From Coprococcus comes ATCC 27758 (lineage in GTDB: Bacteria > Bacillota > Clostridia > Lachnospirales > Lachnospiraceae): a DNA stretch of 64,000 nt. The notes beneath the pieces are model-generated. The model saw nothing but the letters and a program-made list of their open reading frames with translations. It searched no databases and was not told where the DNA came from. The position numbers were made by a program, and so were the translations under genes. Shown one piece after another: positions 1 to 64,000 of this stretch (its first letter is position 1; every line of letters begins with the position of its first letter). The stretch covers positions 1,054,001 to 1,118,000 of the forward strand of contig NZ_CP102277.1 of the NCBI RefSeq assembly GCF_025149785.1. The letters are read 5' to 3'.

Positions 1-150
1 TCAAAAGAGGATCATATTATTACTTACTGTACCGGAGGAATCCGTTCAGCTTATATGCAGCTTGTAATGGAAATGTGTGGCTTTGAAAATTCAGAGAACT
101 ATGACGAATCTTTTTACAGATGGTGTGTGGAAGGAGATCTGGAGAAATAA
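1..150 (+). CDS. Rhodanese-like protein, C-terminal end (5' end outside window)
   Basis: The first 150 bases read in frame 1 as 49 residues followed by TAA. They contain YCTGGIRSA, the active-site loop of a rhodanese (sulfurtransferase) domain, in which the Cys carries the persulfide. This loop is followed by the usual closing helix and a short tail (WCVEGDLEK). Only the last part of the domain is visible, so total length and other domains are unknown. The gene converges on the five-rhodanese surface protein and shares a hairpin terminator with it. YCTGGIRS resembles the loop of the tRNA-hydroxylation rhodaneses (TrhO/YceA type), but this is not proven from a fragment. Confidence 0.8.
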   Translation, partial: SKEDHIITYCTGGIRSAYMQLVMEMCGFENSENYDESFYRWCVEGDLEK

Positions 151-203
151 AAGAGAAGCAGATCAACGAGATCTGAACATCGTATGAATATGAATGGATT
201 TGA

Positions 204-243
204 AAAAGCGGGACGTTGGCAATTTAGTCAGCGTCCCGCTTTT
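204..243. terminator. Bidirectional intrinsic terminator
   Basis: A 12-bp perfect stem (AAAAGCGGGACG with CGTCCCGCTTTT) around a 16-nt loop. A-rich and T-rich flanks allow it to end transcripts from both the rhodanese gene on the left and the convergent surface-protein gene on the right. Confidence 0.85.
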
Positions 244-265
244 GTAACCTTTTTGGGAATAATTA

Positions 266-2578
266 TTATTTTACAATTTTTTTCTTACCGAATGCAATGA
301 TTGCGCCAAGAGCAGCGAGCATTGCAACCGCGAGAGCAGCGATAGGAGCGGTATCTCCTGTCTTTGTTGTAGCAGCAGTAGTGGTTTTACCGTTATTCTG
401 GTTTTTATTGTTATCTTTGCCATTGTTGTCTTTCTTTGTATCAGGATCAGCGACAGGATCTGTTACAAAATGCTTCTGGATCACTTCACTTTTTGCACCG
501 TTTTCGATGGTGAATACGTGGGTGATTCCGGCTTCTTTGAGAAGCTGAGTTGCTTTTGCAGCACCTCTTGCACCACTGTTGCAAAGAACGTAAATTGTTT
601 TTCCTTTAAAATCTGCTTTGTGAGCAGTTACATATTCTGTAAATGCTTTTGCGAGATCATCCGGAAGTTTGTTATCTTTGTCAAAAAGTGGAAGGGAAAG
701 AGATCCCTTTAAGTGTCCTTTTGTGTAAGAAGCTGTAGAACGTACATCAAGAATCAGGTAGTTCTTTGTATCTGCCATTTTATTGATTACATGAGTGTCA
801 GAAACATAGATTGCAGCAGCTTTTACATCAGCATCTTTTGCACCACCAGTGATAGTATGCACTTTTGCAAGATCATATCCGGCAGATTTTAATAAAGCAG
901 TAGCTGCTCTTGCACCACTTGCACCACTGTTGCAGAGAAGATAGAGTTCTTTTTTCTCAAGAGTGGCTTTGTTGTCTGTTACATATTTTGTGAAATCTTT
1001 GGAAAGCTGGTCATCTGTAGTTTTGGCAACTCCGTTTGCATTGAATACAGGTGTTGACATAGAGCCTTTTAAGTGTCCACTTCCATAGTTACCTGTCGCA
1101 CGGACGTCAAGGATTACTACGTCGTCTTTTCCGACAGCAGCAACAGCTGTTTTTCCGTCTACGGCATTTCCGTCTGTTCCAGACATTGCGTACAGAAGTT
1201 CCAGACCTTTTGCACCGTTTTCAATGGTGTATACTTTACCATCTTCTTTGATGCTTGTGTTATAGCCAAGTTTGCTAAGAAGCAGAGTTGCTTTCTGCGC
1301 CCCTCTTGCACCACTGTTGCAGATAATGTAGATTGGTTTGTCTTCTGTTATTTTTGAAGGAATTTCTTTTATGAAAGCTTTTTCCAGCGCTTCCGCTTCA
1401 GCAGTGTCAAGTTTGTTGTTATCATCAAACAGAGACTGAGAAATAGATCCCTTCAAAGTACCTGTCTTTGTCTGTGCTTTTGAAGAACGTACATCAATAA
1501 TGTATGCACTTCCGTCTTTTGCAGCGGCAATAGCATCAGTTCCGCTTACGAATTTGTAGCCGTCTACAGTTACAAAAGCACTTTGTACTGTTTTATCGTC
1601 TGCACCACCGGTAATGGTGTAGATTGTATTCGGGTCAACACCTTTGTCTGCAAGTAATGCAGTGGCGGCTTTTGCACCTCTTTGGTCGCTGTTACAGAGG
1701 ACGTATACTTTTTTGCCTGAGAAGGTAGAAGGGTTATCCTGCACATATTTAGCAAAGGTTATTGCATATGGATCTTGGTTGGTTTCTGCTACAACCTGTT
1801 TTCCTTCTTCATTCAGATAGAAAACAGGAAGAGAAAGAGATTTTTTCAAATGACCGATTGCAAAGTCCTCTTTTGTACGTACATCTACGATAACCACGTC
1901 ATTTGAATCAACAGCAGCTACAGCTTCAGCACCGGTTACAGAATTGTTTGTTCCAAGGAATGCGTAACGAACTTCAAGACCTGTTGCTCCGCCTGTAATG
2001 GTATGAATACGACTGGTATCATATCCAGCACGTTGTAATAAAACAGCAGCAGCACGAGCCCCTCTTGCACCACTGTTGCAAAGAAGGTAAAGCTCTTTGT
2101 TCTGGAAATTTGTGTTATTAGTTACAGTTTCTGTGAAAGCTTTTGCAGTAGCATCTTCAGAAGTTTTGATGATACTGCCATCCTCATTAAATACAGGTGT
2201 TGAGAAAGAACCCTCTAAGTGAGAAAGCTCATAGTTTGCAGAAGAACGAACGTCTAAAACAGCAACAGTATTTTTATCGGCTGAAATAGCATCTGGGCCG
2301 CTTACATTTGCACCAAAAGTATATGCTTTATATGCAGTTTCGAAATCTGTGATAGCATCAGATTCATTAGCTGGAACTGCTTCGTCTTCAGAAACTGCTT
2401 CGTCTTCAGAAACTTCTTCCTGAGTAGTTTCTTCTGGATTCCCCTGATCTTCAGAAACAGTAGTCTGCACATCACTTTCTGTAACGGCATCAGCAACCGG
2501 ATCAGCGGCAAAAGCTGTCAGAGAGCCGTTCGCAAGTAATGCGAAAGACAGAAATACTGGTAATAATTTTCTTTTCAT
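266..2578 (-). CDS. Secreted, probably sortase-anchored protein with five tandem rhodanese domains
   Basis: 770 residues. The N-terminus is a signal peptide (MKRKLLPVFLSFALLANGSL, cleavage near AFAAD), followed by an acidic Glu/Ser linker to about residue 75. Five rhodanese modules of about 130 residues follow, each with a DVR motif and a loop of the CNSGARGA type. The loop cysteines lie near residues 166, 294, 420, 549 and 667, and all five are kept (second loop CNSDQRGA, fourth CNSGASGA). The C-terminus has an Asn/Lys-rich spacer, a KTGDTAP motif like the non-canonical sortase signals of Clostridia, a hydrophobic segment and a KKK tail. It is therefore probably displayed on the cell wall, handling sulfane sulfur or acting as a redox or binding scaffold; the substrate is unknown. 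AGGAGG lies just before the ATG. A TACAAT (minus strand, 2615-2620) is a possible -10 element without a clear -35. Confidence 0.85.
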   Translation of the reverse strand: MKRKLLPVFLSFALLANGSLTAFAADPVADAVTESDVQTTVSEDQGNPEETTQEEVSEDEAVSEDEAVPANESDAITDFETAYKAYTFGANVSGPDAISADKNTVAVLDVRSSANYELSHLEGSFSTPVFNEDGSIIKTSEDATAKAFTETVTNNTNFQNKELYLLCNSGARGARAAAVLLQRAGYDTSRIHTITGGATGLEVRYAFLGTNNSVTGAEAVAAVDSNDVVIVDVRTKEDFAIGHLKKSLSLPVFYLNEEGKQVVAETNQDPYAITFAKYVQDNPSTFSGKKVYVLCNSDQRGAKAATALLADKGVDPNTIYTITGGADDKTVQSAFVTVDGYKFVSGTDAIAAAKDGSAYIIDVRSSKAQTKTGTLKGSISQSLFDDNNKLDTAEAEALEKAFIKEIPSKITEDKPIYIICNSGARGAQKATLLLSKLGYNTSIKEDGKVYTIENGAKGLELLYAMSGTDGNAVDGKTAVAAVGKDDVVILDVRATGNYGSGHLKGSMSTPVFNANGVAKTTDDQLSKDFTKYVTDNKATLEKKELYLLCNSGASGARAATALLKSAGYDLAKVHTITGGAKDADVKAAAIYVSDTHVINKMADTKNYLILDVRSTASYTKGHLKGSLSLPLFDKDNKLPDDLAKAFTEYVTAHKADFKGKTIYVLCNSGARGAAKATQLLKEAGITHVFTIENGAKSEVIQKHFVTDPVADPDTKKDNNGKDNNKNQNNGKTTTAATTKTGDTAPIAALAVAMLAALGAIIAFGKKKIVK

Positions 2579-2707
2579 TTTTCCTCCTTACTCTCAAAAT
2601 TAGGTTACGATTACATTGTAACAGTTTTCACAAAAATTTCATAATTGTTTTAATCTATATATAAAAATGAAATAGATAAAATCTATAGGTATAATTGAGA
2701 GATTTCA

Positions 2708-2736
2708 TTAAACTAACTGCTGTTTCGTGGTAGAAT
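2708..2736 (+). promoter_or_regulatory. Possible promoter of the rhamnose operon
   Basis: TAGAAT (2731-2736) lies 17 bases after TTAAAC (2708-2713), a poor -35 match. This is the only plausible sigma-A-like site in the 190-base divergent gap, which otherwise is AT-rich without a clear structure. Confidence 0.35.
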
Positions 2737-2769
2737 AAAAAGATAAAAATGAAAAACGGGGATATGAAA

Positions 2770-3666
2770 ATGAAAGGAATTATTTTGGCAGGCGGATCAG
2801 GAACCCGGCTCTATCCACTTACGATGGTGACATCCAAGCAGCTTTTACCTGTGTATGACAAGCCGATGATCTACTATCCGTTGTCAGTTCTTATGAGTGC
2901 AGGAATTCGGGAGATCCTGATTATCAGTACACCACAGGATACACCGAGATTTGAAGAACTTTTCGGGGACGGGCATCAGTTCGGCATCGAATTAACCTAT
3001 GCGGTGCAGGAAAGACCGGAAGGTCTTGCGCAGGCGTTCATAATAGGAAAAGAATTTATTGGCAATGATGCGGCGGCAATGATCCTGGGGGATAATCTGT
3101 TTGCCGGGCATGGGCTTAAGAAACGTCTTTTAGAAGCGGTAAAAGCAGCGGAGAGAGGAGACGGTGCAACCATATTTGGATATTATGTGGATGATCCGAA
3201 ACGGTTTGGTATCGTGGAATTTGATGAAAAGGGCAAGGCGGTTTCCATTGAGGAAAAACCCGAACATCCGAAAAGTAATTACTGTGTGACAGGTCTGTAT
3301 TTTTATGATAACCGGGTGAGCGATTATGCAGGACAGTTAAAACCAAGCAGACGCGGGGAGCTGGAGATCACGGATCTTAACCGGATCTATCTGGAACAGG
3401 GAAGACTTCGGGTAGAGCTTCTGGGTCAGGGCTTTACCTGGCTGGATGCGGGCACCCATGAGAGTCTGACAGATGCGACCAATTTTGTGAAGACGGTAGA
3501 GACTCATCAGCACCGGAAAATTGGATGTCTGGAAGAAATTGCCTATATGAATGGCTGGATTTCCAGAAACGCACTGCTGGAAGTCTGTGAAAAATACAGA
3601 CAGAATCAGTATGGACAATATTTGCATGACGTAGCAGAAGGAAAGTTCAGAGAGAATCTGTTTTAG
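2770..3666 (+). CDS. rfbA: Glucose-1-phosphate thymidylyltransferase
   Basis: Makes dTDP-glucose from dTTP and glucose-1-phosphate, the first step of dTDP-L-rhamnose synthesis in the cytoplasm. The protein opens with [16 protein letters not shown], the nucleotide-binding signature of RmlA, and continues with conserved blocks such as [36 protein letters not shown] and [12 protein letters not shown]. Its 298 residues match the family. In-frame ATGs exist at 2749, 2764 and 2770; the GGGG at 2758-2761 is best placed (8 bases) for 2770. First gene of a rfbA-B-D-C operon, with 16 bases to rfbB. Rhamnose is presumably used in a cell-wall polysaccharide; the glycosyltransferases are not in this window. 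Confidence 0.95.
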
Positions 3667-3682
3667 ACAGGGGAGAGAGTTT

Positions 3683-4681
3683 ATGAAAATCATTGTTACC
3701 GGCGGCGCCGGATTTATTGGCAGCAACTTTATTTATTATATGATGGAAAAGCATTCGGAGGATCAAATCATCTGTCTGGATGCACTGACTTATGCAGGGC
3801 ATATGTCAACCCTGGAAGTAGCAATGAAAAATCCAGCGTTCCGTTTTGTGAAAGCATCTGTGACGGATCGGGTGACTGTATACCGGCTGTTTGAGGAAGA
3901 ACACCCGGATATAGTAGTTAACTTTGCAGCGGAAAGTCATGTGGACCGGTCGATTGAAAATCCGGAAGTCTTTCTGGATACCAATATAAAGGGAACGGCA
4001 GTGTTGATGGATGCGTGCCGGAAATATGGAATCTGGCGTTATCATCAGGTTTCTACGGATGAGGTGTATGGGGATCTTCCGCTTGAACGGCCGGATCTGT
4101 TTTTTACAGAAGAGACACCAATCCATACGAGCAGTCCGTACAGTGCATCCAAGGCAGCGGCAGATCTTCTGGTACAGTCCTATCACAGAACGTATGGACT
4201 TCCGGTTACAATCAGCCGTTGTTCCAACAACTATGGACCATATCATCTGCCGGAAAAGCTGATTCCGCTGATGATCGTCGAAGCGCTTCATGACCGGCCG
4301 CTTCCGGTCTATGGTGATGGGAAAAATGTCCGTGACTGGCTTTATGTAAAGGATCACTGCCGAGCAATCGATCTGATCCTGCGTCACGGAAAAGAAGGGG
4401 AAATTTACAATGTCGGCGGGCATAACGAGATGAAGAATATTGATATTGTGAAGCTGATCTGCAGGGAGCTTGGAAAGCCGGAAGAGCTGATTACTTATGT
4501 GGAGGATCGGAAAGGGCATGACAGAAGATATGCAATCGATCCGTCAAAGATCCATAGAGAGCTTGGCTGGCTTCCGGAAACTTCTTTTGCAGAAGGAATT
4601 AAGAAAACAATCAACTGGTATCTGAATCATCAGGAGTGGTGGAGACCGATCGTAGAAAAGGAAATGAAAATAAAATGCTAA
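3683..4681 (+). CDS. rfbB: dTDP-glucose 4,6-dehydratase
   Basis: Second step of dTDP-rhamnose synthesis: NAD-dependent conversion of dTDP-glucose to the 4-keto-6-deoxy sugar. An extended SDR fold is evident from VTGGAGFIGSNF at the N-terminus (Rossmann GxxGxxG), HVDRSI, VSTDEVYGDL with the T-D-E catalytic set, and the YSASK Tyr-Lys pair. SRCSNNYGPYHLPEKLIP and GDGKNVRDWLYV are typical RmlB blocks. 332 residues. GGGGAGAG precedes the ATG. The stop overlaps the start of rfbD (ATGCTAA), indicating translational coupling. Confidence 0.96.
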   Translation: MKIIVTGGAGFIGSNFIYYMMEKHSEDQIICLDALTYAGHMSTLEVAMKNPAFRFVKASVTDRVTVYRLFEEEHPDIVVNFAAESHVDRSIENPEVFLDTNIKGTAVLMDACRKYGIWRYHQVSTDEVYGDLPLERPDLFFTEETPIHTSSPYSASKAAADLLVQSYHRTYGLPVTISRCSNNYGPYHLPEKLIPLMIVEALHDRPLPVYGDGKNVRDWLYVKDHCRAIDLILRHGKEGEIYNVGGHNEMKNIDIVKLICRELGKPEELITYVEDRKGHDRRYAIDPSKIHRELGWLPETSFAEGIKKTINWYLNHQEWWRPIVEKEMKIKC

Positions 4682-5598
4682 AGTTTTTGGTGACGGGTGC
4701 TGCCGGGCAGCTTGGAAAGGATGTTGTACGTGAACTGGAAAACCGGGGATATGAAGTGACGGGAAGCGGCAGCAAAAAGAGAAAAACAGCAGGTCGTTAT
4801 GTGAAGATGGATATCACAGACAGAAACGAAGTCGAGGCAGTAATGAAAAAGCTCAGACCGGATATTGTGATTCACTGTGCGGCGTGGACGGCGGTGGATG
4901 CGGCAGAAGAGCCGGAAAACTATGAAAAAGTATGGGAAGTTAATGGAAAGGGCACATCAAATCTTGCATCCGCCTGCCAGAAAATTCATGCTAAAATGGT
5001 TTATATCAGTACAGACTATGTGTTTGGTGGACAGGGGAGCAGACCGTGGGAACCGGATTGTGAGGAGTTTTCGCCGCTGAACCGATACGGTGAAACGAAA
5101 TTACAGGGTGAACAGACAGTGAAAGCAGAACTGAAAGAGTATTTTATTGTGCGAATCGCTTGGGTATTCGGGAAAAACGGGAATAATTTCGTGAAGACCA
5201 TGCTGGAGCAGGGGAAAAGACGGAAAGAACTTCGAGTGGTATGTGATCAGATTGGAACGCCGACTTACACAGCAGATCTTGCAAAATTTCTTGCAAATCT
5301 GTCGATGACAAAGCGATATGGAATCTATCATGTGACTAATGAAGGAGAATATGTCAGCTGGTATGATTTTGCAAAAGAAATCTTCGCACAGGCTGTGAAG
5401 CTTGGTGAAAAAGAATATGCAGATGTAAAAGTGATTCCGGTTACGACAGCAGAATACGGAATTTCAAAAGCAGCAAGACCGTTTAACAGCAGACTTGACA
5501 GAAAAAGGATCTGTGAAGAAGGATTTCAGCCACTGCCGGTCTGGAAGAATGCGCTGGAGAGATATTTGCAGGAAGTTCTTGCAGAGAGAAAAGGATAA
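4675..5598 (+). CDS. rfbD: dTDP-4-dehydrorhamnose reductase
   Basis: Last step of dTDP-L-rhamnose synthesis, reducing dTDP-4-keto-L-rhamnose. The 307 residues start MLKFLVTGAAGQLGKDV (NAD(P)-binding), with CAAWTAVDAAE, YISTDYVF and YGETKLQGE (catalytic Tyr-Lys) typical of RmlD. The longer in-frame start at 4636 is rejected: the ATG at 4675 overlaps the rfbB stop, lies about 10 bases after AAGGAAA, and begins directly at the Rossmann strand. In many operons rfbD is last; here rfbC follows. Confidence 0.94.
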   Translation: MLKFLVTGAAGQLGKDVVRELENRGYEVTGSGSKKRKTAGRYVKMDITDRNEVEAVMKKLRPDIVIHCAAWTAVDAAEEPENYEKVWEVNGKGTSNLASACQKIHAKMVYISTDYVFGGQGSRPWEPDCEEFSPLNRYGETKLQGEQTVKAELKEYFIVRIAWVFGKNGNNFVKTMLEQGKRRKELRVVCDQIGTPTYTADLAKFLANLSMTKRYGIYHVTNEGEYVSWYDFAKEIFAQAVKLGEKEYADVKVIPVTTAEYGISKAARPFNSRLDRKRICEEGFQPLPVWKNALERYLQEVLAERKG

Positions 5599-5605
5599 AA
5601 GGAAA

Positions 5606-6151
5606 ATGGGACAGATAAAGGTAGAAAAAAATGCAGGTGGAATCGAAGGACTCTGCGTGATCGAACCGTCGGTGCATGGTGATCAGCGTGGATATTTTAT
5701 GGAAACTTATAATCAGAAGGATATGGAGGAAGCCGGACTTACGATGAAGTTTGTACAGGATAATCAGTCCGGTTCTGGAAAAGCAGTGCTGAGAGGACTT
5801 CATTTTCAGAAGAAATATCCGCAGGGAAAGCTAGTCCGGGTGATTCGGGGAACCGTATTTGATGTGGCGGTGGATATCCGGAAAGGAAGTGCCACCTATG
5901 GAAAATGGTATGGAATTGAACTGTCGGAAGAGAATAAAAAGCAGTTTTACATTCCGGAAGGATTTGCGCATGGATTTCTGGTGCTGAGCGACCAGGCAGA
6001 ATTCTGCTACAAATGTACGGATTTTTATCATCCGGATGATGAGGGCGGGATTGCCTGGAACGATCCGACGATCAACGTTGCATGGCCAGAGCTTGATGTG
6101 CCATACAGAATGAGTGAAAAAGATAAAAAGTGGGGAAGGCTGGGAGAATAA
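5606..6151 (+). CDS. rfbC: dTDP-4-dehydrorhamnose 3,5-epimerase
   Basis: Epimerises the 4-keto-6-deoxy sugar before the RfbD reduction. The cupin-type RmlC family is shown by DQRGYFMETY, FVQDNQSGSGKAVLRGLHFQ, VFDVAVDIRKGS, YIPEGFAHGFLVLSD and AWNDP. 181 residues from ATG 5606, the usual family size; a longer open frame from 5495 runs through the end of rfbD and lacks homology-like sequence. AAAAGGAAA precedes the ATG. The next gene starts 1 base after its stop. Confidence 0.95.
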   Translation: MGQIKVEKNAGGIEGLCVIEPSVHGDQRGYFMETYNQKDMEEAGLTMKFVQDNQSGSGKAVLRGLHFQKKYPQGKLVRVIRGTVFDVAVDIRKGSATYGKWYGIELSEENKKQFYIPEGFAHGFLVLSDQAEFCYKCTDFYHPDDEGGIAWNDPTINVAWPELDVPYRMSEKDKKWGRLGE

Positions 6152-6152
6152 G

Positions 6153-7175
6153 ATGGAAAGAATTCAGGGATTAAAAGAATATGTACAGACAGAACATTAT
6201 CTGGAAGGAATCGGAATCGGGAAAGAAGAGCAGAAGGAAATTCAGATTACCTATCAGCCACTGGCACAGGGCGAATATAATATCAACTACTGGTTCGTAC
6301 ACCCACTGACCGGAAAGAAACTGGTGCTTCGTGTCAATACAGGAAGCCAGATGCATCTGGAAAATCAGATTGAATACGAATATCATGCATTGGAGCTTCT
6401 GGCAGATTCAGGACGGACGCCAGTGCCGGTTTTTGTAGATGGAAGTAAGAAGGAACTGCCGTATGGTGTGATGGTTATGGAGTTTCTGGAAGGGAGTGCA
6501 CTGGATTATCGGAAGAATCTGATGGAAGCGGCAGAATGTCTTGCGGATATCCACAGTGTTCCGGTAAAAGAAACGGATGGACTGATATCGCCATCGAATC
6601 CACTGCAGGCGATTCTGGATGAATGTAATCAGATGGTGCAGACATACTACGAGTCTGATCTGGGAGAAGAAAAGAAAAAAGTACAGATCCGGCGTCTTCT
6701 GGAGCTGGGACAGGAGAAGATCAATGAGATCCGGGATTATAGTGGATACAGATGCTGTATTAACACAGAGCTGAATTCAGGAAATTTCCTGATGAATGGC
6801 GCAGGAAAAGACAATTATCTGGTTGACTGGGAAAAGCCGCTTTATGGTGATCCGGTTCAGGATCTGGGGCATTTCCTTGCACCGACGACAACTTTCTGGA
6901 AAACAGATTTGATTCTGACAGAAGAAGAGATGGCTGATTTTACAAGAAAATATATCCAGGCGGTAAATGGCAGATTTGATGTGAGTGGAATCGAAGAACG
7001 TCTGAACATTTTTATTCCGATCACGTGTCTCAGGGGAATTACATGGTGTGCAATGGCGTGGGTAGAATATCAGGAGCCGGGAAGACTGATCCGCAACGAA
7101 GAAACATTTAAAAAGATGGAAGACTATTTAAACCGGGATTTTCTGGATATGATCGAAGAAAGATATTATAAATAA
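6153..7175 (+). CDS. Aminoglycoside-phosphotransferase-fold protein with a divergent catalytic loop
   Basis: 340 residues, start chosen at 6153 because TGGGAGA lies 5 bases upstream. The fold of small-molecule kinases (APH/choline kinase) is suggested by GEYNINYWFVHPLTGKKLVLRVN (nucleotide-loop region, first 20 as seen), VMEFLEGSALD (hinge) and the C-terminal lobe. Where APH enzymes have HGDxxxxN, this protein has NTELNSGNFL, followed by YLVDWEKPLYGDPVQDLGHFL with the metal-binding D kept. His and the catalytic Asp are thus replaced by Asn and Glu. It is coupled to the end of the rhamnose operon, which suggests a job in sugar or cell-wall metabolism or a non-kinase role, but the substrate is unknown. 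Confidence 0.7.
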   Translation: MERIQGLKEYVQTEHYLEGIGIGKEEQKEIQITYQPLAQGEYNINYWFVHPLTGKKLVLRVNTGSQMHLENQIEYEYHALELLADSGRTPVPVFVDGSKKELPYGVMVMEFLEGSALDYRKNLMEAAECLADIHSVPVKETDGLISPSNPLQAILDECNQMVQTYYESDLGEEKKKVQIRRLLELGQEKINEIRDYSGYRCCINTELNSGNFLMNGAGKDNYLVDWEKPLYGDPVQDLGHFLAPTTTFWKTDLILTEEEMADFTRKYIQAVNGRFDVSGIEERLNIFIPITCLRGITWCAMAWVEYQEPGRLIRNEETFKKMEDYLNRDFLDMIEERYYK

Positions 7176-7193
7176 AGATTTCAGGGATACGGA

Positions 7194-7225
7194 GTAATAA
7201 AATTCTGCGTTTTTCCACATACTAC
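7194..7225 (+). promoter_or_regulatory. Probable forespore (sigma-G/F type) promoter of spoVT
   Basis: CATACTA at 7219-7225 is an exact match to the sigma-G -10 sequence known from Bacillus. A GTAATA at 7194-7199 is a partial -35 match, at slightly long spacing. B. subtilis spoVT is known to be sigma-G dependent, which fits. Confidence 0.5.
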
Positions 7226-7259
7226 CCATATCGAATAAAATATGGAAAATATGTGGAAC
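7214..7259. repeat. Nested inverted repeat over the spoVT promoter/leader
   Basis: Outer arms TTCCACATA (7214-7222) and TATGTGGAA (7251-7259) are perfect over 9 bp. Inner arms CCATAT (7227-7232) and ATATGG (7241-7246) are perfect over 6 bp. The outer left arm overlaps the CATACTA -10 and the right arm abuts the ribosome binding site of spoVT. It could be an operator or a leader hairpin. Confidence 0.7.
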
Positions 7260-7279
7260 ACAGGAGGAATAGAATCAAT

Positions 7280-7828
7280 ATGAAAGCTACAGGAATTGTC
7301 CGCCGGATCGATGATCTTGGCAGAATTGTCGTTCCGAAGGAAATCAGGCGCACGCTACGTATCCGTGAGGGTGATGCACTTGAAATTTTCACCGACCGGG
7401 AAGGAGAAATCATTCTCAAAAAATACTCACCGCTTGGGGAAATGGGAAATTTTGCAGACCAATATGCGGAAAGTCTGGCACAGACGCTTGGATATCTGGT
7501 GTGTATCACAGATACAGATCAGGTGATCGCAGCAGCAGGACCGGGGAAGAAAGAATTTCAGGAACAGCTGATCACAAGACAGCTTGCGGAAGTGATCGCA
7601 AGAAGGGAGCAGTTTCTGGCATCCTCTATGGATCGGAAGTTCACGGTCATCGTGTCGGGACAGAATGCAGAACTGAAATGGCAGGTGATAAGTCCGATCA
7701 TCTGCGCCGGAGATGCGATCGGTTCTGTCGTGATCCTGGCAAAGGACGGCAGGAAAAAACCCGGTGAGTTGGAACAGAAGATGATACTCTGCGCAGCAGG
7801 ATTTCTGGGACGACAGATGGAACAGTAA
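7280..7828 (+). CDS. spoVT: Stage V sporulation protein T, AbrB-family regulator
   Basis: 182 residues. The N-terminal 50 residues (MKATGIVRRIDDLGRIVVPK, then EIRRTLRIREGDALEIF) are the swapped-hairpin AbrB DNA-binding domain. The rest (about 60-180) is the GAF-like domain of SpoVT, ending in FLGRQMEQ. SpoVT controls forespore gene expression late in sporulation in Bacillus. The start at 7280 follows AGGAGG with good spacing; an upstream in-frame ATG at 7253 is unlikely. The gene is monocistronic or followed by a small membrane protein 52 bases on. Confidence 0.95.
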   Translation: MKATGIVRRIDDLGRIVVPKEIRRTLRIREGDALEIFTDREGEIILKKYSPLGEMGNFADQYAESLAQTLGYLVCITDTDQVIAAAGPGKKEFQEQLITRQLAEVIARREQFLASSMDRKFTVIVSGQNAELKWQVISPIICAGDAIGSVVILAKDGRKKPGELEQKMILCAAGFLGRQMEQ

Positions 7829-7880
7829 AGGAATATTTCATAAGAATCTCTCATAGTATAAAAGGACAGGAGGGGTTCTT

Positions 7881-8252
7881 ATGGAAAAAAAGCTGTTTGG
7901 AAATATCTGTTTTACAAGACTTGTGAAAGCACTGATGCTTTCTTACTTTCTTACGATGCTGATGCTGCTCGGGCTGTCTTTTGGACTGTATAAGTTTGAC
8001 TTAAGCGAGAAAACAGTCCGGATCGGGATCCTTGCGGTTTACATAATTTCCACATTTGCCGGTGGATTTGCCATGGGAAAAATGGGGAAGACAAGGAAAT
8101 TCCTGAGGGGATTTATGCTTGGAATGCTCTATTTTCTGCTACTGCTTGCAATTTCAGCAGGGATCTACCGGAGCGTGCAGGGTGGAATGCAGATGATGAT
8201 CGCCTGGATCCTCTGTGGAGCAGGCGGAATGCTCGGTGGTATGGTGTCCTGA
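7881..8252 (+). CDS. Small four-helix membrane protein (TIGR04086/YrzE type)
   Basis: 123 residues with four predicted membrane helices: about 15-38, 46-66, 72-94 and 100-121. Gly-rich helices (FAGGFAMGKMG, CGAGGMLGGMVS) match the TIGR04086 family of Firmicute membrane proteins of unknown function. A strong AGGACAGGAGGGG precedes the ATG. No catalytic residues are visible. It lies between spoVT and the sensor genes; no operon link to either is certain. Confidence 0.75.
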   Translation: MEKKLFGNICFTRLVKALMLSYFLTMLMLLGLSFGLYKFDLSEKTVRIGILAVYIISTFAGGFAMGKMGKTRKFLRGFMLGMLYFLLLLAISAGIYRSVQGGMQMMIAWILCGAGGMLGGMVS

Positions 8253-8276
8253 AGGGGCGGAGATGTAATTTTTGCG

Positions 8277-8306
8277 TTGACGGTATCAAGGGATATGGGC
8301 GATACT
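8277..8306 (+). promoter_or_regulatory. Possible upstream promoter with an 18-bp element shared with scfA
   Basis: TTGACG (8277-8282), 18-bp spacer, GATACT (8301-8306). It is embedded in ATTTTTGCGTTGACGGTA (8268-8285), which is identical to 19397-19414 in front of scfA. Confidence 0.5.
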
Positions 8307-8332
8307 TTTATTTTTTAATCCGGGGGAAGCAG

Positions 8333-8361
8333 TTGCGCCAAAAGGAAGCTTATACTATACT
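8333..8361 (+). promoter_or_regulatory. Probable proximal promoter of the sensor gene
   Basis: TTGCGC (8333-8338), 17-bp spacer, TATACT (8356-8361), in a TATACTATACTATAG tract, about 53 bases before the GTG start. Confidence 0.5.
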
Positions 8362-8413
8362 ATAGGTGATAAAAATGCCCGGAGGTGATGAGCCGGGCGA
8401 GAGGGAGGAACTC

Positions 8414-10000
8414 GTGAAAAGGAACACCAGACAGCTTTATTTGATGTTTTTTGTTTTTGCGATAATCATAGCAGCATATTCCTGCCGGCTGCTGGCATGG
8501 TTTGATATAGGAGGGAACTATCCAAGCTATGTGCGTGCCGCATTGTATTTATTATTATTTGTCTTGTGGGGGTATTCTCTGGATCAGCGGATTATTCAGA
8601 AACCGGTGCTGCACTGTCTTCGCTTGATGGATGTTCTGATGCTTATCTGGTTGACTTTGCGTACTTTGAAATATGAGGTGGTTACAGATCTGACCGTGGC
8701 ACGTTATTTGTGGTATCTTTATTACCTGCCGATTCTTTTTATTCCGCTGCTTGGTGCATATACTGCAATTTTTCTGGGAAAATCCGAAGATTATCAGCTT
8801 TCCAGAAAAAGCTGGTTGTTATCGCTGATTCCGACAGCATTGTTTCTGGCTGTTATCACAAATGATTTCCACCAGCAAGTATTTTCGTTTGCGAGCGGAA
8901 TTCCGGGGGTGCCGGATAACAAAGTCTTTTTCCATCGTCCGCTTTATTTTGTGAGTGTTGGATGGACGATAGGCTGTGTATTTTTTTCAGTATTTCAGCT
9001 GCTGAAAAAAACAAGGCTTCCAAGTATTGGAAAGCGGAGAATGATGCCTTTTGTTTTGAGCTGCGTGATGCTCTTGTATGGAGCACTTTATCTTTTGGGA
9101 TTTCAGGTCATCCGTGATGTTTTTGGAGATATGAATGTAATGTTTTGTCTCTTTTATGCTGCAATATACGAAAGCTGTATCCATTGCCGTATGATACAGT
9201 CAAACACAGGGTATGTCGAGTTATATGAGGCGACAACGCTTGCCTCCTGCATTGCAGATCAAAATGGGCGGATTTTGCTTCGTTCCCGCACAGCAGGAGA
9301 GGATATGGTATGTCCAAAAGATGGGAAGAGTATCGTTTATCCGGATGGAATGCGCATCTCTTCGGCACCGATTAAAGATGGTTTTGTCATCTGGGGAGAT
9401 AACTTGCAGCACCTTACCAAGCTTCGCAAGCAGCTTGATGAGAATAAAAGAAAAAGAGAGAATAACAAAAAGAAATTAAAGGATGCTTATCTTGTGCAGA
9501 AGGAGCTATACGAACTAACGGAAAAGAACCGTATTTATGATGAACTGGAAGAAAAACACAAAACCCAGACGAGGAGGATAAAGGAACTTCTTGAACAGTG
9601 TAAGAATGCAAAACCTGAGGTAATGCAGGCGTGTATGAAAGAGATTCTGTTGCTCGGTACTTATATCAAGCGAAGTGCGAATCTGTATTTTCTTTCTCAG
9701 GAATACGAAAAGCTTCCAAAGCAGGAACTCAGGCTGACGATCGATGAACTGGTACGTGCAATGAATTCCTGCAAAATTGAATGTGGTGCGGTCTATTTAA
9801 CCACAAAACCGATAGCATCAAAAGAGGTTGTGCGTTTGTTCGAACTGCTAAAAACGGTAACGGAAATGACGATAAATGAGCTGCATTCGCTGTTTATTTC
9901 TGTGTCCGATCAGGAGATGAATCTGTCTGTAGAATGTGCGGCTGATTTGTCCCCAATTATCTCTTCTGAGGTAACGGCCGACAGGGAGGATGGATTGTGA
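8414..10000 (+). CDS. Membrane sensor protein of a split two-component system
   Basis: 528 residues from a GTG start; AGGGAGGAA sits 4 bases upstream, a better site than the in-frame ATG at 8366. About eight membrane helices fill roughly residues 10-255, resembling the 7TM N-terminal module of some Firmicute histidine kinases. A small soluble segment (YVELYEATTLASCIADQNGRI as seen, first 20) looks PAS-like. A long Lys/Glu coiled coil follows (about 320-410), then a helical tail. No N, G1 or G2 ATP-binding boxes are visible, so it probably cannot phosphorylate by itself. The next gene, 31 bases on, has PAS, His and ATPase parts, so the two proteins together would make one kinase. Confidence 0.7.
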   Translation: MKRNTRQLYLMFFVFAIIIAAYSCRLLAWFDIGGNYPSYVRAALYLLLFVLWGYSLDQRIIQKPVLHCLRLMDVLMLIWLTLRTLKYEVVTDLTVARYLWYLYYLPILFIPLLGAYTAIFLGKSEDYQLSRKSWLLSLIPTALFLAVITNDFHQQVFSFASGIPGVPDNKVFFHRPLYFVSVGWTIGCVFFSVFQLLKKTRLPSIGKRRMMPFVLSCVMLLYGALYLLGFQVIRDVFGDMNVMFCLFYAAIYESCIHCRMIQSNTGYVELYEATTLASCIADQNGRILLRSRTAGEDMVCPKDGKSIVYPDGMRISSAPIKDGFVIWGDNLQHLTKLRKQLDENKRKRENNKKKLKDAYLVQKELYELTEKNRIYDELEEKHKTQTRRIKELLEQCKNAKPEVMQACMKEILLLGTYIKRSANLYFLSQEYEKLPKQELRLTIDELVRAMNSCKIECGAVYLTTKPIASKEVVRLFELLKTVTEMTINELHSLFISVSDQEMNLSVECAADLSPIISSEVTADREDGL

Positions 10001-10031
10001 CTGATACGTACAGCAATAGGAGGAGAGGATA

Positions 10032-10976
10032 ATGCGTAGGTTGAGGCGCTTTGGGTTTAATCGTATCAAGGAAGGATTTGACCAGCTTCCTACGGCGATC
10101 TGCTTTTTTGACAGCAGAGGAAGTATTGTTCTTTGCAACAGGCAGATGTATCGTCTGAGTCATTATTTATTTGAAAGTGATATGCAGTATCTCGGTGAAG
10201 TTGAGCGGGCACTTGCGACCCCCCCGGAAGGAATTCTGCAGCTTTCGAATATGGAGGGTACCTATCGTTTTCCGGATAATACCATATGGCAGTTTGAGAA
10301 AACAGAAGTAACGGATCGATATGGAGAAACCTATATCCAGCTTACAGCTGCGGATGTTACGGAATTGTGTCATGTGCTCGGACTGCTTTTTGTGGAAAAT
10401 AAGAGGCTTGCCGAGGATGAAGAACATCTGCAAAGGTTATCTGAAAATGTGGAGAAGATTGCCCGGGAGAAAGAACTTTTGACGGCAAAATCTGCTATGC
10501 ATGATAATCTTGCAGCCAGTATTATTGTAATGAAGCAGTATCTTTCCGGAGATTTCGGCGGGATCGATGTGGAAACAGTTTTGCGGGAATGGGAGAAGAA
10601 TATTGTTTTTCGGGAGGTCGAACATTTATCAGAAAAAGAGAAATTGTTTGCCAGTGCAAGAAGCAGTGGTGTCCTTGTGCAGATAGAAGGAAAGGAACCA
10701 CCGGGAAAAGCAGCAGAGATGATGTATGCTGCTATGCAGGTATGTCTGAATAATGCCCTTCAATATGCGAGAGCGACAGAACTGGAGGCAAATGTTTTTG
10801 AAAATGAAACCGGCTATACCGTGATGATCTATAACAACGGACAGCCTCCGGAAAGAGAAATCCGGGAAGGCGGAGGACTTACCAATCTGCGTCACCGGAT
10901 TGAAACGGAAGGCGGAAGGATGCTCGTACAGAGTTTTCCGGAGTTTGCTCTGGTAATAGAAATTCCTAAGATTTAA
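10032..10976 (+). CDS. Soluble histidine kinase with PAS domain
   Basis: 314 residues without membrane helices. PAS-like domain at about 15-110 (GFDQLPTAICFFDSRGSIV). A dimerisation segment follows with AMHDNLAASI, in which His157 is the likely phosphorylated residue. The ATP-binding domain shows the N box CLNNALQYA (Asn240/241), a YNNGQPP G1-like box and the G2 box GGGLTNLRHRI. AGGAGGAGA precedes the ATG. The order sensor-kinase-regulator suggests that this cytoplasmic kinase is driven by the membrane protein encoded just upstream. Substrate: the NarL-type regulator encoded next. Confidence 0.85.
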   Translation: MRRLRRFGFNRIKEGFDQLPTAICFFDSRGSIVLCNRQMYRLSHYLFESDMQYLGEVERALATPPEGILQLSNMEGTYRFPDNTIWQFEKTEVTDRYGETYIQLTAADVTELCHVLGLLFVENKRLAEDEEHLQRLSENVEKIAREKELLTAKSAMHDNLAASIIVMKQYLSGDFGGIDVETVLREWEKNIVFREVEHLSEKEKLFASARSSGVLVQIEGKEPPGKAAEMMYAAMQVCLNNALQYARATELEANVFENETGYTVMIYNNGQPPEREIREGGGLTNLRHRIETEGGRMLVQSFPEFALVIEIPKI

Positions 10977-10995
10977 CACGTAGGGAGGAATGAAA

Positions 10996-11631
10996 GTGAA
11001 AAAAATACTAATTGTTGAAGATCAGATGCTTGCCCGTAAGTATTTGTGCTCTTGCATAGAAAAAAGCACAGAATGTGAAGTGGCATCTGCCCTGACCCGG
11101 GCAGATGCAGCATTGCAGAGATGTGGTGAGGGGCATATTGACCTGGTGGTGATGGATATTTGTACAGAAAATGATTCGGATGGATTAGATGCGGCTGAAG
11201 CAATCAAAAAATACTATCCACGGATCAAGATCGTAATGGTGACCTCCATGTTAGAAGGACGATTTCTGGATCGTGCAAGGAAAATAGGAGCGGACAGCTT
11301 CTGGTATAAGGATTCTCCTTTCGGTGATCTTATTAGCGTGATCGAAGGGACACTTGCAGGTAAAAATTTCTGGCCGGACAAGGTGCCGGCTGTGCAGCTT
11401 GGAAAAGCACTTTCCTGTGACCTTTCCGATCAGGAAATGGAAACCTTACGTTTGTTGTGTGAAGGGAAGACGAATGCCGAGATTGCGGCTAAGCTTCATG
11501 TGGCAGAATCATCGGTTCGTACCTATATCAACCGGATGTTAGAGAAAACAGGATACACAAACCGCAATCGCCTGATGGTTGCGGCGGTAAGCAAACGCCT
11601 GGTCGTACCAAGTAGTCAGCTCGACGTATAA
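10996..11631 (+). CDS. NarL/FixJ-family response regulator
   Basis: 211 residues starting at GTG 10996 (VKKILIVEDQ). The AGGGAGG at 10982-10988 is 7 bases from this GTG but only 1 base from the in-frame ATG at 10990, so GTG is preferred. The receiver domain (1-120) has the acidic pair ED (residues 8-9), phospho-acceptor Asp54 in LVVMDICTENDSDG and the conserved Lys in FWYKDSPF. A LuxR-type helix-turn-helix follows: LSDQEMETLRLLCEGKTNAEI (first 20) and SSVRTYINRML. It presumably binds DNA after phosphorylation by the adjacent kinase. Target genes are unknown; the envelope-type cluster just downstream is a candidate. Confidence 0.93.
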   Translation: MKKILIVEDQMLARKYLCSCIEKSTECEVASALTRADAALQRCGEGHIDLVVMDICTENDSDGLDAAEAIKKYYPRIKIVMVTSMLEGRFLDRARKIGADSFWYKDSPFGDLISVIEGTLAGKNFWPDKVPAVQLGKALSCDLSDQEMETLRLLCEGKTNAEIAAKLHVAESSVRTYINRMLEKTGYTNRNRLMVAAVSKRLVVPSSQLDV

Positions 11632-11660
11632 GAAGAAAATAAAATAGGATTTAGATGTGA

Positions 11661-11698
11661 AAATTGCTCTGCTTTTTATTAGGTAGAGCGATTTTTTT
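11661..11698 (+). terminator. Intrinsic terminator of the two-component operon
   Basis: AATTGCTCT pairs with AGAGCGATT (one G-T pair) around a loop, followed by seven T. It separates the two-component genes from the degenerate receiver gene. Confidence 0.8.
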
Positions 11699-11824
11699 GT
11701 GTAAAATGCTTATTTGTCCACATTTATGAGGACAGACAGAGCTATTTTTCTCTGTTAGACTAAAGAAAAAAAGAAATATAGCAGACACATCGGATATATC
11801 GCTGAAAGAAAGGAGGATGGTTCG

Positions 11825-12208
11825 ATGCGAAAAATAGTGGTTGATATGCAGAATTTTCTGTTTGCGGATTCCGTAGCGACTGCCTTCAAAAAATCGGATT
11901 ATGAGATTGATGTAGTCCGTACGGAGTCTCCAAAAGATACGGTTGAACTTTGTAAGCTTTATAAACCGTTTGTTCTTATCATGGAGGTGACGGGCTATAC
12001 TCCGTGGAAGCTTTGCGAGAGAATGAAGCTTCGGGATGAAGTAAAGAGGGTGTGTCCTGACTGTAAAATTGCTTTCATCGTGGATTCCAATACAGAAAAA
12101 CAGGCGGCAAAAGACATTCGGGATGCGAAGAAAAACGGTCTTATCGACCAGTTCTTCTATGGATCCATGACTGCTGAATATCTGATGGATCAGATTTATG
12201 CGATGTAA
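11825..12208 (+). CDS. Stand-alone degenerate receiver-domain protein
   Basis: 127 residues with the length and alternating pattern of a CheY-type receiver: MRKIVVDMQNFLFADSVATA, VLIMEVTGYTPW, KIAFIVDSN. The phospho-acceptor position reads Glu54 (IMEVTGY) in place of Asp, the second acidic residue of the pair is missing, and no conserved Lys is seen near GLIDQFFYGS. It therefore probably works in a phosphorylation-independent way. AGGAGG precedes the ATG. It follows a terminator and an AT-rich gap with short inverted repeats (TGTCC/GGACA at 11718-11737, CAGAG/CTCTG nearby). It may regulate or accompany the SPFH cluster downstream; this is inference from position. Confidence 0.65.
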   Translation: MRKIVVDMQNFLFADSVATAFKKSDYEIDVVRTESPKDTVELCKLYKPFVLIMEVTGYTPWKLCERMKLRDEVKRVCPDCKIAFIVDSNTEKQAAKDIRDAKKNGLIDQFFYGSMTAEYLMDQIYAM

Positions 12209-12274
12209 GGAAATGGAAGAACCACCGAGAAGAAACTGCGTATATATCCGACTGACAGAAAGAAGAAAAGAGAG

Positions 12275-12466
12275 GTGAAAAAAGCTGTTTTCACAAACAG
12301 TTATAATGCGAAGAAAGCAGTAGCTCCGGTACAGAAGAAGGCTCCGGACGATAAAATGAAATCTCCTAAGACCGGTAACGACAGCCTGATGGTTATCTGG
12401 ACTACAATGATTCTTGCCGTTTTGGAGAAAGAAAAAAGGTTCAGTCTTTACAAGGAGAAATGTAAT
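12275..12466 (+). other. Short open frame with a sortase-like signal, possibly a gene remnant
   Basis: From GTG 12275 the frame reads 64 codons straight into the downstream lipoprotein start. It contains SPKTGNDSLMVIWTTMILAV, which looks like the end of a sortase-anchored protein (PKTG, hydrophobic stretch, then EKEKR). There is no signal peptide and the hydrophobic stretch is short. It could be the leftover tail of a surface-protein gene. It is unlikely to be the true N-terminus of the next gene, which has its own signal peptide and ribosome binding site. Confidence 0.35.
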
Positions 12467-13396
12467 ATGAAGAAAATATCATTACTGTTTTGTTTGATAA
12501 TCCTGCAGGCCGGCTTATTATGCGGATGCAGACTGCCTCATAAGAGCAGTCCGCAAAAGCCTGTGGAAGGCGAGAATAAAAGCGGTCTTGTGAAAGTACA
12601 GGATGATAAAAAAGAAGAAAAGAAGGAAGAAAAAGAGGAGACGGGGAAGACAGAAATCGTCGAGACGGAAGATACGGAACTGGCATTTCTCAGAAAGCAG
12701 ATCAATCAAAACGGCTGTGGTGCAGGAGTTGCACTTTTCGGGTATGTGGACAGTGAATTTACAATGACAGATCTTTCATTTTACCTGGAATTTCATCATT
12801 TAACAAAAGAGTATCCGTTTTTGTCAGAGGCAGCCTGTTACATGGCGGATGGGCAGGAACTGTATGCCATCGTTCCGCCAAATGGAAAAGGCAGAGTGAC
12901 CGTCTATCCTTCTGATATCACGGAAAATGGTGAATATGCAGATGATAAGAGTCATCCGTTATTTGAAGGAAAACCGGGAGAGGCGCTTGTGCTACGTTGT
13001 AATTTCAGTGAGATCTATTCCAATGTACTGGTTTCGGTGACAGATGGTGGCGATGCCATAGATTTCCACCCGTCGATTTCATTAATGGACGGCCATCTGG
13101 CGGAACTTGCCGGAGTATATGATTTCTCAGTCTATGAGGAAACACCGGATGAACGTTCGGTTGAAATCGCAACAGAGATCCTGCTGGAGTATGGAGAGGT
13201 CAGGCAGGGACTGGAAAATGGAATGAAGCTTATGTATACAGGAGAATCAGAGATCATAAACGGAGGCAGCTGTATGCTTTTTGTATTAGGAACTGATAAT
13301 GGAGAACAGTTTGTGCAGGAACAGCTTTACGGCGTTTGTGATAATCTCATTTATATTTATGATGTTTTTACAGACACATGGAATGCCGCATATTAA
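12467..13396 (+). CDS. Putative lipoprotein of unknown function
   Basis: 309 residues from ATG 12467, with AAGGAG 9 bases upstream. The N-terminus MKKISLLFCLIILQAGLLCG-C has a hydrophobic core and an LCGC lipobox, so Cys21 would be lipid-modified. A Lys/Glu-rich linker (about 40-65) follows, then a globular part of about 240 residues that I do not recognise. It carries few Cys and ends in VFTDTWNAAY. It would sit on the outer face of the membrane. It lies between the degenerate receiver gene and the SPFH gene on the same strand, 69 bases before the latter. Confidence 0.7.
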   Translation: MKKISLLFCLIILQAGLLCGCRLPHKSSPQKPVEGENKSGLVKVQDDKKEEKKEEKEETGKTEIVETEDTELAFLRKQINQNGCGAGVALFGYVDSEFTMTDLSFYLEFHHLTKEYPFLSEAACYMADGQELYAIVPPNGKGRVTVYPSDITENGEYADDKSHPLFEGKPGEALVLRCNFSEIYSNVLVSVTDGGDAIDFHPSISLMDGHLAELAGVYDFSVYEETPDERSVEIATEILLEYGEVRQGLENGMKLMYTGESEIINGGSCMLFVLGTDNGEQFVQEQLYGVCDNLIYIYDVFTDTWNAAY

Positions 13397-13465
13397 ACCG
13401 TGTTCTTCCGGTGTAACCGGATAACATAGAGGAAGATCATTTCAAAAAGGAAAGGAGAAAATATT

Positions 13466-14914
13466 ATGGGACTTATTAAAGCAGGTATGGGTGCTCTTGG
13501 AGGTACTTTTGCAGATCAATGGAAGGAATTTTTCTACTGTGAATCGATGCCAAAGGAGGTACTCGTTACAAAAGGACAAAAACGTGTCACCGGACGTTCA
13601 GCGAACACCAAAGGAAATGACAATATTATCTCGAACGGCTCTGGAATTGCTGTAGCAGACGGACAGTGTATGATCATCGTAGAACAGGGCAAGGTCGTAG
13701 AAGTCTGTGCAGAACCGGGAGAATTTACTTATGATACTTCTTCCGAACCGTCTATTTTTGCAGGCAGCCTTGGAGAGAGTATCAAAGAAACCTTTAAAAC
13801 CGTAGGAAAACGTTTTACTTACGGAGGAGATACCGGAAAGGATCAGAGAATCTATTATTTTAATACCAAGGAGATTCTGGAAAATCGCTTCGGAACGCCG
13901 AATCCGGTTCCGTTCCGTGTTGTGGATTCCAAGATCGGACTTGATATCGACGTATCGATCCGCTGTTCAGGTGTCTATTCTTACAAGATTGCCGATCCGC
14001 TTTTGTTCTACTCTAATGTTTGCGGAAATGTGGAGCAGGAATACTCCAGAGAGGAACTGGATGCTACTCTTAAGACAGAGTTTATCTCTGCTCTTCAGCC
14101 GGCATTCGGACATTTGTCTGAACTGGAGCTTCGTCCGAATCAGATCGTGACACATAATACAGATCTTGAAAATGCGATGAATACGGCACTCTCAGAAAAA
14201 TGGGGTGCACTTCGAGGATTGAAGGTTGTAAGTATTGCACTTGGATCTGTGACTCTTCCGGATGAAGATGCAGAACTGATCAAACAGGCTCAGCGTACAG
14301 CAATCATGCGTGATCCTACAATGGCCGCAGCAACGCTGGTCGGAGCACAGGCTGATGCAATGAAGACTGCAGCCGGTAATCAGGCCGGTGCAATGACAGG
14401 CTTCATGGGCATGGGCATGGCAATGAATCAGGGCGGCGGTATGAACGCACAGAATTTATTTGCAATGGGTCAGCAACAGCAGGAGCAACAGGCACAGCAG
14501 ATGGCGGCGCAGCAGGCTGCACAACAAGCCGTTCAGCAGCCGGCAACGCAGGCAGACGGATGGAAGTGCAGCTGCGGAAACTTTGTTACCGGCAAGTTCT
14601 GTCCGGAATGCGGAAGCAAGAAACCGGAACCACAGCCGGCACCGGGTGCATGGAAATGTAAATGCGGAGCCACAGCAACCGGTAAGTTCTGTCCGGAATG
14701 CGGATCACCAAAACCGGTAGAGGAAGAAGGATGGACCTGTTCTTGCGGTTCAGTGAATAAAGGAAAATTCTGCCAGAACTGTGGAGCAAAGAAACCGGAA
14801 GGCGCACCGCTTTACCGTTGTGATAAATGTGGATGGGAACCGGAAGACCCGACACACCCACCGAAATTCTGTCCGGAATGTGGCGACATCTTTGACGAGA
14901 ACGACAGACAGTAA
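13466..14914 (+). CDS. SPFH-domain protein with C-terminal zinc ribbons (YdjI-like)
   Basis: 482 residues. The first 300 form an SPFH/virion-core-like domain as in Bacillus YdjI: MGLIKAGMGALGG start, FYCESMP, EQGKVVEVCAEPGEFTYD. There is no N-terminal membrane helix. A Gly/Met-rich segment and a Gln/Ala-rich low-complexity linker (about 310-362) follow. Four short zinc-binding repeats come next, each pairing CxCG or CxxC with CPECG or CQNCG, up to residue 480. SPFH proteins scaffold membrane microdomains. In B. subtilis YdjI works with PspA, YdjG and YdjH in the envelope stress response. Here YdjG- and YdjH-like genes follow but no PspA gene is present in the window. AAAGGAGAAAA precedes the ATG. 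Confidence 0.85.
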   Translation: MGLIKAGMGALGGTFADQWKEFFYCESMPKEVLVTKGQKRVTGRSANTKGNDNIISNGSGIAVADGQCMIIVEQGKVVEVCAEPGEFTYDTSSEPSIFAGSLGESIKETFKTVGKRFTYGGDTGKDQRIYYFNTKEILENRFGTPNPVPFRVVDSKIGLDIDVSIRCSGVYSYKIADPLLFYSNVCGNVEQEYSREELDATLKTEFISALQPAFGHLSELELRPNQIVTHNTDLENAMNTALSEKWGALRGLKVVSIALGSVTLPDEDAELIKQAQRTAIMRDPTMAAATLVGAQADAMKTAAGNQAGAMTGFMGMGMAMNQGGGMNAQNLFAMGQQQQEQQAQQMAAQQAAQQAVQQPATQADGWKCSCGNFVTGKFCPECGSKKPEPQPAPGAWKCKCGATATGKFCPECGSPKPVEEEGWTCSCGSVNKGKFCQNCGAKKPEGAPLYRCDKCGWEPEDPTHPPKFCPECGDIFDENDRQ

Positions 14915-14937
14915 TTCGAGAGAGAGGAGGGAATTCT

Positions 14938-15420
14938 ATGTTTAGACTCCCATCAGAAAAAGAGGAACATAAGACCACAATCGGTGCTTTGATTTTAAGT
15001 ATCTTCATTATTATCGCAGGAATCGGCGGCATGATATATACGAAGCATGAAAGCAGTGAGTTTAAGAATTCCACGGATGTTCGAACGCTTCATGCAACCG
15101 TTTACAGTTGTGAACAAACGAAAGAAAAAGATGATAAGGGAGACCGAAAAGAAAAATATAAAGTAAGGTTTACTTATGAAATCGATGGAACGACATATGA
15201 TGATTTTGATACTTACTATAAAGAAATCAGGAAAGGGGATACTGTACTGATCACTGTTTACCGGAACTCTAAAGGAAAATACAAATTGGAACCGGGACCA
15301 ACTCCGATTTACTTCCTTGCATTTGCTGCAATGATTCCGCTAGGTCTCATTGGTTTTGTCGCACTAAGTAAAGATCTTATCAAGTATCACCGGGAAGAAA
15401 AAGAAGGTAGAAGACTGTAA
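14938..15420 (+). CDS. DUF3592-like membrane protein
   Basis: 160 residues. Two membrane helices (about 18-36 and 121-143) flank a charged beta-rich domain (about 40-115) with YKVRFTYEIDGTTYDDFD and KGDTVLITVYRNSKGKYKL, the pattern of DUF3592 proteins. The middle domain probably faces outside. It starts 23 bases after the SPFH gene with GAGAGGAGGGAATT upstream, so it is in the same operon. A paralogue follows directly. Function unknown. Confidence 0.65.
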   Translation: MFRLPSEKEEHKTTIGALILSIFIIIAGIGGMIYTKHESSEFKNSTDVRTLHATVYSCEQTKEKDDKGDRKEKYKVRFTYEIDGTTYDDFDTYYKEIRKGDTVLITVYRNSKGKYKLEPGPTPIYFLAFAAMIPLGLIGFVALSKDLIKYHREEKEGRRL

Positions 15421-15468
15421 GTATTGGAAGGAAAATGATGAAGTAAAAGATAGGAAGGAGGGGGTTGC

Positions 15469-15933
15469 GTGAAGGTACTTTCAGATAAAGCACAAAATAA
15501 GGTGATATGTGTATTCTTACTGATTGGTTCGATTGGGCTCGTTGTATATGGAGTTACTCATATTTTTTCCAGTATAGAATATAAACTATCTTCCGATGTT
15601 CGTCAGGTAACCGCCGTTGTAAAAGATTATCAGATAAGTGTTAAGACTGATGAAGATGGCGATGAAGATGTAAAGTATCACGCAATTCTGTCCTTTGAAG
15701 TGGATGGAAAAACCTATACAGGAAAAGATGTATTTTCCAGAGATATATCCCGGGGGGATGAAGTGACAGAGAAGGCTTACCGGGCTTTGAATGGAGAATA
15801 CAAGCTTTACACAGGCGATATAGGTGATAACATTACCTCCGTTATGATGATCCCGGCGGGAATCATTATCTCCATATTCCTGATCTATGAAATATTTGGT
15901 AAGAGCAAAGAGAAGGAACAAGAGGAACAATAG
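15469..15933 (+). CDS. DUF3592-like membrane protein, paralogue of the preceding gene
   Basis: 154 residues from GTG 15469, preceded by AGGAGGGGG. It has the same plan as its neighbour: a helix at about 11-31, a beta-rich domain with YHAILSFEVDGKTYTGKDVF and RALNGEYKLYTGD, and a second helix at about 126-146. SSDVRQVTAVV aligns with STDVRTLHATV in the neighbour, indicating a tandem duplication that has diverged strongly. Function unknown; it is likely a partner of the SPFH protein or of its neighbour. Confidence 0.65.
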   Translation: MKVLSDKAQNKVICVFLLIGSIGLVVYGVTHIFSSIEYKLSSDVRQVTAVVKDYQISVKTDEDGDEDVKYHAILSFEVDGKTYTGKDVFSRDISRGDEVTEKAYRALNGEYKLYTGDIGDNITSVMMIPAGIIISIFLIYEIFGKSKEKEQEEQ

Positions 15934-15970
15934 GTCAACCAGATAGAATGATAGATGAGGAGGGATAAAT

Positions 15971-17278
15971 ATGGGATTGTCAGAGGCGATGCTGTTTGCG
16001 TTTGCAGCTACCATAATCTGTGTGTTTGCCATTGCTGAGAAAATCATTGACATAGACTTTGAACAGTTTATGCCAAAGAATTTGAAAAAAGCAAAAATGA
16101 AAAGAATTCTTGCAAAGCGTGAAACACCGTTGCAAGGGGCAAGGCTTCAGAAGGATATCAAAGATTCCTTTGAAAACGTATTACTTCCACTTGGAAAAGC
16201 AGATAAGGGTTATCTTCCAAAGAGAATGGATCTTACATTTCGCAGAAAGATGGTTCATCAGGTGGAACTGCTGGGAAAGCGTAAGCTTTGCCGAGATATC
16301 CAGGTGACGGACGTTGTACCACTTCCAAAAAATAATTTCAAAAGATGGAATGATGACGGACGGGAGTGGAGGGAGTCTATCCTGCAATGTAGTTCTTTGG
16401 AACGTCTTATTTTTCCTCAATCTGGTAAGACAGTGCATCAGATCTATCGGAAAAACAGTTACCTTCGGATCCTTCAGTCAAGGCATATCCGTCATTCTGA
16501 CCGTCAGGGTAAGAACAAGGAATTTTATTCCGATAAAGGGACGATCATCTGTCCATCCTGTGGAGCTGAGGTGGAACTGAGCAGTCAACAAGTCATCTGT
16601 CCATATTGTGGCGGTGTGATACAAAGTGAATTCTACGATTGGCAGACAGAGGTATTCGAAATTTATGAGAAAATGGGTGCGAACATGCAATACGGACTAT
16701 TATTGCTTGCTTACTCGGGCATCATGTTCCTGTGTCTGACCTTGTGCCTTTACCTGATCAAAGACACGGATATTTCTCTTACCATAGGTGTAATTGCTAC
16801 ACTGCTTATACTTCTGGGAATTGCGAAAATTTTTCAATCCAAGGAAGAGAAACAGGAAAAGCTGCCGAAGGAGATCGTCAGATACTCGGAAAATTATCTG
16901 AGATCCTGCATCAATGATGCACTTTATAAGGATGTAAACAAGCCGGATCTGATGGATTATGGAATCGGATCGATCATACTTAAAAATGTTGTAAATACAG
17001 ACAAAACAACAGAAATCACCGCTACGGCATATGGAAGTGAAACCTACCTGCCTGAGAGTGGAAAACCGTATACAAAGAAAACAAAAACGACACTCGTTTT
17101 GCAGAGGGCGAGATATCCAGAAAGAAGGAAGACGGACGGATCATTTTTCAAGGAAAAAGATTGCCCATCCTGTGGAGCCAATTTCATACCGGATGAACAC
17201 AATTGTTGTTCCTTCTGTGGTTACAGCTTCCAGGTAGACAATGCCAAATGGGTCGTAAAAGCAACAGGAGAATCATAA
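15971..17278 (+). CDS. Multi-pass membrane protein with two zinc ribbons
   Basis: 435 residues. An N-terminal helix (about 5-25) leads to a basic soluble region of about 170 residues. A first zinc ribbon (CPSCG, CPYCG, about 197-216), two adjacent helices (about 236-260 and 265-287), a second soluble domain and a second zinc ribbon near the C-terminus (CPSCG, CSFCG) follow. No enzyme motif is seen. Zinc ribbons in this gene and both ribbon-bearing neighbours hint at a shared structural role at the membrane. GGAGGG precedes the ATG 10 bases upstream. I do not recognise the family. Confidence 0.65.
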   Translation: MGLSEAMLFAFAATIICVFAIAEKIIDIDFEQFMPKNLKKAKMKRILAKRETPLQGARLQKDIKDSFENVLLPLGKADKGYLPKRMDLTFRRKMVHQVELLGKRKLCRDIQVTDVVPLPKNNFKRWNDDGREWRESILQCSSLERLIFPQSGKTVHQIYRKNSYLRILQSRHIRHSDRQGKNKEFYSDKGTIICPSCGAEVELSSQQVICPYCGGVIQSEFYDWQTEVFEIYEKMGANMQYGLLLLAYSGIMFLCLTLCLYLIKDTDISLTIGVIATLLILLGIAKIFQSKEEKQEKLPKEIVRYSENYLRSCINDALYKDVNKPDLMDYGIGSIILKNVVNTDKTTEITATAYGSETYLPESGKPYTKKTKTTLVLQRARYPERRKTDGSFFKEKDCPSCGANFIPDEHNCCSFCGYSFQVDNAKWVVKATGES

Positions 17279-17324
17279 ACAAGAAAAGAAAATGTCCGGA
17301 AATCCGGTATTGGCTGAAAGGAGG

Positions 17325-17423
17325 ATGAATTATGCAAACAAATGTGCAATCTATGGCGACCGTACAGAGTGGATCCGGAGAGCGGACGAAGCACTTGCGG
17401 AATTTGATCGACAGGCGCATTAA
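17325..17423 (+). other. Possible small ORF in the gap before the zinc-ribbon gene
   Basis: AAAGGAGG at 17317-17324 is followed by two ATGs in different frames. The ATG at 17325 gives 32 residues (MNYANKCAIYGDRTEWIRRA and so on) but touches the ribosome binding site. The ATG at 17332 is well spaced (7 bases) and gives 51 residues that run 49 bases into the next gene. Such a site without an obvious product suggests either a small protein or a leader. Neither product is recognised. Confidence 0.25.
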
Positions 17424-17438
17424 GAGAGGAGGATTTTT

Positions 17439-18533
17439 ATGGCAGGCTTGCAGGAATATAAATGTCCCTGCTGTGGCGGTGCGATAGCCTTTGACAGTAC
17501 GATCCAGAAGATGAAGTGTCCGTATTGCGACACAGAGTTCGAAATGGACGCATTGAAGGGATATGATGCCGAACTGCAGGACGAAGAAACAGACAGCATG
17601 GAATGGGAAACCGCAGCAGGCGGTGAATGGGGAGAAGGAGAAACGGATGGTCTGCGTACTTATGTGTGTAAATCCTGTGGAGGAGAAATTGTAGGTGACG
17701 CAAATACAGCGGCAACATCCTGCCCATTCTGTGATAATCCAATCGTTATGATGGGACAATTCTCCGGCTCCCTGAAACCGGATCTGGTCATTCCGTTTAA
17801 ACTGGATAAAAAAGCAGCAAAAGAAGGGCTCATGAAGCATCTTACAGGAAAACGTCTTCTGCCGAAGATTTTTAAGGATCAGAACCATATTGACGAGATC
17901 AAAGGAGTCTATGTACCGTTCTGGCTATTTGATACCGATGTAGACGCTAAGGTCCGTTATAAGGCAACCAAGATCCGTACTTGGAGTGACAGTGATTACA
18001 ATTATACCCAGACCAGTTATTATATGGTGCACAGAGGCGGAAGTGTTGGATTTGAATACGTTCCGGTAGATGGCTCTACAAAAATGGCGGATGATCTGAT
18101 GGAATCCATCGAACCGTTTAACTGTAGGGAGGCAGTGGATTTCCAGACGGCTTATCTTGCCGGTTACCTGGCAGATAAGTATGATGTGACTGCAGAAGAA
18201 AGCATTGACCGGGCGAATGAGCGTGTGAAAAAATCTACGGAGCAGGCATTTGCCGAAACAGTCATTGGTTACGATACTGTAGTAGCTGAAAATACCAGTG
18301 TACAGTTCCATGGCGGAAAAGCCAAGTATGCTTTATATCCGGTGTGGCTTTTAAATACCACATGGAATGGTAACAAATATACATTTGCAATGAACGGACA
18401 GACCGGAAAATTCGTCGGCGACCTGCCGGTAGATAAGGCGGCAGCAACCCGTTGGACACTGGTACTGGCAGGTGCGTTCACTGCATTAACATACGGTGCA
18501 GCAACACTTCTGCACTTTCTCGGACTGTTTTAG
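17439..18533 (+). CDS. Zinc-ribbon membrane-associated protein (YdjG-like)
   Basis: 364 residues. Two zinc ribbons at the N-terminus (CPCCG with CPYC near 9-31, and CKSCG with CPFC near 77-100) are followed by a domain with PDLVIPFKLDKKAAKEGLMK, PFWLFDTDVDAKVRY and ALYPVWLLNTTWNGNKYTFA. A C-terminal membrane helix lies at about 343-362. This architecture matches the Bacillus YdjG family, often mis-annotated as primosomal protein N-prime because of the ribbons. It is probably a membrane partner of the SPFH and TPM proteins encoded around it. AAGAGAGGAGG precedes the ATG. Confidence 0.75.
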   Translation: MAGLQEYKCPCCGGAIAFDSTIQKMKCPYCDTEFEMDALKGYDAELQDEETDSMEWETAAGGEWGEGETDGLRTYVCKSCGGEIVGDANTAATSCPFCDNPIVMMGQFSGSLKPDLVIPFKLDKKAAKEGLMKHLTGKRLLPKIFKDQNHIDEIKGVYVPFWLFDTDVDAKVRYKATKIRTWSDSDYNYTQTSYYMVHRGGSVGFEYVPVDGSTKMADDLMESIEPFNCREAVDFQTAYLAGYLADKYDVTAEESIDRANERVKKSTEQAFAETVIGYDTVVAENTSVQFHGGKAKYALYPVWLLNTTWNGNKYTFAMNGQTGKFVGDLPVDKAAATRWTLVLAGAFTALTYGAATLLHFLGLF

Positions 18534-18544
18534 GGGGTGACGGA

Positions 18545-19363
18545 ATGAAAAAGAAAATAATATCACTTCTGCTTGTTCTGGCCCTTTGCCTGGGGATGAC
18601 GTTTTCGGTTTCAGCCGAAGATGCAGAAGGATTTGCAAATGATTATTGTCGTGTGCAGGACATGGCGGGACTTATGACGGATAGTGAGGAAGCAAAATTA
18701 AATGACATACTTGATGAACTGAGTATCCGACAGAAAATGGATGTTGTCGTTGTGACAACAAATACGCTGGATGAAAAAACGGTGCAAGAATACGCCGATG
18801 ATATTTATGATTACGGAAACTTCGGATATGGACAGGATAAGGATGGAATCCTTCTTCTCATTAGTCTGGGAGAAGAGAATGACTGTTATATTTCAACCTG
18901 TGGTTACGGAATCACAGCTTTTACCGATGCAGGGATCAAATACATTTCAAAAGAAATGACGAGTGATCTGAAGGATGAAAATTATTTTTCGGCATTTCAG
19001 ACTTTTTCAGAGCTGTGTGACGAATTCATTACACAGGCAAGAAACGGAAAGCCGTATGACAGGAAAAGTCTTCCAAAGGAGCCATTATCCCCAATCTGGA
19101 TTTTGATCTCCCTTGGGGTAGGAGTTGTTCTGTCACTTATCATTGTCGGCAGGATGAAGGCACAGCTTAAAACAGTGCGTTTCCAGTCAGCGGCAGGCAG
19201 CTATGTAAAAGACGATAGTCTGGATATTACAGAAAGCAGAGATATGTTCCTTTATGAAACGACTTCGAAAACGGCGAAAGAAAAGAAGAGCTCTTCCGGC
19301 GGCAGCAGTACACATACTTCTTCATCAGGAAGAACCCACGGTGGCGGAGGCAGCAAATTCTAG
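18545..19363 (+). CDS. Secreted/membrane TPM-domain protein (YdjH/YgcG-like)
   Basis: 272 residues from ATG 18545, 11 bases after the previous stop; the longer frame from 18452 lies inside that gene. Signal peptide about 1-22 (ending VSAEDAEG). A TPM (TLP18.3/Psb32/MOLO-1) domain at about 27-150 shows VQDMAGLMTDSEEAKLND, VVVTTNTLDEK and GKDGILLLISLGE-like strands. A membrane helix follows at about 183-204, then a cytoplasmic tail ending in a Ser/Gly-rich HGGGGSKF, typical of the family. With the SPFH and zinc-ribbon genes it completes a YdjG-H-I-like set. Last gene of the cluster. Confidence 0.85.
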   Translation: MKKKIISLLLVLALCLGMTFSVSAEDAEGFANDYCRVQDMAGLMTDSEEAKLNDILDELSIRQKMDVVVVTTNTLDEKTVQEYADDIYDYGNFGYGQDKDGILLLISLGEENDCYISTCGYGITAFTDAGIKYISKEMTSDLKDENYFSAFQTFSELCDEFITQARNGKPYDRKSLPKEPLSPIWILISLGVGVVLSLIIVGRMKAQLKTVRFQSAAGSYVKDDSLDITESRDMFLYETTSKTAKEKKSSSGGSSTHTSSSGRTHGGGGSKF

Positions 19364-19405
19364 GGAAAATACCTCCTGTCATTGGTTTTAGATTGGATTT
19401 TTGCG

Positions 19406-19435
19406 TTGACGGTAAGCTGGAAAATGTGCTATACT
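19406..19435 (+). promoter_or_regulatory. Promoter of scfA
   Basis: TTGACG (19406-19411), 18-bp spacer, TATACT (19430-19435), 35 bases before the scfA start. The -35 lies in ATTTTTGCGTTGACGGTA, identical to 8268-8285. Confidence 0.75.
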
Positions 19436-19470
19436 GTATCACATAATGAGCAAAGAAGGAGGATATTACA

Positions 19471-19614
19471 ATGAAACACATTAAAACATTGAATACACAG
19501 ACTCTGAACAATACAGTAAAGAAGGGCGGATGCGGAGAATGCCAGACATCCTGTCAGTCAGCATGCAAGACTTCTTGTACAGTAGGAAATCAGACTTGCG
19601 AACACAGCAAATAA
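19471..19614 (+). CDS. scfA: SCIFF family ranthipeptide precursor
   Basis: 47 residues beginning MKHIKTLNTQTLNNTVKKGG with six cysteines at positions 21, 24, 28, 32, 36 and 43. This is the six-cysteines-in-forty-five-residues pattern of the SCIFF peptides, found across Clostridia. The cysteines are converted to thioether bridges by the radical SAM maturase encoded by the next gene. The gene is too short for ordinary ORF cut-offs. AAGAAGGAGG precedes the ATG. It is transcribed from its own promoter and followed by a hairpin. The biological role of mature SCIFF is unsettled; a signalling role has been proposed in Clostridia. Confidence 0.95.
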   Translation: MKHIKTLNTQTLNNTVKKGGCGECQTSCQSACKTSCTVGNQTCEHSK

Positions 19615-19654
19615 GAGATATTTGTAAGTGTAGTGAATAAGTATGACAAGCAGG

Positions 19655-19674
19655 CAGCGGCTTTAAAGCCGCTG
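19655..19674 (+). terminator. Hairpin between scfA and scfB
   Basis: CAGCGGCTTTAAAGCCGCTG is a perfect 10-bp palindrome followed by TCATTT and not a true T-run. It may partly terminate or stabilise the 3' end, giving more scfA than scfB transcript. Confidence 0.5.
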
Positions 19675-19729
19675 TCATTTGACGTATGAGGAAAAATTTG
19701 AAAAATAAGGATAGAAAGGGGTACCGGTT

Positions 19730-21127
19730 GTGATTCATCAGTACCAGAACAATGGATATAATATTGTACTTGATGTCAACAGCGGATGCGTTCATGTAGT
19801 GGACGAGCCGGGGTACGAAGTTATTGCATGTCTGAACCGTATGAACGAGAATCAGACAGTGCAGACGCTGAAAGAAGAAAGTACATGGAACCAGCTGAAA
19901 GATGAGCTGGAAGGGAAATATTCCGAAGAAGAACTTAGAGATATATTGGATGATGTGACAGAGCTGACTGCAAACGGACAGCTTTTTGTTGTTGATACAT
20001 ATGAACCTTTTATCGGGGAGGTTATCAAGCGTAAGACGGTTGTGAAGGCACTCTGCCTGCATATCGCACACGACTGCAATCTTGCCTGCAAATACTGTTT
20101 TGCAGAAGAAGGAGAGTATCACGGAAGAAGAGCACTTATGACTTATGAAGTTGGTAAGAAAGCCCTGGATTTCCTGATCGCCAATTCCGGAACAAGAAGA
20201 AATCTGGAAGTTGATTTCTTTGGCGGGGAGCCGCTGATGAACTGGCAGGTTGTCAAAGACCTGGTGGCATACGGAAGAGAGCAGGAAAAGCTTCATGATA
20301 AGCATTTCCGCTTTACAGTAACTACGAACGGAGTGCTTCTGAATGATGAGATTCAGGAGTTTATCAATAAAGAGATGGATAACGTGGTCATCAGCCTTGA
20401 CGGACGTAAAGAAGTCAATGACAGAATGCGTCCGTTCAGAAATGGAAAGGGAAGCTATGATCTGATCGTACCGAAGTTCCAGAAGCTTGCTGATTCACGT
20501 AATCAGGAGCGCTACTATATCCGCGGAACATTTACCAGAAACAATCTGGATTTTTCAGAGGATGTAAAGCATTTTGCAGAGCTTGGCTTCAAGCAGATGT
20601 CGATCGAACCGGTTGTCGGGGATGAATCTGATCCGTATGCAATCCGTGAAGAAGATCTTCCGCAGATCTTTGATGAGTATGACAAGCTTGCAAGATATAT
20701 CATTGAGAAAGACAAAAAGGGAGAAGGATTCAATTTCTTCCACTTTATGATCGACCTGGAAGGAGGACCTTGTCTGTACAAACGTCTGTCCGGATGTGGT
20801 TCGGGAACAGAATACCTTGCTGTTACTCCATGGGGAGATTTCTATCCGTGTCATCAGTTTGTAGGTGATGAAAATTTCCTGATGGGAAATGTAAACGAAG
20901 GAATTACAAGACCGGAGATCGCGGATGAGTTCCGTTGCTGCAATGTATATACCAAAGAAAAATGCAAGAAATGTTTTGCAAGATTCTACTGCAGTGGCGG
21001 GTGTATGGCAAACGCATACAAGTATGCAGACGGATTAAATGATTCTTATAATCTGGGCTGTGAGATGGAACGTAAGCGCGTAGAATGCGCGATTATGATA
21101 AAGGCTGCAATGGCAGACGAAAACTAA
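19730..21127 (+). CDS. scfB: SCIFF radical SAM maturase, thioether-forming
   Basis: 465 residues from GTG 19730. N-terminal peptide-binding (RRE-like) region about 1-95; radical SAM core with CNLACKYC (the CxxxCxxC that holds the 4Fe-4S cluster) near residue 110; FFGGEPLMNW. A C-terminal SPASM/twitch cluster region has GSGTEYLAVTPWGDFYPCHQ, CRCC-like and CKKCFARFYCSGGC motifs with many Cys for auxiliary clusters. It forms Cys-to-alpha-carbon or similar thioether links in the SCIFF peptide encoded just upstream. The neighbourhood scfA-scfB-secDF is conserved in many Clostridia. Confidence 0.96.
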   Translation: MIHQYQNNGYNIVLDVNSGCVHVVDEPGYEVIACLNRMNENQTVQTLKEESTWNQLKDELEGKYSEEELRDILDDVTELTANGQLFVVDTYEPFIGEVIKRKTVVKALCLHIAHDCNLACKYCFAEEGEYHGRRALMTYEVGKKALDFLIANSGTRRNLEVDFFGGEPLMNWQVVKDLVAYGREQEKLHDKHFRFTVTTNGVLLNDEIQEFINKEMDNVVISLDGRKEVNDRMRPFRNGKGSYDLIVPKFQKLADSRNQERYYIRGTFTRNNLDFSEDVKHFAELGFKQMSIEPVVGDESDPYAIREEDLPQIFDEYDKLARYIIEKDKKGEGFNFFHFMIDLEGGPCLYKRLSGCGSGTEYLAVTPWGDFYPCHQFVGDENFLMGNVNEGITRPEIADEFRCCNVYTKEKCKKCFARFYCSGGCMANAYKYADGLNDSYNLGCEMERKRVECAIMIKAAMADEN

Positions 21128-21142
21128 GAAAGGGACTTGGAC

Positions 21143-23308
21143 ATGAAGAAGAGTAAAGGAATAGTAAGCCTTGTTCTGATTGCTGCACTTTTAGGACTTC
21201 TTGGATTTACCTGCTGGCAGGGATTTGGTTCCTCCCACACAGGTTCTGCAAGAAATATCAATCTTGGTCTTGACCTTGCAGGTGGTGTCAGCATCACTTA
21301 TCAGGCAAAAGACAAGAATCCTTCAGCAGAAGATATGAAGGATACGATCTACAAGTTACAGAAGCGTGTAGAGCAGTACAGTACGGAAGCAAGTGTATAT
21401 CAGGAAGGGGACGACCGGATCAACATCGAGATCCCAGGTGTATCCGATGCCAATAAAGTTCTGGAAGAACTCGGCAAACCAGGATCACTGGTATTTCAGG
21501 ATGCAGATGGCAACACCGTTCTTGAAGGAACAGATGTTAAAAATGCAGAGGCCCAGACGCAGGAAAACTCTACGACTAAGAATAAAGAATATGTTGTAGC
21601 TCTGCAGCTTACCAAAGAAGGAACAACCAAATTTGCAGAAGCAACAGCAGCAAATGTAGGAAAACAGATTTCCATTATTTATGATGGACAGACAATCAGT
21701 TCACCAAGAGTTAATCAGGCAATCGAAGGCGGAGAAGCCGTTATCACAGGGATGTCAAGCTATGAAGAAGCAGACAATCTTGCAGCTACCATCCGAATCG
21801 GTGGACTTTCTCTGGAACTGGAAGAACTTCGCTCTAATGTAGTAGCTGCACAGCTCGGAGAAGAAGCAATCAGCACAAGCTTAATGGCTGGTGCCATCGG
21901 ACTTGCCATCATCTTCGTATTTATGTGCTTCGTATATCTGATTCCGGGACTTGCAGCAGGTCTAGCACTTCTGATCTATACAGGACTGATCCTGGTGCTT
22001 TTAAATGCATTTAATATCACGCTTACCCTTCCGGGTATTGCAGGTATCATCCTTGGAATCGGTATGGCAGTCGATGCCAACGTTATCATTTTCGCCCGTG
22101 TGCGTGAAGAAGTGACAACAGGTATCAGTATTAAGACTTCCCTGAAGAATGGTTTCCACAAAGCACTGTCTGCGATCGTTGACGGTAACGTAACAACTCT
22201 GATCGCTGCAGCTATTCTCTGGTTCAAGGGTTCAGGTTCTGTAAAAGGATTTGCACAGACACTGGCACTTGGTATTGTTGTGTCAATGTTTACGGCACTT
22301 GTTATTACCAGGATCATCATTTTCTCTCTGTATGCGATTGGTCTTCGTGATGTGAAATTTTATGCGAAGAAATTCAAAAAAGAAAGAAAAGTTATCGACT
22401 TTCTCGGAAAGAAAGCCATTTTCTTTGCAATATCAATTGCTGTGATCGCAGCAGGTTTTGTAACAATGGGAGTCCAGTCGGGAAAAGGTGAAGGTGCGCT
22501 GAACTACAGCCTGGAATTCAAGGGCGGTACGGCTACAACCGTAACATTTGATAAAGATTACTCGATCAAAGAGATTGATTCAAAGATCGTTCCGGTTGTA
22601 GAAGATGTGACTGGAGATCACAATGTACAGGCACAGAAAGTAAAAGACAGCAATCAGATCATCATCAAGACACAGACGCTGAATCTTGACGAAAGAGAAG
22701 CACTTAACAATGCGCTTGCTGATAAATTTGGTGTAGACACATCGACAATTACAGCAGAAAATATCAGTTCTACGGTAAGCTCCGAGATGAGACAGGATGC
22801 GATCATTGCAGTTATCATTTCAGCGATCTGTATGCTGATCTATATCTGGTTCCGGTTCAAAGATGTACGTTTCGCATCAAGTGCGGTTCTTGCTCTTTTA
22901 CACGATTTGTTATTTGTGCTTACATTCTATGCACTTGCAAGAACATCTGTCGGTAATACATTTATCGCATGTATGCTGACAATCCTTGGATATTCTATCA
23001 ATGCGACGATCGTTATTTTCGACCGTATCCGTGAAGAGCTTCGGGTCATGAAGAGAAACGATGATCTGAAAGCGCTTGTAAACAGAAGTATCACTTATAC
23101 ACTGACAAGAAGTATTTACACAACATTTACTACATTTGTCATGGTAGCGGTTCTTTATATCATGGGTGTAAGCTCTATTAAAGAATTTGCAGCACCTCTT
23201 ATGGTTGGTATTGCAGGTGGCGGATATTCATCTGTATGTATCACCGGTGCATTATGGTATGTAATGAAAACAAAAATCGGCGGCAAAAAAGCAGCGAAAA
23301 AGAAATAA
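21143..23308 (+). CDS. secDF: Protein translocase subunit SecDF (fused SecD and SecF)
   Basis: 721 residues from ATG 21143, with AGAAAGGG 8 bases upstream; the TTG at 21137 is not needed. SecD half about 1-405: helix 1, NLGLDLAGGVSITYQ, the periplasmic domain and GIGMAVDANVIIFARVREE. SecF half about 425-721: LEFKGGTATTVTF and GYSINATIVIFDRIREEL. Twelve membrane helices are expected. It uses the ion gradient to pull proteins through SecYEG after SecA action. The fusion is common in Firmicutes. It ends KTKIGGKKAAKKK. Confidence 0.97.
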   Translation: MKKSKGIVSLVLIAALLGLLGFTCWQGFGSSHTGSARNINLGLDLAGGVSITYQAKDKNPSAEDMKDTIYKLQKRVEQYSTEASVYQEGDDRINIEIPGVSDANKVLEELGKPGSLVFQDADGNTVLEGTDVKNAEAQTQENSTTKNKEYVVALQLTKEGTTKFAEATAANVGKQISIIYDGQTISSPRVNQAIEGGEAVITGMSSYEEADNLAATIRIGGLSLELEELRSNVVAAQLGEEAISTSLMAGAIGLAIIFVFMCFVYLIPGLAAGLALLIYTGLILVLLNAFNITLTLPGIAGIILGIGMAVDANVIIFARVREEVTTGISIKTSLKNGFHKALSAIVDGNVTTLIAAAILWFKGSGSVKGFAQTLALGIVVSMFTALVITRIIIFSLYAIGLRDVKFYAKKFKKERKVIDFLGKKAIFFAISIAVIAAGFVTMGVQSGKGEGALNYSLEFKGGTATTVTFDKDYSIKEIDSKIVPVVEDVTGDHNVQAQKVKDSNQIIIKTQTLNLDEREALNNALADKFGVDTSTITAENISSTVSSEMRQDAIIAVIISAICMLIYIWFRFKDVRFASSAVLALLHDLLFVLTFYALARTSVGNTFIACMLTILGYSINATIVIFDRIREELRVMKRNDDLKALVNRSITYTLTRSIYTTFTTFVMVAVLYIMGVSSIKEFAAPLMVGIAGGGYSSVCITGALWYVMKTKIGGKKAAKKK

Positions 23309-23320
23309 CTGACAGAAAAT

Positions 23321-23354
23321 GAGGTGTCGGAGGAGAATCCTCCGGCATCTTTGT
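23321..23354 (+). terminator. Intrinsic terminator after secDF
   Basis: GGTGTCGGAGGA pairs with TCCTCCGGCATC around GAA, with one mismatch or wobble, followed by TTTGT. The T-run is short, so read-through into recJ is possible. Confidence 0.65.
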
Positions 23355-23387
23355 ATTATCTGACTATCAAAGAAAGGAAAAGAGAAA

Positions 23388-25148
23388 ATGGAGAACTGGG
23401 TACTTCTGAGAAAAGGAGCGGATTTTCAGCATATCAGTGAGAAATTCCATATCAGTCCGCGAGTGGCTTCCCTGATAAGAAACCGGGATGTGATCGGGGA
23501 TGATGCGATCGAGAAATATTTAAACGGTACGATCGCCGATCTGTACGATGGAATGCTGATGAAGGATATGGACAAGGCAGTAGCGGTTCTTGGAGAAAAG
23601 ATAAAAGAAAATGCAAAAATCAGGATCATCGGAGACTATGATATTGATGGAATCCAGTCGACCTATATTCTTCTGGAGGGATTCCGGATGCTCGGAGCTG
23701 ATGTGGACAGTGACATTCCGGATCGTATGAAGGACGGGTATGGTCTGAACCGGAACCTGATCGACCGGGCGCTGGAGGCCGACGTGGATACGATCGTTAC
23801 CTGTGATAACGGGATTGCGGCGGCAGAGGAGATCGCCTATGCAAAAAGTATGGGAATGACGATTGTGGTGACGGATCATCATGAGGTCCCGTATACGGAA
23901 ATTGGTGCGGGACGAAGATATATTCTGCCGGAGGCAGATGCGGTTGTGGATCCGAAGCAGGAGGACTGTACTTATCCGTTCAAAGGGCTGTGCGGGGCTG
24001 CGGTTGCTTACAAGCTGGTGGAGGCTCTGATGGAAGCCATGGGAAAAGATGCGGAAGATGCAGACTATCTGATGGAAAATGTGGCAATCGCAACGATCGG
24101 TGATGTTATGGATCTGGTGGACGAAAACCGTATTTTCGTTAAACAGGGACTGGATATGCTGAAACGGACGGAGAATCTGGGACTGAAGGCGCTGATGGGA
24201 TGTACTGGTGTGAATGTAGATAAGCTGTCTCCGTATCACATTGGATTTGTGATCGGTCCGTGTATGAATGCCAGTGGAAGACTGGATACAGCAAAGCGTG
24301 CCCTGGAGCTTCTGGAGGCAAAGAAAGTGGCGGAGGCGGATCTGCTGGCAGGTGATCTGAAAGCACTCAATGACAGCCGGAAGGATATGACGGCGCAGGC
24401 GGTAGAAGAGGCGTTTATCCAGGTGGAGAACAGTGAACTTAAGGATGCAGACGTGCTGGTGGTCTACCTGCCGGAATGTCATGAAAGCCTTGCCGGGATC
24501 GTGGCAGGAAGGATCCGGGAAAAATATTACCGTCCGGTCTTTGTGCTGACGAAGGGCGCGGAAGGTTTAAAGGGCTCAGGAAGATCGATCGAGACCTGGC
24601 ACATGTATGAAGGACTGAACCGGGTAAAGCATCTGTTGTCAAAATTTGGCGGGCATAAGATGGCGGCAGGTCTCTCCATGCCGGAGGAGAATCTGGAACA
24701 GTTCCGTAAGGAGATTAACGAAAAATCCGGGATCACACCAGAGGATCTGAATGAAAAGATTGCCATAGATATGCAGCTCCCGTTTGAATGTGTCAATGAA
24801 AAATTTATCGGAGAGCTTGCGGTTCTGGAACCATTTGGCAAAGGAAATGCACGTCCGGTCTTTGCAGAAAGACAGGTACAGGTGGAAAGTGCGAGAATCC
24901 TTGGCAAGAATAAAAATGTGCTGAAGTTGCAGGTGAAGGATCTTCACGGTACAAGGATGGATGCCATGTATTTTGGAGATGTGAATACCTTTGTGGAATA
25001 TGTGCGTGAAAAATTTGGAGATATTGCCTGTGAGTGTCTGCTGCGCGGACATGGGCATGGAATTGTTATGGCATTTACCTATTATCCTGATATCAATGAG
25101 TATCAGGGAGTCCGTACGCCACAGATTGTGATCCAAAATTATAAATAA
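23388..25148 (+). CDS. recJ: Single-stranded-DNA-specific exonuclease RecJ
   Basis: 586 residues. DHH phosphoesterase motifs: IIGDYDIDGIQST (metal-binding Asp residues, about 80-90), VTCDNGIAA, VVTDHHEVP (the DHH motif, about 163-168). DHHA1 region with GSGRSIETWHMYEG and KFGGHKMAAGLSM; C-terminal OB-like domain. It degrades single-stranded DNA 5' to 3' in recombination and repair. It is on the short side for RecJ but has all catalytic motifs. GAAAGGAAAAGAG precedes the ATG. Confidence 0.95.
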   Translation: MENWVLLRKGADFQHISEKFHISPRVASLIRNRDVIGDDAIEKYLNGTIADLYDGMLMKDMDKAVAVLGEKIKENAKIRIIGDYDIDGIQSTYILLEGFRMLGADVDSDIPDRMKDGYGLNRNLIDRALEADVDTIVTCDNGIAAAEEIAYAKSMGMTIVVTDHHEVPYTEIGAGRRYILPEADAVVDPKQEDCTYPFKGLCGAAVAYKLVEALMEAMGKDAEDADYLMENVAIATIGDVMDLVDENRIFVKQGLDMLKRTENLGLKALMGCTGVNVDKLSPYHIGFVIGPCMNASGRLDTAKRALELLEAKKVAEADLLAGDLKALNDSRKDMTAQAVEEAFIQVENSELKDADVLVVYLPECHESLAGIVAGRIREKYYRPVFVLTKGAEGLKGSGRSIETWHMYEGLNRVKHLLSKFGGHKMAAGLSMPEENLEQFRKEINEKSGITPEDLNEKIAIDMQLPFECVNEKFIGELAVLEPFGKGNARPVFAERQVQVESARILGKNKNVLKLQVKDLHGTRMDAMYFGDVNTFVEYVREKFGDIACECLLRGHGHGIVMAFTYYPDINEYQGVRTPQIVIQNYK

Positions 25149-25149
25149 T

Positions 25150-25177
25150 TTGAAAAACAGCAATTTTATGCTATACT
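25150..25177 (+). promoter_or_regulatory. Probable promoter of apt
   Basis: TTGAAA (25150-25155), 16-bp spacer, TATACT (25172-25177), 43 bases before the apt start; probably drives apt, rel and following genes. Confidence 0.65.
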
Positions 25178-25219
25178 AATAGATATTGCATATATTTGTA
25201 GGTAAGGTGGAGAAGAAAG

Positions 25220-25744
25220 ATGAAAAAACTTGAAGAATATGTTGTCAGCATTCCGGATTATCCGGAAAAAGGAATTATTTTCAGAGATGTAACCAGCATT
25301 CTTGAAGATCCGGAAGGGCTTCAGCTTTCCATTCGGGAACTGCAGGATAGGCTTGAAGGCATGGATTTCAACATCGTGATCGGACCGGAGTCCAGAGGAT
25401 TTATTTTTGGAATGCCGATTGCATATAATCTGCAAAAAGCATTTGTGCCGATTCGTAAAAAAGGAAAGCTTCCTTGCGAGACAGCATCGATCAAGTATGA
25501 TTTGGAATATGGAAGTGCAGAGATCGAGATCCACAAGCGTTCGATCAAACCGGGAGACAAGGTTGTGATCGTAGATGACCTGATGGCAACAGGCGGTACG
25601 GCAGAAGCAATGATCAAACTGATCGAAGGACTTGGCGGTGAGGTTGTAGAAGTTCTCTGCCTGATCGAACTGATGGGATTAAAAGGACGGGAAAAACTGA
25701 AAGGATACAAAGTAGATTCCGTAATCCAGTATCCGGGAAACTAA
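25220..25744 (+). CDS. apt: Adenine phosphoribosyltransferase
   Basis: 174 residues. It salvages adenine to AMP with PRPP. Family signs: VVSIPDYPEKGIIFRDVTS near the N-terminus, VIGPESRGFIFG, VPIRKKGKLPCETAS and the PRPP-binding loop VVIVDDLMATGGTAEAMI. Next to rel, a common arrangement in Firmicutes that ties purine salvage to (p)ppGpp metabolism. GGTAAGGTGGAG precedes the ATG. Confidence 0.97.
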   Translation: MKKLEEYVVSIPDYPEKGIIFRDVTSILEDPEGLQLSIRELQDRLEGMDFNIVIGPESRGFIFGMPIAYNLQKAFVPIRKKGKLPCETASIKYDLEYGSAEIEIHKRSIKPGDKVVIVDDLMATGGTAEAMIKLIEGLGGEVVEVLCLIELMGLKGREKLKGYKVDSVIQYPGN

Positions 25745-25763
25745 TGAGAAAGAAGGGAAGGCT

Positions 25764-28088
25764 ATGGCAGACGATATCGGAATCCAGCAGGAGATGCTGA
25801 TCGAACCAACACATAAAAAACTGGAGATCGTAGATGGTCATGCGGTAAAGGATGTGGAAGATTATCAGAATCCGGAACTGCTCTATAAAAGTCTGATCGA
25901 GCGAGTCAGAAAGTACCATCCTTCGGCGGACGTCTCTATGATCGAAAAAGCATATCACATTGCAAGAGATGCGCACAAAGGGCAGACACGGAAATCCGGA
26001 GAAGAGTATATTATCCATCCTCTGTGGGTAGGAATCATTCTGGCACAACTGGAGATGGACAAAGAGACGATCGTTGCCGGCATCCTTCATGATGTGGTAG
26101 AAGACACGGTGATGACGGACGAAGAAATCCGTCAGGAATTCGGAGATGAGGTGGCTCTTCTGGTAGACGGTGTCACAAAGCTGGGACAGCTTTCCTATTC
26201 AGCGGATAAGTTGGAGGTCCAGGCTGAGAATCTTCGTAAGATGTTCCTTGCGATGGCAAAAGATATCCGTGTTATCATCATCAAGCTTGCCGACCGTCTG
26301 CACAATATGCGTACCCTGCAGTATATGCGACCGGAGAAGCAGTTGGAAAAAGCAAAAGAAACCATGGATATCTATGCTCCGATCGCACAACGGCTTGGTA
26401 TTTCCAAGATCAAGACAGAGCTTGATGATCTGGCACTCAAATATTCCCAGCCGGAGGTTTTTAACGATCTGGTAAAGCAGATCAATGCAAGAAAAACGGA
26501 AAGGGAAGAATTTGTCCAGCAGATCGTGGATGAGGTTTCCACGCATATGAAGAATGCGAACATTGATGCAGAAGTGAACGGACGTGTGAAGCATTTCTTC
26601 AGCATTTATAAGAAGATGGTGAACCAGGATAAGACGGTGGATCAGATCTATGATCTGTTTGCAGTACGTATTATCGTAGATTCTGTAAAAGACTGTTATG
26701 CGGCGCTTGGAGTTATCCATGAGATGTATACACCGGTACCGGGACGTTTTAAAGATTATATCGCAATGCCGAAGGCAAATATGTACCAGTCTCTGCATAC
26801 GACTCTGATGAGTTCGATCGGTCAGCCGTTTGAGATCCAGATCCGTACAAAAGAGATGCATAAAACTGCTGAATACGGTATTGCGGCACACTGGAAATAT
26901 AAAGAGTCTGAAGATGGAAAGAAGAGCGTTGAAGCGAAGGAAGAAGAGAAACTGAGCTGGCTTCGTCAGATCCTGGAATGGCAGCGAGACATGTCAGACA
27001 ACCGGGAATTTCTTAATCTTCTGAAAGGAGACCTGGATCTATTTGCAGAGGATGTATACTGCTTTACACCGAACGGAGATGTCAAGAACCTGCCGAACGG
27101 TTCTACGCCGGTTGACTTTGCCTATGCGATCCATACTGCGGTTGGCAACAAGATGGTAGGTGCCAGAGTCAATGGCAAGCTGGTCAATATCGATTACAAG
27201 ATCCAGAACGGGGATCGAATCGAGATCTTGACTTCGCAGAACTCCAAAGGACCGAGCCGTGACTGGCTGAGTATCGTCAAGAGTACCCAGGCGAAGAACA
27301 AGATCAACCAGTGGTTTAAGAAAGAATTCAAAGAAGAAAATATTGTACGTGGTAAGGAAATGCTCGCCACGTACTGTAAGGCAAAAGGATTTGTACTCTC
27401 GGATCTGATGAAACCGAAATATATGCAGATTGTGCAGGAAAAGTACGGCTTTAAGGACTGGGATTCGATCCTTGCAGCACTTGGACATGGCGGATTGAAG
27501 GAAGGGCAGATCGTCAACCGTCTTGCAGAAGAATACAGTAAGGATCACCGAAAAGAACTGACCGACGAAAGTGTTCTGGAAAAGGTTGCGGAAGCGGCAA
27601 AGAACAAGGTGCATATCACCAGATCCAAGAGTGGTATCGTGGTCAAGGGAATCAACGATATGGCAGTGCGTTTTTCCAGATGCTGCAATCCGGTGCCGGG
27701 AGATGAGATCGTTGGCTTTATCACCCGCGGACGCGGAATGTCGATCCACCGGACGGACTGTGTCAATATCATTCATCTGTCAGAAGCGGAAAGAGCGCGT
27801 CTGATCCCGGCAGAATGGGAAAAACCGGAGGAAGGTACAGATACCGGAAGCTATCTGGCTGAGATTAAGATGTATGCGAATGACAGGCAGGGACTTCTGA
27901 TGGATATGTCTAAGGTGTTCACGGAGATGAATATTGATGTGAAGTCTATGAATGTAAGAACCAGCAAACAGGGAACAGCAACAATCGAAGCCGGATTTAT
28001 TGTCCGGGGAAGAGAGGAGCTTGGAAAAGTGATCGGAAAGCTCCGGCAGATCGTCGGCGTGCTGGATATAGAACGAGCAGTGGGGTAA
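25764..28088 (+). CDS. relA: Bifunctional (p)ppGpp synthetase/hydrolase
   Basis: 774 residues with the full Rel layout: HD hydrolase domain (IIHPLWVGI, AGILHDVVEDT, about 75-120), synthetase domain (YTPVPGRFKDYIAMPKANMY, about 325-345), TGS domain (VYCFTPNGDVKNLPNGSTP, about 430-450), helical and zinc-finger-like region with RCCNPVPGD, and a C-terminal ACT domain. As the single long Rel of a Gram-positive it probably both makes and degrades (p)ppGpp, using HD for hydrolysis. 19 bases after apt. AAGGGAAGG precedes the ATG. Confidence 0.96.
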   Translation: MADDIGIQQEMLIEPTHKKLEIVDGHAVKDVEDYQNPELLYKSLIERVRKYHPSADVSMIEKAYHIARDAHKGQTRKSGEEYIIHPLWVGIILAQLEMDKETIVAGILHDVVEDTVMTDEEIRQEFGDEVALLVDGVTKLGQLSYSADKLEVQAENLRKMFLAMAKDIRVIIIKLADRLHNMRTLQYMRPEKQLEKAKETMDIYAPIAQRLGISKIKTELDDLALKYSQPEVFNDLVKQINARKTEREEFVQQIVDEVSTHMKNANIDAEVNGRVKHFFSIYKKMVNQDKTVDQIYDLFAVRIIVDSVKDCYAALGVIHEMYTPVPGRFKDYIAMPKANMYQSLHTTLMSSIGQPFEIQIRTKEMHKTAEYGIAAHWKYKESEDGKKSVEAKEEEKLSWLRQILEWQRDMSDNREFLNLLKGDLDLFAEDVYCFTPNGDVKNLPNGSTPVDFAYAIHTAVGNKMVGARVNGKLVNIDYKIQNGDRIEILTSQNSKGPSRDWLSIVKSTQAKNKINQWFKKEFKEENIVRGKEMLATYCKAKGFVLSDLMKPKYMQIVQEKYGFKDWDSILAALGHGGLKEGQIVNRLAEEYSKDHRKELTDESVLEKVAEAAKNKVHITRSKSGIVVKGINDMAVRFSRCCNPVPGDEIVGFITRGRGMSIHRTDCVNIIHLSEAERARLIPAEWEKPEEGTDTGSYLAEIKMYANDRQGLLMDMSKVFTEMNIDVKSMNVRTSKQGTATIEAGFIVRGREELGKVIGKLRQIVGVLDIERAVG

Positions 28089-28094
28089 AAAGAA

Positions 28095-28718
28095 ATGAAA
28101 ATCGAAAAATTTGTAACAGGAATTATCAGTACCAATTGTTACATTGTTACTAATGAAGAAACAAAAGAGACCGTGATCGTTGATCCGGCAAACCTGTCAA
28201 AAGCGATGATCGGTTATATCGAAGAGGAAGAGCTTGTAATTAAGGCAATTCTTCTGACTCATGCGCATTTTGATCATATCATGGGAATCGATAAAGTGAT
28301 CGACCGGTATGGAGAAATGCCGGTTTACGTAGAAGAATCTGATCTGGAGCTTCTTCACACACCGTCTATGAATGAGTCAACGGTATATACAAATGGCTAT
28401 AGCTACCCGGGTGGAGACGTGATCCATGATGGAGATGTGCTTCATCTGATCGGAGAAGATTTCCGGGTGATTCATACACCGGGACATACCCAGGGCGGCG
28501 TATGCTACTATGTAGAAAAAGAGGGAGTACTTTTCAGTGGAGATACATTGTTCTGTTGTTCAGTCGGAAGAAGTGATTTTGCAACCAGCAGCACTTCTGC
28601 ACTGATTCGTTCGATCAAGGAAAAGCTGTTCCTGCTTCCGGATGAAACAAAGGTATTCCCGGGACATATGGGCGCAACAACGATTGGCAACGAAAAAGTG
28701 AACAACCCGTATGTATAG
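28095..28718 (+). CDS. MBL-fold metallo-hydrolase (glyoxalase II-like)
   Basis: 207 residues. The metallo-beta-lactamase motif LLTHAHFDHIMG gives the HxHxDH metal ligands (about residues 56-61). HTPGHTQGG, FSGDTLF and FPGHMGATT supply the remaining ligands, as in hydroxyacylglutathione hydrolase-like YqgX proteins. The substrate is unknown; the family often acts on thioesters. It starts 6 bases after rel and is followed 12 bases later by hemZ, a conserved order in Clostridia. Confidence 0.88.
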   Translation: MKIEKFVTGIISTNCYIVTNEETKETVIVDPANLSKAMIGYIEEEELVIKAILLTHAHFDHIMGIDKVIDRYGEMPVYVEESDLELLHTPSMNESTVYTNGYSYPGGDVIHDGDVLHLIGEDFRVIHTPGHTQGGVCYYVEKEGVLFSGDTLFCCSVGRSDFATSSTSALIRSIKEKLFLLPDETKVFPGHMGATTIGNEKVNNPYV

Positions 28719-28730
28719 AGGAGCAGAGAA

Positions 28731-30230
28731 ATGATTCGGATCAGCTGTAAGAATGAACGTTTCACCTACGACATGTATCATATCGTAAAGTCATTTCTTC
28801 CTGATGCCGAGATCAGCCAGAAGGTAGATCCAGAACAGGAACTTCTGATCGAGATGACCGCAGAAGAGGAACCAGATCTGGAAGAGCAGGCATGTGATAA
28901 AAAGGTCCGGTGGACCTTTTTTCATTGCAGGGAGGCTGAAATCGCAGACATCAGCGAAAAAAGAGAACAAAAGCGTTATATCAATAAAAAATTATATCAG
29001 ACCCTGGTCAAAAAGACCGGAGAAGAACATGCATGGGGGAATATGACAGGTGTCCGCCCCACAAAGATGATCATGGAAAGACTGGAAGAAGGTTCTTCTG
29101 AGGAAGAAATCATCCGGTATATGCATGATACCTATGTGGTAAGCGAGAAAAAAGCAATGCTAGGTATCGAGATTGCAAAGCGGGAAAAAGCCCAGCTTGA
29201 CAAGCTGGATTATGAAAATGGATACAGTCTTTATATCGGAATTCCGTTCTGCCCGACAACCTGCAGTTACTGCTCCTTTACTTCTTATCCGGTTGCAAAA
29301 TGGCAGGACCGGATGGATGAATATGTAGATGCACTTTTAAAAGAGCTTGCATTCATTGCAGAGGTTTCAAAAGAAAAGCATCTTAATGCGATTTATATGG
29401 GAGGCGGTACGCCGACAACCCTGAGTGCACAGCAGATGGATCGGGTTTTGAGTTTCCTGGAAGAACATTTTTCCTTTGAACATCTGAAAGAATATACGAT
29501 CGAAGCCGGAAGACCGGACAGTATTACTGAGGACAAGCTGCGAGTGATCCGAAAGCATGGAGTTGGCAGAATTTCCATCAATCCACAGACCATGCAGCAG
29601 AAGACACTGGATGTGATCGGAAGACGTCACACAGTGGAAGATGTAGTCCGCATTTTCCATCTGGCAAGAGAACTGGGATTCGACAATATCAATATGGATC
29701 TGATCGCAGGTCTTCCGGGAGAACATCCGGAGGAGATGGAAGATACTCTTCGTCAGATCAAAGAGCTTGCACCGGATAGTTTGACGGTCCATGCACTTGC
29801 AATGAAACATGGTTCGAGACTGACACGCGAACGGGCTGCAAGCGCAGAAAAACAAAATTACAAACAGATGGCAAGAGAGCTGGAAGAGATGATCGATATG
29901 GCACGTAAGGCGGCCGGTGAAATGGGACTTTATCCGTATTATCTCTACAGACAGAAAAATATTGCAGGAAATTTTGAAAATGTAGGTTACGCAAAGGTTG
30001 ACAAAGCGGGAATTTACAATATACTGATTATGGAGGAAAAGCAGTCCATCGTTGCTGCCGGTGCAGGCGCATCGACTAAGGTGGTGCTTCCGTATGAGAT
30101 TCCGGCGCCCGGAAGTAAAAACGGGCGGATGACGAATCTGATAAGAATAGAAAATGTCAGAGATGTGGGAGAATATATTTCCCGTATCGATGAGATGATA
30201 GAGCGAAAAGGAGAATGGTTATGGCATTAA
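28731..30230 (+). CDS. hemZ: Coproporphyrinogen dehydrogenase-like radical SAM protein HemZ
   Basis: 499 residues. The radical SAM motif CPTTCSYCSF lies near residue 174, with YMGGGTPTTLS, TIEAGRPDSI, RISINPQTM and NMDLIAGLPGE as in HemN/HemZ. The N-terminal 160 residues are the HemZ-specific extension. It is annotated in Bacillus as an oxygen-independent coproporphyrinogen oxidase. With no other haem gene here, and since many Lachnospiraceae lack the full pathway, the true substrate is uncertain. The end overlaps hisS by 10 bases. Confidence 0.88.
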   Translation: MIRISCKNERFTYDMYHIVKSFLPDAEISQKVDPEQELLIEMTAEEEPDLEEQACDKKVRWTFFHCREAEIADISEKREQKRYINKKLYQTLVKKTGEEHAWGNMTGVRPTKMIMERLEEGSSEEEIIRYMHDTYVVSEKKAMLGIEIAKREKAQLDKLDYENGYSLYIGIPFCPTTCSYCSFTSYPVAKWQDRMDEYVDALLKELAFIAEVSKEKHLNAIYMGGGTPTTLSAQQMDRVLSFLEEHFSFEHLKEYTIEAGRPDSITEDKLRVIRKHGVGRISINPQTMQQKTLDVIGRRHTVEDVVRIFHLARELGFDNINMDLIAGLPGEHPEEMEDTLRQIKELAPDSLTVHALAMKHGSRLTRERAASAEKQNYKQMARELEEMIDMARKAAGEMGLYPYYLYRQKNIAGNFENVGYAKVDKAGIYNILIMEEKQSIVAAGAGASTKVVLPYEIPAPGSKNGRMTNLIRIENVRDVGEYISRIDEMIERKGEWLWH

Positions 30231-31486
30231 AGAAAAAACCGGTTACCGGCATGAAAGACATGCTCCCGAAAGAAATGGAAATCAGAGATTATGTGATCCA
30301 GATGATCAAGGATACCTATAAGACATTTGGATTTACTTCCATAGAGACACCGTGTGTGGAACACATTGAGAACCTGTGCAGCAAACAGGGTGGCGACAAT
30401 GAAAAACTGATCTTCAAGATTCTGAAGAGAGGGGAAAAACTGAAAATTGCTGAGGCAAAAGAAGAGATCGATCTGGTAGACGGAGGACTTCGTTATGACC
30501 TGACAGTTCCGCTTGCAAGATACTATGCAAATCATGCAAATGAACTGCCGTCACCGTTTAAGGCACTTCAGATTGGCAATGTATGGAGAGCAGACCGTCC
30601 ACAAAGAGGACGTTTCCGTCAGTTCATGCAGTGCGATATCGATATTTTAGGTGAGCCGGGTAATCTTGCAGAGATCGAACTGATCCTTGCAACTACGACC
30701 ATGCTTGGAAAGATGGATTTCCACAATTTTACGGTATGTATCAATGACCGTAATATCTTAAAGGCGATGGCTGCATTCAGTGGATTTAAGGAAGAAGATT
30801 TCGACGAAGTATTTATCATCCTTGATAAGATGGATAAGATCGGCAAAGAAGGCGTAGGTGAAGAACTGGTTGAGATGGGTTATACAAAAGAAAATGTAGA
30901 TACTTATCTTGGACTCTTTGATGAGATCAACCCGGATGTTGATGGAATACGTTTCTGCAAAGAAAAGCTGGCAGGATTCCTTGATGAGAAGACAGCTGAC
31001 AGCATGGAAATGATCATTTCCAGCGTAGAAAGTGCAAAAGAGGCAGATTTCAAAGTAAAATTTGATCCGACGCTGGTACGTGGACAATCTTACTATACAG
31101 GAACCATTTTTGAAGTAACGATGGATGAATTTGGCGGCTCTGTTGCAGGTGGCGGACGTTACGATAAGATGATCGGTAAATTCACAGGGCAGGACACACC
31201 GGCATGTGGATTCTCAATCGGATTTGAGCGTATTGTCATGCTGCTTCTGGAAAATGGATATGAGATTCCTTCCAAGCGCCAGAAAAAAGCATATCTTCTT
31301 GAAAAGAATATGCACAAGGAAGTCATCCTCAAAGTACTTGAGATGGCAAAAGCTGACCGCGCAGCCGGGAAACAGGTTCTGGTGGTCAATATGAAGAAAA
31401 ACAAGAAATTCCAGAAGGATCAGCTGATCGCAGAAGGATATGAAGATATCACAGACTGCTACAAAGATTCCGTTATGGATTTATAA
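30221..31486 (+). CDS. hisS: Histidine--tRNA ligase
   Basis: 421 residues. Class II motifs: GMKDMLPKE near the start, RYDLTVPLARY, WRADRPQRGRFRQFMQCDID (motif 2), GQSYYTGTIFEV, GGGRYD and CGFSIGFERI (motif 3). Start 6 codons' context: AAAAGGAGAA is 6 to 7 bases from ATG 30221 but only 1 base from ATG 30215, so 30221 is preferred. Overlaps the hemZ stop. The C-terminal anticodon-binding domain is short (last about 90 residues). Confidence 0.95.
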   Translation: MALKKKPVTGMKDMLPKEMEIRDYVIQMIKDTYKTFGFTSIETPCVEHIENLCSKQGGDNEKLIFKILKRGEKLKIAEAKEEIDLVDGGLRYDLTVPLARYYANHANELPSPFKALQIGNVWRADRPQRGRFRQFMQCDIDILGEPGNLAEIELILATTTMLGKMDFHNFTVCINDRNILKAMAAFSGFKEEDFDEVFIILDKMDKIGKEGVGEELVEMGYTKENVDTYLGLFDEINPDVDGIRFCKEKLAGFLDEKTADSMEMIISSVESAKEADFKVKFDPTLVRGQSYYTGTIFEVTMDEFGGSVAGGGRYDKMIGKFTGQDTPACGFSIGFERIVMLLLENGYEIPSKRQKKAYLLEKNMHKEVILKVLEMAKADRAAGKQVLVVNMKKNKKFQKDQLIAEGYEDITDCYKDSVMDL

Positions 31487-31516
31487 GGAAAGAGAAACGC
31501 AGGAGGAGAAATTAGA

Positions 31517-33310
31517 ATGGCAGAGTCAATGACAGGACTGAAAAGAACACATCGGTGTGCAGAGCTTTCAGAGGCAAACATCGGTGAAAAAGTAACCATC
31601 ATGGGATGGGTACAGAAGAACAGAAATAAAGGTGGACTGGTTTTTGTAGATGTACGTGACCGTTCCGGACTGATCCAGGTTGTTTTTGAAGAGGGAAGTA
31701 CAGATAAAGCGCTTCTTGAGAAGGCAGCAAAGCTTAGAAGTGAGTTTGTTGTAGCAATCGTGGGAACTGTTGAAAAACGTTCCGGTGCAGTTAATGAAAA
31801 TCTTGCAACAGGTGCGATTGAGATCAAACCGGAAGAACTCAGAATTTTATCTGAATCTGAGACACCTCCGTTCCCGATCGAAGAGAATTCCAAGACAAAA
31901 GAGGAAGTACGTCTGAAATACCGTTTCCTCGATCTTAGAAGACCGGACATCCAGAGAAACCTGATGATGAGAAGCCGTGTGGCTACTCTCGCACGTCAGT
32001 TCATGGCAAAAGAAGGATTCCTTGAGATCGAGACACCGTTCCTGATCAAGAGTACACCGGAAGGTGCAAGAGATTACCTGGTACCGAGCCGTATTCATCC
32101 GGGAAGCTTCTATGCACTTCCACAGTCACCGCAGATCTTCAAACAGCTGCTGATGTGCTCCGGATATGACCGCTATTTCCAGATTGTAAAATGTTTCCGT
32201 GATGAAGACCTTCGTGCAGACCGTCAGCCGGAATTTACACAGATGGATATGGAACTTTCTTTTGTAGATGTTGATGATGTCATTGATATCAATGAGAGAC
32301 TGCTTGCACATCTGTTCAAAGATGTACTGGATATCGATATACAGCTCCCGATCCAGAGAATGACCTGGCAGGAAGCAATGGACAGATTCGGTTCTGATAA
32401 ACCGGATATCCGTTTCGGCATGGAGCTGGTTAATGTGACAGAGACTGTCAAAGACAGCGAATTTGTTGTATTTAAGAATGCGATTGAAGCAGGCGGAACT
32501 GTTCGTGGTATCAACGCAAAAGGACAGGGTGGCATGGCCAGAAAGAAGATCGACAAGCTGGTTGATTTTGCAAAAGGTTATGGAGCAAAGGGACTTGCTT
32601 ATATTGCAATCCATGAAGACGGAACTGTCAAATCTTCTTTCTCAAAATTCATGACGGAAGAAGAGACAGCAGCGCTGATTAAAGCGATGGCTGGAGAGAA
32701 TGGAGACCTTCTTCTCTTTGCGGCAGATAAGAATAAAGTTGTATGGGATGTTCTTGGTGCACTCAGACTGGAACTGGCACGCCAGATGGAACTCCTTGAT
32801 AAGAATGAATACAAATTCCTGTGGATCACAGAATTCCCGCTTCTTGAGTGGAGTGATGAACAGAACCGTTTCACAGCAATGCATCATCCGTTTACCATGC
32901 CGATGGAAGAAGACCTTCAGTACATCGACAGTGATCCGGGAAGAGTCCGTGCAAAAGCATATGACATCGTTCTGAATGGTAACGAGATCGGAGGCGGAAG
33001 TGTCCGTATCTTCAACCAGGAGATCCAGAGTAAAATGTTTGAAGTACTTGGATTCACACCGGAACAGGCACAGGAGCAGTTCGGATTCCTTCTGAATGCA
33101 TTTAAATACGGTGTGCCGCCACACGCAGGACTTGCTTACGGTCTTGACCGTCTGGTTATGCTGATGGCAAAACAGGACAGCATCCGTGACGTGATCGCGT
33201 TCCCGAAGGTAAAAGATGCATCTGACCTGATGACAGAAGCACCGGAGAGAGTTGATCTGAAGCAGCTGGAAGAGCTTGGACTGGAGCTGGAAGAGCATAC
33301 AGCGGAATAA
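31517..33310 (+). CDS. aspS: Aspartate--tRNA ligase
   Basis: 597 residues, bacterial type with an insertion (GAD) domain. N-terminal OB-fold anticodon domain (MGWVQKNRNKGGLVFVDVRD, 20 residues), class II motifs FLEIETPFLIKSTPEGARDY, FRDEDLRADRQPEFTQMD and GLAYGLDRLVML. Whether it is Asp-specific or also charges tRNA-Asn cannot be told from here. 30 bases after hisS with CAGGAGGAGAAA upstream, so co-transcribed. Confidence 0.96.
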   Translation: MAESMTGLKRTHRCAELSEANIGEKVTIMGWVQKNRNKGGLVFVDVRDRSGLIQVVFEEGSTDKALLEKAAKLRSEFVVAIVGTVEKRSGAVNENLATGAIEIKPEELRILSESETPPFPIEENSKTKEEVRLKYRFLDLRRPDIQRNLMMRSRVATLARQFMAKEGFLEIETPFLIKSTPEGARDYLVPSRIHPGSFYALPQSPQIFKQLLMCSGYDRYFQIVKCFRDEDLRADRQPEFTQMDMELSFVDVDDVIDINERLLAHLFKDVLDIDIQLPIQRMTWQEAMDRFGSDKPDIRFGMELVNVTETVKDSEFVVFKNAIEAGGTVRGINAKGQGGMARKKIDKLVDFAKGYGAKGLAYIAIHEDGTVKSSFSKFMTEEETAALIKAMAGENGDLLLFAADKNKVVWDVLGALRLELARQMELLDKNEYKFLWITEFPLLEWSDEQNRFTAMHHPFTMPMEEDLQYIDSDPGRVRAKAYDIVLNGNEIGGGSVRIFNQEIQSKMFEVLGFTPEQAQEQFGFLLNAFKYGVPPHAGLAYGLDRLVMLMAKQDSIRDVIAFPKVKDASDLMTEAPERVDLKQLEELGLELEEHTAE

Positions 33311-33318
33311 AACAGAGT

Positions 33319-33349
33319 AAGGTATGATGTGGATGCATCATACCTTTTT
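33319..33349 (+). terminator. Intrinsic terminator after aspS
   Basis: AAGGTATGATG pairs perfectly with CATCATACCTT around a 6-nt loop, followed by a T-run. The next start is only 18 bases further on. Confidence 0.88.
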
Positions 33350-33366
33350 GTCTACAAGGAGAATTT

Positions 33367-36300
33367 ATGAGGAAAAAGAGAAGAACAGGCTATTTCATAA
33401 CGGTGGCTGCGCTAGTATGCAGTCTGATTGGGAACAGTGTGGTTGTTTCGATGGCAGCAGATCAGGAATACAGTGAAGTTGAAGTTCAGGAGAATAAAAA
33501 TCCGGATAATGCGGGAAACGAAAATGAGACTGATAAAGTTATGGATTCGGATGAACCAACTGAAGAGCCAACTGAAGAGCCGGCAGAAGACCTAGCGGAA
33601 GAGGATTCAACAGAAACAGATTCGGAGATGAAAGATGATGCAGAACTCAAAGATTCTGATCAGCAAGAAGAAAAAGAAATGACCATGCGGGAACGATTGG
33701 ATCTACTTGCGGAAGAAAACAAAGGTTTAATATCAGAGGGGAATAATCTTATTAACACTGTACTGGATACCTATATGGCGATGAACACTGTGGATGGGGG
33801 AACTAAGAATGGTACAGCAATCTGTCTGTGGAATGAAAACCTTGCGAGTACCCAGCAATGGGAAGTGATTTGTGATGAAACAGGATATTTGACATTTCTG
33901 AATAAAAAATCAGGGAAAGTACTGGACGTATCGGGCGGAAATGCCAAAAGCGGTACAGCGGTACAGCTTTATGATGCTAATGGAACTTATGCGCAAAAAT
34001 GGATTGCGATAGAAGAAGAGGCTGGAATTCGTCTGGTATCAGCGTTGGATGAGAATCTTGTGTTGGATGTAGTAAATGGAAAAAGTGCGCAGGGAACGAG
34101 ACTCCAGATATGGTCAGACAATGGTACACCGGCTCAGAGATGGAAGATTCGAACCGTAGAAGATATATATACAGAGATGGATCAGAAAGCAGCAGAAAGC
34201 ATAGATGCTTTAGCGGATGGAATTTATGTGATTCGCAGTGGACTGAGCAGAAGGCAGGTGCTAGATGTATCTGGGGGGTCAAAAGATAACAGCGCAAATA
34301 TCCAGATTTACGAATCCAATACGACTGCTGCGCAAAAGTGGAAAGTGACACATGATGAAAAAGGTTATCTTACGTTCATCAATATGGGTTCAGGAAAAGC
34401 ATTAGATGTTGTGAATGGGCTGGGGAATTCTGGAAATAATGTAGCGCAGTATACGAGCAATGGAACACGTGCGCAGAAATGGATTGCTGTAAGGTTAGAA
34501 AATGGAAAATATCTGTTATATTCAGCTCTGACAGAAAATCTTGTGATTGATGTGACAGGAGCAAACATAAAAAATGGAAGTAATGTGCAGGTTTATCGCA
34601 AGAACGAAACAACTGCCCAGCAGTTTTTATTTACAAATACAACTGCTGAAATTGGAACATGTGAAGATTTTGGAATCAGTGAAAACTGGTATGAAATTGT
34701 ACCTAAAAGTAACGAAAAGTCAGCAGTAGATATATCAGGTGCGTCTTCAAATAATGGAGCAAATGCACAGATTTACAGCAGAAATCAGACCTATGCCCAA
34801 CTTTTTAAGTTTGTTTATGAAGAGGGATATTATCGTATCCTGTGCGCACAGACAGATAAGGTATTGGAAGTTGCAGGAGGGGATGTTGTCCCGGGAACAA
34901 ATATCAGGCAGTGGAGTTCTGTGAAAGATAAAAAAGATCAGTTGTTTTCAGTCTGCGTCAATGAAGACGGAACTTATACATTTAAAAATGTGGCAAGCGG
35001 ACTTACTGTAAGCCTCGCGAATAAAGCAGGAAGTTCAGGAACCAATTTGCAGGGGGAAGAAAGCAGTGAGGGAGATGAACAGAGGTTTTATCTGGTGAGA
35101 CGGACAAATCTGATGCAGGAAGGCATTTATTCAATCAGTACATGTCTGGATGCAGGAAAATGGCTTGATGTGAAAAATGGATCAATGTCAGATGGCGCAG
35201 GAATCCAAATCTGGCAGGGAAATGGAAGTCTTGCGCAAAAGTGGAAGATTATGGCAGTAGAAGGGAGAGAAAATACATACTCATTTGAATCTCTGGTATC
35301 GGGATTGATGCTGACTGCAGACGTAAATGGAAATGTTGTACAGATGAAGGAAAGCGGGGAGGAAGATCAACAGTGGATGCCTACAATTTCAAAGGGATAT
35401 CTTATTCTGAAAAATGTAGGAAACGGAAAAGTTCTTGACGTTGCAGGTGGTACAAATAAAAATGGAACAAAAGTACAGACATATGCTGCGAATTCCACAA
35501 ATGCGCAGCGTTTTCGTATAGATGGGACATCGGTGATTGCTAATGGAATTTATCTTATACAGATTAGCAGTAACCGGAAGCAGGTAATTGATGTAAGTTC
35601 AGGATCCAGAAAATCAGGAGCGAATATTCAGACATGGGAGTCGAATAATACCGGTGCGCAGAAGTGGAATATTACCCGGAATTCAGATGGTACATACAGC
35701 ATCGTTAATGCAAAAAGTAAGAAATATCTGGATGTACTTAATGGATCGGGAACAGCCGGGGCAAATGTTCAGCAATGGGATGGCAACGGTTCAAATGCAC
35801 AGAAATGGAAGATTACGTATACTGGGAAAGGTGGATTTAGAATCAGTTCATTACTCGGCGATGCGTTAGTGCTGGATGTTTCGGGGGAAAATAGCTATAA
35901 TGGGGCAAATGTTCAGGTTTACACAGATAATGCAGGTAGAGGACAACGATTTTCCTTTGTATCTACAAGTTATACACCGGAGCCCGTTAACCTGGGAGTT
36001 CCATGTGTGCAACAGTATCCAGAACTTCCAACGGGCTGTGAATCGGTTGCACTTACGAATGTGCTGAAATATTATGGATATAATATTGGAAAGTCGACAA
36101 TAGCAGATTCTTATCTTCCACGCAGTAGTTGGAATTTTGTAACCTGTTTTTGGGGAAATCCACATAGTTCTAACGGTAATTGTACTTCTGCACCAGGTCT
36201 TACCAATGCAGCCAACGGTTTTCTGAAGAGTCACGGAAGTAATAAACGGGCGTATGATGTGTCAGGCAGTTCCTGGCAGAAGTTGTATGATTATCTGGAT

Positions 36301-36552
36301 GAAGGAAATCCTGTTATTATATGGACTACAATTTATCAGCAGTTTTTAGGTGCATGTTATGCTTCACAATGGTATAATGGAAAAGAATACAGAACTTATA
36401 CGAATTCGCATACGGTGGTTTTAAAAGGATATGATAGAAACAAGAATGTAGTTTATCTGTCAGATTCCATTTCCGGTTATCTGACAGAAGATGCAAATTG
36501 GATCAGTATGCTTTATACAGCACGAGGTATGCAGGCAGTAGTTATAAGGTAA
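33367..36552 (+). CDS. Large secreted protein: five ricin-type lectin units plus C39-like peptidase domain
   Basis: 1061 residues. Signal peptide about 1-31 (VVSMAADQ); acidic Glu/Thr-rich segment to about 115. About five ricin B-like units of roughly 140 residues follow, each with repeated LDVxxG and AQxW elements (for example VLDVSGG and NGTYAQKW). The last 175 residues form a papain-like C39/YvpB-type domain: LPTGCESVALTNVL with Cys about 891, SHTVVLKGYD with His about 1015, then an Asp-containing YLSDSISG. It probably binds glycans or wall sugars and cleaves peptides outside the cell. There is no sortase motif. It is followed 18 bases later by a similar protein. Aspartate and asparagine codons are A/T-ending more often than in the upstream synthetases, a hint of different codon use. 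Confidence 0.85.
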   Translation: MRKKRRTGYFITVAALVCSLIGNSVVVSMAADQEYSEVEVQENKNPDNAGNENETDKVMDSDEPTEEPTEEPAEDLAEEDSTETDSEMKDDAELKDSDQQEEKEMTMRERLDLLAEENKGLISEGNNLINTVLDTYMAMNTVDGGTKNGTAICLWNENLASTQQWEVICDETGYLTFLNKKSGKVLDVSGGNAKSGTAVQLYDANGTYAQKWIAIEEEAGIRLVSALDENLVLDVVNGKSAQGTRLQIWSDNGTPAQRWKIRTVEDIYTEMDQKAAESIDALADGIYVIRSGLSRRQVLDVSGGSKDNSANIQIYESNTTAAQKWKVTHDEKGYLTFINMGSGKALDVVNGLGNSGNNVAQYTSNGTRAQKWIAVRLENGKYLLYSALTENLVIDVTGANIKNGSNVQVYRKNETTAQQFLFTNTTAEIGTCEDFGISENWYEIVPKSNEKSAVDISGASSNNGANAQIYSRNQTYAQLFKFVYEEGYYRILCAQTDKVLEVAGGDVVPGTNIRQWSSVKDKKDQLFSVCVNEDGTYTFKNVASGLTVSLANKAGSSGTNLQGEESSEGDEQRFYLVRRTNLMQEGIYSISTCLDAGKWLDVKNGSMSDGAGIQIWQGNGSLAQKWKIMAVEGRENTYSFESLVSGLMLTADVNGNVVQMKESGEEDQQWMPTISKGYLILKNVGNGKVLDVAGGTNKNGTKVQTYAANSTNAQRFRIDGTSVIANGIYLIQISSNRKQVIDVSSGSRKSGANIQTWESNNTGAQKWNITRNSDGTYSIVNAKSKKYLDVLNGSGTAGANVQQWDGNGSNAQKWKITYTGKGGFRISSLLGDALVLDVSGENSYNGANVQVYTDNAGRGQRFSFVSTSYTPEPVNLGVPCVQQYPELPTGCESVALTNVLKYYGYNIGKSTIADSYLPRSSWNFVTCFWGNPHSSNGNCTSAPGLTNAANGFLKSHGSNKRAYDVSGSSWQKLYDYLDEGNPVIIWTTIYQQFLGACYASQWYNGKEYRTYTNSHTVVLKGYDRNKNVVYLSDSISGYLTEDANWISMLYTARGMQAVVIR

Positions 36553-36570
36553 AAGGGGGAAGGATGGAAG

Positions 36571-39500
36571 ATGAAGAGTAATGTGATTAGAAAGCTGCTT
36601 CCGGTAATGCTTATGATTACATTGACAGCAGGGATTGCACCAGTATCTTATGCAGCAGCGGAAGAACCTGCGCAGCAGACAGAGGGCGTGGACGAAGAGC
36701 CAGTGCAGGATTTCGAAAATGAAGATGCAGATGATCAGATATCGGATGGGAATAATCAGACTGAGGAAGCAGAAGAAGTCAGAGAACCAGAAGTCAGGGA
36801 ACCAGATTTAAATACATCAGAAGATGATTCAGAGGATACAGATGCAGTGCAACAGGATAAATCTGAGAAAGTGAAGACGCAGACTGAAACAGAGAATATG
36901 GATGAGCTGGCTGGTGTATACAGAGATGTGATTCCAGATGGTGAATATGTGATCGGGGAAAAGGGAAGCCGTCAGGTGCTGGATGTTAAAAATGGATCAA
37001 AAGCCGACAGTGCAAATGTACAAGCATATCAATCAAATATGACGGCTGCACAGAGATGGAAAGTGGTACATGATTCAAAGGGTTATCTTATTTTATCGAA
37101 CACTGGTTCAGAAAAAGCACTGGACGTAAATGGTGGCATTGCCGCGAATGGTCAGAATGTACAGCAATATACGAAGAATATGACAGCAGCGCAGAAGTGG
37201 GTAGCTGTACCAAATGAAGAGGGAACAATTATTCTTTATTCAGCACTTGGTAAGAAACTGGTTCTCAACGTGACAGACAGTAACAATGTGGAAATTTGTG
37301 AAAAGACAGATACAAGTGGAACGGATTTTGCTTTTTACAGTACGCAAACAGAGACGGTGAAAAGTGAACGCACGATAGAAGATGGAACCTATCTGATTAC
37401 AAATGGAGATCAGACACTTACTATAAACAGTGGTTCTGATGGAAGCGGGGTCCGGAAAGTTTCCAAAGATGGAAAGTCCGCGAAAAAGGCTTTTTACATA
37501 GCATACAATGAAAAAAAAGCAGCGTATACGATTTGTTCAGTATATTCAGGCAGATTTCTGGATGCAAATTTAGGAGATGTTGTTCCGGGAGCTGTAGTTT
37601 CAGCATCTGGAACAGAAGCCGGAAAAGCATTACAGAGATTCTGGAAGATTGAGAAGGACGAAAATGGTCAGATGTATATCCGAAATGCGGCAAACAATCA
37701 AATGCTAGGAAGTGCAGCAGACGGAGAACTGATTACAGTTCCGGCAGATGATGAGAGAGTAGTAAGATGGACGTTTGAACAATCTGATTTTTATTGGAGC
37801 GAAAAAGAGATTGATACTTTTGCGGCAACAAAAGCAGAAATTTCGGATCTGACAAATGGGACCTATCAGATTACAACGTCAATAAAGACAGAAATGACCC
37901 TGGATGTCTCGAATGGATCAAAAAATGATCGGGCTAAAATTCAGTTGTATGAGTCAAATAATACGAATGCGCAGAGATGGAAAGTCGAAGCTACAGGAGA
38001 CGGATATGTAAGAATTTTGAATATTGGATCCGGAAAAGTTTTGGATGTGAGCAATGGTACAGCTAAAAGTGGAACAGCTGTACAGCAATTTCAAAGTAAT
38101 AATTCCAGGGCGCAGAAATGGATTCCTGTAAAAAATGAAAATGGAACCTATACATTTTATTCAGCTTTGGGACGGAATCTGGTATTAGATGTGTCATGGG
38201 CGGGAAATGCAAATGGAACGCAGATTCAGATCTATGATTCTAATGAAACACCAGCACAGATGTTTAAAGTCTATAATACAAAAGTGGTCGTAGCATCGGA
38301 AGGGAAAGTGCTCGAAGATGGTTATTATGCACTGACTTCCCTTACAAATAATAAGATGGTTCTGGATCTGAGTGGTGCAAATTCTGCAAATGGCACAAAA
38401 TTGCAGATGTATCAGTCTAATGGAACACTGGCTCAATGCTTTGAAGTAAAGTATTGTAAAGATGGTTATTACAGACTGAGAATTGTTGCAACCGCGAAAA
38501 CGGTGGATTTAAAAGGCGGGGGACTGATTCCGGGAACAATTGTTCAGGAATGGCAAAACGATGATAATACCAAAAATCAGAGATGGGTTATCCGGAAAAA
38601 TGAGGATGGTTCCTATACTTTGATTTCAGCAGCGAATGGTCTTGCTATGGATGCGGGCAAAGCTGTTTCCGGTGAAACAGTTACAACACAGGAAACAACA
38701 GAAAGTACAAACCAGAAATGGCAGTTTGTTCCATTTAAAGCATCTGTAAGTGAAGGCTGTTATATTGTTGAGTCTGCACTTGCTTCACAGAAAGTGATTG
38801 ATATCACAAATGGAAGTACTGCAGTAAATGCGAATGCGCAGTTATATTCTTATAATAAGACGATGGCACAGAAGTGGCAGGTTCGCACAACAGAAGATGG
38901 ATATATTACATTACAGAATGTAGGATCAGGTCTTTATCTGACAGAATCAGGAAATAATGTATGTCAGGCAGATAATTCAGGAGATACAGAAGCTGCACAA
39001 TGGAGTTTAGAAGTGCAGATGGGAGGTGGATATATCCTTATCAATAAGGCATCTGGAAAAGCGATTGATGTATCAGGTGGAAATACTGCGAATGGAACCA
39101 ATATCGGAACCTATATAGTGAATGGAACAAAAGCACAGGCATGGAAATTTAACAGTGCAAGTATAATTGAAACCGGATTTTACGAATTTGCACCACTCAC
39201 AAATACAGGACTCAGGATGGATGTAGCAGGAGGTTCTTCAAATAATGGTGCAAACGTTCAGGTGTATTCTTCAAATGGAAGTTATGCGCAGCGTTGGTGG
39301 GTAAGAAGTGCGGGAAATGGATGGTATACGATTACATCCTGCTGTTCAGCAAAACTGCTGGATGTACAAAATGCATCTACAGCAGCCGGTGCAAATGTAC
39401 AGCAGTATCAGAATAACGGAAGTAATGCCCAAAAATGGAAATTTGTTATGGGAGAGAAAGGAATTCAGATTGTATCTGCACTTGGAAATGTAGTGGATGT

Positions 39501-40125
39501 CAAAAATGCATCTGGAAAATCAGGTGCAAATGTTCAGGTATGGAGCAAAAATTCTTCAGATGCACAGCAGTGGAGGATATATACAGCAGCAAGACCGAAT
39601 AAGATTGGATGGCAGAATCCGTCAGGATATCCACAGGTGAGTTCGAAAACAGTTGTACTTCCAAGCTATTGTACAGGTTATTTTACTTATGTATCGCCTT
39701 CAACGATTGCATATGATGCAACTCGTGAAGATTGTATTAATGCATTTATCAGACGTGCATATGAGTATATTGGAACAAGATATATAGAACCTTGGTCAAG
39801 CTGGCCGGGAGATGCAGTGGATTGTTCGGGATTTGTATTACAGTGTTTATATGCAACTGGCATGGATTTAGGAATTTACAATCCTTATAATCACAGATGG
39901 CAGGCATGGCAAACCTATAATTCTATGAATTGGTACAGAAATAATACCTTTAAGCCGGTAAGTACATCAAATATGCAGAGAGGCGATCTGATTTATTACA
40001 ATGGACATGTGGCAATTTATCTCGGAAATGGAATGATGATTGATTCATGGCCGAATCAGGGAGTAGGTATTCATCCAGTGTCAAGTCGTGGAACGGTGAT
40101 TGGAGCGGCAAGACCATATGTGTAA
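36571..40125 (+). CDS. Large secreted protein: six ricin-type lectin units plus NlpC/P60 domain
   Basis: 1184 residues. Signal peptide about 1-29, acidic linker to about 115, then six ricin-like units (the second is degenerate, lacking clear QxW). The repeats closely resemble those of the upstream protein (SANVQAYQSNMTAAQRW, SGTAVQQFQSNNSRAQKW). The C-terminal NlpC/P60 domain (about 1050-1184) has DAVDCSGFVLQC with catalytic Cys about 1084, NGHVAIYLGNG with His about 1146, and a third residue in the following strand. Such domains cut peptidoglycan stem peptides. With its twin it forms a wall-active or host-glycan-binding pair sharing one lectin scaffold. Followed by a strong terminator. Confidence 0.87.
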   Translation: MKSNVIRKLLPVMLMITLTAGIAPVSYAAAEEPAQQTEGVDEEPVQDFENEDADDQISDGNNQTEEAEEVREPEVREPDLNTSEDDSEDTDAVQQDKSEKVKTQTETENMDELAGVYRDVIPDGEYVIGEKGSRQVLDVKNGSKADSANVQAYQSNMTAAQRWKVVHDSKGYLILSNTGSEKALDVNGGIAANGQNVQQYTKNMTAAQKWVAVPNEEGTIILYSALGKKLVLNVTDSNNVEICEKTDTSGTDFAFYSTQTETVKSERTIEDGTYLITNGDQTLTINSGSDGSGVRKVSKDGKSAKKAFYIAYNEKKAAYTICSVYSGRFLDANLGDVVPGAVVSASGTEAGKALQRFWKIEKDENGQMYIRNAANNQMLGSAADGELITVPADDERVVRWTFEQSDFYWSEKEIDTFAATKAEISDLTNGTYQITTSIKTEMTLDVSNGSKNDRAKIQLYESNNTNAQRWKVEATGDGYVRILNIGSGKVLDVSNGTAKSGTAVQQFQSNNSRAQKWIPVKNENGTYTFYSALGRNLVLDVSWAGNANGTQIQIYDSNETPAQMFKVYNTKVVVASEGKVLEDGYYALTSLTNNKMVLDLSGANSANGTKLQMYQSNGTLAQCFEVKYCKDGYYRLRIVATAKTVDLKGGGLIPGTIVQEWQNDDNTKNQRWVIRKNEDGSYTLISAANGLAMDAGKAVSGETVTTQETTESTNQKWQFVPFKASVSEGCYIVESALASQKVIDITNGSTAVNANAQLYSYNKTMAQKWQVRTTEDGYITLQNVGSGLYLTESGNNVCQADNSGDTEAAQWSLEVQMGGGYILINKASGKAIDVSGGNTANGTNIGTYIVNGTKAQAWKFNSASIIETGFYEFAPLTNTGLRMDVAGGSSNNGANVQVYSSNGSYAQRWWVRSAGNGWYTITSCCSAKLLDVQNASTAAGANVQQYQNNGSNAQKWKFVMGEKGIQIVSALGNVVDVKNASGKSGANVQVWSKNSSDAQQWRIYTAARPNKIGWQNPSGYPQVSSKTVVLPSYCTGYFTYVSPSTIAYDATREDCINAFIRRAYEYIGTRYIEPWSSWPGDAVDCSGFVLQCLYATGMDLGIYNPYNHRWQAWQTYNSMNWYRNNTFKPVSTSNMQRGDLIYYNGHVAIYLGNGMMIDSWPNQGVGIHPVSSRGTVIGAARPYV

Positions 40126-40162
40126 GCAAAAGTAAGTGAAAATATTTTATTAAAGAAAAATG

Positions 40163-40231
40163 GAAAATGAACATTTTTTCACAGAGAGCAAGATTGGCTG
40201 TCAAAGTGAAGAAATGTTCATTTCTTTTTTT
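40163..40231 (+). terminator. Strong intrinsic terminator after the NlpC/P60 gene
   Basis: A stem of about 18 bp (AAATGAACATTTTTTCAC with GTGAAGAAATGTTCATTT, one mismatch/wobble) around a loop of about 23 bases, followed by a T-run. The following gap to 40282 has TATAAT at 40244-40249 but no clear -35. Confidence 0.85.
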
Positions 40232-40282
40232 ATAGCGAAATTCTATAATAATGATAGTTGAAATAAAAGGAGGATGGGATAT

Positions 40283-41452
40283 ATGGCACATAAAATTTTA
40301 GAAGAAGCGCAGGAAATAAATGATCTACTTATAAAATGGAGAAGAGATCTTCATCAAATTCCTGAGACGGATCTGGAGCTTCCAAAGACTGTGGAATATA
40401 TCAGTAAACGTCTGGATGAGATGAATGTAGAATACAAGGTATTTCCTGAGGTTTCAGTGATTATCGCTCAGATTGGAAAAGGGGATAAATGTTTTCTTCT
40501 GAGAAGTGATATGGATGCGCTTCCGGTAGAAGAGGAAACGGGACTTGAATTTGCATCAAAGAATGGCTGTATGCATGGATGCGGACATGATCTGCACGCT
40601 ACGATCCTTCTTGGAGCGGCAAAAATTTTAAAGGCGCATGAAGAAGAACTGCCGGGCGTGGTCAAATTATTGTTCCAGCCAGGTGAGGAGACCTTCCGCG
40701 GAGCGAAAGCAGCAGTGGAAGCAGGAGTCCTGGAGAATCCGCATGTAGATGCTGCCTTTGCAGCGCATGTATTTGCGGCAATTCCATGTGGAACGATTGG
40801 ATATGGTGTGGAAGCCATGGCATCTGTATATGGCTTTAAAATCACCCTTACAGGACGTGGCGGACACGGTTCTGCACCGGAGGGCTGTATTGACCCGATC
40901 AATGCTGGTGTAGAAGTTTATCATGCTCTTCAGGCACTGATCGCCAGGGAATGTCCACCATCAGCAGAGGCAGCACTTACAATTGGACAGTTTACAGCTG
41001 GTAATGCAGCAAATGTAATTCCGGAGCGCTGCGTGCTTCAGGGAACACTAAGGACATTTAATGAAGAAGTAAGGACGATGCTGATCCGGAGGATCAATGA
41101 AATTGTTCCGGCTGTTGCAGCAGCTTATCGTACTACATGTGAAATCGAAGAACTCAGCAATGTTCCGAGTGTAACTTGCAATGAAGAACTGAATGCAGAG
41201 TATATTAAAAGTGTTGAGTCTCTTGAGAATCCGGGAACAACGATTAACGGTGGATTTCATGTCATGGGATCCGAAGACTTTGCCGTGATTTCGGCAAAAA
41301 TACCGGCAAGTTATTTTGTAGTCGGAGCCGGAGTGGAAGATCAGAGTAAATGGAAAGGACAGCATAATCCAAAGATTCTGTTTAATGAAAAAGCATTACC
41401 GCTTGGCGCAGCCATGTATGCGAAGATTGCAATGGACTGGCTGGCAAAATAG
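40283..41452 (+). CDS. M20 family amidohydrolase (hippurate/IAA-amino acid hydrolase type)
   Basis: 389 residues from ATG 40283: AAAGGAGG (40266-40273) is 9 bases upstream, whereas the in-frame ATG at 40274 touches it. Motifs: RRDLHQIPE at the N-terminus, LRSDMDALPVEE, GCMHGCGHDLHATILLG (metal ligands), LFQPGEE, GRGGHGSAPE and a late GSEDFA. It cleaves N-acyl amino acids or similar amides using two metal ions in the cytoplasm. Not part of an operon: terminators lie on both sides. Confidence 0.9.
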   Translation: MAHKILEEAQEINDLLIKWRRDLHQIPETDLELPKTVEYISKRLDEMNVEYKVFPEVSVIIAQIGKGDKCFLLRSDMDALPVEEETGLEFASKNGCMHGCGHDLHATILLGAAKILKAHEEELPGVVKLLFQPGEETFRGAKAAVEAGVLENPHVDAAFAAHVFAAIPCGTIGYGVEAMASVYGFKITLTGRGGHGSAPEGCIDPINAGVEVYHALQALIARECPPSAEAALTIGQFTAGNAANVIPERCVLQGTLRTFNEEVRTMLIRRINEIVPAVAAAYRTTCEIEELSNVPSVTCNEELNAEYIKSVESLENPGTTINGGFHVMGSEDFAVISAKIPASYFVVGAGVEDQSKWKGQHNPKILFNEKALPLGAAMYAKIAMDWLAK

Positions 41453-41487
41453 AAGAGTAGATCTATAAGATTAGAATAAATAAAAAG

Positions 41488-41531
41488 AAGGGATCAGACT
41501 TTTACAAAAAAGTGAAAGCGGATCCCTTTTT
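41488..41531 (+). terminator. Intrinsic terminator after the amidohydrolase
   Basis: AAGGGATC pairs with GATCCCTT across a loop that itself contains a small hairpin (ACTTTT with AAAAGT-like), followed by TTTTT. Confidence 0.8.
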
Positions 41532-41604
41532 GTGTATCTGGCACAACTCTGACAAAAGGGGTCTTTTGATTTAATTAAAAGTTTAATCAGAAATTTACAT
41601 GAAT

Positions 41605-41636
41605 GAAAAAAGAGACTTATGAAAATCATAAGTCTC
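41605..41636 (-). terminator. Terminator of the minus-strand tRNA-Gly
   Basis: On the minus strand GAGACTTATGA pairs perfectly with TCATAAGTCTC around 3-4 bases, followed by six T, immediately downstream of the tRNA. Confidence 0.9.
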
Positions 41637-41642
41637 ACAAAG

Positions 41643-41715
41643 AGCGACAGACGGGACTCGAACCCGCGACCTCCACCTTGGCAAGGTGGCGTACTACCAA
41701 CTGTACTACTATCGC
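41643..41715 (-). tRNA. tRNA-Gly (GCC)
   Basis: 73 nt, no encoded CCA. Acceptor GCGATAG with CTGTCGC (one G-U), anticodon stem CCACC/GGTGG with loop TTGCCAA (anticodon GCC), T arm with GGTTCGAGTCC. It is identical to the plus-strand copy at 41976. It has its own promoter and terminator. Confidence 0.97.
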
Positions 41716-41748
41716 ATCTATTAAATTGTGTTCATCAGAACAATATCT

Positions 41749-41777
41749 ACTATACAGTACAAAGAAGGAATTGTCAA
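41749..41777 (-). promoter_or_regulatory. Promoter of the minus-strand tRNA-Gly
   Basis: On the minus strand TTGACA, 17-bp spacer, TATAGT: a near-consensus sigma-A promoter ending 34 bases before the tRNA. Confidence 0.9.
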
Positions 41778-41913
41778 CGAAAAAATGAAGAAATTCTGTT
41801 CTACTTTTTGCGGAGATTCAATAAGTTTTCTGTTAATCAGACAAAAAATGATTTTAACAGAATAATAGGTGAAGACAAGTAGAAAAGTCCGACATATAAA
41901 ATTGAAAATATAC

Positions 41914-41942
41914 TTGACCAATTGATAGATATATTGTATAGT
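41914..41942 (+). promoter_or_regulatory. Promoter of the plus-strand tRNA-Gly
   Basis: TTGACC (41914-41919), 17-bp spacer, TATAGT (41937-41942). The sequence between promoter and tRNA (ATTGTTCTGATGAACA) is also shared with the minus-strand copy. Confidence 0.9.
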
Positions 41943-41975
41943 ATTTATTGTTCTGATGAACAACAAATAATGAAT

Positions 41976-42048
41976 GCGATAGTAGTACAGTTGGTAGTAC
42001 GCCACCTTGCCAAGGTGGAGGTCGCGGGTTCGAGTCCCGTCTGTCGCT
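41976..42048 (+). tRNA. tRNA-Gly (GCC), second identical copy
   Basis: 73 nt, identical in sequence to the copy on the opposite strand at 41643-41715. Anticodon GCC in loop TTGCCAA, no encoded CCA. The two genes are divergently transcribed and separated by 260 bases that hold both promoters. Confidence 0.97.
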
Positions 42049-42056
42049 CTTGAATT

Positions 42057-42088
42057 AAGAACTACATGTTGCGTGTGGTTCTTTTTTT
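42057..42088 (+). terminator. Terminator of the plus-strand tRNA-Gly
   Basis: AAGAACTAC pairs with GTGGTTCTT (one G-U) followed by seven T. Confidence 0.85.
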
Positions 42089-42096
42089 GTGCATAC

Positions 42097-42258
42097 AATG
42101 AGCCAAATACAGATTTTTACACCCATGCAGATTTGTGCTTGCACAAGGATCTGCATGGGTGTAAAAATCTGTATTTGGCGAATGTACATCATCGAGCTGC
42201 TAAGCGAGATGGTGTGCGTTCGCCGGGGGTTCGTGTTCACACGAAACCCTGGCTCATT
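42097..42258. repeat. 162-bp multi-hairpin element with short terminal inverted repeats
   Basis: Bounded by AATGAGCCA (42097-42105) and TGGCTCATT (42250-42258). Inside, 42102-42132 and 42149-42179 are perfect 31-bp inverted repeats, continued by TTGTGC/GCACAA around a TT turn, with a GG bulge. A second stem of 17 pairs with three wobbles spans 42177-42224. A third stem (TTCGTGT/ACACGAA plus GGG/CCC) spans 42226-42249. No coding frame of note. It could be a small MITE-like element, or a structured RNA on either strand. Confidence 0.75.
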
Positions 42259-42266
42259 ACTAACGT

Positions 42267-42294
42267 AAAAAAGACTGGCATCGAGCCAGTCTTT
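42267..42294 (-). terminator. Terminator of the minus-strand zinc-ribbon gene
   Basis: AAAGACTGGC and GCCAGTCTTT pair around ATCGA. On the minus strand the stem is followed by TTTTTT, 20 bases after the gene end. Confidence 0.85.
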
Positions 42295-42314
42295 CATCAT
42301 AACTATTCTTTTTT

Positions 42315-43193
42315 TTATTTCAGGAAGAACCAGTATCCTGCAAATGCAGCAGCTGCGATGATCAGGAAGATAAGGATTACAACAAGCACAACAGGAAAAT
42401 GTCTCTCATCATCGTCATCTTCTTCGTCTAACATATTCTGATAGTTCTCACGCATCTCCTGTTCACGTTTTTCACGGACATGCTTTGGTGGGATATTAGA
42501 ATAGGTCTGTTCTTTTTCTCCCTCTGGAGTGGAAAGATCAGGTGCAGTAATTTTAAGTTCATCCTCTTCATCAGAAATGATACGTGTGCTGGAATTGTCA
42601 ATTGCATGTACCGGTTTGGCTTCTTCCGGACGTTTCTTTTTCGGACGTGGACGAACTTTTTCCCGGCTTTCTTCCTGACCTTCTGCATATTTGAGAAGTG
42701 GACGGTCTGAAGTAGCAGGGCGTTTCTTTGGATGCGGTCTGGATGGCTGTTCTTCGGAAGAACCTTCTGTCTTCGGACGAGGTTTTCTTACCGGTCTTTC
42801 GCCTTCGGCAGCCGGGTTCGGACATTTTTTCTTCGGATGAGTCGGTACTTCTGGATTAGCAGAAGAAGCGGTCCGCTTTTCGGTGTTTTCCGGAGATACC
42901 GGACGTTTTTTCTTTTTCTTTGGCTGGGCAGGACGTTCGGCAGAAGTTTTTTCTCCTTCGGCAGCCGGGCGCTTTTTGTGTGGCTTTTCTGCAGCCTTAC
43001 CGGCTTCAACTGTTTTTTCAGCCAATGCTTCTTTTGCAAGCTTTTTTTTCTTTTCACGCTGTTTATCTAAATTCCACTGCTTTTTACAATCGCGGCAGAT
43101 TGCGAATTCATTGTAGATTGCTTCACCGGCTTCATTTTCGCCTATTTTTTTGTTCTTGATCTCAAGATCCTTTTTACAAATCGGGCACTGCAT
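42315..43193 (-). CDS. Lys/Pro/Glu-rich zinc-ribbon protein with C-terminal membrane anchor
   Basis: 292 residues. The N-terminus has CPIC and CRDC (about 3-6 and 33-36), a treble-clef or ribbon zinc site. The middle 190 residues are low complexity: Lys, Pro, Arg, Glu with many KKKRP blocks. An acidic patch (LDEEDDDDE) precedes a single C-terminal helix (about 268-290, FPVVLVVILIFLIIAAAAFA). It is probably a tail-anchored cytoplasmic protein with a highly charged, disordered arm that may bind nucleic acid or wall polymers from inside. Family not recognised. Divergent to hom. Confidence 0.7.
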   Translation of the reverse strand: MQCPICKKDLEIKNKKIGENEAGEAIYNEFAICRDCKKQWNLDKQREKKKKLAKEALAEKTVEAGKAAEKPHKKRPAAEGEKTSAERPAQPKKKKKRPVSPENTEKRTASSANPEVPTHPKKKCPNPAAEGERPVRKPRPKTEGSSEEQPSRPHPKKRPATSDRPLLKYAEGQEESREKVRPRPKKKRPEEAKPVHAIDNSSTRIISDEEDELKITAPDLSTPEGEKEQTYSNIPPKHVREKREQEMRENYQNMLDEEDDDDERHFPVVLVVILIFLIIAAAAFAGYWFFLK

Positions 43194-43251
43194 GATTTAT
43201 CTCTCCTCTTTGGTTTTTTAATATGTATCTACTCCCTTATTAAATGATGTA

Positions 43252-43276
43252 AATGTTAAAAATTATGTTTAACATT
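43252..43276. promoter_or_regulatory. Operator-like inverted repeat in the divergent gap before hom
   Basis: AATGTTAAA (43252-43260) and TTTAACATT (43268-43276) are perfect 9-bp arms with a 7-bp spacer. It lies between the start of the minus-strand gene (43193) and the hom promoter. The binding protein is unknown. Confidence 0.5.
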
Positions 43277-43347
43277 CACGTCCTTAAATACATAGAATCA
43301 TACATATATAATGTTATCACGTCCCCCAAAGATGTCAAGAAAGTTCT

Positions 43348-43375
43348 TTGAATATTCACAAAAAAGTGCTAGAAT
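43348..43375 (+). promoter_or_regulatory. Probable promoter of hom
   Basis: TTGAAT (43348-43353), 16-bp spacer, TAGAAT (43370-43375), 38 bases before the hom start. Confidence 0.55.
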
Positions 43376-43412
43376 AAAATGGATTTACTATAGATTAGGA
43401 GGACGCGAAGAT

Positions 43413-44699
43413 ATGACAGATACAAAGACAATCAAAGTAGGATTACTTGGACTTGGAACAGTCGGAACAGGTGTTTATAAATTGATTGGACGCCGCAGTG
43501 AAGAGATGCAGCAGAAGACCGGCGCCGCTCTTGAAATAAAGAAAATCCTGGTACACAACATGAAAAAAGTAAGACAGGGTGTAGATCAGAATCTGCTGAC
43601 AGATCAGTGGAAAGAGATTATAGAAGATGATGAAATCCAAATCGTGATCGAGGTGATGGGCGGAATTGAGCCAGCGAAAACGATGATCACAGAAGCACTG
43701 AAAGCAGGGAAAAATGTAGTAAGTGCAAATAAGGATCTGATCGCAGAATATGGAAAGGAACTCTATGACGCTGCGAAAGAAGGTAGCGCTGATTTCCTGT
43801 TTGAAGCAGCGGTAGCAGGAGGAATCCCGATCATCCGTCCGCTTAAGCAGTGCCTGGAAGGCAACCAGATCGATGAGATCATGGGAATTGTCAACGGTAC
43901 GACTAACTATATCCTGACAAAGATGTTTGAAAATGGAATGGATTTCACAGAAGCACTCGCAAAGGCGACAGAGCTTGGCTATGCAGAAGCGGATCCGACG
44001 GCGGATGTGGAAGGCCTGGACGCAGGACGTAAGGTGGCAATCATGGCTACGTCAGCATTCCATTCACAGGTGAAATTTTCGGATGTCTATACGGAGGGAA
44101 TCACAAAGATCACAGCAGCAGATGTAAATTACGCAAAAGAGATGGGAAATGTGATCAAACTGATCGGTATTGCGAGAAATACATCTAATGGAATTGAAGC
44201 AGGTGTTTATCCGATGATGATCGATAAGAAACATCCGCTCGCTACCGTAAGAGATTCCTTTAATGCTGTTTTTGTACACGGAGATGCAGTTGGGGATACC
44301 ATGTTCTATGGAAGAGGAGCAGGAGAACTGCCGACCGCAAGTGCAGTTGTCGGAGATGTGATGGATGTTACAAGAAATATTGTATGGAACTGTACCGGAA
44401 GAATCGGATGGAGCGCATACAAAGAGCTTCCGATCAAGGAATTTGCGGATGTCAAGAATCGTTTCTTTATCCGTATGCAGGTGAGTAATGAACCGGGAGT
44501 ACTGGCAGCAATCGCGAAAGTATTCGGAGATCATAAGGTAAGTATCGAACGTGTGATCCAGGAACAGGCAAAAGCGGCAAAGGCAGAACTTGTCATCGGA
44601 ACATCCGCAGTCAAGGAATACCATCTTCAGGATGCACTGGAGGAATTAAAAGAAATGCCGATCGTAAGTGAGATCAGCAGCATTATCAGAGAATATTAG
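43413..44699 (+). CDS. hom: Homoserine dehydrogenase
   Basis: 428 residues from ATG 43413, with TTAGGAGGACG upstream. NAD(P)-binding KVGLLGLGTVGTGVYKL at the N-terminus, VSANKDLIAEYG, AAVAGGIPIIRPL, GIVNGTTNYILTKM and EADPTADVEGLDAGRK (catalytic lysine region) are typical. A C-terminal ACT domain (about 350-428) suggests feedback control by threonine. It reduces aspartate semialdehyde to homoserine for threonine and methionine synthesis. thyA follows after 33 bases. Confidence 0.96.
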   Translation: MTDTKTIKVGLLGLGTVGTGVYKLIGRRSEEMQQKTGAALEIKKILVHNMKKVRQGVDQNLLTDQWKEIIEDDEIQIVIEVMGGIEPAKTMITEALKAGKNVVSANKDLIAEYGKELYDAAKEGSADFLFEAAVAGGIPIIRPLKQCLEGNQIDEIMGIVNGTTNYILTKMFENGMDFTEALAKATELGYAEADPTADVEGLDAGRKVAIMATSAFHSQVKFSDVYTEGITKITAADVNYAKEMGNVIKLIGIARNTSNGIEAGVYPMMIDKKHPLATVRDSFNAVFVHGDAVGDTMFYGRGAGELPTASAVVGDVMDVTRNIVWNCTGRIGWSAYKELPIKEFADVKNRFFIRMQVSNEPGVLAAIAKVFGDHKVSIERVIQEQAKAAKAELVIGTSAVKEYHLQDALEELKEMPIVSEISSIIREY

Positions 44700-44732
44700 A
44701 AGGCACAGCATTGGAAAAAGGAGTAATCAGGC

Positions 44733-45581
44733 ATGAGTTATGCAGACAAAGTTTTTATAGAGATGTGCAGGGACATCATTGATAATGGAACCAGCACAGA
44801 AGGAGAAAAGGTACGTCCGAGATGGGAAGACGGGACTCCGGCGTATACTGTAAAAAAATTTGGTGTGGTGAACCGGTATGATCTGCGAAAAGAATTCCCG
44901 GCACTGACACTCAGAAGAACCGGGATCAAAAGCTGTACGGACGAGCTTTTGTGGATCTGGCAGAAAAAATCCAATAATATCCACGATCTGAACAGTCACA
45001 TCTGGGACAGCTGGGCAGATGAAGATGGATCGATCGGGAAGGCATACGGCTATCAGATGGGCGTAAAGCATGTCTACAAAGAAGGAATGATGGATCAGGT
45101 AGACCGTGTACTCTATGATCTGAAGAATAATCCTTACAGCCGCCGGATCATGACGAATATCTATGTACATCAAGATCTTCATGAGATGAATCTGTATCCG
45201 TGTGCATACAGCATGACGTTCAATGTGACAAAAGAAAAAGGCAGCGACAAGCTGACACTGAACGGAATCCTGAACCAGCGTTCCCAGGATGTGTTGGCGG
45301 CAAATAACTGGAATGTATGCCAGTATGCTGTGCTGCTTCATATGCTCGCGCAGGTATGCGATATGCAGGTGGGCGAATTTGTACATGTGATCGCAGATGC
45401 ACATATTTACGACAGGCATATTTCACTGATCGAGGAACTGATTTCAAGAGAGACGCACCCGGCACCGAAATTCTGGCTGAATCCGGAAGTGAAAGATTTC
45501 TATCAGTTTACACCGGATGACGTAAGATTAGACGATTATGTGACAGGACCGCAGATCAAAAATATTCCGATCGCGGTTTAG
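44733..45581 (+). CDS. thyA: Thymidylate synthase
   Basis: 282 residues. Catalytic Cys157 in LYPCAYSMTF, NPYSRRIMTNIY, LNQRSQDVLAANNWN and HVIADAHIYDRHI are the conserved ThyA blocks. It methylates dUMP using methylene-tetrahydrofolate, leaving dihydrofolate, which the next gene product (FolA) recycles. AAAAAGGAG precedes the ATG. PCAYS instead of the common PCHYL-like loop is a known variant among Firmicutes. Confidence 0.96.
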   Translation: MSYADKVFIEMCRDIIDNGTSTEGEKVRPRWEDGTPAYTVKKFGVVNRYDLRKEFPALTLRRTGIKSCTDELLWIWQKKSNNIHDLNSHIWDSWADEDGSIGKAYGYQMGVKHVYKEGMMDQVDRVLYDLKNNPYSRRIMTNIYVHQDLHEMNLYPCAYSMTFNVTKEKGSDKLTLNGILNQRSQDVLAANNWNVCQYAVLLHMLAQVCDMQVGEFVHVIADAHIYDRHISLIEELISRETHPAPKFWLNPEVKDFYQFTPDDVRLDDYVTGPQIKNIPIAV

Positions 45582-45598
45582 AAAAGGAGACAGATACG

Positions 45599-46087
45599 AT
45601 GAACATTATTGTAAATGCAGATAAAAACTGGGCAATAGGAAAGAATAACAGTCTGCTTGTACGAATCCCGGCAGATATGAAATACTTCCGTCAGATGACA
45701 GAAGGAAATATTGTCGTGATGGGAAGAAAGACGCTGGAAAGCTTTCCGCAGGGGCGTCCGCTTGCCAACCGGGTTAATATCGTGATTTCCCATAATCCGG
45801 ATTATCAGGTGAAGGATGCGATCGTGGTACACAGTGTGGAAGAGGCAATGCAGGAATGTAAAAAGCACAAAGGAGAAGTCTTTGTGATCGGCGGAGAAAG
45901 TATTTACCGTGCAATGCTTCCGTATTGTAATATAGCGTATGTTACGCGGACAGATCATGTATATGAGGCAGATACCTGGTTCCCGGATCTGGAAAAGGAT
46001 CCGGATTGGCAAAAAACAGCTGAGACGGATGAACAGACATATTTCGATCTTGAGTATGTATTTGCAAAATATGAAAGAATAAAATAG
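45599..46087 (+). CDS. folA: Dihydrofolate reductase
   Basis: 162 residues. MNIIVNADKNWAIGKNNSLL, IVVMGRKTLESFP and VFVIGGESIYRAMLP are classic DHFR motifs. It regenerates tetrahydrofolate after ThyA. 17 bases after thyA with AAAAGGAGACAG upstream, the usual thyA-folA pair. Confidence 0.96.
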   Translation: MNIIVNADKNWAIGKNNSLLVRIPADMKYFRQMTEGNIVVMGRKTLESFPQGRPLANRVNIVISHNPDYQVKDAIVVHSVEEAMQECKKHKGEVFVIGGESIYRAMLPYCNIAYVTRTDHVYEADTWFPDLEKDPDWQKTAETDEQTYFDLEYVFAKYERIK

Positions 46088-46113
46088 ATCAATAAAATTT
46101 GCGAAATGTATCA

Positions 46114-46143
46114 TTGACAAATCAATAGACCACTCATTATAAT
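46114..46143 (+). promoter_or_regulatory. Promoter of the ilvB T-box leader
   Basis: TTGACA (46114-46119), 18-bp spacer, TATAAT (46138-46143): full consensus hexamers. Confidence 0.88.
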
Positions 46144-46149
46144 AAATGT

Positions 46150-46450
46150 AATCGATGAGACAATAGAAAAAATGCTATGACAAGGAGGAGTATATAATCT
46201 TCGGAAGCAAAGAGAGAAGGCGGACGGTGTAAGCCTTCATGAAGGGATTGTAGAAGTAGCCTTTGAGCAGCGGACCGAACGGGAATTTCTCAAGTAGACT
46301 TCGACGTAGGCCCTACGTTACAGGGGAATAGTATCGAACATTTCTATGGTTCTGTACTTGCGTGAGAGCAGAGAAGCAGCTTCTCTGAAGACAGGTGGTA
46401 ACACGGATTTTATATTCGCCCTGAACGGTCAGCCGTTTAGGGCGTTTGTT
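46150..46450 (+). ncRNA. T-box leader controlling ilvB
   Basis: Stem I elements: AGTA (46189-46192) on the 5' side and the conserved AGAGAGAAGG and GGTGTAAGCCTTC apical block (about 46211-46238). On the 3' side TAGAAGTAGCC contains the likely specifier codon GTA at 46256-46258, which would read tRNA-Val. The T-box AGGTGGTAACACGG lies at 46393-46406; its UGGU pairs with the uncharged tRNA end. The terminator CGCCCTGAACGG with CCGTTTAGGGCG spans 46417-46444. Uncharged tRNA would favour the antiterminator and switch on ilvB and following genes. The specifier assignment rests on position only. Confidence 0.9.
46417..46450 (+). terminator. T-box terminator hairpin
   Basis: 12-bp stem with one G-U pair around TCAG, followed by a broken T-run (TTTGTT). 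It is the off state of the ilvB T-box. Confidence 0.85.
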
Positions 46451-46514
46451 ATTCTATATGACTATGATAAAAATTTGGCGATCATCTGTATAGAAAATTC
46501 ATGGAGGTAAATTT

Positions 46515-48245
46515 ATGAAAAAAATATCAGGGAACAAATTACTTGTAAAAGCATTAAAAGAGGAGGGGGTAGATATCCTTTTTGGATATCCGGGAGCCTG
46601 TACAATTGATATCAGTGATGAAATATACAAACAGGATTACACAAAAGTTGTACTTCCGCGTCATGAACAGGCACTTGTCCATGCTGCAGACGCTTACGCC
46701 AGATCAACAGGAAAAGTCGGGGTATGTCTGGTAACAAGCGGACCGGGTGCAACCAATCTGGTGACAGGAATTGCAACGGCAAATTATGACAGTGTACCGC
46801 TGGTATGTTTTACCGGACAGGTTGCGAGACATCTGATCGGAAATGATGCATTCCAGGAAGTTGATATTGTAGGTATTACAAGAAGTATCACAAAATACGG
46901 TGTGACAGTAAGAAAGAGAGAAGATCTGGGAAGAATCATCAAAGAGGCATTCTATATTGCGCGTAGCGGACGTCCGGGTCCGGTTCTTGTGGATCTCCCG
47001 AAAGATGTAATGGCAGAGCTTGGAAGCCCGAATTATCCGGAGACAGTCAATATCCGCGGATATAAGCCGAGTACCGGTGTTCACATCGGACAGCTTAAGA
47101 GAGCAGTCAAGATGCTTGGAAAAGCAAAGAAACCGTTGTTCCTTGCCGGTGGTGGGGTAAATATTGCAGGAGCGAATAAGGCGTTTACCGAACTTGTAGA
47201 ACGTACCCAGATCCCGGTTGTGACAACGATCATGGGACGTGGTGCGATTCCGACAACGCATCCGCTTTTTATCGGTAATCTGGGGATGCACGGTGCATAT
47301 GCATCCAATATGGCAGTGGAAGAATGCGATCTGCTGTTCTCGATCGGGACCAGATTTAACGATCGTATCACCGGAAAACTGCATGCATTTGCACCGAAGG
47401 CTACGATCGTACATATCGACATTGATACTTCCTCCATCTCACGTAACATTCAGGTAGATATTCCGATCGTTGCGGATGCAAAAGAAGCAATTGAAAAATT
47501 ATTGGAATATGTAGAACCAATGGAGAAAAAAGAAAGCTGGATGGAACAGATCGAAGGCTGGAAAGAGGAGCATCCGCTTAGGATGAAACCAAAGGGAGAC
47601 CAGATGCAGGCTCAGGATATTCTGGAGACGATCAATGAAGTGTTTAAAGAGGATGACAAGATTGTTGTGACAGATGTAGGACAGCATCAGATGTTCACAT
47701 CCCAGTATCTGGAAGTGAATGAAAAGACCAGACTTTATATGTCCGGCGGACTTGGAACCATGGGATATGGATTCCCGGGAGCAGTCGGAGCGCAGATTGG
47801 CAATCCGGACAGTACGGTGATTGCAATTTCCGGTGATGGCGGTATGCAGATGAATATTCAGGAATTTGCAACAGCAGTGCTGGAAGAACTTCCTTTGATC
47901 CTCTGTGTATTTAACAATACCTATCTTGGAATGGTTCGCCAGTGGCAGAAACTTTTCTATGGAAAACGCTATTCTATGACAGATCTTCGTGCAGGCGCAG
48001 CGACAAGACGTGGAGAAGAGCATCCACCGAAATATACGCCGGACTTTGTAAAACTTGCAGAAAGCTATGGGGCAAAGGGAATCCGTGTAACCGAAAAATC
48101 CGAGATGAAAGCAGCATTTGAACAGGCAAAAGCAAACCGTGCACTGAAGGTGCCGACTCTGATCGAATTCATGCTGGATCCGGAAGTACAGGTTTATCCG
48201 ATGGTACGTCCGGGCGGAACCCTGGAAGATCTTTTGATGGATTAA
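46515..48245 (+). CDS. ilvB: Acetolactate synthase large subunit
   Basis: 576 residues. Thiamine diphosphate enzyme of branched-chain amino acid synthesis. Shown by GYPGACTIDISDEI, LPRHEQALVHAADAYAR, GPGATNLVTGIA, FTGQV, and the ThDP-binding GDGGMQMNIQEFATAVLEEL with the metal-binding NNTYLGMVRQWQ. It works with the small subunit encoded 18 bases downstream. Controlled by the T-box in its leader. ATGGAGGTAAATTT precedes the ATG. Confidence 0.97.
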   Translation: MKKISGNKLLVKALKEEGVDILFGYPGACTIDISDEIYKQDYTKVVLPRHEQALVHAADAYARSTGKVGVCLVTSGPGATNLVTGIATANYDSVPLVCFTGQVARHLIGNDAFQEVDIVGITRSITKYGVTVRKREDLGRIIKEAFYIARSGRPGPVLVDLPKDVMAELGSPNYPETVNIRGYKPSTGVHIGQLKRAVKMLGKAKKPLFLAGGGVNIAGANKAFTELVERTQIPVVTTIMGRGAIPTTHPLFIGNLGMHGAYASNMAVEECDLLFSIGTRFNDRITGKLHAFAPKATIVHIDIDTSSISRNIQVDIPIVADAKEAIEKLLEYVEPMEKKESWMEQIEGWKEEHPLRMKPKGDQMQAQDILETINEVFKEDDKIVVTDVGQHQMFTSQYLEVNEKTRLYMSGGLGTMGYGFPGAVGAQIGNPDSTVIAISGDGGMQMNIQEFATAVLEELPLILCVFNNTYLGMVRQWQKLFYGKRYSMTDLRAGAATRRGEEHPPKYTPDFVKLAESYGAKGIRVTEKSEMKAAFEQAKANRALKVPTLIEFMLDPEVQVYPMVRPGGTLEDLLMD

Positions 48246-48263
48246 TGGAGAGGAGAGGTGAAG

Positions 48264-48773
48264 ATGGATAATACAATGAAAAAAAGATGGATTTCCTTAT
48301 ATGTGGAAAATCAGGTTGGTGTACTTTCAAAGATTTCCGGACTCTTTTCCGGTAAATCCTATAATCTGGAGAGTCTGACGGTAGGTAGAACAGAAGATCC
48401 GACTATCTCCAAAATGACGATTGAGACGAACAGTGATGAAGAGACTTATGAGCAGATCAAAAAACAGCTGAACCGTATGGTTGAAGTCATCAGAGTCATT
48501 GATTTTACAGAAGTATCTGTTGTTATGCAGGAGCTGATGTTTATCAAGGTAAAAAACTGTACACCGGAAGATAAGACAGAGCTTTTCCAGATCGCGCAGA
48601 CCTATCAGGCAAAGGTACGTGATTATGGAAAAGACAGTGTGCTTCTTGAATTTGTACACACGGCACATAAAAATACAGCGATCATCCAGTTTCTACGTTC
48701 TGAATTCAATTCAATTGAAGTTGTAAGAGGCGGAAGTGTGGGGATTGAAGCGATCACAATGCCAAAAAGATAA
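48264..48773 (+). CDS. ilvH: Acetolactate synthase regulatory small subunit
   Basis: 169 residues. N-terminal ACT domain (WISLYVENQVGVLSKISGLF, SYNLESLTVGRTEDPTISKM) that binds valine for feedback control, and the C-terminal ALS small-subunit domain. AGGAGAGG is 5 bases from ATG 48264 and overlaps the in-frame GTG at 48258, so 48264 is preferred. It activates IlvB and makes it Val-sensitive. Confidence 0.95.
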   Translation: MDNTMKKRWISLYVENQVGVLSKISGLFSGKSYNLESLTVGRTEDPTISKMTIETNSDEETYEQIKKQLNRMVEVIRVIDFTEVSVVMQELMFIKVKNCTPEDKTELFQIAQTYQAKVRDYGKDSVLLEFVHTAHKNTAIIQFLRSEFNSIEVVRGGSVGIEAITMPKR

Positions 48774-48800
48774 AAAAATCAAAAAAAACAGAGCGCACTC

Positions 48801-48829
48801 TTGAATTTGAAAAACAGAAGTAATATAAT
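48801..48829 (+). promoter_or_regulatory. Promoter of ilvE
   Basis: TTGAAT (48801-48806), 17-bp spacer, TATAAT (48824-48829), leaving a leader of about 92 bases in which no riboswitch is recognised. Confidence 0.75.
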
Positions 48830-48927
48830 AGCGATATGTAATCCGTAGGATTTAAAATACGGGAAGCAAAAATTATAATTTAGATATATGTTACTGTAAG
48901 AAGCAACAAGGGAATGGAGGAATTACA

Positions 48928-49953
48928 ATGGAAAAGAAACAGATTGACTGGTCAAGCATAGGATTTGGTTATATCCCGACCGAAAAGAGATATGTTTCAA
49001 ATTACAAAGATGGAAAGTGGGATGATGGATGCCTGACAGAAGATGCCAACATTGTATTGAATGAGTGTGCAGGTGTTCTGCAGTATTCCCAGTCAGTATT
49101 TGAAGGTATGAAGGCATACACAACAGAAGACGGACGCATCGTTGTATTCCGCCCGGATATGAACGCAAAGAGATTTGCTGATTCCGCAAGAAGACTTGAG
49201 ATGCCGGTATTTCCGGAAGACCGTTTTGTAGATGCGATCGTACAGGTAGTAAAAGCTAATGCGGCTTATGTACCACCTTACGGATCAGGAGCGTCCCTTT
49301 ATATCCGTCCATATATGTTCGGAAGCAATCCGGTTATCGGAGTTAAACCTGCTGACGAATATCAGTTCCGTGCATTTGTAACACCAGTAGGACCATATTT
49401 CAAGGGCGGCGCAAAGCCGATCACAATTAAAGTCTCAGACTTTGACCGTGCAGCACCGCATGGAACAGGACATATCAAAGCTGGTCTTAACTATGCAATG
49501 AGCTTACATGCAATTGTAACAGCACATGAAGAAGGCTATGCAGAGAATATGTATCTGGATGCAGCAACAAGAACAAAAGTAGAAGAGACAGGTGGAGCAA
49601 ATTTCATCTTCGTCACAAAAGATGGTAAAGTAGTTACTCCGAAGTCAAACAGTATCCTTCCATCTATTACAAGACGTTCTATTCTTTATGTGGCAGAACA
49701 TTATCTTGGACTTGAGACAGAAGAAAGAGAAGTATATCTTGATGAAGTAAAAGACTTTGCAGAATGCGGACTTTGTGGAACAGCAGCAGTTATTTCACCG
49801 GTTGGAAAGATTGTAGATCATGGTAAAGAAATCTGCTTCCCAAGCGGAATGGATGAGATGGGACCTGTTATCAAGAAATTATATGAAACACTTACCGGAA
49901 TTCAGATGGGACACATCGAAGCACCGGAAGGATGGATCCAGGTGGTTGAATAA
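48928..49953 (+). CDS. ilvE: Branched-chain amino acid aminotransferase
   Basis: 341 residues, class IV PLP enzyme. YSQSVFEGMKAYTTEDGRI, FRPDMNAKRFADSARRLEMP, IKAGLNYAMSLHA (PLP lysine region) and EVYLDEVKDFAECGLCGTAA are typical. It transfers amino groups between glutamate and the Val, Leu and Ile keto acids. It has its own promoter, but its place right after ilvBH points to joint function. The stop codon overlaps the next ATG (TAATG). Confidence 0.96.
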   Translation: MEKKQIDWSSIGFGYIPTEKRYVSNYKDGKWDDGCLTEDANIVLNECAGVLQYSQSVFEGMKAYTTEDGRIVVFRPDMNAKRFADSARRLEMPVFPEDRFVDAIVQVVKANAAYVPPYGSGASLYIRPYMFGSNPVIGVKPADEYQFRAFVTPVGPYFKGGAKPITIKVSDFDRAAPHGTGHIKAGLNYAMSLHAIVTAHEEGYAENMYLDAATRTKVEETGGANFIFVTKDGKVVTPKSNSILPSITRRSILYVAEHYLGLETEEREVYLDEVKDFAECGLCGTAAVISPVGKIVDHGKEICFPSGMDEMGPVIKKLYETLTGIQMGHIEAPEGWIQVVE

Positions 49954-50588
49954 TGGATAAATTCGTTACAAAGCGAAATGATCTGCTCGCTGAGCAGGTG
50001 ATAAAGAATTTGAAGTCCCGTCAGATGGAGGGACATTATGTACAGACCAAAGAAGAGGCACTTGCCCTTGCACTGGAGCTGATTCCGGAAGGAAGCAGCA
50101 TCAGTTGGGGAGGGTCTATGAGCATTAAGGCAATTGGTCTTCCTGAAGCACTTCATAAAGGAAATTATAAAGTGCTGGACAGAGCTCTGTGTGCGACACC
50201 GGAGGAAAACGCAGAGATGATGCATCAGGCACTTAACTGCGATTATTTTCTGGCAAGCTGTAATGCAATCTCGGAAGATGGGATACTGGTTAATATAGAT
50301 GGAAATGCAAACCGTGTGGCAGCTATTTCTTACGGACCGGAAAATGTTCTGATGATCGTTGGCATGAACAAAATTGTAAGAAGTGCAGAGGATGCATATG
50401 CCCGTGCAAAGTATGTGGCAGCTCCGATTAACGGACAGCGTTATGAAGGGCTTCCGTGTACGAAGACAGGTGTCTGTTCCAACTGTAAATCTCCGAAAAG
50501 TATCTGCTGTCAGACACTGATTACAAGATTCAGCCATGTTCCAAACAGAATAAAAGTGATTCTGGTGAATGAAGAACTGGGATTCTAA
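49953..50588 (+). CDS. LUD-domain (LutC/YkgG-like) protein
   Basis: 211 residues. LUD (DUF162) features: ALALELIPEGSSISWGGSMS, DYFLASCNAISEDGILVNID, RVAAISYGPENVLMIVGMNK. Several Cys near the end (PCTKTGVCSNCKSPKSIC) could hold metal or a cluster. The family includes subunits of the lactate-utilising LutABC complex, but this stand-alone short form is of unknown function. It is translationally coupled to ilvE (4-base overlap). Confidence 0.85.
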   Translation: MDKFVTKRNDLLAEQVIKNLKSRQMEGHYVQTKEEALALALELIPEGSSISWGGSMSIKAIGLPEALHKGNYKVLDRALCATPEENAEMMHQALNCDYFLASCNAISEDGILVNIDGNANRVAAISYGPENVLMIVGMNKIVRSAEDAYARAKYVAAPINGQRYEGLPCTKTGVCSNCKSPKSICCQTLITRFSHVPNRIKVILVNEELGF

Positions 50589-50598
50589 AAAAACGAAG

Positions 50599-50629
50599 AG
50601 AATCAGGGAATTTCCCCTGGTTCTTTTTT
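50599..50629 (+). terminator. Intrinsic terminator after the LUD gene
   Basis: AGAATCAGGG pairs with CCCTGGTTCT (one G-U) and is followed by a T-run, into which the dispersed repeat is directly joined. Confidence 0.85.
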
Positions 50630-50630
50630 A

Positions 50631-50760
50631 TTTCATAGGAAATTCCGAAGGAACTTCCTATGAAATAAAAGGCACTACGTGCCGGAGATGCGCACTCGCA
50701 CGAAGATGAAGAAAGTCGCAAGCGACTGCGCTCGGCGCGAGAATGTGCCAAGGCACATTC
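50631..50760 (+). repeat. Dispersed structured repeat, copy 1
   Basis: About 130 bp made of successive hairpins: TTTCATAGGAA/TTCCTATGAAA (50631-50665), GGCAC/GTGCC (50671-50683), AGTCGC/GCGACT (50714-50727), GCGC/GCGC (50728-50738) and GAATGTGCC/GGCACATTC (50741-50760). A second copy lies at 63471. Its ends are near-identical in the two copies and the middle varies. It sits just after a terminator. The rest of the gap to 50990 is AT-rich with a weak promoter. Confidence 0.85.
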
Positions 50761-50856
50761 TTTTTTGTGTCTGAAAAAGAAAATGCGTTACTGGTCACAG
50801 GTACTGTGAACAGTAAAGAAAATTCCAAAAGGGAAAAGTTCTCATCAGAATATGAC

Positions 50857-50885
50857 TTTCCTAGAGGAAAATCCTGTGTTATACT
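50857..50885 (+). promoter_or_regulatory. Possible promoter of the methyltransferase operon
   Basis: TATACT at 50880-50885 with a poor -35 (TTTCCT at 50857-50862) that overlaps a TTTCCTAGAGGAAA palindrome. The remaining leader to 50990 shows nothing I recognise. Confidence 0.35.
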
Positions 50886-50990
50886 ATAAAATAATCTGGA
50901 TGTCAGGATGCGCAGCGGAGTGGTCCGTGGACATCGGTCAGTGCGGCTTATGGGCATTGATGGCGAATCGAAAGAGAGGAACAACAGAGT

Positions 50991-51749
50991 ATGGAAGCGT
51001 ATACAAGCTTTGCATGTGTATATGATACCTTCATGGATAATATTCCCTACGAAGAATGGTGTGAATATCTCACCGGTCTTATGAGAGAATATGGTGTCAG
51101 AGATGGACTGGTACTGGATCTGGGGTGCGGTACCGGGAATATGACAGAATTGCTTGCAAAGGCAGGATATGATATGATTGGTGCGGACAATGCGGAAGAG
51201 ATGCTGGAGATCGCAATGGAGAAACGAGACAAATCCGGTTATGATATTCTGTATCTTCTGCAGGATATGAGAGAGTTCGAACTGTATGGTACGGTAAGAG
51301 CTGTCATCAGTGTCTGCGATTCAGTCAATTATATTACAGAGCCGGAAGAACTTCAGGAAGTATTCCGCCTGGTCAACAATTATCTGGATCCGAAAGGTGT
51401 TTTTATTTTTGATTTTAATACACGTTACAAGTATGAAGAGATTCTTGGGGATCGCACAATTGCGGAGAACCGGGAGGAATGCAGTTTTATCTGGGACAAC
51501 TATTATTACGAAGATGAGAAGATCAATGAATATGATCTGAGTCTTTTTATTGAGACAGATAAGGACAGTGGGCTTTATCGCAAATATGAGGAGACGCATT
51601 ATCAGAGAGCGTATACGCTGGAGGAGATGAAGGAACTGATCCGGAAGTCGGGGCTGGAATTTGTGACAGCATACGATGCATTTTCAAAGAATGCGCCGAT
51701 GGACACAAGCGAGCGCATTTATGTGATCGCAAGAGAACAGGGAAAATAG
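50991..51749 (+). CDS. Class I SAM-dependent methyltransferase
   Basis: 252 residues. The SAM-binding motif VLDLGCGTGNMTELL lies at about 40-55, followed by MIGADNAEEMLEIA and the motif IV region VISVCDSVNYI. FIFDFNTRYKYEEI matches a common Firmicute methyltransferase of unknown substrate, often next to hslO. GAGAGGAAC precedes the ATG. Followed by hslO after 19 bases. Confidence 0.88.
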   Translation: MEAYTSFACVYDTFMDNIPYEEWCEYLTGLMREYGVRDGLVLDLGCGTGNMTELLAKAGYDMIGADNAEEMLEIAMEKRDKSGYDILYLLQDMREFELYGTVRAVISVCDSVNYITEPEELQEVFRLVNNYLDPKGVFIFDFNTRYKYEEILGDRTIAENREECSFIWDNYYYEDEKINEYDLSLFIETDKDSGLYRKYEETHYQRAYTLEEMKELIRKSGLEFVTAYDAFSKNAPMDTSERIYVIAREQGK

Positions 51750-51768
51750 AACAGGAGAGAATTGTTAT

Positions 51769-52647
51769 ATGAAAGATTATATTGTAAGAGCAACTGCGGG
51801 AGACGGACAGATCCGTGCATTTGCCGCAACAACCGGAAATCTGGTGGAAGAGGCAAGAAAGAGACATGACACAAGTCCGGTAGCAACAGCGGCACTTGGA
51901 AGACTTCTGACAGCAGGAGCAATGATGGGAGGCATGATGAAGAATGAGACAGATGTGCTGACGCTTCAGATCAAAGGTGATGGACCACTTGGCGGAATTA
52001 CGGTGACTGCAGATGCAAAAGGTGACGTGAAAGGATACGTCGATCATCCGGAAGCAATGATGCCGCCTAAGAATGGCAAGCTGGATGTTGGAGGAGCTGT
52101 TGGAATCGGTCTTTTAAATGTTATTAAAGATATGGGACTGAAAGAACCATATGTTGGACAGACTATTCTGCAGACAAGTGAGATCGCAGAAGATCTGACG
52201 TATTATTTTGCAACCAGCGAACAGGTTCCGTCATCTGTGGGCCTTGGAGTATTGATGAACAAGGACAACACTGTACACTGTGCAGGTGGATTTATTGTGC
52301 AGGTAATGCCGTTTATATCGGATGAAGTGCTGGATAAACTGGAAGAGAATATCAAGAAGATCTCTTCTGTTACCAGTATGCTGGATAACGGACATACACC
52401 GGAGCAGATGCTGGAGCAGGTACTGGATGGCCTGAATGTGGAATTTACAGATACAATGGACACACAGTTTAAATGTAATTGTTCGCATGAGAGAATCGAG
52501 AAAGCCATCATCAGCATCGGAAAGAAAGATATCCAGGAAATGATCGATGACGGAAAAGAAGTAGAAGTAAAATGCCATTTTTGCAATACGGCGTATACAT
52601 TTAGTGTAGAAGAACTGAAACAGATTTTAAAACAGGCAAAAAGATAA
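51769..52647 (+). CDS. hslO: 33 kDa chaperonin Hsp33
   Basis: 292 residues. N-terminal Hsp33 fold (DYIVRATAGDGQIRAFAATT, ALGRLLTAGAMMGGM, GYVDHPEA) and the C-terminal redox switch CNCSHERIEKAI followed by CHFCN, giving the four zinc-binding Cys (CxC and CxxC). It is a holdase activated by oxidation plus unfolding, protecting proteins in the cytoplasm. AACAGGAGAGAATT precedes the ATG. Confidence 0.97.
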   Translation: MKDYIVRATAGDGQIRAFAATTGNLVEEARKRHDTSPVATAALGRLLTAGAMMGGMMKNETDVLTLQIKGDGPLGGITVTADAKGDVKGYVDHPEAMMPPKNGKLDVGGAVGIGLLNVIKDMGLKEPYVGQTILQTSEIAEDLTYYFATSEQVPSSVGLGVLMNKDNTVHCAGGFIVQVMPFISDEVLDKLEENIKKISSVTSMLDNGHTPEQMLEQVLDGLNVEFTDTMDTQFKCNCSHERIEKAIISIGKKDIQEMIDDGKEVEVKCHFCNTAYTFSVEELKQILKQAKR

Positions 52648-52659
52648 AGAGGTAAACAC

Positions 52660-54576
52660 ATGAAACAGGGATTTATCAAAGTTGCAGCAGTCACAGTTGA
52701 TATTCGTGTGGCGGATGTCTGGCACAACTGTAAGGAAATCTGCAAACGTATGAAAGAAGCTGAGAAGGCTGGCGCAAAGATCATTGTTTTTCCGGAGCTT
52801 TGCCTGACCGGGTATACTTGCAGCGATCTTTTTACACAGGATATACTGTTAAAAGAGGTGCGCAGAGCACTTGCAAAAGTTGCAGAAGAGACCAGGCATA
52901 CAGAAGCACTTGTATTTGTTGGACTTCCACTTGCAATTGATGGAGAGCTTTATAATGTTGCGGCCGCATTAAATGACGGAAAGATCCTTGGCTTTACAAC
53001 CAAGACATTTCTTCCGAATTATGGGGAATTTTATGAGATGCGTCAATTCCGTCAGGGACCGAAAAAAGCAAGAGTGATTTCTTATGAAGGGGAAGAAATC
53101 CTGTTTGGGCCGCAGATCCTGTATCAGGCGGCAGAGATGGATGATCTGGTCGTATCGGCAGAGATCTGTGAGGATGTCTGGTCACCAATCCCGCCGAGCA
53201 TTGAGGCGGCAAGAGAAGGCGCGATCATCCTGGTTAACTGTTCAGCAAGTGATGAGACGATCGGAAAGGATAGTTACCGGGAGGAACTGATCAAGGGACA
53301 GTCTGCAAGACTGATTGCAGGTTATGTCTATGCAAATGCCGGGGACGGAGAGTCTACAACGGATGTGGTATTTGGCGGACACAATATTATTGCAGAGAAT
53401 GGGACGATCCTGAAAGAAGCAAAGCGGTTTGCCAACGAGATGATCGTCAGTGAGATTGATATTTTCCGTCTTTTAAGTGAACGGAGAAAAAATACAACTT
53501 TCCAGACAACGGAAGAACGTTATCTTCCAAAAGTACTGTTCCACATAAGTGTGGAAGAGACAGCACTTACCAGAAGCTTTGCACAGACCCCTTTTGTTCC
53601 ACAGAATATGGCAGAGAGGGAAAGGCGCTGTGAGGAGATTCTGATGATCCAGGCAATGGGACTGAAGAAGCGTTTGGTGCATACTCACTCGAGAACAGCA
53701 GTCGTTGGAATTTCCGGCGGTTTGGATTCAACGCTGGCACTGCTTGTGACGTCGAAAGCGTTTGACATGGCAGGAAAAGACCGCAAGGATATCATTGCAG
53801 TGACGATGCCTTGCTTTGGTACGACAGACAGAACTTATCAGAATGCCTGCCTGATGTCGAAGAAGCTGGGAGCCACTTTGAAAGAGGTGCCGATCGCGGA
53901 TGCGGTCCATGTGCATTTCCGTGATATCGGACATGATGAAGAGGTACATGATGTGACCTATGAGAATTCACAGGCAAGAGAGCGTACCCAGGTGCTGATG
54001 GATATTGCTAACCAGGAATGGGGCATGGTCATCGGAACCGGAGATATGTCGGAGCTGGCTCTTGGGTGGGCGACTTATAATGGAGATCATATGTCTATGT
54101 ACGGAGTCAATGCATCTGTTCCGAAGACACTGGTACGCCATCTGGTTCAGTATTATGCGGATACCTGTGAGGATCAGGAGCTGAAAGAGGTACTTCTGGA
54201 TGTTCTTGACACACCGGTAAGTCCGGAGCTTCTTCCACCGAAGGATGGCGAGATCGCCCAGAAGACGGAAGACCTTGTAGGTCCGTATGAACTGCATGAT
54301 TTTTATCTGTATTATGTTCTGAGATTTGGCTTTGAACCGTCAAAGATCTATCGGCTCGCAAAGTTTGCATTTGAAGGAACTTATGACAGCGAGACGATCA
54401 TGAAATGGCTGAAGACCTTTTACCGAAGATTTTTTGCGCAGCAGTTTAAGCGCTCCTGCCTGCCGGACGGACCGAAGATCGGTACGGTGGCACTTTCACC
54501 GAGAGGAGACTGGAGAATGCCGAGCGATGCGTGTGCGGCAGTCTGGATGCAGGATCTGGAAGCACTGGAGAAATAG
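52660..54576 (+). CDS. nadE: Glutamine-dependent NAD+ synthetase
   Basis: 638 residues with two domains. N-terminal nitrilase-like amidase (about 1-290): IIVFPELCLTGYTC with catalytic Glu, the Lys region FLPNYGEFYEMR and SAEICEDVWSP with catalytic Cys. C-terminal ATP-pyrophosphatase (about 340-638): VVGISGGLDSTLALLV. It makes NAD from deamido-NAD with ammonia taken from glutamine. Last gene of the methyltransferase-hslO-nadE set, 12 bases after hslO. Confidence 0.97.
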   Translation: MKQGFIKVAAVTVDIRVADVWHNCKEICKRMKEAEKAGAKIIVFPELCLTGYTCSDLFTQDILLKEVRRALAKVAEETRHTEALVFVGLPLAIDGELYNVAAALNDGKILGFTTKTFLPNYGEFYEMRQFRQGPKKARVISYEGEEILFGPQILYQAAEMDDLVVSAEICEDVWSPIPPSIEAAREGAIILVNCSASDETIGKDSYREELIKGQSARLIAGYVYANAGDGESTTDVVFGGHNIIAENGTILKEAKRFANEMIVSEIDIFRLLSERRKNTTFQTTEERYLPKVLFHISVEETALTRSFAQTPFVPQNMAERERRCEEILMIQAMGLKKRLVHTHSRTAVVGISGGLDSTLALLVTSKAFDMAGKDRKDIIAVTMPCFGTTDRTYQNACLMSKKLGATLKEVPIADAVHVHFRDIGHDEEVHDVTYENSQARERTQVLMDIANQEWGMVIGTGDMSELALGWATYNGDHMSMYGVNASVPKTLVRHLVQYYADTCEDQELKEVLLDVLDTPVSPELLPPKDGEIAQKTEDLVGPYELHDFYLYYVLRFGFEPSKIYRLAKFAFEGTYDSETIMKWLKTFYRRFFAQQFKRSCLPDGPKIGTVALSPRGDWRMPSDACAAVWMQDLEALEK

Positions 54577-54582
54577 AAAAGA

Positions 54583-54625
54583 ATGTACAGGGGGTACATT
54601 CTCGCATAAAGTGTCAGTGACACTT
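54583..54625 (-). repeat. Possible relic of the dispersed repeat end, reverse orientation
   Basis: AAGAATGTAC, then GTACATTCTCGC, resembles the reverse complement of the last hairpin of the 50631 and 63471 repeats (GCGAGAATGTGCC/GGCACATTCTT) with paired changes that keep the stem. A second hairpin AAGTGTCAGTGACACTT follows at 54609-54625. Confidence 0.45.
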
Positions 54626-54638
54626 ATCAGGCAATGAT

Positions 54639-54676
54639 AAAGGGAAGTCTGCGAAAGTGCAGGCTTCCCTTTTTTT
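54639..54676. terminator. Bidirectional terminator between nadE and the S1-domain gene
   Basis: AAAGGGAAGTCTGC pairs with GCAGGCTTCCCTTT (one mismatch) followed by seven T on the plus strand and preceded by an A-rich tract for the minus strand. Confidence 0.85.
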
Positions 54677-54687
54677 AATTATAATTT

Positions 54688-55374
54688 TTAAAGCTTGATA
54701 TTTTTAAACAGATCCCCAAGGCTGGTTCCGATTGCTTCTACTTTCGGAATTTCTACGTGTTCCAGCTCTTCCTCCTGTTCTTTTTCAGCATCTTCGGCAA
54801 GAGCCTTGATACTGAGGCTGATCTTACCGTCTTTGATACCGATGACTTTGACATCTACTTCGTCCCCAACGTGAAGTACCTGGTCTGCTGATTTGATTCT
54901 CTGGGTACTGATCTGGGAAATGTGAACCAGACCGGAAAGACCGTTCTCGAGACGTACAAAAGCACCGTAGGACTGAAGCGATTCAACGGTACCTTTTACA
55001 ACACTTCCAACCTGTACAGATGCAAGTTTTTTTGCATCTTCTGCTTTTTTCTGTTCTCTTAAAATCTCACGTGCAGATAAGATCAGGCGTCCTTCTGCCT
55101 GGTTTGCTTCGATCACGCGGACATCAATTTCTTTTAGAAGATAAGTCTCCAGATCTTCGATATAAGAAAGAGAAAGGCGGGATGCCGGGATGAATCCTCG
55201 AAGTCCTTCGACCATGGCGATGACACCACCATTTACGATTCCTTCTACTTTTACGTGAAGATTGGTTCCTTCTTCCTGATAACGTGCGACCACATTCCAT
55301 GGATTGGCATCATCGAAATGTGCTTCGTAGTCTGCCATGCTTTCTGTCTGTTCCTGTAATTTTTCGTTTTCCAT
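54688..55374 (-). CDS. S1 RNA-binding domain protein (short ribosomal S1-like)
   Basis: 228 residues with two S1 (OB-fold) domains: about 35-105 (VKVEGIVNGGVIAMVEGLRG, FIPASRLS) and about 120-190 (VVKGTVESLQSYGAFVRLEN, GLVHISQIS, DEVDVKVIGIKDGKISLSIK). A conserved C-terminal tail reads GTSLGDLFKNIKL. It matches the short S1-like proteins of Firmicutes that bind RNA or the ribosome. A typical AGGTGT ribosome binding site lies upstream on the minus strand. Divergent from the DUF5058 operon. Confidence 0.88.
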   Translation of the reverse strand: MENEKLQEQTESMADYEAHFDDANPWNVVARYQEEGTNLHVKVEGIVNGGVIAMVEGLRGFIPASRLSLSYIEDLETYLLKEIDVRVIEANQAEGRLILSAREILREQKKAEDAKKLASVQVGSVVKGTVESLQSYGAFVRLENGLSGLVHISQISTQRIKSADQVLHVGDEVDVKVIGIKDGKISLSIKALAEDAEKEQEEELEHVEIPKVEAIGTSLGDLFKNIKL

Positions 55375-55574
55375 CTTAACACCTCTGTTAGTTTATTTTT
55401 CTGAACGTATGCTCAATATGTTTATTAGTATAACACATTTTTGTATAGATAAAAAGTATGGATTCCAGATGGTTAGACGGTTAAATTGTGCTTAATGAGA
55501 AAAAATCGTTATTATGTACGAAAATTGTGGTAAAAATTTGTGTATATTTTGAATGGTAAAATTTGTGAAAAAAG

Positions 55575-55603
55575 TTGACAAAAGAAAAAATAAATTGTAT
55601 ATT
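55575..55603 (+). promoter_or_regulatory. Promoter of the DUF5058 operon
   Basis: TTGACA (55575-55580), 17-bp spacer, TATATT (55598-55603). The leader of about 55 bases carries an operator-like palindrome. The rest of the 288-base divergent gap is very AT-rich with nothing else recognised. Confidence 0.85.
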
Positions 55604-55623
55604 ATCAACATAAGGGCATATTA

Positions 55624-55636
55624 AGGACAGTGTCCT
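55624..55636. promoter_or_regulatory. Operator-like palindrome in the DUF5058 leader
   Basis: AGGACAGTGTCCT is a perfect palindrome around a central G, 20 bases after the -10. Bound regulator unknown; the HTH protein encoded at 59705 is the local candidate. Confidence 0.5.
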
Positions 55637-55663
55637 AAACTAAAAGGCAAAGGAGAATTTAAA

Positions 55664-56398
55664 ATGAAGGGAAACGTGAATTATCTGGAACTGGCAAACA
55701 GCCCTCTGATGTGGGTGAGTGCCGCAATAGCAGTAGGAATCGTAGTTTTTCAGTCCGTACTGTTTTTCAGGAAGTCGCTCAAAGCAGCAAAAGAGATTGG
55801 AATTGAACAGGAAAAGATCAATATGGCAATTAAGAGTAGTGCCATTTCCTCAATTGGACCATCTATTGTAATCCTGGTAACAATGATCTCTCTGATCGTA
55901 TCAATGGGAGCACCTGTTTCATGGATGAGACTTTCTTTCATCGGATCCGTTAACTATGAAGCAATGGCAGCCGGATTTGGCGCACAGGCAATGGGCGCTA
56001 CACTGGAGAACCTGACACCGGTTGCATTCGCCTGCGGTGTATGGACCATGATCTGTGGTTCACTTGGATGGCTGATTTTCACACTCCTTTTCACAGATAA
56101 GATGGATAAAGTAAACCATCTGATGTCAAAAGGAAATTCCAAAATGGTTCCGATCATTTCAGCAGGAGCGATGCTTGGTGCATTTGCAAACCTTGCATCA
56201 GGAAACTTCTTCAACGAAAAGAATCAGTTTGCATTTGGCGGAGCACCGGCAATCGCAACAATCGTAGGATGCATTCTTATGATGATCCTGACAAAGTTAG
56301 CGAAAGAAAAGAATATTGGATGGCTCAGAGAATGGGCCTTTGCAATTTCCATGTTCTCAGGCATGCTCATTGGTTACATCTGGAACACTGTATTTTAA
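55664..56398 (+). CDS. DUF5058 family membrane protein
   Basis: 244 residues, six or seven membrane helices (about 15-35, 55-77, 95-115, 122-142, 163-180, 187-207, 220-242). YLELANSPLMWVSAAIAVG, GSVNYEAMAAGFGAQAMGAT and LASGNFFNEKNQFAFGGAPA are features of DUF5058, proposed to be a transporter component. It is always paired with a second small membrane protein, here the next gene, and followed by M20 peptidases. Suggests uptake of a peptide or acylated amino acid. AAAGGAGAATTT precedes the ATG. Confidence 0.8.
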   Translation: MKGNVNYLELANSPLMWVSAAIAVGIVVFQSVLFFRKSLKAAKEIGIEQEKINMAIKSSAISSIGPSIVILVTMISLIVSMGAPVSWMRLSFIGSVNYEAMAAGFGAQAMGATLENLTPVAFACGVWTMICGSLGWLIFTLLFTDKMDKVNHLMSKGNSKMVPIISAGAMLGAFANLASGNFFNEKNQFAFGGAPAIATIVGCILMMILTKLAKEKNIGWLREWAFAISMFSGMLIGYIWNTVF

Positions 56399-56419
56399 TA
56401 GGAATGAGAGGATAAAGAT

Positions 56420-57109
56420 ATGAATAAAGAATACTACAACAAAGTCTATATACCTGATATTGTCAAATGGGGAAAAATCACCATGTTATTAGGTATCATT
56501 ACATGTTTTGGACCGGCACTTGTTATCTCAGTTGTATACGGATGTATGCCACCGGTATCCGCAATCATTGCAGGTACAATCGCACAGATCAGTGTAAGTG
56601 GAGCATTTTATATTGTAGAACCGATTTCCTATTTCCCGATTCTTGGAATCCCGGGAACTTATCTGACATTCCTTTCAGGAAATACATCCAACATGCGTGT
56701 TCCGTGTTCTTCTGTTGCACAGGAAGCAGCAGGCGTTGAAATGGGGAGTGACAAAGGTTCTGTTGTATCAACCATCGGTATTGCTGTATCGATCATTGTA
56801 AATATTGTGATTCTGACAATCGGAGCAATTGCAGGAAACGCAATTATCGGTATGATGCCAGAAGGATTCAAGCAGGCCCTCAACTTCCTTCTTCCGGCAC
56901 TTTACGGAGCTGTATTCGGACAGTTCGCAATCACAAGACCGAAGCTTGGTGTTGTAGCGGTTGTTATCGCATTTGCAATGAACTGGCTGATGAAAAACGG
57001 ATTCTTATCCTTCTTCCCTGGAACACCGTCATACGTTGTTATCCTGGTAGCCGTATTTGGATCTATTTTCGCAGGAAAGATTATCTACAAGAAAGAGCTT
57101 GAGGACTAA
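56420..57109 (+). CDS. Membrane partner of the DUF5058 protein
   Basis: 229 residues with about six helices (about 18-40, 44-66, 117-141, 149-168, 175-190, 197-220). ITCFGPALVISVVYGCMPPV, ISYFPILGIPGTYLTFLSGN and SNMRVPCSSVAQEAAG are distinctive. It probably pairs with the upstream protein to form one carrier. 21 bases after it, with GAGAGGATAAAG upstream. I do not know a named family beyond this association. Confidence 0.7.
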   Translation: MNKEYYNKVYIPDIVKWGKITMLLGIITCFGPALVISVVYGCMPPVSAIIAGTIAQISVSGAFYIVEPISYFPILGIPGTYLTFLSGNTSNMRVPCSSVAQEAAGVEMGSDKGSVVSTIGIAVSIIVNIVILTIGAIAGNAIIGMMPEGFKQALNFLLPALYGAVFGQFAITRPKLGVVAVVIAFAMNWLMKNGFLSFFPGTPSYVVILVAVFGSIFAGKIIYKKELED

Positions 57110-57127
57110 GTCCGGAAAGGAAAAACG

Positions 57128-58237
57128 ATGTTATCGAGAGAAAGATTACAGGAAAGATTTATTGAGATGATCAAGATCTACAGCCCGTCAAAAGGGGAAA
57201 AAGAGATGGCGGACTGGATAGAAAACTGGCTGAGAGAGCGGAACATTCCGTTCCAGTCAGATCATGCCGGGGAAGCTTATGGTGGAAACGGCAGAAATAT
57301 CGTTGCATTTGTAAAAGGAAATACGAAGGAACGTCCACTTGGATTTGCAGCACATATGGATCAGATTGAGCCTTGCAGAAATGTAAATCCGGTGATCAAT
57401 GGAAACATCATCAGTACCGATAAGACAACAACACTTGGCGGAGATGACAAAGCTGGAATTTCAGCAATCATGGAAGCGGTAGAAGATATCATTGAAAGCG
57501 GTGTACCGCACAGAGATATTTATCTTGTATTTACCTGCTCCGAAGAGATCAGTATGATGGGAACAAAGCACATGGATATGTCTATGCTGCCATGCAAGGA
57601 ATTGGTTGTTGTAGATGCAACCGGTGGAGCAGAGACTCTCGCATACAAAGCACCGGCAATGGAAGCGATTGAGATTACTTTCAAAGGAAAGAAAGCGCAT
57701 GCCGGAATTGAACCGGAAAAAGGAATCAATGCAATTGTTGTGGCATCAAAGGCAATCAGTAAGATGCACATCGGACGTATTGATTATGAGACAACCTCTA
57801 ATATCGGACATATTGAAGGTGGATCTGCAACCAACATCGTAACAGATGAGGTTACATTTACCGCAGAGATCCGTTCACACAGTATGGAAAAGCTGGCTGC
57901 AGAGGTTGCACATATGGAACAGTGCTGCAAGGAAGCTGTAGAGGAAATGGGAGCCTGTTATGAGATGAAGCATGAGATGGCTTACCCGGTTCTGTCGCTG
58001 GAAGAAGACTGTGAATTGATCCAGGATACTGTAAATGCAATGGCAGAAGAAAGAATTACAGCAAATAAAATGATCATCGGTGGCGGAAGTGATGCAAATG
58101 TGCTTGCGGGACACGGATATAAGAGCGTCATTTTGGGATGTGGAATGATCAATGTACACACAGTAGAAGAAGCGCTTGATACAGATGAGACCTGGAAAGT
58201 GACAAAAGTACTGAGAAGACTGATGGGTGCAGAATAG
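57128..58237 (+). CDS. M20 family metallopeptidase (peptidase T-like)
   Basis: 369 residues. FAAHMDQIEPCRNV (metal-ligand His/Asp), TTTLGGDDKAGISAIMEAVE with the metal-bridging Asp, VFTCSEEISMMGTKHMDM with the catalytic Glu, FKGKKAHAGIEPEKGINAI and GGGSDANVLAGHG are characteristic of PepT/M20-M25-M40 aminopeptidases. Cytoplasmic. It would hydrolyse peptides brought in by the transporter encoded upstream. 18 bases after that gene. Confidence 0.88.
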   Translation: MLSRERLQERFIEMIKIYSPSKGEKEMADWIENWLRERNIPFQSDHAGEAYGGNGRNIVAFVKGNTKERPLGFAAHMDQIEPCRNVNPVINGNIISTDKTTTLGGDDKAGISAIMEAVEDIIESGVPHRDIYLVFTCSEEISMMGTKHMDMSMLPCKELVVVDATGGAETLAYKAPAMEAIEITFKGKKAHAGIEPEKGINAIVVASKAISKMHIGRIDYETTSNIGHIEGGSATNIVTDEVTFTAEIRSHSMEKLAAEVAHMEQCCKEAVEEMGACYEMKHEMAYPVLSLEEDCELIQDTVNAMAEERITANKMIIGGGSDANVLAGHGYKSVILGCGMINVHTVEEALDTDETWKVTKVLRRLMGAE

Positions 58238-58253
58238 GAGATGGACGACATAG

Positions 58254-59588
58254 ATGGAAAAAGAAGAACTGAAGCAGAGATGTCTGGACGCGATTGACGC
58301 GAACAGAGATTTGATCATTCAGCTTGGTGATGATGTATATAAAACGCCTGAACTTGGCTACAAAGAATTTAAGACTACAGAAAGAATGATAAAGGCATTT
58401 CAGGAGATTGGAGAAGAGCCGGAGACGGAAATTGCATATACTGGCTGTAAGGTTTCAACTCCGAAAAAAGGGAATATAAGAATTGCCGTGATCGGAGAGC
58501 TGGACTGTATCCAGTGCAAAGAACATCCGGATAGTACGCCAGAAGGAAATGTTCATGCCTGCGGTCATCATGCACAGCTTGCAGATCTGTATGGATGTGC
58601 GATTGGTCTTTTAAGATCCGGAGTGATGAAGGAACTGGGTGGAGCGGTTGATTTTATTGCGATCCCTGCGGAAGAATGCGTAGATTATGATTATCGCGAC
58701 AGTCTGATCCGTGAAAATAAGATCAGTTTTTACGGCGGCAAGCAGGAATATTTAAAACGTGGTGGCTTTGATGATGTGGATATGGCATTGCAGTGTCACA
58801 TGATGGAAATTGGAAATGGCAGGCATTGCACGATTGATACCGACTGCAACGGATTTGTGACAAAGACGGTAACATTTATCGGAGAAGCTGCGCATGCAGG
58901 TTTCGCACCACATGAAGGAATCAATGCGTTAAATATGGCAGAATTGGCACTGAACAACATTCATGCACTCCGTGAGACTTTTCAGGAGAAAGAAAAGGTT
59001 CGTGTAAGTGCGATCATTACAGAAGGCGGAGATCTGGTAAATGTAGTTCCTGCTGTTGTGAAGATGCAGATCATGGTACGTGCTTTCACAATTGATGGAA
59101 TGCTGGATGCCAGTAAAAAAGTGAACCGTGCGTTAAAAGCCGGAGCACTTGCAATCGGAGGAAAAGTCGAGATTGACGATAAGATCGGATATCTTCCGAT
59201 GAATACCAACCGCGAGCTTTCAGCATTATATAAAGAAAATATGATCGAATATACAGGGGCGGAAAAAGATTCATTTGTAGAGCTTTATGAGACAGCAGGT
59301 TCTACAGATCTGGGGGATCTTTCTCAGATCATGCCGTGTATGCACATCTGGACAGAGGGAATAACCGGAGGACTTCACTCCAAGGATTACCGTCTTGCGG
59401 ACCCGGAACTTGCTTATATCGTTCCGGCAAAGATGATGGCGCTTACGATCATTGATCTTCTTTATGATAACGCAAAAAAGGCAAAACAGATTCTTGACAA
59501 TTTCAAACCGACGCTGACAAAAGAAAGTTATCTGGAATTAAAAAAAGAGCATTCTAAGCTTGTGGTTTTTGATGGCTCTGAGTTATAA
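58254..59588 (+). CDS. M20 family amidohydrolase (AbgB-like)
   Basis: 444 residues. Motifs: ELGYKEFKTTERM, IAVIGELDCIQC, NVHACGHHAQLADLYG (metal ligands), FIAIPAEECVDY, GEAAHAGFAPHEGINALNMA and a late TEGITGGLHSKDY. Resembles aminobenzoyl-glutamate or N-acyl-amino acid hydrolases. Together with the peptidase upstream it makes a two-step breakdown of an imported amide or peptide plausible. 16 bases after that gene. Confidence 0.87.
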   Translation: MEKEELKQRCLDAIDANRDLIIQLGDDVYKTPELGYKEFKTTERMIKAFQEIGEEPETEIAYTGCKVSTPKKGNIRIAVIGELDCIQCKEHPDSTPEGNVHACGHHAQLADLYGCAIGLLRSGVMKELGGAVDFIAIPAEECVDYDYRDSLIRENKISFYGGKQEYLKRGGFDDVDMALQCHMMEIGNGRHCTIDTDCNGFVTKTVTFIGEAAHAGFAPHEGINALNMAELALNNIHALRETFQEKEKVRVSAIITEGGDLVNVVPAVVKMQIMVRAFTIDGMLDASKKVNRALKAGALAIGGKVEIDDKIGYLPMNTNRELSALYKENMIEYTGAEKDSFVELYETAGSTDLGDLSQIMPCMHIWTEGITGGLHSKDYRLADPELAYIVPAKMMALTIIDLLYDNAKKAKQILDNFKPTLTKESYLELKKEHSKLVVFDGSEL

Positions 59589-59589
59589 T

Positions 59590-59622
59590 AAAAAGGAATC
59601 CCGTTTAAGGGGTTCCTTTTTT
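59590..59622 (+). terminator. Intrinsic terminator of the DUF5058 operon
   Basis: AAAAGGAATCCC pairs with GGGGTTCCTTTT (one G-U) and is followed by a T-run. Confidence 0.85.
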
Positions 59623-59704
59623 AAAGCAATTATTCAGATATATAGAGAGAAGCTGCCAACGGCAGGTTCTCTGGATAGAAGATCGCAATACGGGGGACAA
59701 ATTT

Positions 59705-61000
59705 GTGAAAGTTGGAGTTATCGGATCAAAATCATCTTGTGAGGTTGTTAAGAAGAGTATAAAAGAAATCGACAGTTCAGTAGAAGTAGCTTCTTATGAA
59801 GAGGAACAGGTTAACCGAAGTGACCGGCTGATTGAGGAATGTGAACAGGAGTGTGATGCGGTACTGTTTACGGGCTGTGCGATCGAAAGTTTTGTGGGGA
59901 GAAACTATCATTTCACCAGGCCGCATGTGTCGGTGGAAAAATCGGTAATCAGCATTGCGGGAGCATTTCTGCAGATGCAGAAAAGTAATATTGAACTGGA
60001 TGCATTTAGTATTGATATTGTAGAAAAACAGGTCATTGAGGATTTGCTGGATGCATTTGACATCCTGGCAAGAAACATTTATTCCTGTCCGTTTCAGGCA
60101 GGAGTGGAAGAAGAACAGTATGTGGAGTGGCACATGAAGCTTCTGGATGAAGGAAAGGTTAATGTGGCACTGACTTCTCTTCGGTGGGTGTATAAGACAC
60201 TGCAGGAAAAGGGATACCATGCAATTTATCTGCCTCCGACCAGGGCAAAAGTGAGAGTGGCACTGGAAAAATTAAAAAATGAATGTGCGCTTCAGGAAGC
60301 AGAATATGCGCAGGCAGCAGTTGAGATTTTTCAGCTGACGGATTATAAGAGCAGAGAAGAGAATTATTATTCAAGTATGCTTGCAAAAGCAGATATTGAA
60401 AAAGAAATCATCAAATATACAGAAGGGATTCAAGGTGCAATTTTTGCATCAGGAAGAAGAGAATATATTGTATTTTCCAATTCCGGGGCTGTACAAGAAG
60501 AATTTAACCAGCGGAAGCTTCTGAATCTGCAAAAAAAAGTGCAGGAGGAGAAGAAAATCAGCCTGAATGTAGGGATCGGAACCGGAGGCACGATGAATGA
60601 CGCGGAAATGAACGCAAGACGTGCACTGGATTTTTCCCTGAAAAATGCAAAGCAGGAGATTTTCTGGATTGATGCCGGTCAGACACAGCACGGACCGCTT
60701 GGAAAGGAGATCCAGCTGGAATATCAGCTCATTTCTTCCGATCCGAAGTTACAGGAAATTTCAGAAAAAACCGGGCTCAGCACAACGTCAATTCTGAAGA
60801 TCATTGCCATTGCAGATGTAAGAAAAAGTTATATTTTCGATGCACATCAGTTGGCGGAGTGTCTGGGAATTACGGTCAGAAGTGCGCGCCGGATCATGAA
60901 TAAGATCATGGAAGCCGGTTATGGAAAAGTGTATGCAAAGAAGACAGCGGCAGCGGGTGGCAGACCGAAGGCACTGGTAGAGATATTGTTTAAAATTTAG
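59705..61000 (+). CDS. Probable transcriptional regulator of the DUF5058 operon
   Basis: 431 residues from GTG 59705, with GGGGGAC upstream. An N-terminal alpha/beta domain (KVGVIGSKSSCEVVKKSI, about 1-190), perhaps a ligand-binding fold, is followed by a helical linker. A degenerate cyclase/GGDEF-like segment (SLNVGIGTGGTMNDAEMNAR, RALDFSLKNA, about 280-320) comes next, then a C-terminal winged-helix region (LAECLGITVRSARRIMNKIM, about 380-431). I read it as an effector-responsive DNA-binding protein. It follows the operon after a terminator; co-occurrence with DUF5058 is recalled, not searched. No GGDEF or catalytic Asp is seen. Confidence 0.6.
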   Translation: MKVGVIGSKSSCEVVKKSIKEIDSSVEVASYEEEQVNRSDRLIEECEQECDAVLFTGCAIESFVGRNYHFTRPHVSVEKSVISIAGAFLQMQKSNIELDAFSIDIVEKQVIEDLLDAFDILARNIYSCPFQAGVEEEQYVEWHMKLLDEGKVNVALTSLRWVYKTLQEKGYHAIYLPPTRAKVRVALEKLKNECALQEAEYAQAAVEIFQLTDYKSREENYYSSMLAKADIEKEIIKYTEGIQGAIFASGRREYIVFSNSGAVQEEFNQRKLLNLQKKVQEEKKISLNVGIGTGGTMNDAEMNARRALDFSLKNAKQEIFWIDAGQTQHGPLGKEIQLEYQLISSDPKLQEISEKTGLSTTSILKIIAIADVRKSYIFDAHQLAECLGITVRSARRIMNKIMEAGYGKVYAKKTAAAGGRPKALVEILFKI

Positions 61001-61027
61001 TGTAATGGTCTTTTATCCGAACAAGGG

Positions 61028-61056
61028 TTGACGAACAGTAAAAAAAATGGCATTCT
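61028..61056 (+). promoter_or_regulatory. Possible promoter of the pyrophosphatase gene
   Basis: TTGACG (61028-61033), 17-bp spacer, CATTCT (61051-61056), 41 bases before the ATG. The -10 match is weak. Confidence 0.35.
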
Positions 61057-61097
61057 GAAAAGTAAAGGAACAAGAGATAGTAATGGAGTAATATAAA

Positions 61098-62750
61098 ATG
61101 GATCAGAAAAAACAAAAGAAAGTATATGTGATCGGACATAAAAATCCAGATACAGATTCTATCTGTTCGGCAATTGCATATGCAAATCTGAAAAATAAAA
61201 TCACAGGAGAAAAATACATAGCGAAAAGAGCGGGCGAGGTAAATGGTGAGACAGCATATGTTCTGGATAAATTCCAGGTAAGTGTGCCGTCTCTTCTGGA
61301 CAATGTACACCTTCAGGTAAAAGATATGGATATCCGTCATATTGAGGGTGTATCTGGTCACATGTCCATTAAAGACGCATGGGCAAGAATGAAAGATGAG
61401 AATATTAAGACACTGCCGGTAACAAGAGGTGAGAAGCTGGAAGGGCTGATCACTATCGGAGATATTGCTACGTCATATATGGAAGTGTACGATAATAATA
61501 TCCTTGCAACAGCGAGAACCCAGTACCGCAATATCGTCAAAACACTGGACGGAACACTGATCTCCGGGAATGAACATGGCTATTTCCTGAATGGAAAAGT
61601 TGTCATTGCCGCATCCAGTCCGGATCTGATGGAGAATTTTATTGAGAAGGATGATCTTGTTATTCTTGGAAACCGTTATGAGTCACAGCTGTGCGCGATC
61701 GAGATGGATGCAAGCTGTCTGGTCATCTGCCAGGGAGCCAATATTTCCAAGACGATCAAGAAGATGGCAGAGGAGAGAGATATCGTGATTATTCAGACAC
61801 CACATGATACCTTTACTGCTGCAAGGCTGATCAACCAGAGTATTCCGGTCAAGTATTTTATGAGCCGTGATAATCTGGAGATTTTTCATTTGAATGATTA
61901 TGTGGAACATGTGAAAGAAGTTATGTCAAAGACGAAGTACAGAGATTTTCCAATTCTGGATAATAAAGGAAAGTTCTGTGGTTTCCTCTCCAGACGAAGA
62001 CTTATGACATCCCGTAAAAAACAGGTGATTCTTGTGGATCATAATGAAAAATCACAGGCTGTGAATGGAATTGAAGAGGCAGAGGTGCAGGAGATCATTG
62101 ATCATCACAGACTGGGCGGTCTGGAGACAATCGGACCGGTATATTTCCGGAATCAGCCGGTTGGATGTACTGCTACGATCATTTACCAGATGTATCAGGA
62201 AAGTGGTGTAGAGGTAGAGCCACAGATGGCGGGACTTCTGTGCTCTGCAATTATTTCGGATACGTTACTGTTCCGTTCACCAACCTGTACGATGGTTGAT
62301 CAGGCGGCAGCAGAGGCACTGGCGCGGATTGCCGGGATTGATATGGAAGAACATGCAAAAGAGATGTTCAATGCGGGAAGCAATCTGCGTGGCAAATCCG
62401 TAGAAGAGATCTGTTTCCAGGACTTTAAGGTGTTCAATGTAAAAGATATCATGTTTGGAGTCGGACAGATCACATCCATGAATCAGGATGAACTGGATGA
62501 GGTGAAAGGACGTCTGATCCCATATCTGGAAGAGGCGAGAAAGACCCAGGGACTGCATATGTTGTATCTGATGATGACTAATATTCTGGAAGAGTCTACA
62601 GAACTCCTTTGCTGTGGTGAAAATGCAAAGGAACAGGTTCTTGAAGCGTTTGAACTGCCGGGAGATACGGAAAAAATTCTCCTGAAAGGTGTAGTATCAA
62701 GAAAGAAACAGATGATCCCTGTTCTGGTAACTTACCTGCAGCAAAAATAA
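61098..62750 (+). CDS. ppaC: Manganese-dependent inorganic pyrophosphatase with CBS and DRTGG domains
   Basis: 550 residues. DHH-family II pyrophosphatase with motif HKNPDTDSICSAIAYA at the N-terminus, a CBS-DRTGG-CBS regulatory insertion (about 75-300), VDHNEKSQA, IIDHHRLGG (the DHH motif) and the C-terminal DHHA2 domain with a late SRKKQMIPVL. It hydrolyses pyrophosphate, with adenine nucleotides sensed by the CBS pair. GTAATGGAGTAATATAA precedes the ATG. Confidence 0.95.
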   Translation: MDQKKQKKVYVIGHKNPDTDSICSAIAYANLKNKITGEKYIAKRAGEVNGETAYVLDKFQVSVPSLLDNVHLQVKDMDIRHIEGVSGHMSIKDAWARMKDENIKTLPVTRGEKLEGLITIGDIATSYMEVYDNNILATARTQYRNIVKTLDGTLISGNEHGYFLNGKVVIAASSPDLMENFIEKDDLVILGNRYESQLCAIEMDASCLVICQGANISKTIKKMAEERDIVIIQTPHDTFTAARLINQSIPVKYFMSRDNLEIFHLNDYVEHVKEVMSKTKYRDFPILDNKGKFCGFLSRRRLMTSRKKQVILVDHNEKSQAVNGIEEAEVQEIIDHHRLGGLETIGPVYFRNQPVGCTATIIYQMYQESGVEVEPQMAGLLCSAIISDTLLFRSPTCTMVDQAAAEALARIAGIDMEEHAKEMFNAGSNLRGKSVEEICFQDFKVFNVKDIMFGVGQITSMNQDELDEVKGRLIPYLEEARKTQGLHMLYLMMTNILEESTELLCCGENAKEQVLEAFELPGDTEKILLKGVVSRKKQMIPVLVTYLQQK

Positions 62751-62780
62751 AAACAGATAACTTTATAGGAGAGATGGCTT

Positions 62781-63374
62781 ATGGCAAAACAGATCTGGAA
62801 GCCGGGAAATATGCTGTATCCACTGCCTGCAGTTATGGTCAGTGTGGCAGATAAAGAAGGCAATTCGAATATCATTACCGTGGCGTGGGCGGGAACGGTC
62901 TGCACAAACCCGCCGATGGTTTCGATTTCCGTGAGACCAGAGCGGTATTCTTATCACATGATCGATGAGACCGGAGAATTTGTAATCAATCTGACAACGG
63001 AAAAACTTGCGTATGCAACGGATTATTGCGGTGTGCGTTCGGGAAAAGATGTGGACAAATTCAAAGAGCTGCATCTGACACCGGAAAAGGCAGAATATGT
63101 GAGTGCGCCACTGATTGCGGAGAGTCCGGTCAACATCGAGTGTAAGGTGGTCAAAAAAGAAACGCCGGGGTCGCATCATATTTTCCTTGCCGAGGTAAAA
63201 GCGGTTCATGTAGATGATGCCTATATGGATCAGAAAGGGCGCTTTGCATTGGAAAAGACCGATCCGATCGTATATGTGCACGGACAGTATTATAGTCTGG
63301 GTAAGTTGCTCGGAACATTTGGCTATAGCGTGAAAAAGCCGACAAAGAAGAATGGAAAGAAAAAGAAGAAATAA
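62781..63374 (+). CDS. Flavin reductase family protein
   Basis: 197 residues. A FMN-binding split-barrel of the flavin reductase-like type: YPLPAVMVSVADKEGNSNII, VAWAGTVCTNPPMVSISVRP, YHMIDETGEFVINLTTEKLA. The C-terminus is very basic (PTKKNGKKKKK). Likely reduces or shuttles flavin in the cytoplasm; exact partner unknown. 30 bases after ppaC, with ATAGGAGAGATGG upstream, so probably one operon. Confidence 0.88.
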   Translation: MAKQIWKPGNMLYPLPAVMVSVADKEGNSNIITVAWAGTVCTNPPMVSISVRPERYSYHMIDETGEFVINLTTEKLAYATDYCGVRSGKDVDKFKELHLTPEKAEYVSAPLIAESPVNIECKVVKKETPGSHHIFLAEVKAVHVDDAYMDQKGRFALEKTDPIVYVHGQYYSLGKLLGTFGYSVKKPTKKNGKKKKK

Positions 63375-63440
63375 AAACAGAAAATCCTCTTGACAAGAAA
63401 ATGACAGAGGGTATATGCTGTGTAAGTAGAAACTCAAGGG

Positions 63441-63470
63441 CGAGACTGCTAAGGTGCGGTCTCGTCTTTT
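63441..63470 (+). terminator. Intrinsic terminator after the flavin reductase
   Basis: CGAGAC pairs with GTCTCG around a 12-nt loop, followed by TTTTTT, directly joined to the second dispersed repeat. Confidence 0.75.
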
Positions 63471-63650
63471 TTCATAGGAAATTCCGAAGGAACTTCCTAT
63501 GAAACAAAAGGCACTGCGTGCCGGAGATGGGCACTTGTACGAAGATGAAGAATGTCGCAAGCGGTCTACGCTCTGCTTCGGTCGTTGCTTAACGAGCGCC
63601 ACTGGCGCTCAGCAACGCGCTCGGCGCGAGAATGTGCCGAGGCACATTCT
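63471..63650 (+). repeat. Dispersed structured repeat, copy 2
   Basis: Same left end (CATAGGAAATTCCGAAGGAA), GGCAC/GTGCC hairpin and right end (GCGAGAATGTGCC, GGCACATTCTT) as copy 1 at 50631. It carries about 50 extra bases in the middle, which themselves form a nested hairpin (GTTGCT...GAGCGCC/GGCGCTC...AGCAAC). No coding role; it starts at the T-run of a terminator, as does copy 1. Confidence 0.85.
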
Positions 63651-63669
63651 TATTTAAAAGGAGTAGTAG

Positions 63670-64000
63670 ATGATGAAAGATTTTACATTCAATGTACCAC
63701 AGGATATTATTTTTGGAAAAGGCAGTTTAAAAAGACTTCCGGAGCTTCTTGAGAAAAGTGGTTCCAAGAAGATGCTTCTGATCTCCGGACCGGTTTTGAA
63801 GAAGATCGGAATGGTCGAGAAAGTCGAAGAGATCGTGAAGGCTTCCGGTATCGAAGTGGAAGTATTTACTGATGTAGAAGCAAATCCATCTGTTGCAACG
63901 GTAGATAAAGCAACAGAAGCATACAAAAAAGCAGGAGCAACCAGTATTGTAGCTTTCGGTGGCGGAAGTCCGATGGATGTGGCAAAGGCAGTTGGTGTTC
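63670..64000 (+). CDS. Iron-containing alcohol dehydrogenase, N-terminal part (continues beyond window)
   Basis: 110 codons are visible from ATG 63670 (AAAAGGAG 6 bases upstream; ATG 63673 is also possible). FNVPQDIIFGKGSLKRLPEL and FGGGSPMDVAKAVGV, with the NAD-binding GGGSPMDVAK loop, mark the Fe-type alcohol dehydrogenase family. The metal-binding His residues lie in the missing part. It is preceded by the second copy of the dispersed repeat. Confidence 0.92.
   Translation, partial: MMKDFTFNVPQDIIFGKGSLKRLPELLEKSGSKKMLLISGPVLKKIGMVEKVEEIVKASGIEVEVFTDVEANPSVATVDKATEAYKKAGATSIVAFGGGSPMDVAKAVGV

Follow-up and report, generated by a model that had tools for sequence, protein, structure and literature searches.

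A probable PspA-less relative of the YdjG-YdjH-YdjI set with added membrane partners in Coprococcus comes ATCC 27758

The window analyzed here, a stretch of 64,000 nucleotides from Coprococcus comes ATCC 27758 (contig NZ_CP102277.1, positions 1,054,001 to 1,118,000), contains between positions 13,466 and 19,363 the six open reading frames that an earlier note had described from the sequence as an expanded membrane cluster (Table 1). All six are present on the forward strand, and the gaps between them are short (11-160 bp) as claimed, with the proviso that the 160-bp gap is the site of a 32-codon gene remnant. The six genes do not, however, constitute the complete unit, which reaches upstream to about position 8,286. 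The order SPFH-YdjG-TPM was found in 23 of 60 fetched YdjG neighborhoods, in 19 of them with the genes directly adjacent; these neighborhoods were picked from YdjG matches, mostly the best ones, and the layout counts therefore describe a non-random sample. Given this shared order and the larger gene set seen in other genomes, the arrangement is not a product of chance.

Table 1. Features of the C. comes locus (positions refer to the window).
Feature	Position	Strand	Characteristics
11.1-kb block	8286..19396	+	missing at matching site of congener G150
Left 18-bp perfect direct repeat	8268..8285	+	contains first hexamer of promoter-like site
7TM sensor protein	8414..10000	+	HisKA_7TM over cut-off; alternative start at 8366
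Soluble PAS-containing protein	10032..10976	+	PAS match below cut-off; histidine and ATP-binding motifs by eye
LuxR/NarL-type response regulator	10990..11631	+	Pfam scan
Receiver-like protein, 127 aa	11825..12208	+	receiver-likeness by eye; no Pfam family
Lipoprotein	12461..13396	+	signal by eye; no Pfam family
Palindrome, 15 bp	13407..13421	+	shortly before the SPFH gene; loose echoes in some relatives
SPFH protein	13466..14914	+	Band_7_1, E 4e-17; 482 aa; four C-terminal zinc ribbons by motif
DUF3592-like membrane protein 1	14938..15420	+	two hydrophobic segments; DUF3592 at 17.4 bits
Exchanged segment, 1.9 kb	15441..17356	+	96.9% identical to F. faecalis
DUF3592-like membrane protein 2	15469..15933	+	two hydrophobic segments; DUF3592 at 23.4 bits
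Double-ribbon membrane protein	15971..17278	+	two ribbons over cut-off; three hydrophobic segments
DUF4428-like stub, 32 codons	17325..17423	+	left by internal deletion; sits in 160-bp gap
YdjG-type protein	17439..18533	+	two N-terminal zinc ribbons by eye; family tree
TPM-domain protein (YdjH-type)	18545..19363	+	PF04536; N-terminus resembles a signal, with one hydrophobic segment further on
Right 18-bp direct repeat	19397..19414	+	overlaps promoter-like site before downstream SCIFF-type peptide gene

The domain assignments of the earlier note stood up to varying degrees. The TPM-domain protein matches PF04536 at 103.9 bits, and both zinc ribbons of the double-ribbon membrane protein score above cut-off. 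The four ribbons of the SPFH protein, in which a scan revealed no hydrophobic segment, are recognizable by motif, but the ribbon profiles remain below cut-off; likewise, two CxxC...CxxC ribbons can be read by eye in the YdjG-type protein but are not reached by the profiles, and its weak C-terminal hydrophobic segment peaks at 1.58, just under the threshold of 1.6. The two short membrane proteins are indeed paralogues (mutual match of 62.7 bits); their best match is DUF3592 (PF12158), with 17.4 and 23.4 bits for the proteins encoded at 14,938-15,420 and 15,469-15,933, both under the Pfam cut-off of 25.3 bits. DUF3592 is also the commonest family match of the DUF3592-like set (10 of 16 members at E 0.1, best E 9.5e-5). 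That the DUF3592, YdjG-ribbon and PAS matches all lie below cut-off counts against the explanation preferred below. The DUF4428-like gene is intact in Faecalicatena faecalis and other relatives, and the F. faecalis protein matches DUF4428 at 24.4 bits (cut-off 27.8).

Several further assignments were considered. In flotillin-NfeD operons, an SPFH protein is accompanied by a partner with two transmembrane segments, a pattern resembled in the window by the SPFH protein and its neighbors with two hydrophobic segments. Profile comparison with 32 NfeD sequences revealed no similarity to the DUF3592-like proteins, which are consequently rejected as NfeD substitutes; by the same comparison the cluster has no NfeD-type partner, and NfeD is present elsewhere in the genome. 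For the double-ribbon protein, the match to Tim44-like proteins is confined to the ribbon regions, the domain parts giving none, and a search of the genome for a Tim44 match found none. An internal duplication of this protein was rejected since its halves match one another through the ribbons alone, nothing being left once these are removed. The idea that the SPFH gene is preceded by a conserved operator was abandoned, as a loose CCGG hairpin in some loci was all that emerged.

The block is collinear with F. faecalis over about 8,400-19,400. A Pfam scan found no ATPase domain in the 7TM sensor protein, and the neighboring PAS protein is, judging from its motifs, its likely kinase partner. The sensor, PAS and regulator genes lie near cluster genes both in the window and in relatives; in the family sample, however, the 7TM sensor family adjoins cluster genes at only 7 of 24 loci, a count assembled from several searches and one that weighs against our preferred explanation. 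Homologues of the 127-aa protein occur in F. faecalis, in genome G043 and in an Oscillospiraceae MAG, and the lipoprotein family is represented at 9 of 17 loci (the window plus L132-L147). Promoter-like sites, scanned for the sigma-70 type only, are no more frequent than in shuffled sequence, which likewise speaks against this explanation. LiaFSR-type Psp modules likewise link two-component genes to a membrane-stress module; unlike these, the block contains no PspA/LiaH, and its sensor, of the HisKA_7TM type, and its kinase appear to be separate proteins. Lia is listed among the PspA contexts in the part of PMC11237479 available to us.

In the accessible portions of two studies, the Bacillus subtilis set consists of a zinc-ribbon YdjG, a TPM-domain YdjH and a soluble SPFH protein with a C-terminal ribbon (PMC11237479), and YdjI needs YdjG and YdjH for its placement at the membrane, while PspA needs YdjI (PMC8581546). 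The window holds counterparts of all three proteins: a YdjG with ribbons read by eye and a weak C-terminal hydrophobic segment, a TPM domain with membrane segments, and a soluble SPFH protein with C-terminal ribbons. The kinship proposed previously is supported by an hhalign probability of 99.8% between the window's SPFH family and the SPFH profile from the YdjI position, which comprises five rows, all genes of the same bacterial family, with B. subtilis YdjI itself outside the alignment. In contrast to the B. subtilis order pspA-ydjG-ydjH-ydjI, the SPFH gene stands first rather than last; its product is longer and has four ribbons, where the eight counted YdjI-type proteins of the same bacterial family have one; and the DUF3592-like pair, the double-ribbon protein, the lipoprotein and the signaling genes are added. 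PspA-YdjG-TPM-SPFH operons of this bacterial family (L108, L111, L112, L116) share the three core families but have PspA directly upstream, a YdjG from another tree clade, and a short SPFH protein of 321-353 aa with one ribbon.

SPFH proteins of expanded clusters have the most ribbons (6 expanded versus 27 simple loci, uncorrected for relatedness), a comparison made without the duplicates L061 and L147, L133 (its SPFH truncated to 123 aa where the contig ends), L136 (truncated, three ribbons), L144 (625-aa ORF, three ribbons) and L141 and L146 (four each); this fits a candidate docking role of the ribbons. In the YdjG tree, calculated without L061 and L147 (which duplicate L132 and L062) and without all YdjG-less loci, eight of nine rows with PspA or a YdjI-type SPFH protein form part of two clades separate from the group of the window, while the ninth, the PspA-labeled L141 from Butyricicoccus pullicaecorum, stands among PspA-less rows; L062 was labeled 'expanded' by hand, L138 is included in the TPM-only label, and L141 and L117 in the PspA/YdjI label.

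A search of the whole C. comes genome with the PspA profile PF04012 gave no match, whereas the same search detected PspA in 9 of 14 control genomes, B. subtilis included; pspA has thus not simply moved to another position. The description of the cluster as PspA-less is apt to this extent, but the absence of PspA is common to the broad SPFH-YdjG-TPM group in which the cluster is nested. The window's SPFH type (threshold about 130 bits) is carried by 62 of 150 family genomes, 60 of them with YdjG. PspA, scored at the family cut-off (reached by 43 genomes, with 52 giving any match), occurs in 7 of these 62 versus 36 of the 88 others; counting all sub-threshold matches, the figures are 11 of 62 versus 41 of 88 (p 0.00025), from genome lists copied by hand from match listings and with the kinship of the genomes ignored. 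PspA lies upstream of YdjG in 7 of the 60 neighborhoods. In one accessory-bearing relative, B. pullicaecorum L141, pspA lies within the same cluster; PspA therefore looks like an optional partner.

Co-occurrence of the added genes with the core was confirmed in other genomes: the pair of DUF3592-like and double-ribbon protein accompanies it in Faecalicatena, Frisingicoccus and Massiliimalia, among others. The six-gene form is rare, being present by our reading in 5 of 150 family genomes, namely those in which the double-ribbon protein gives a match that is not just weak and partial. Among eight members of the genus, the window genome alone has this protein, two others showing marginal matches over a ribbon. 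Locus L138 is rich in cluster genes, yet no SPFH gene is present in its available DNA. This gap, the tree placement of L141 and the two F. faecalis genes missing from the window copy count against our preferred explanation.

The congener G150 has an empty site where, in the window, an 18-bp direct repeat stands on either side of the block. Because the empty site resembles a composite of both repeat regions, the junctions alone do not settle insertion versus deletion; we favor gain over loss on account of the tree and of the rarity within the genus. The exchanged segment is embedded in pieces that are 72-83% identical to F. faecalis, which points to a recent exchange with this species. Of 16 related loci, at least 6 have mobilization or recombinase genes (relaxase, MobC, coupling-protein, RepA or serine-recombinase) at a distance of up to about 5 kb, a lower bound since chosen ORFs were scanned; the relaxase and MobC genes of L133 were assigned by clustering with those of L132. 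Among the genes of the block itself, Pfam recognized no integrase or relaxase. Collectively, the block appears to move horizontally and to spread between species. For SPFH, protein identity is 95% against 51% at fourfold sites, and for YdjG 90% against 46%, which indicates purifying selection on both proteins.

Gene content, the lack of a PspA match, recurrence, presence and absence at one site, exchange and selection lead us to regard the block, at about even odds (probability roughly 0.5), as a horizontally moving, PspA-independent relative of YdjGHI with its own signaling genes that would serve as an envelope-stress scaffold. For the topology, contacts, regulation and function of its products we infer the following chain of events. 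Envelope damage would be perceived by the 7TM sensor, perhaps together with the lipoprotein, upon which the PAS kinase and the LuxR-type regulator would switch on the genes at 11,825-19,363. The soluble SPFH protein would assemble beneath the membrane and be held there through contacts between its zinc ribbons and those that YdjG and the double-ribbon protein expose to the cytosol, with the TPM domain and the DUF3592 loops facing outside. The resulting patch would shield or rigidify the membrane. Whereas this task involves the recruitment of PspA in B. subtilis, the chain would here end in the SPFH scaffold itself. Somewhat more tentatively, the block may represent a horizontally transferred scaffold that gut Clostridia control through a two-component system of its own; a multi-ribbon SPFH protein would take the place of PspA as the end effector, and its ribbons would dock variable ribbon-bearing membrane partners; the DUF3592-like proteins, the double-ribbon protein, DUF4428, DUF6935 and the lipoproteins are candidate modular accessory genes.

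An HflKC-like SPFH protein acting with a TPM chaperone in membrane-protein assembly or quality control, and not as a stress shield, is a less probable alternative: Ravi et al. (PMC11237479, in the part accessible to us) argue that Band-7 proteins and their TPM partners are chaperone-like in the assembly of membrane complexes, and the binding target of several ribbon proteins is unassigned, but among the products of the block Pfam recognizes neither a protease nor an insertase, and the linked sensor and regulator genes suggest that the system is used in response to a stimulus. Cargo of a mobile element, directed at the membrane against phages or conjugation, is improbable despite the mobility genes near related loci and the recent exchange between genera; Pfam recognizes none of its proteins as a nuclease, toxin or NTPase, and PADLOC gave no match for 7 of 10 proteins and weak ones for the other three (best E 0.003, over a ribbon region), and an anti-phage system is rejected on this ground. 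The window copy could be decaying, as its DUF4428-like gene is cut to a stub and one further gene is absent relative to F. faecalis, but a decaying insertion without present function is still more doubtful in view of the open remaining ORFs and the selection on SPFH and YdjG. That PspA acts from elsewhere in the genome on an ordinary PspA-YdjGHI system is very unlikely, the B. subtilis precedent (PMC8581546, as far as available), L141 and the seven PspA-bearing genomes notwithstanding, as 12 of 16 genomes reached via the double-ribbon protein (several of them draft or metagenome assemblies) show no match and the PF04012 search rules it out for the window genome, save for a PspA too divergent for the profile.

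In the available parts of the literature surveyed, we found no account of a comparable YdjGHI cluster lacking PspA, and we probably deal with a PspA-less relative of the known system. Its presence or absence at a single site, and the fact that gut genera have exchanged individual genes of it, suggest a trait that can be transferred and that is plausibly directed against envelope stress. Genomes that possess this set together with extra partners but no PspA offer a natural setting in which to see what SPFH, TPM and zinc-ribbon proteins of the YdjGHI type do apart from PspA.

The six open reading frames that the earlier note had placed on one strand of the window are all present (see table). Pfam recognises Band_7_1 in the SPFH protein, TPM in the last protein and, above the cut-off, a zinc ribbon in the fourth, the double-ribbon membrane protein; DUF3592 is the top family for the two short paralogues, at a score below the cut-off. 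The ribbons in the SPFH tail and in YdjG are visible by motif, their profiles being sub-threshold. By hydropathy, the SPFH protein has no hydrophobic segment, the two DUF3592-like proteins have two each, the double-ribbon protein three, YdjG none (its C-terminus peaks at 1.58) and the TPM protein two. The SPFH protein is 95% identical to that of F. faecalis (Lachnospiraceae) at a fourfold-site identity of 51%, a disparity that points to purifying selection and argues for a maintained function.

Features of the window genome (window positions unless a fetched locus, L, or contig is named) and mobile genes near double-ribbon loci
Feature	Location	Strand	Remark
SPFH gene	13466-14914	+	
First DUF3592-like gene	14938-15420	+	
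Second DUF3592-like gene	15469-15933	+	
Double-ribbon gene	15971-17278	+	
YdjG-type gene	17439-18533	+	
TPM gene	18545-19363	+	
Presumed SCIFF-type peptide gene and its radical-SAM maturase	19471-21127		directly 3' of the block
Protein bearing five rhodanese-like domains	266-2578	-	
APH/choline-kinase-like phosphotransferase	6114-7175		next to dTDP-rhamnose-type genes
Second 7TM sensor family member	G000:C1:271712-273172		elsewhere in window genome; 31% identical
DUF4428-type protein, C-terminal zinc ribbon	L064:8846-9739 (genome G043)		between SPFH and YdjG genes, without DUF3592 pair
Relaxase and MobC genes	L132, L133		within ~5 kb
MobA/MobL gene	L134		within ~5 kb
Conjugative coupling protein	L137		within ~5 kb
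RepA and actin-like genes	L139		within ~5 kb
Serine recombinases	L140		within ~5 kb

No match to PF04012 (PspA) was found in the single 3.37-Mb contig that makes up the window genome; the same search was positive in 9 of 14 control genomes. Among 150 Lachnospiraceae genomes, one per genus, PspA scores above the cut-off in 43 (any match: 52), YdjG homologues occur in 102, and the SPFH type of the window cluster, delimited by a chosen threshold, in 62, of which 60 also possess YdjG. PspA is found in 7 of these 62 genomes versus 36 of the 88 others (Fisher p = 9e-5), and in 11 versus 41 when all sub-threshold matches are included (p = 0.00025), genomes being treated as independent in both comparisons. 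Four of the 16 genomes reached via the double-ribbon protein contain PspA; in one, L141, it lies within the cluster itself.

Sixty neighbourhoods chosen through YdjG reveal how the core genes are arranged. The order SPFH-YdjG-TPM occurs in 23 (19 directly adjacent, four with intervening genes), and three more have SPFH in another layout. Seven carry PspA upstream of YdjG and then a YdjI-type SPFH gene, which is the B. subtilis order, with TPM unrecognised in three; one has the YdjI-type SPFH without PspA in the DNA examined. YdjG-TPM only (16) and YdjG alone (10) were also encountered. At ten loci (L076, L082-L090) no SPFH, TPM or PspA neighbour was recognised beside the YdjG homologue, which is 416-447 aa long. 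In a YdjG tree of 72 rows (quick method, no bootstrap), eight of the nine rows with PspA or YdjI-type SPFH fall into two separate clades; L141 is the remaining one and is placed among rows lacking PspA. The window YdjG belongs to a four-row set (support 98) that also includes F. faecalis, Frisingicoccus and an uncultured relative and is nested among rows without PspA in their neighbourhoods.

With the double-ribbon protein as query against bacterial genomes, 16 loci were recovered. Including the window, a DUF3592-like gene lies upstream of the double-ribbon gene, adjacent or one gene apart, in 14 of 17 loci; the exceptions are L142, L147 and L144, where a 625-aa SPFH ORF covers its place. All of SPFH, DUF3592-like, double-ribbon, YdjG and TPM genes are present in eight of the 17 (window, L132-L137, L141), contig ends truncating the SPFH ORF in L133 and L136 and YdjG in L141. 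At four loci (L139, L140, L143, L145), two of them at contig ends, the DNA examined contains the accessory pair but no core gene. DUF4428, DUF6935 and further lipoprotein genes are additions in Massiliimalia and related assemblies. The double-ribbon profile matches 26 of the 150 family genomes; judged by reading the matches, five are better than weak partial ones (the window genome G000, G148, G102, G025 with one internal stop, and G135 in two fragments), and the remaining 21 reach at most 28.1 bits. Near the accessory genes of L134, L137, L139, L142, L144 and L146 there is repeatedly a solute-binding protein, a LuxR-tailed protein (551 aa in L137) or both, which may constitute a second sensor module.

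The cluster belongs to a larger block. Window and F. faecalis are collinear from ~8,400 to 19,400, and collinearity breaks off at either end. Besides the six-gene cluster, this stretch encodes a HisKA_7TM and a PAS protein, a regulator of LuxR type, a receiver-like protein and a lipoprotein. In the congener G150, which lacks the block, window positions 1-8306 and 19397-24510 are contiguous, the flanks being 94% identical; in G152 and G153 blastn found nothing of the block at the corresponding site, and the contig of G151 terminates there. An 18-bp perfect direct repeat, a pattern chosen after being seen, marks both borders in the window. Such junctions fit insertion or loss. A full-length double-ribbon protein occurs in the window genome only among eight genomes of the genus, five of which have a YdjG homologue, and the tree path from the window YdjG is shorter to Massiliimalia (Oscillospiraceae) than to the congener G155 (62% identical); the tree and this scarcity within the genus make gain of the block the favoured reading. 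Pfam recognised no integrase or relaxase among the block genes; at least 6 of the 16 double-ribbon loci have mobile genes within ~5 kb. The right repeat overlaps a promoter-like site ahead of the presumed SCIFF-type peptide gene, and insertion may therefore alter expression of that gene; promoter-like sites are no more frequent here than in shuffles.

At fourfold sites the window matches F. faecalis to 95-96% in the second DUF3592-like gene and the double-ribbon gene; the first DUF3592-like gene reaches 76%, and the genes for signalling, lipoprotein, SPFH, YdjG and TPM proteins lie at 35-54%. F. faecalis and Frisingicoccus share 67-81% in the DUF4428-like, YdjG and TPM genes, above the window's values (YdjG 46%, TPM 40%). 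These uneven identities indicate that single genes are swapped inside a stable frame. A gene between the two DUF3592-like genes of F. faecalis (a lipoprotein by eye) is missing from the window, and the DUF4428-like gene is reduced to a stub; a short repeat marks the ends of the deletion.

The 7TM sensor family comprises 24 loci in 19 of the 150 family genomes. By hand count, seven (6 of 23 excluding the window) are close to a match for YdjG, SPFH or the double-ribbon protein, a lower bound given fragmented assemblies and unlisted matches; p is ~0.0008 at an assumed background of 5% and ~0.004 at 7%, both backgrounds being our own estimates. The sensor was seen in 7 of the 17 double-ribbon loci. 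The same sensor-PAS-regulator trio adjoins the YdjG homologue of L088, one of the ten without recognised core neighbours.

In B. subtilis, the soluble SPFH protein YdjI depends on YdjG and YdjH for its arrival at the membrane, and PspA requires YdjI (PMC8581546). By analogy with YdjGHI, the window proteins would form a membrane-attached SPFH scaffold, and without PspA this scaffold itself would be the effector. Each of the eight YdjI-type proteins counted has one SPFH ribbon, the 27 simple PspA-less loci have 1-3 and the six expanded clusters compared have four; this rise suggests that the ribbons are putative docking sites for ribbon-bearing partners. The B. subtilis operon is presented by Ravi et al. 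(PMC11237479) as PspA coupled with Band-7, zinc-ribbon and TPM proteins. In the literature searched, a PspA-less form of the YdjGHI cluster, its accessory genes or its mobility were nowhere described; the PspA-less cluster is a variant of the known YdjGHI kind.
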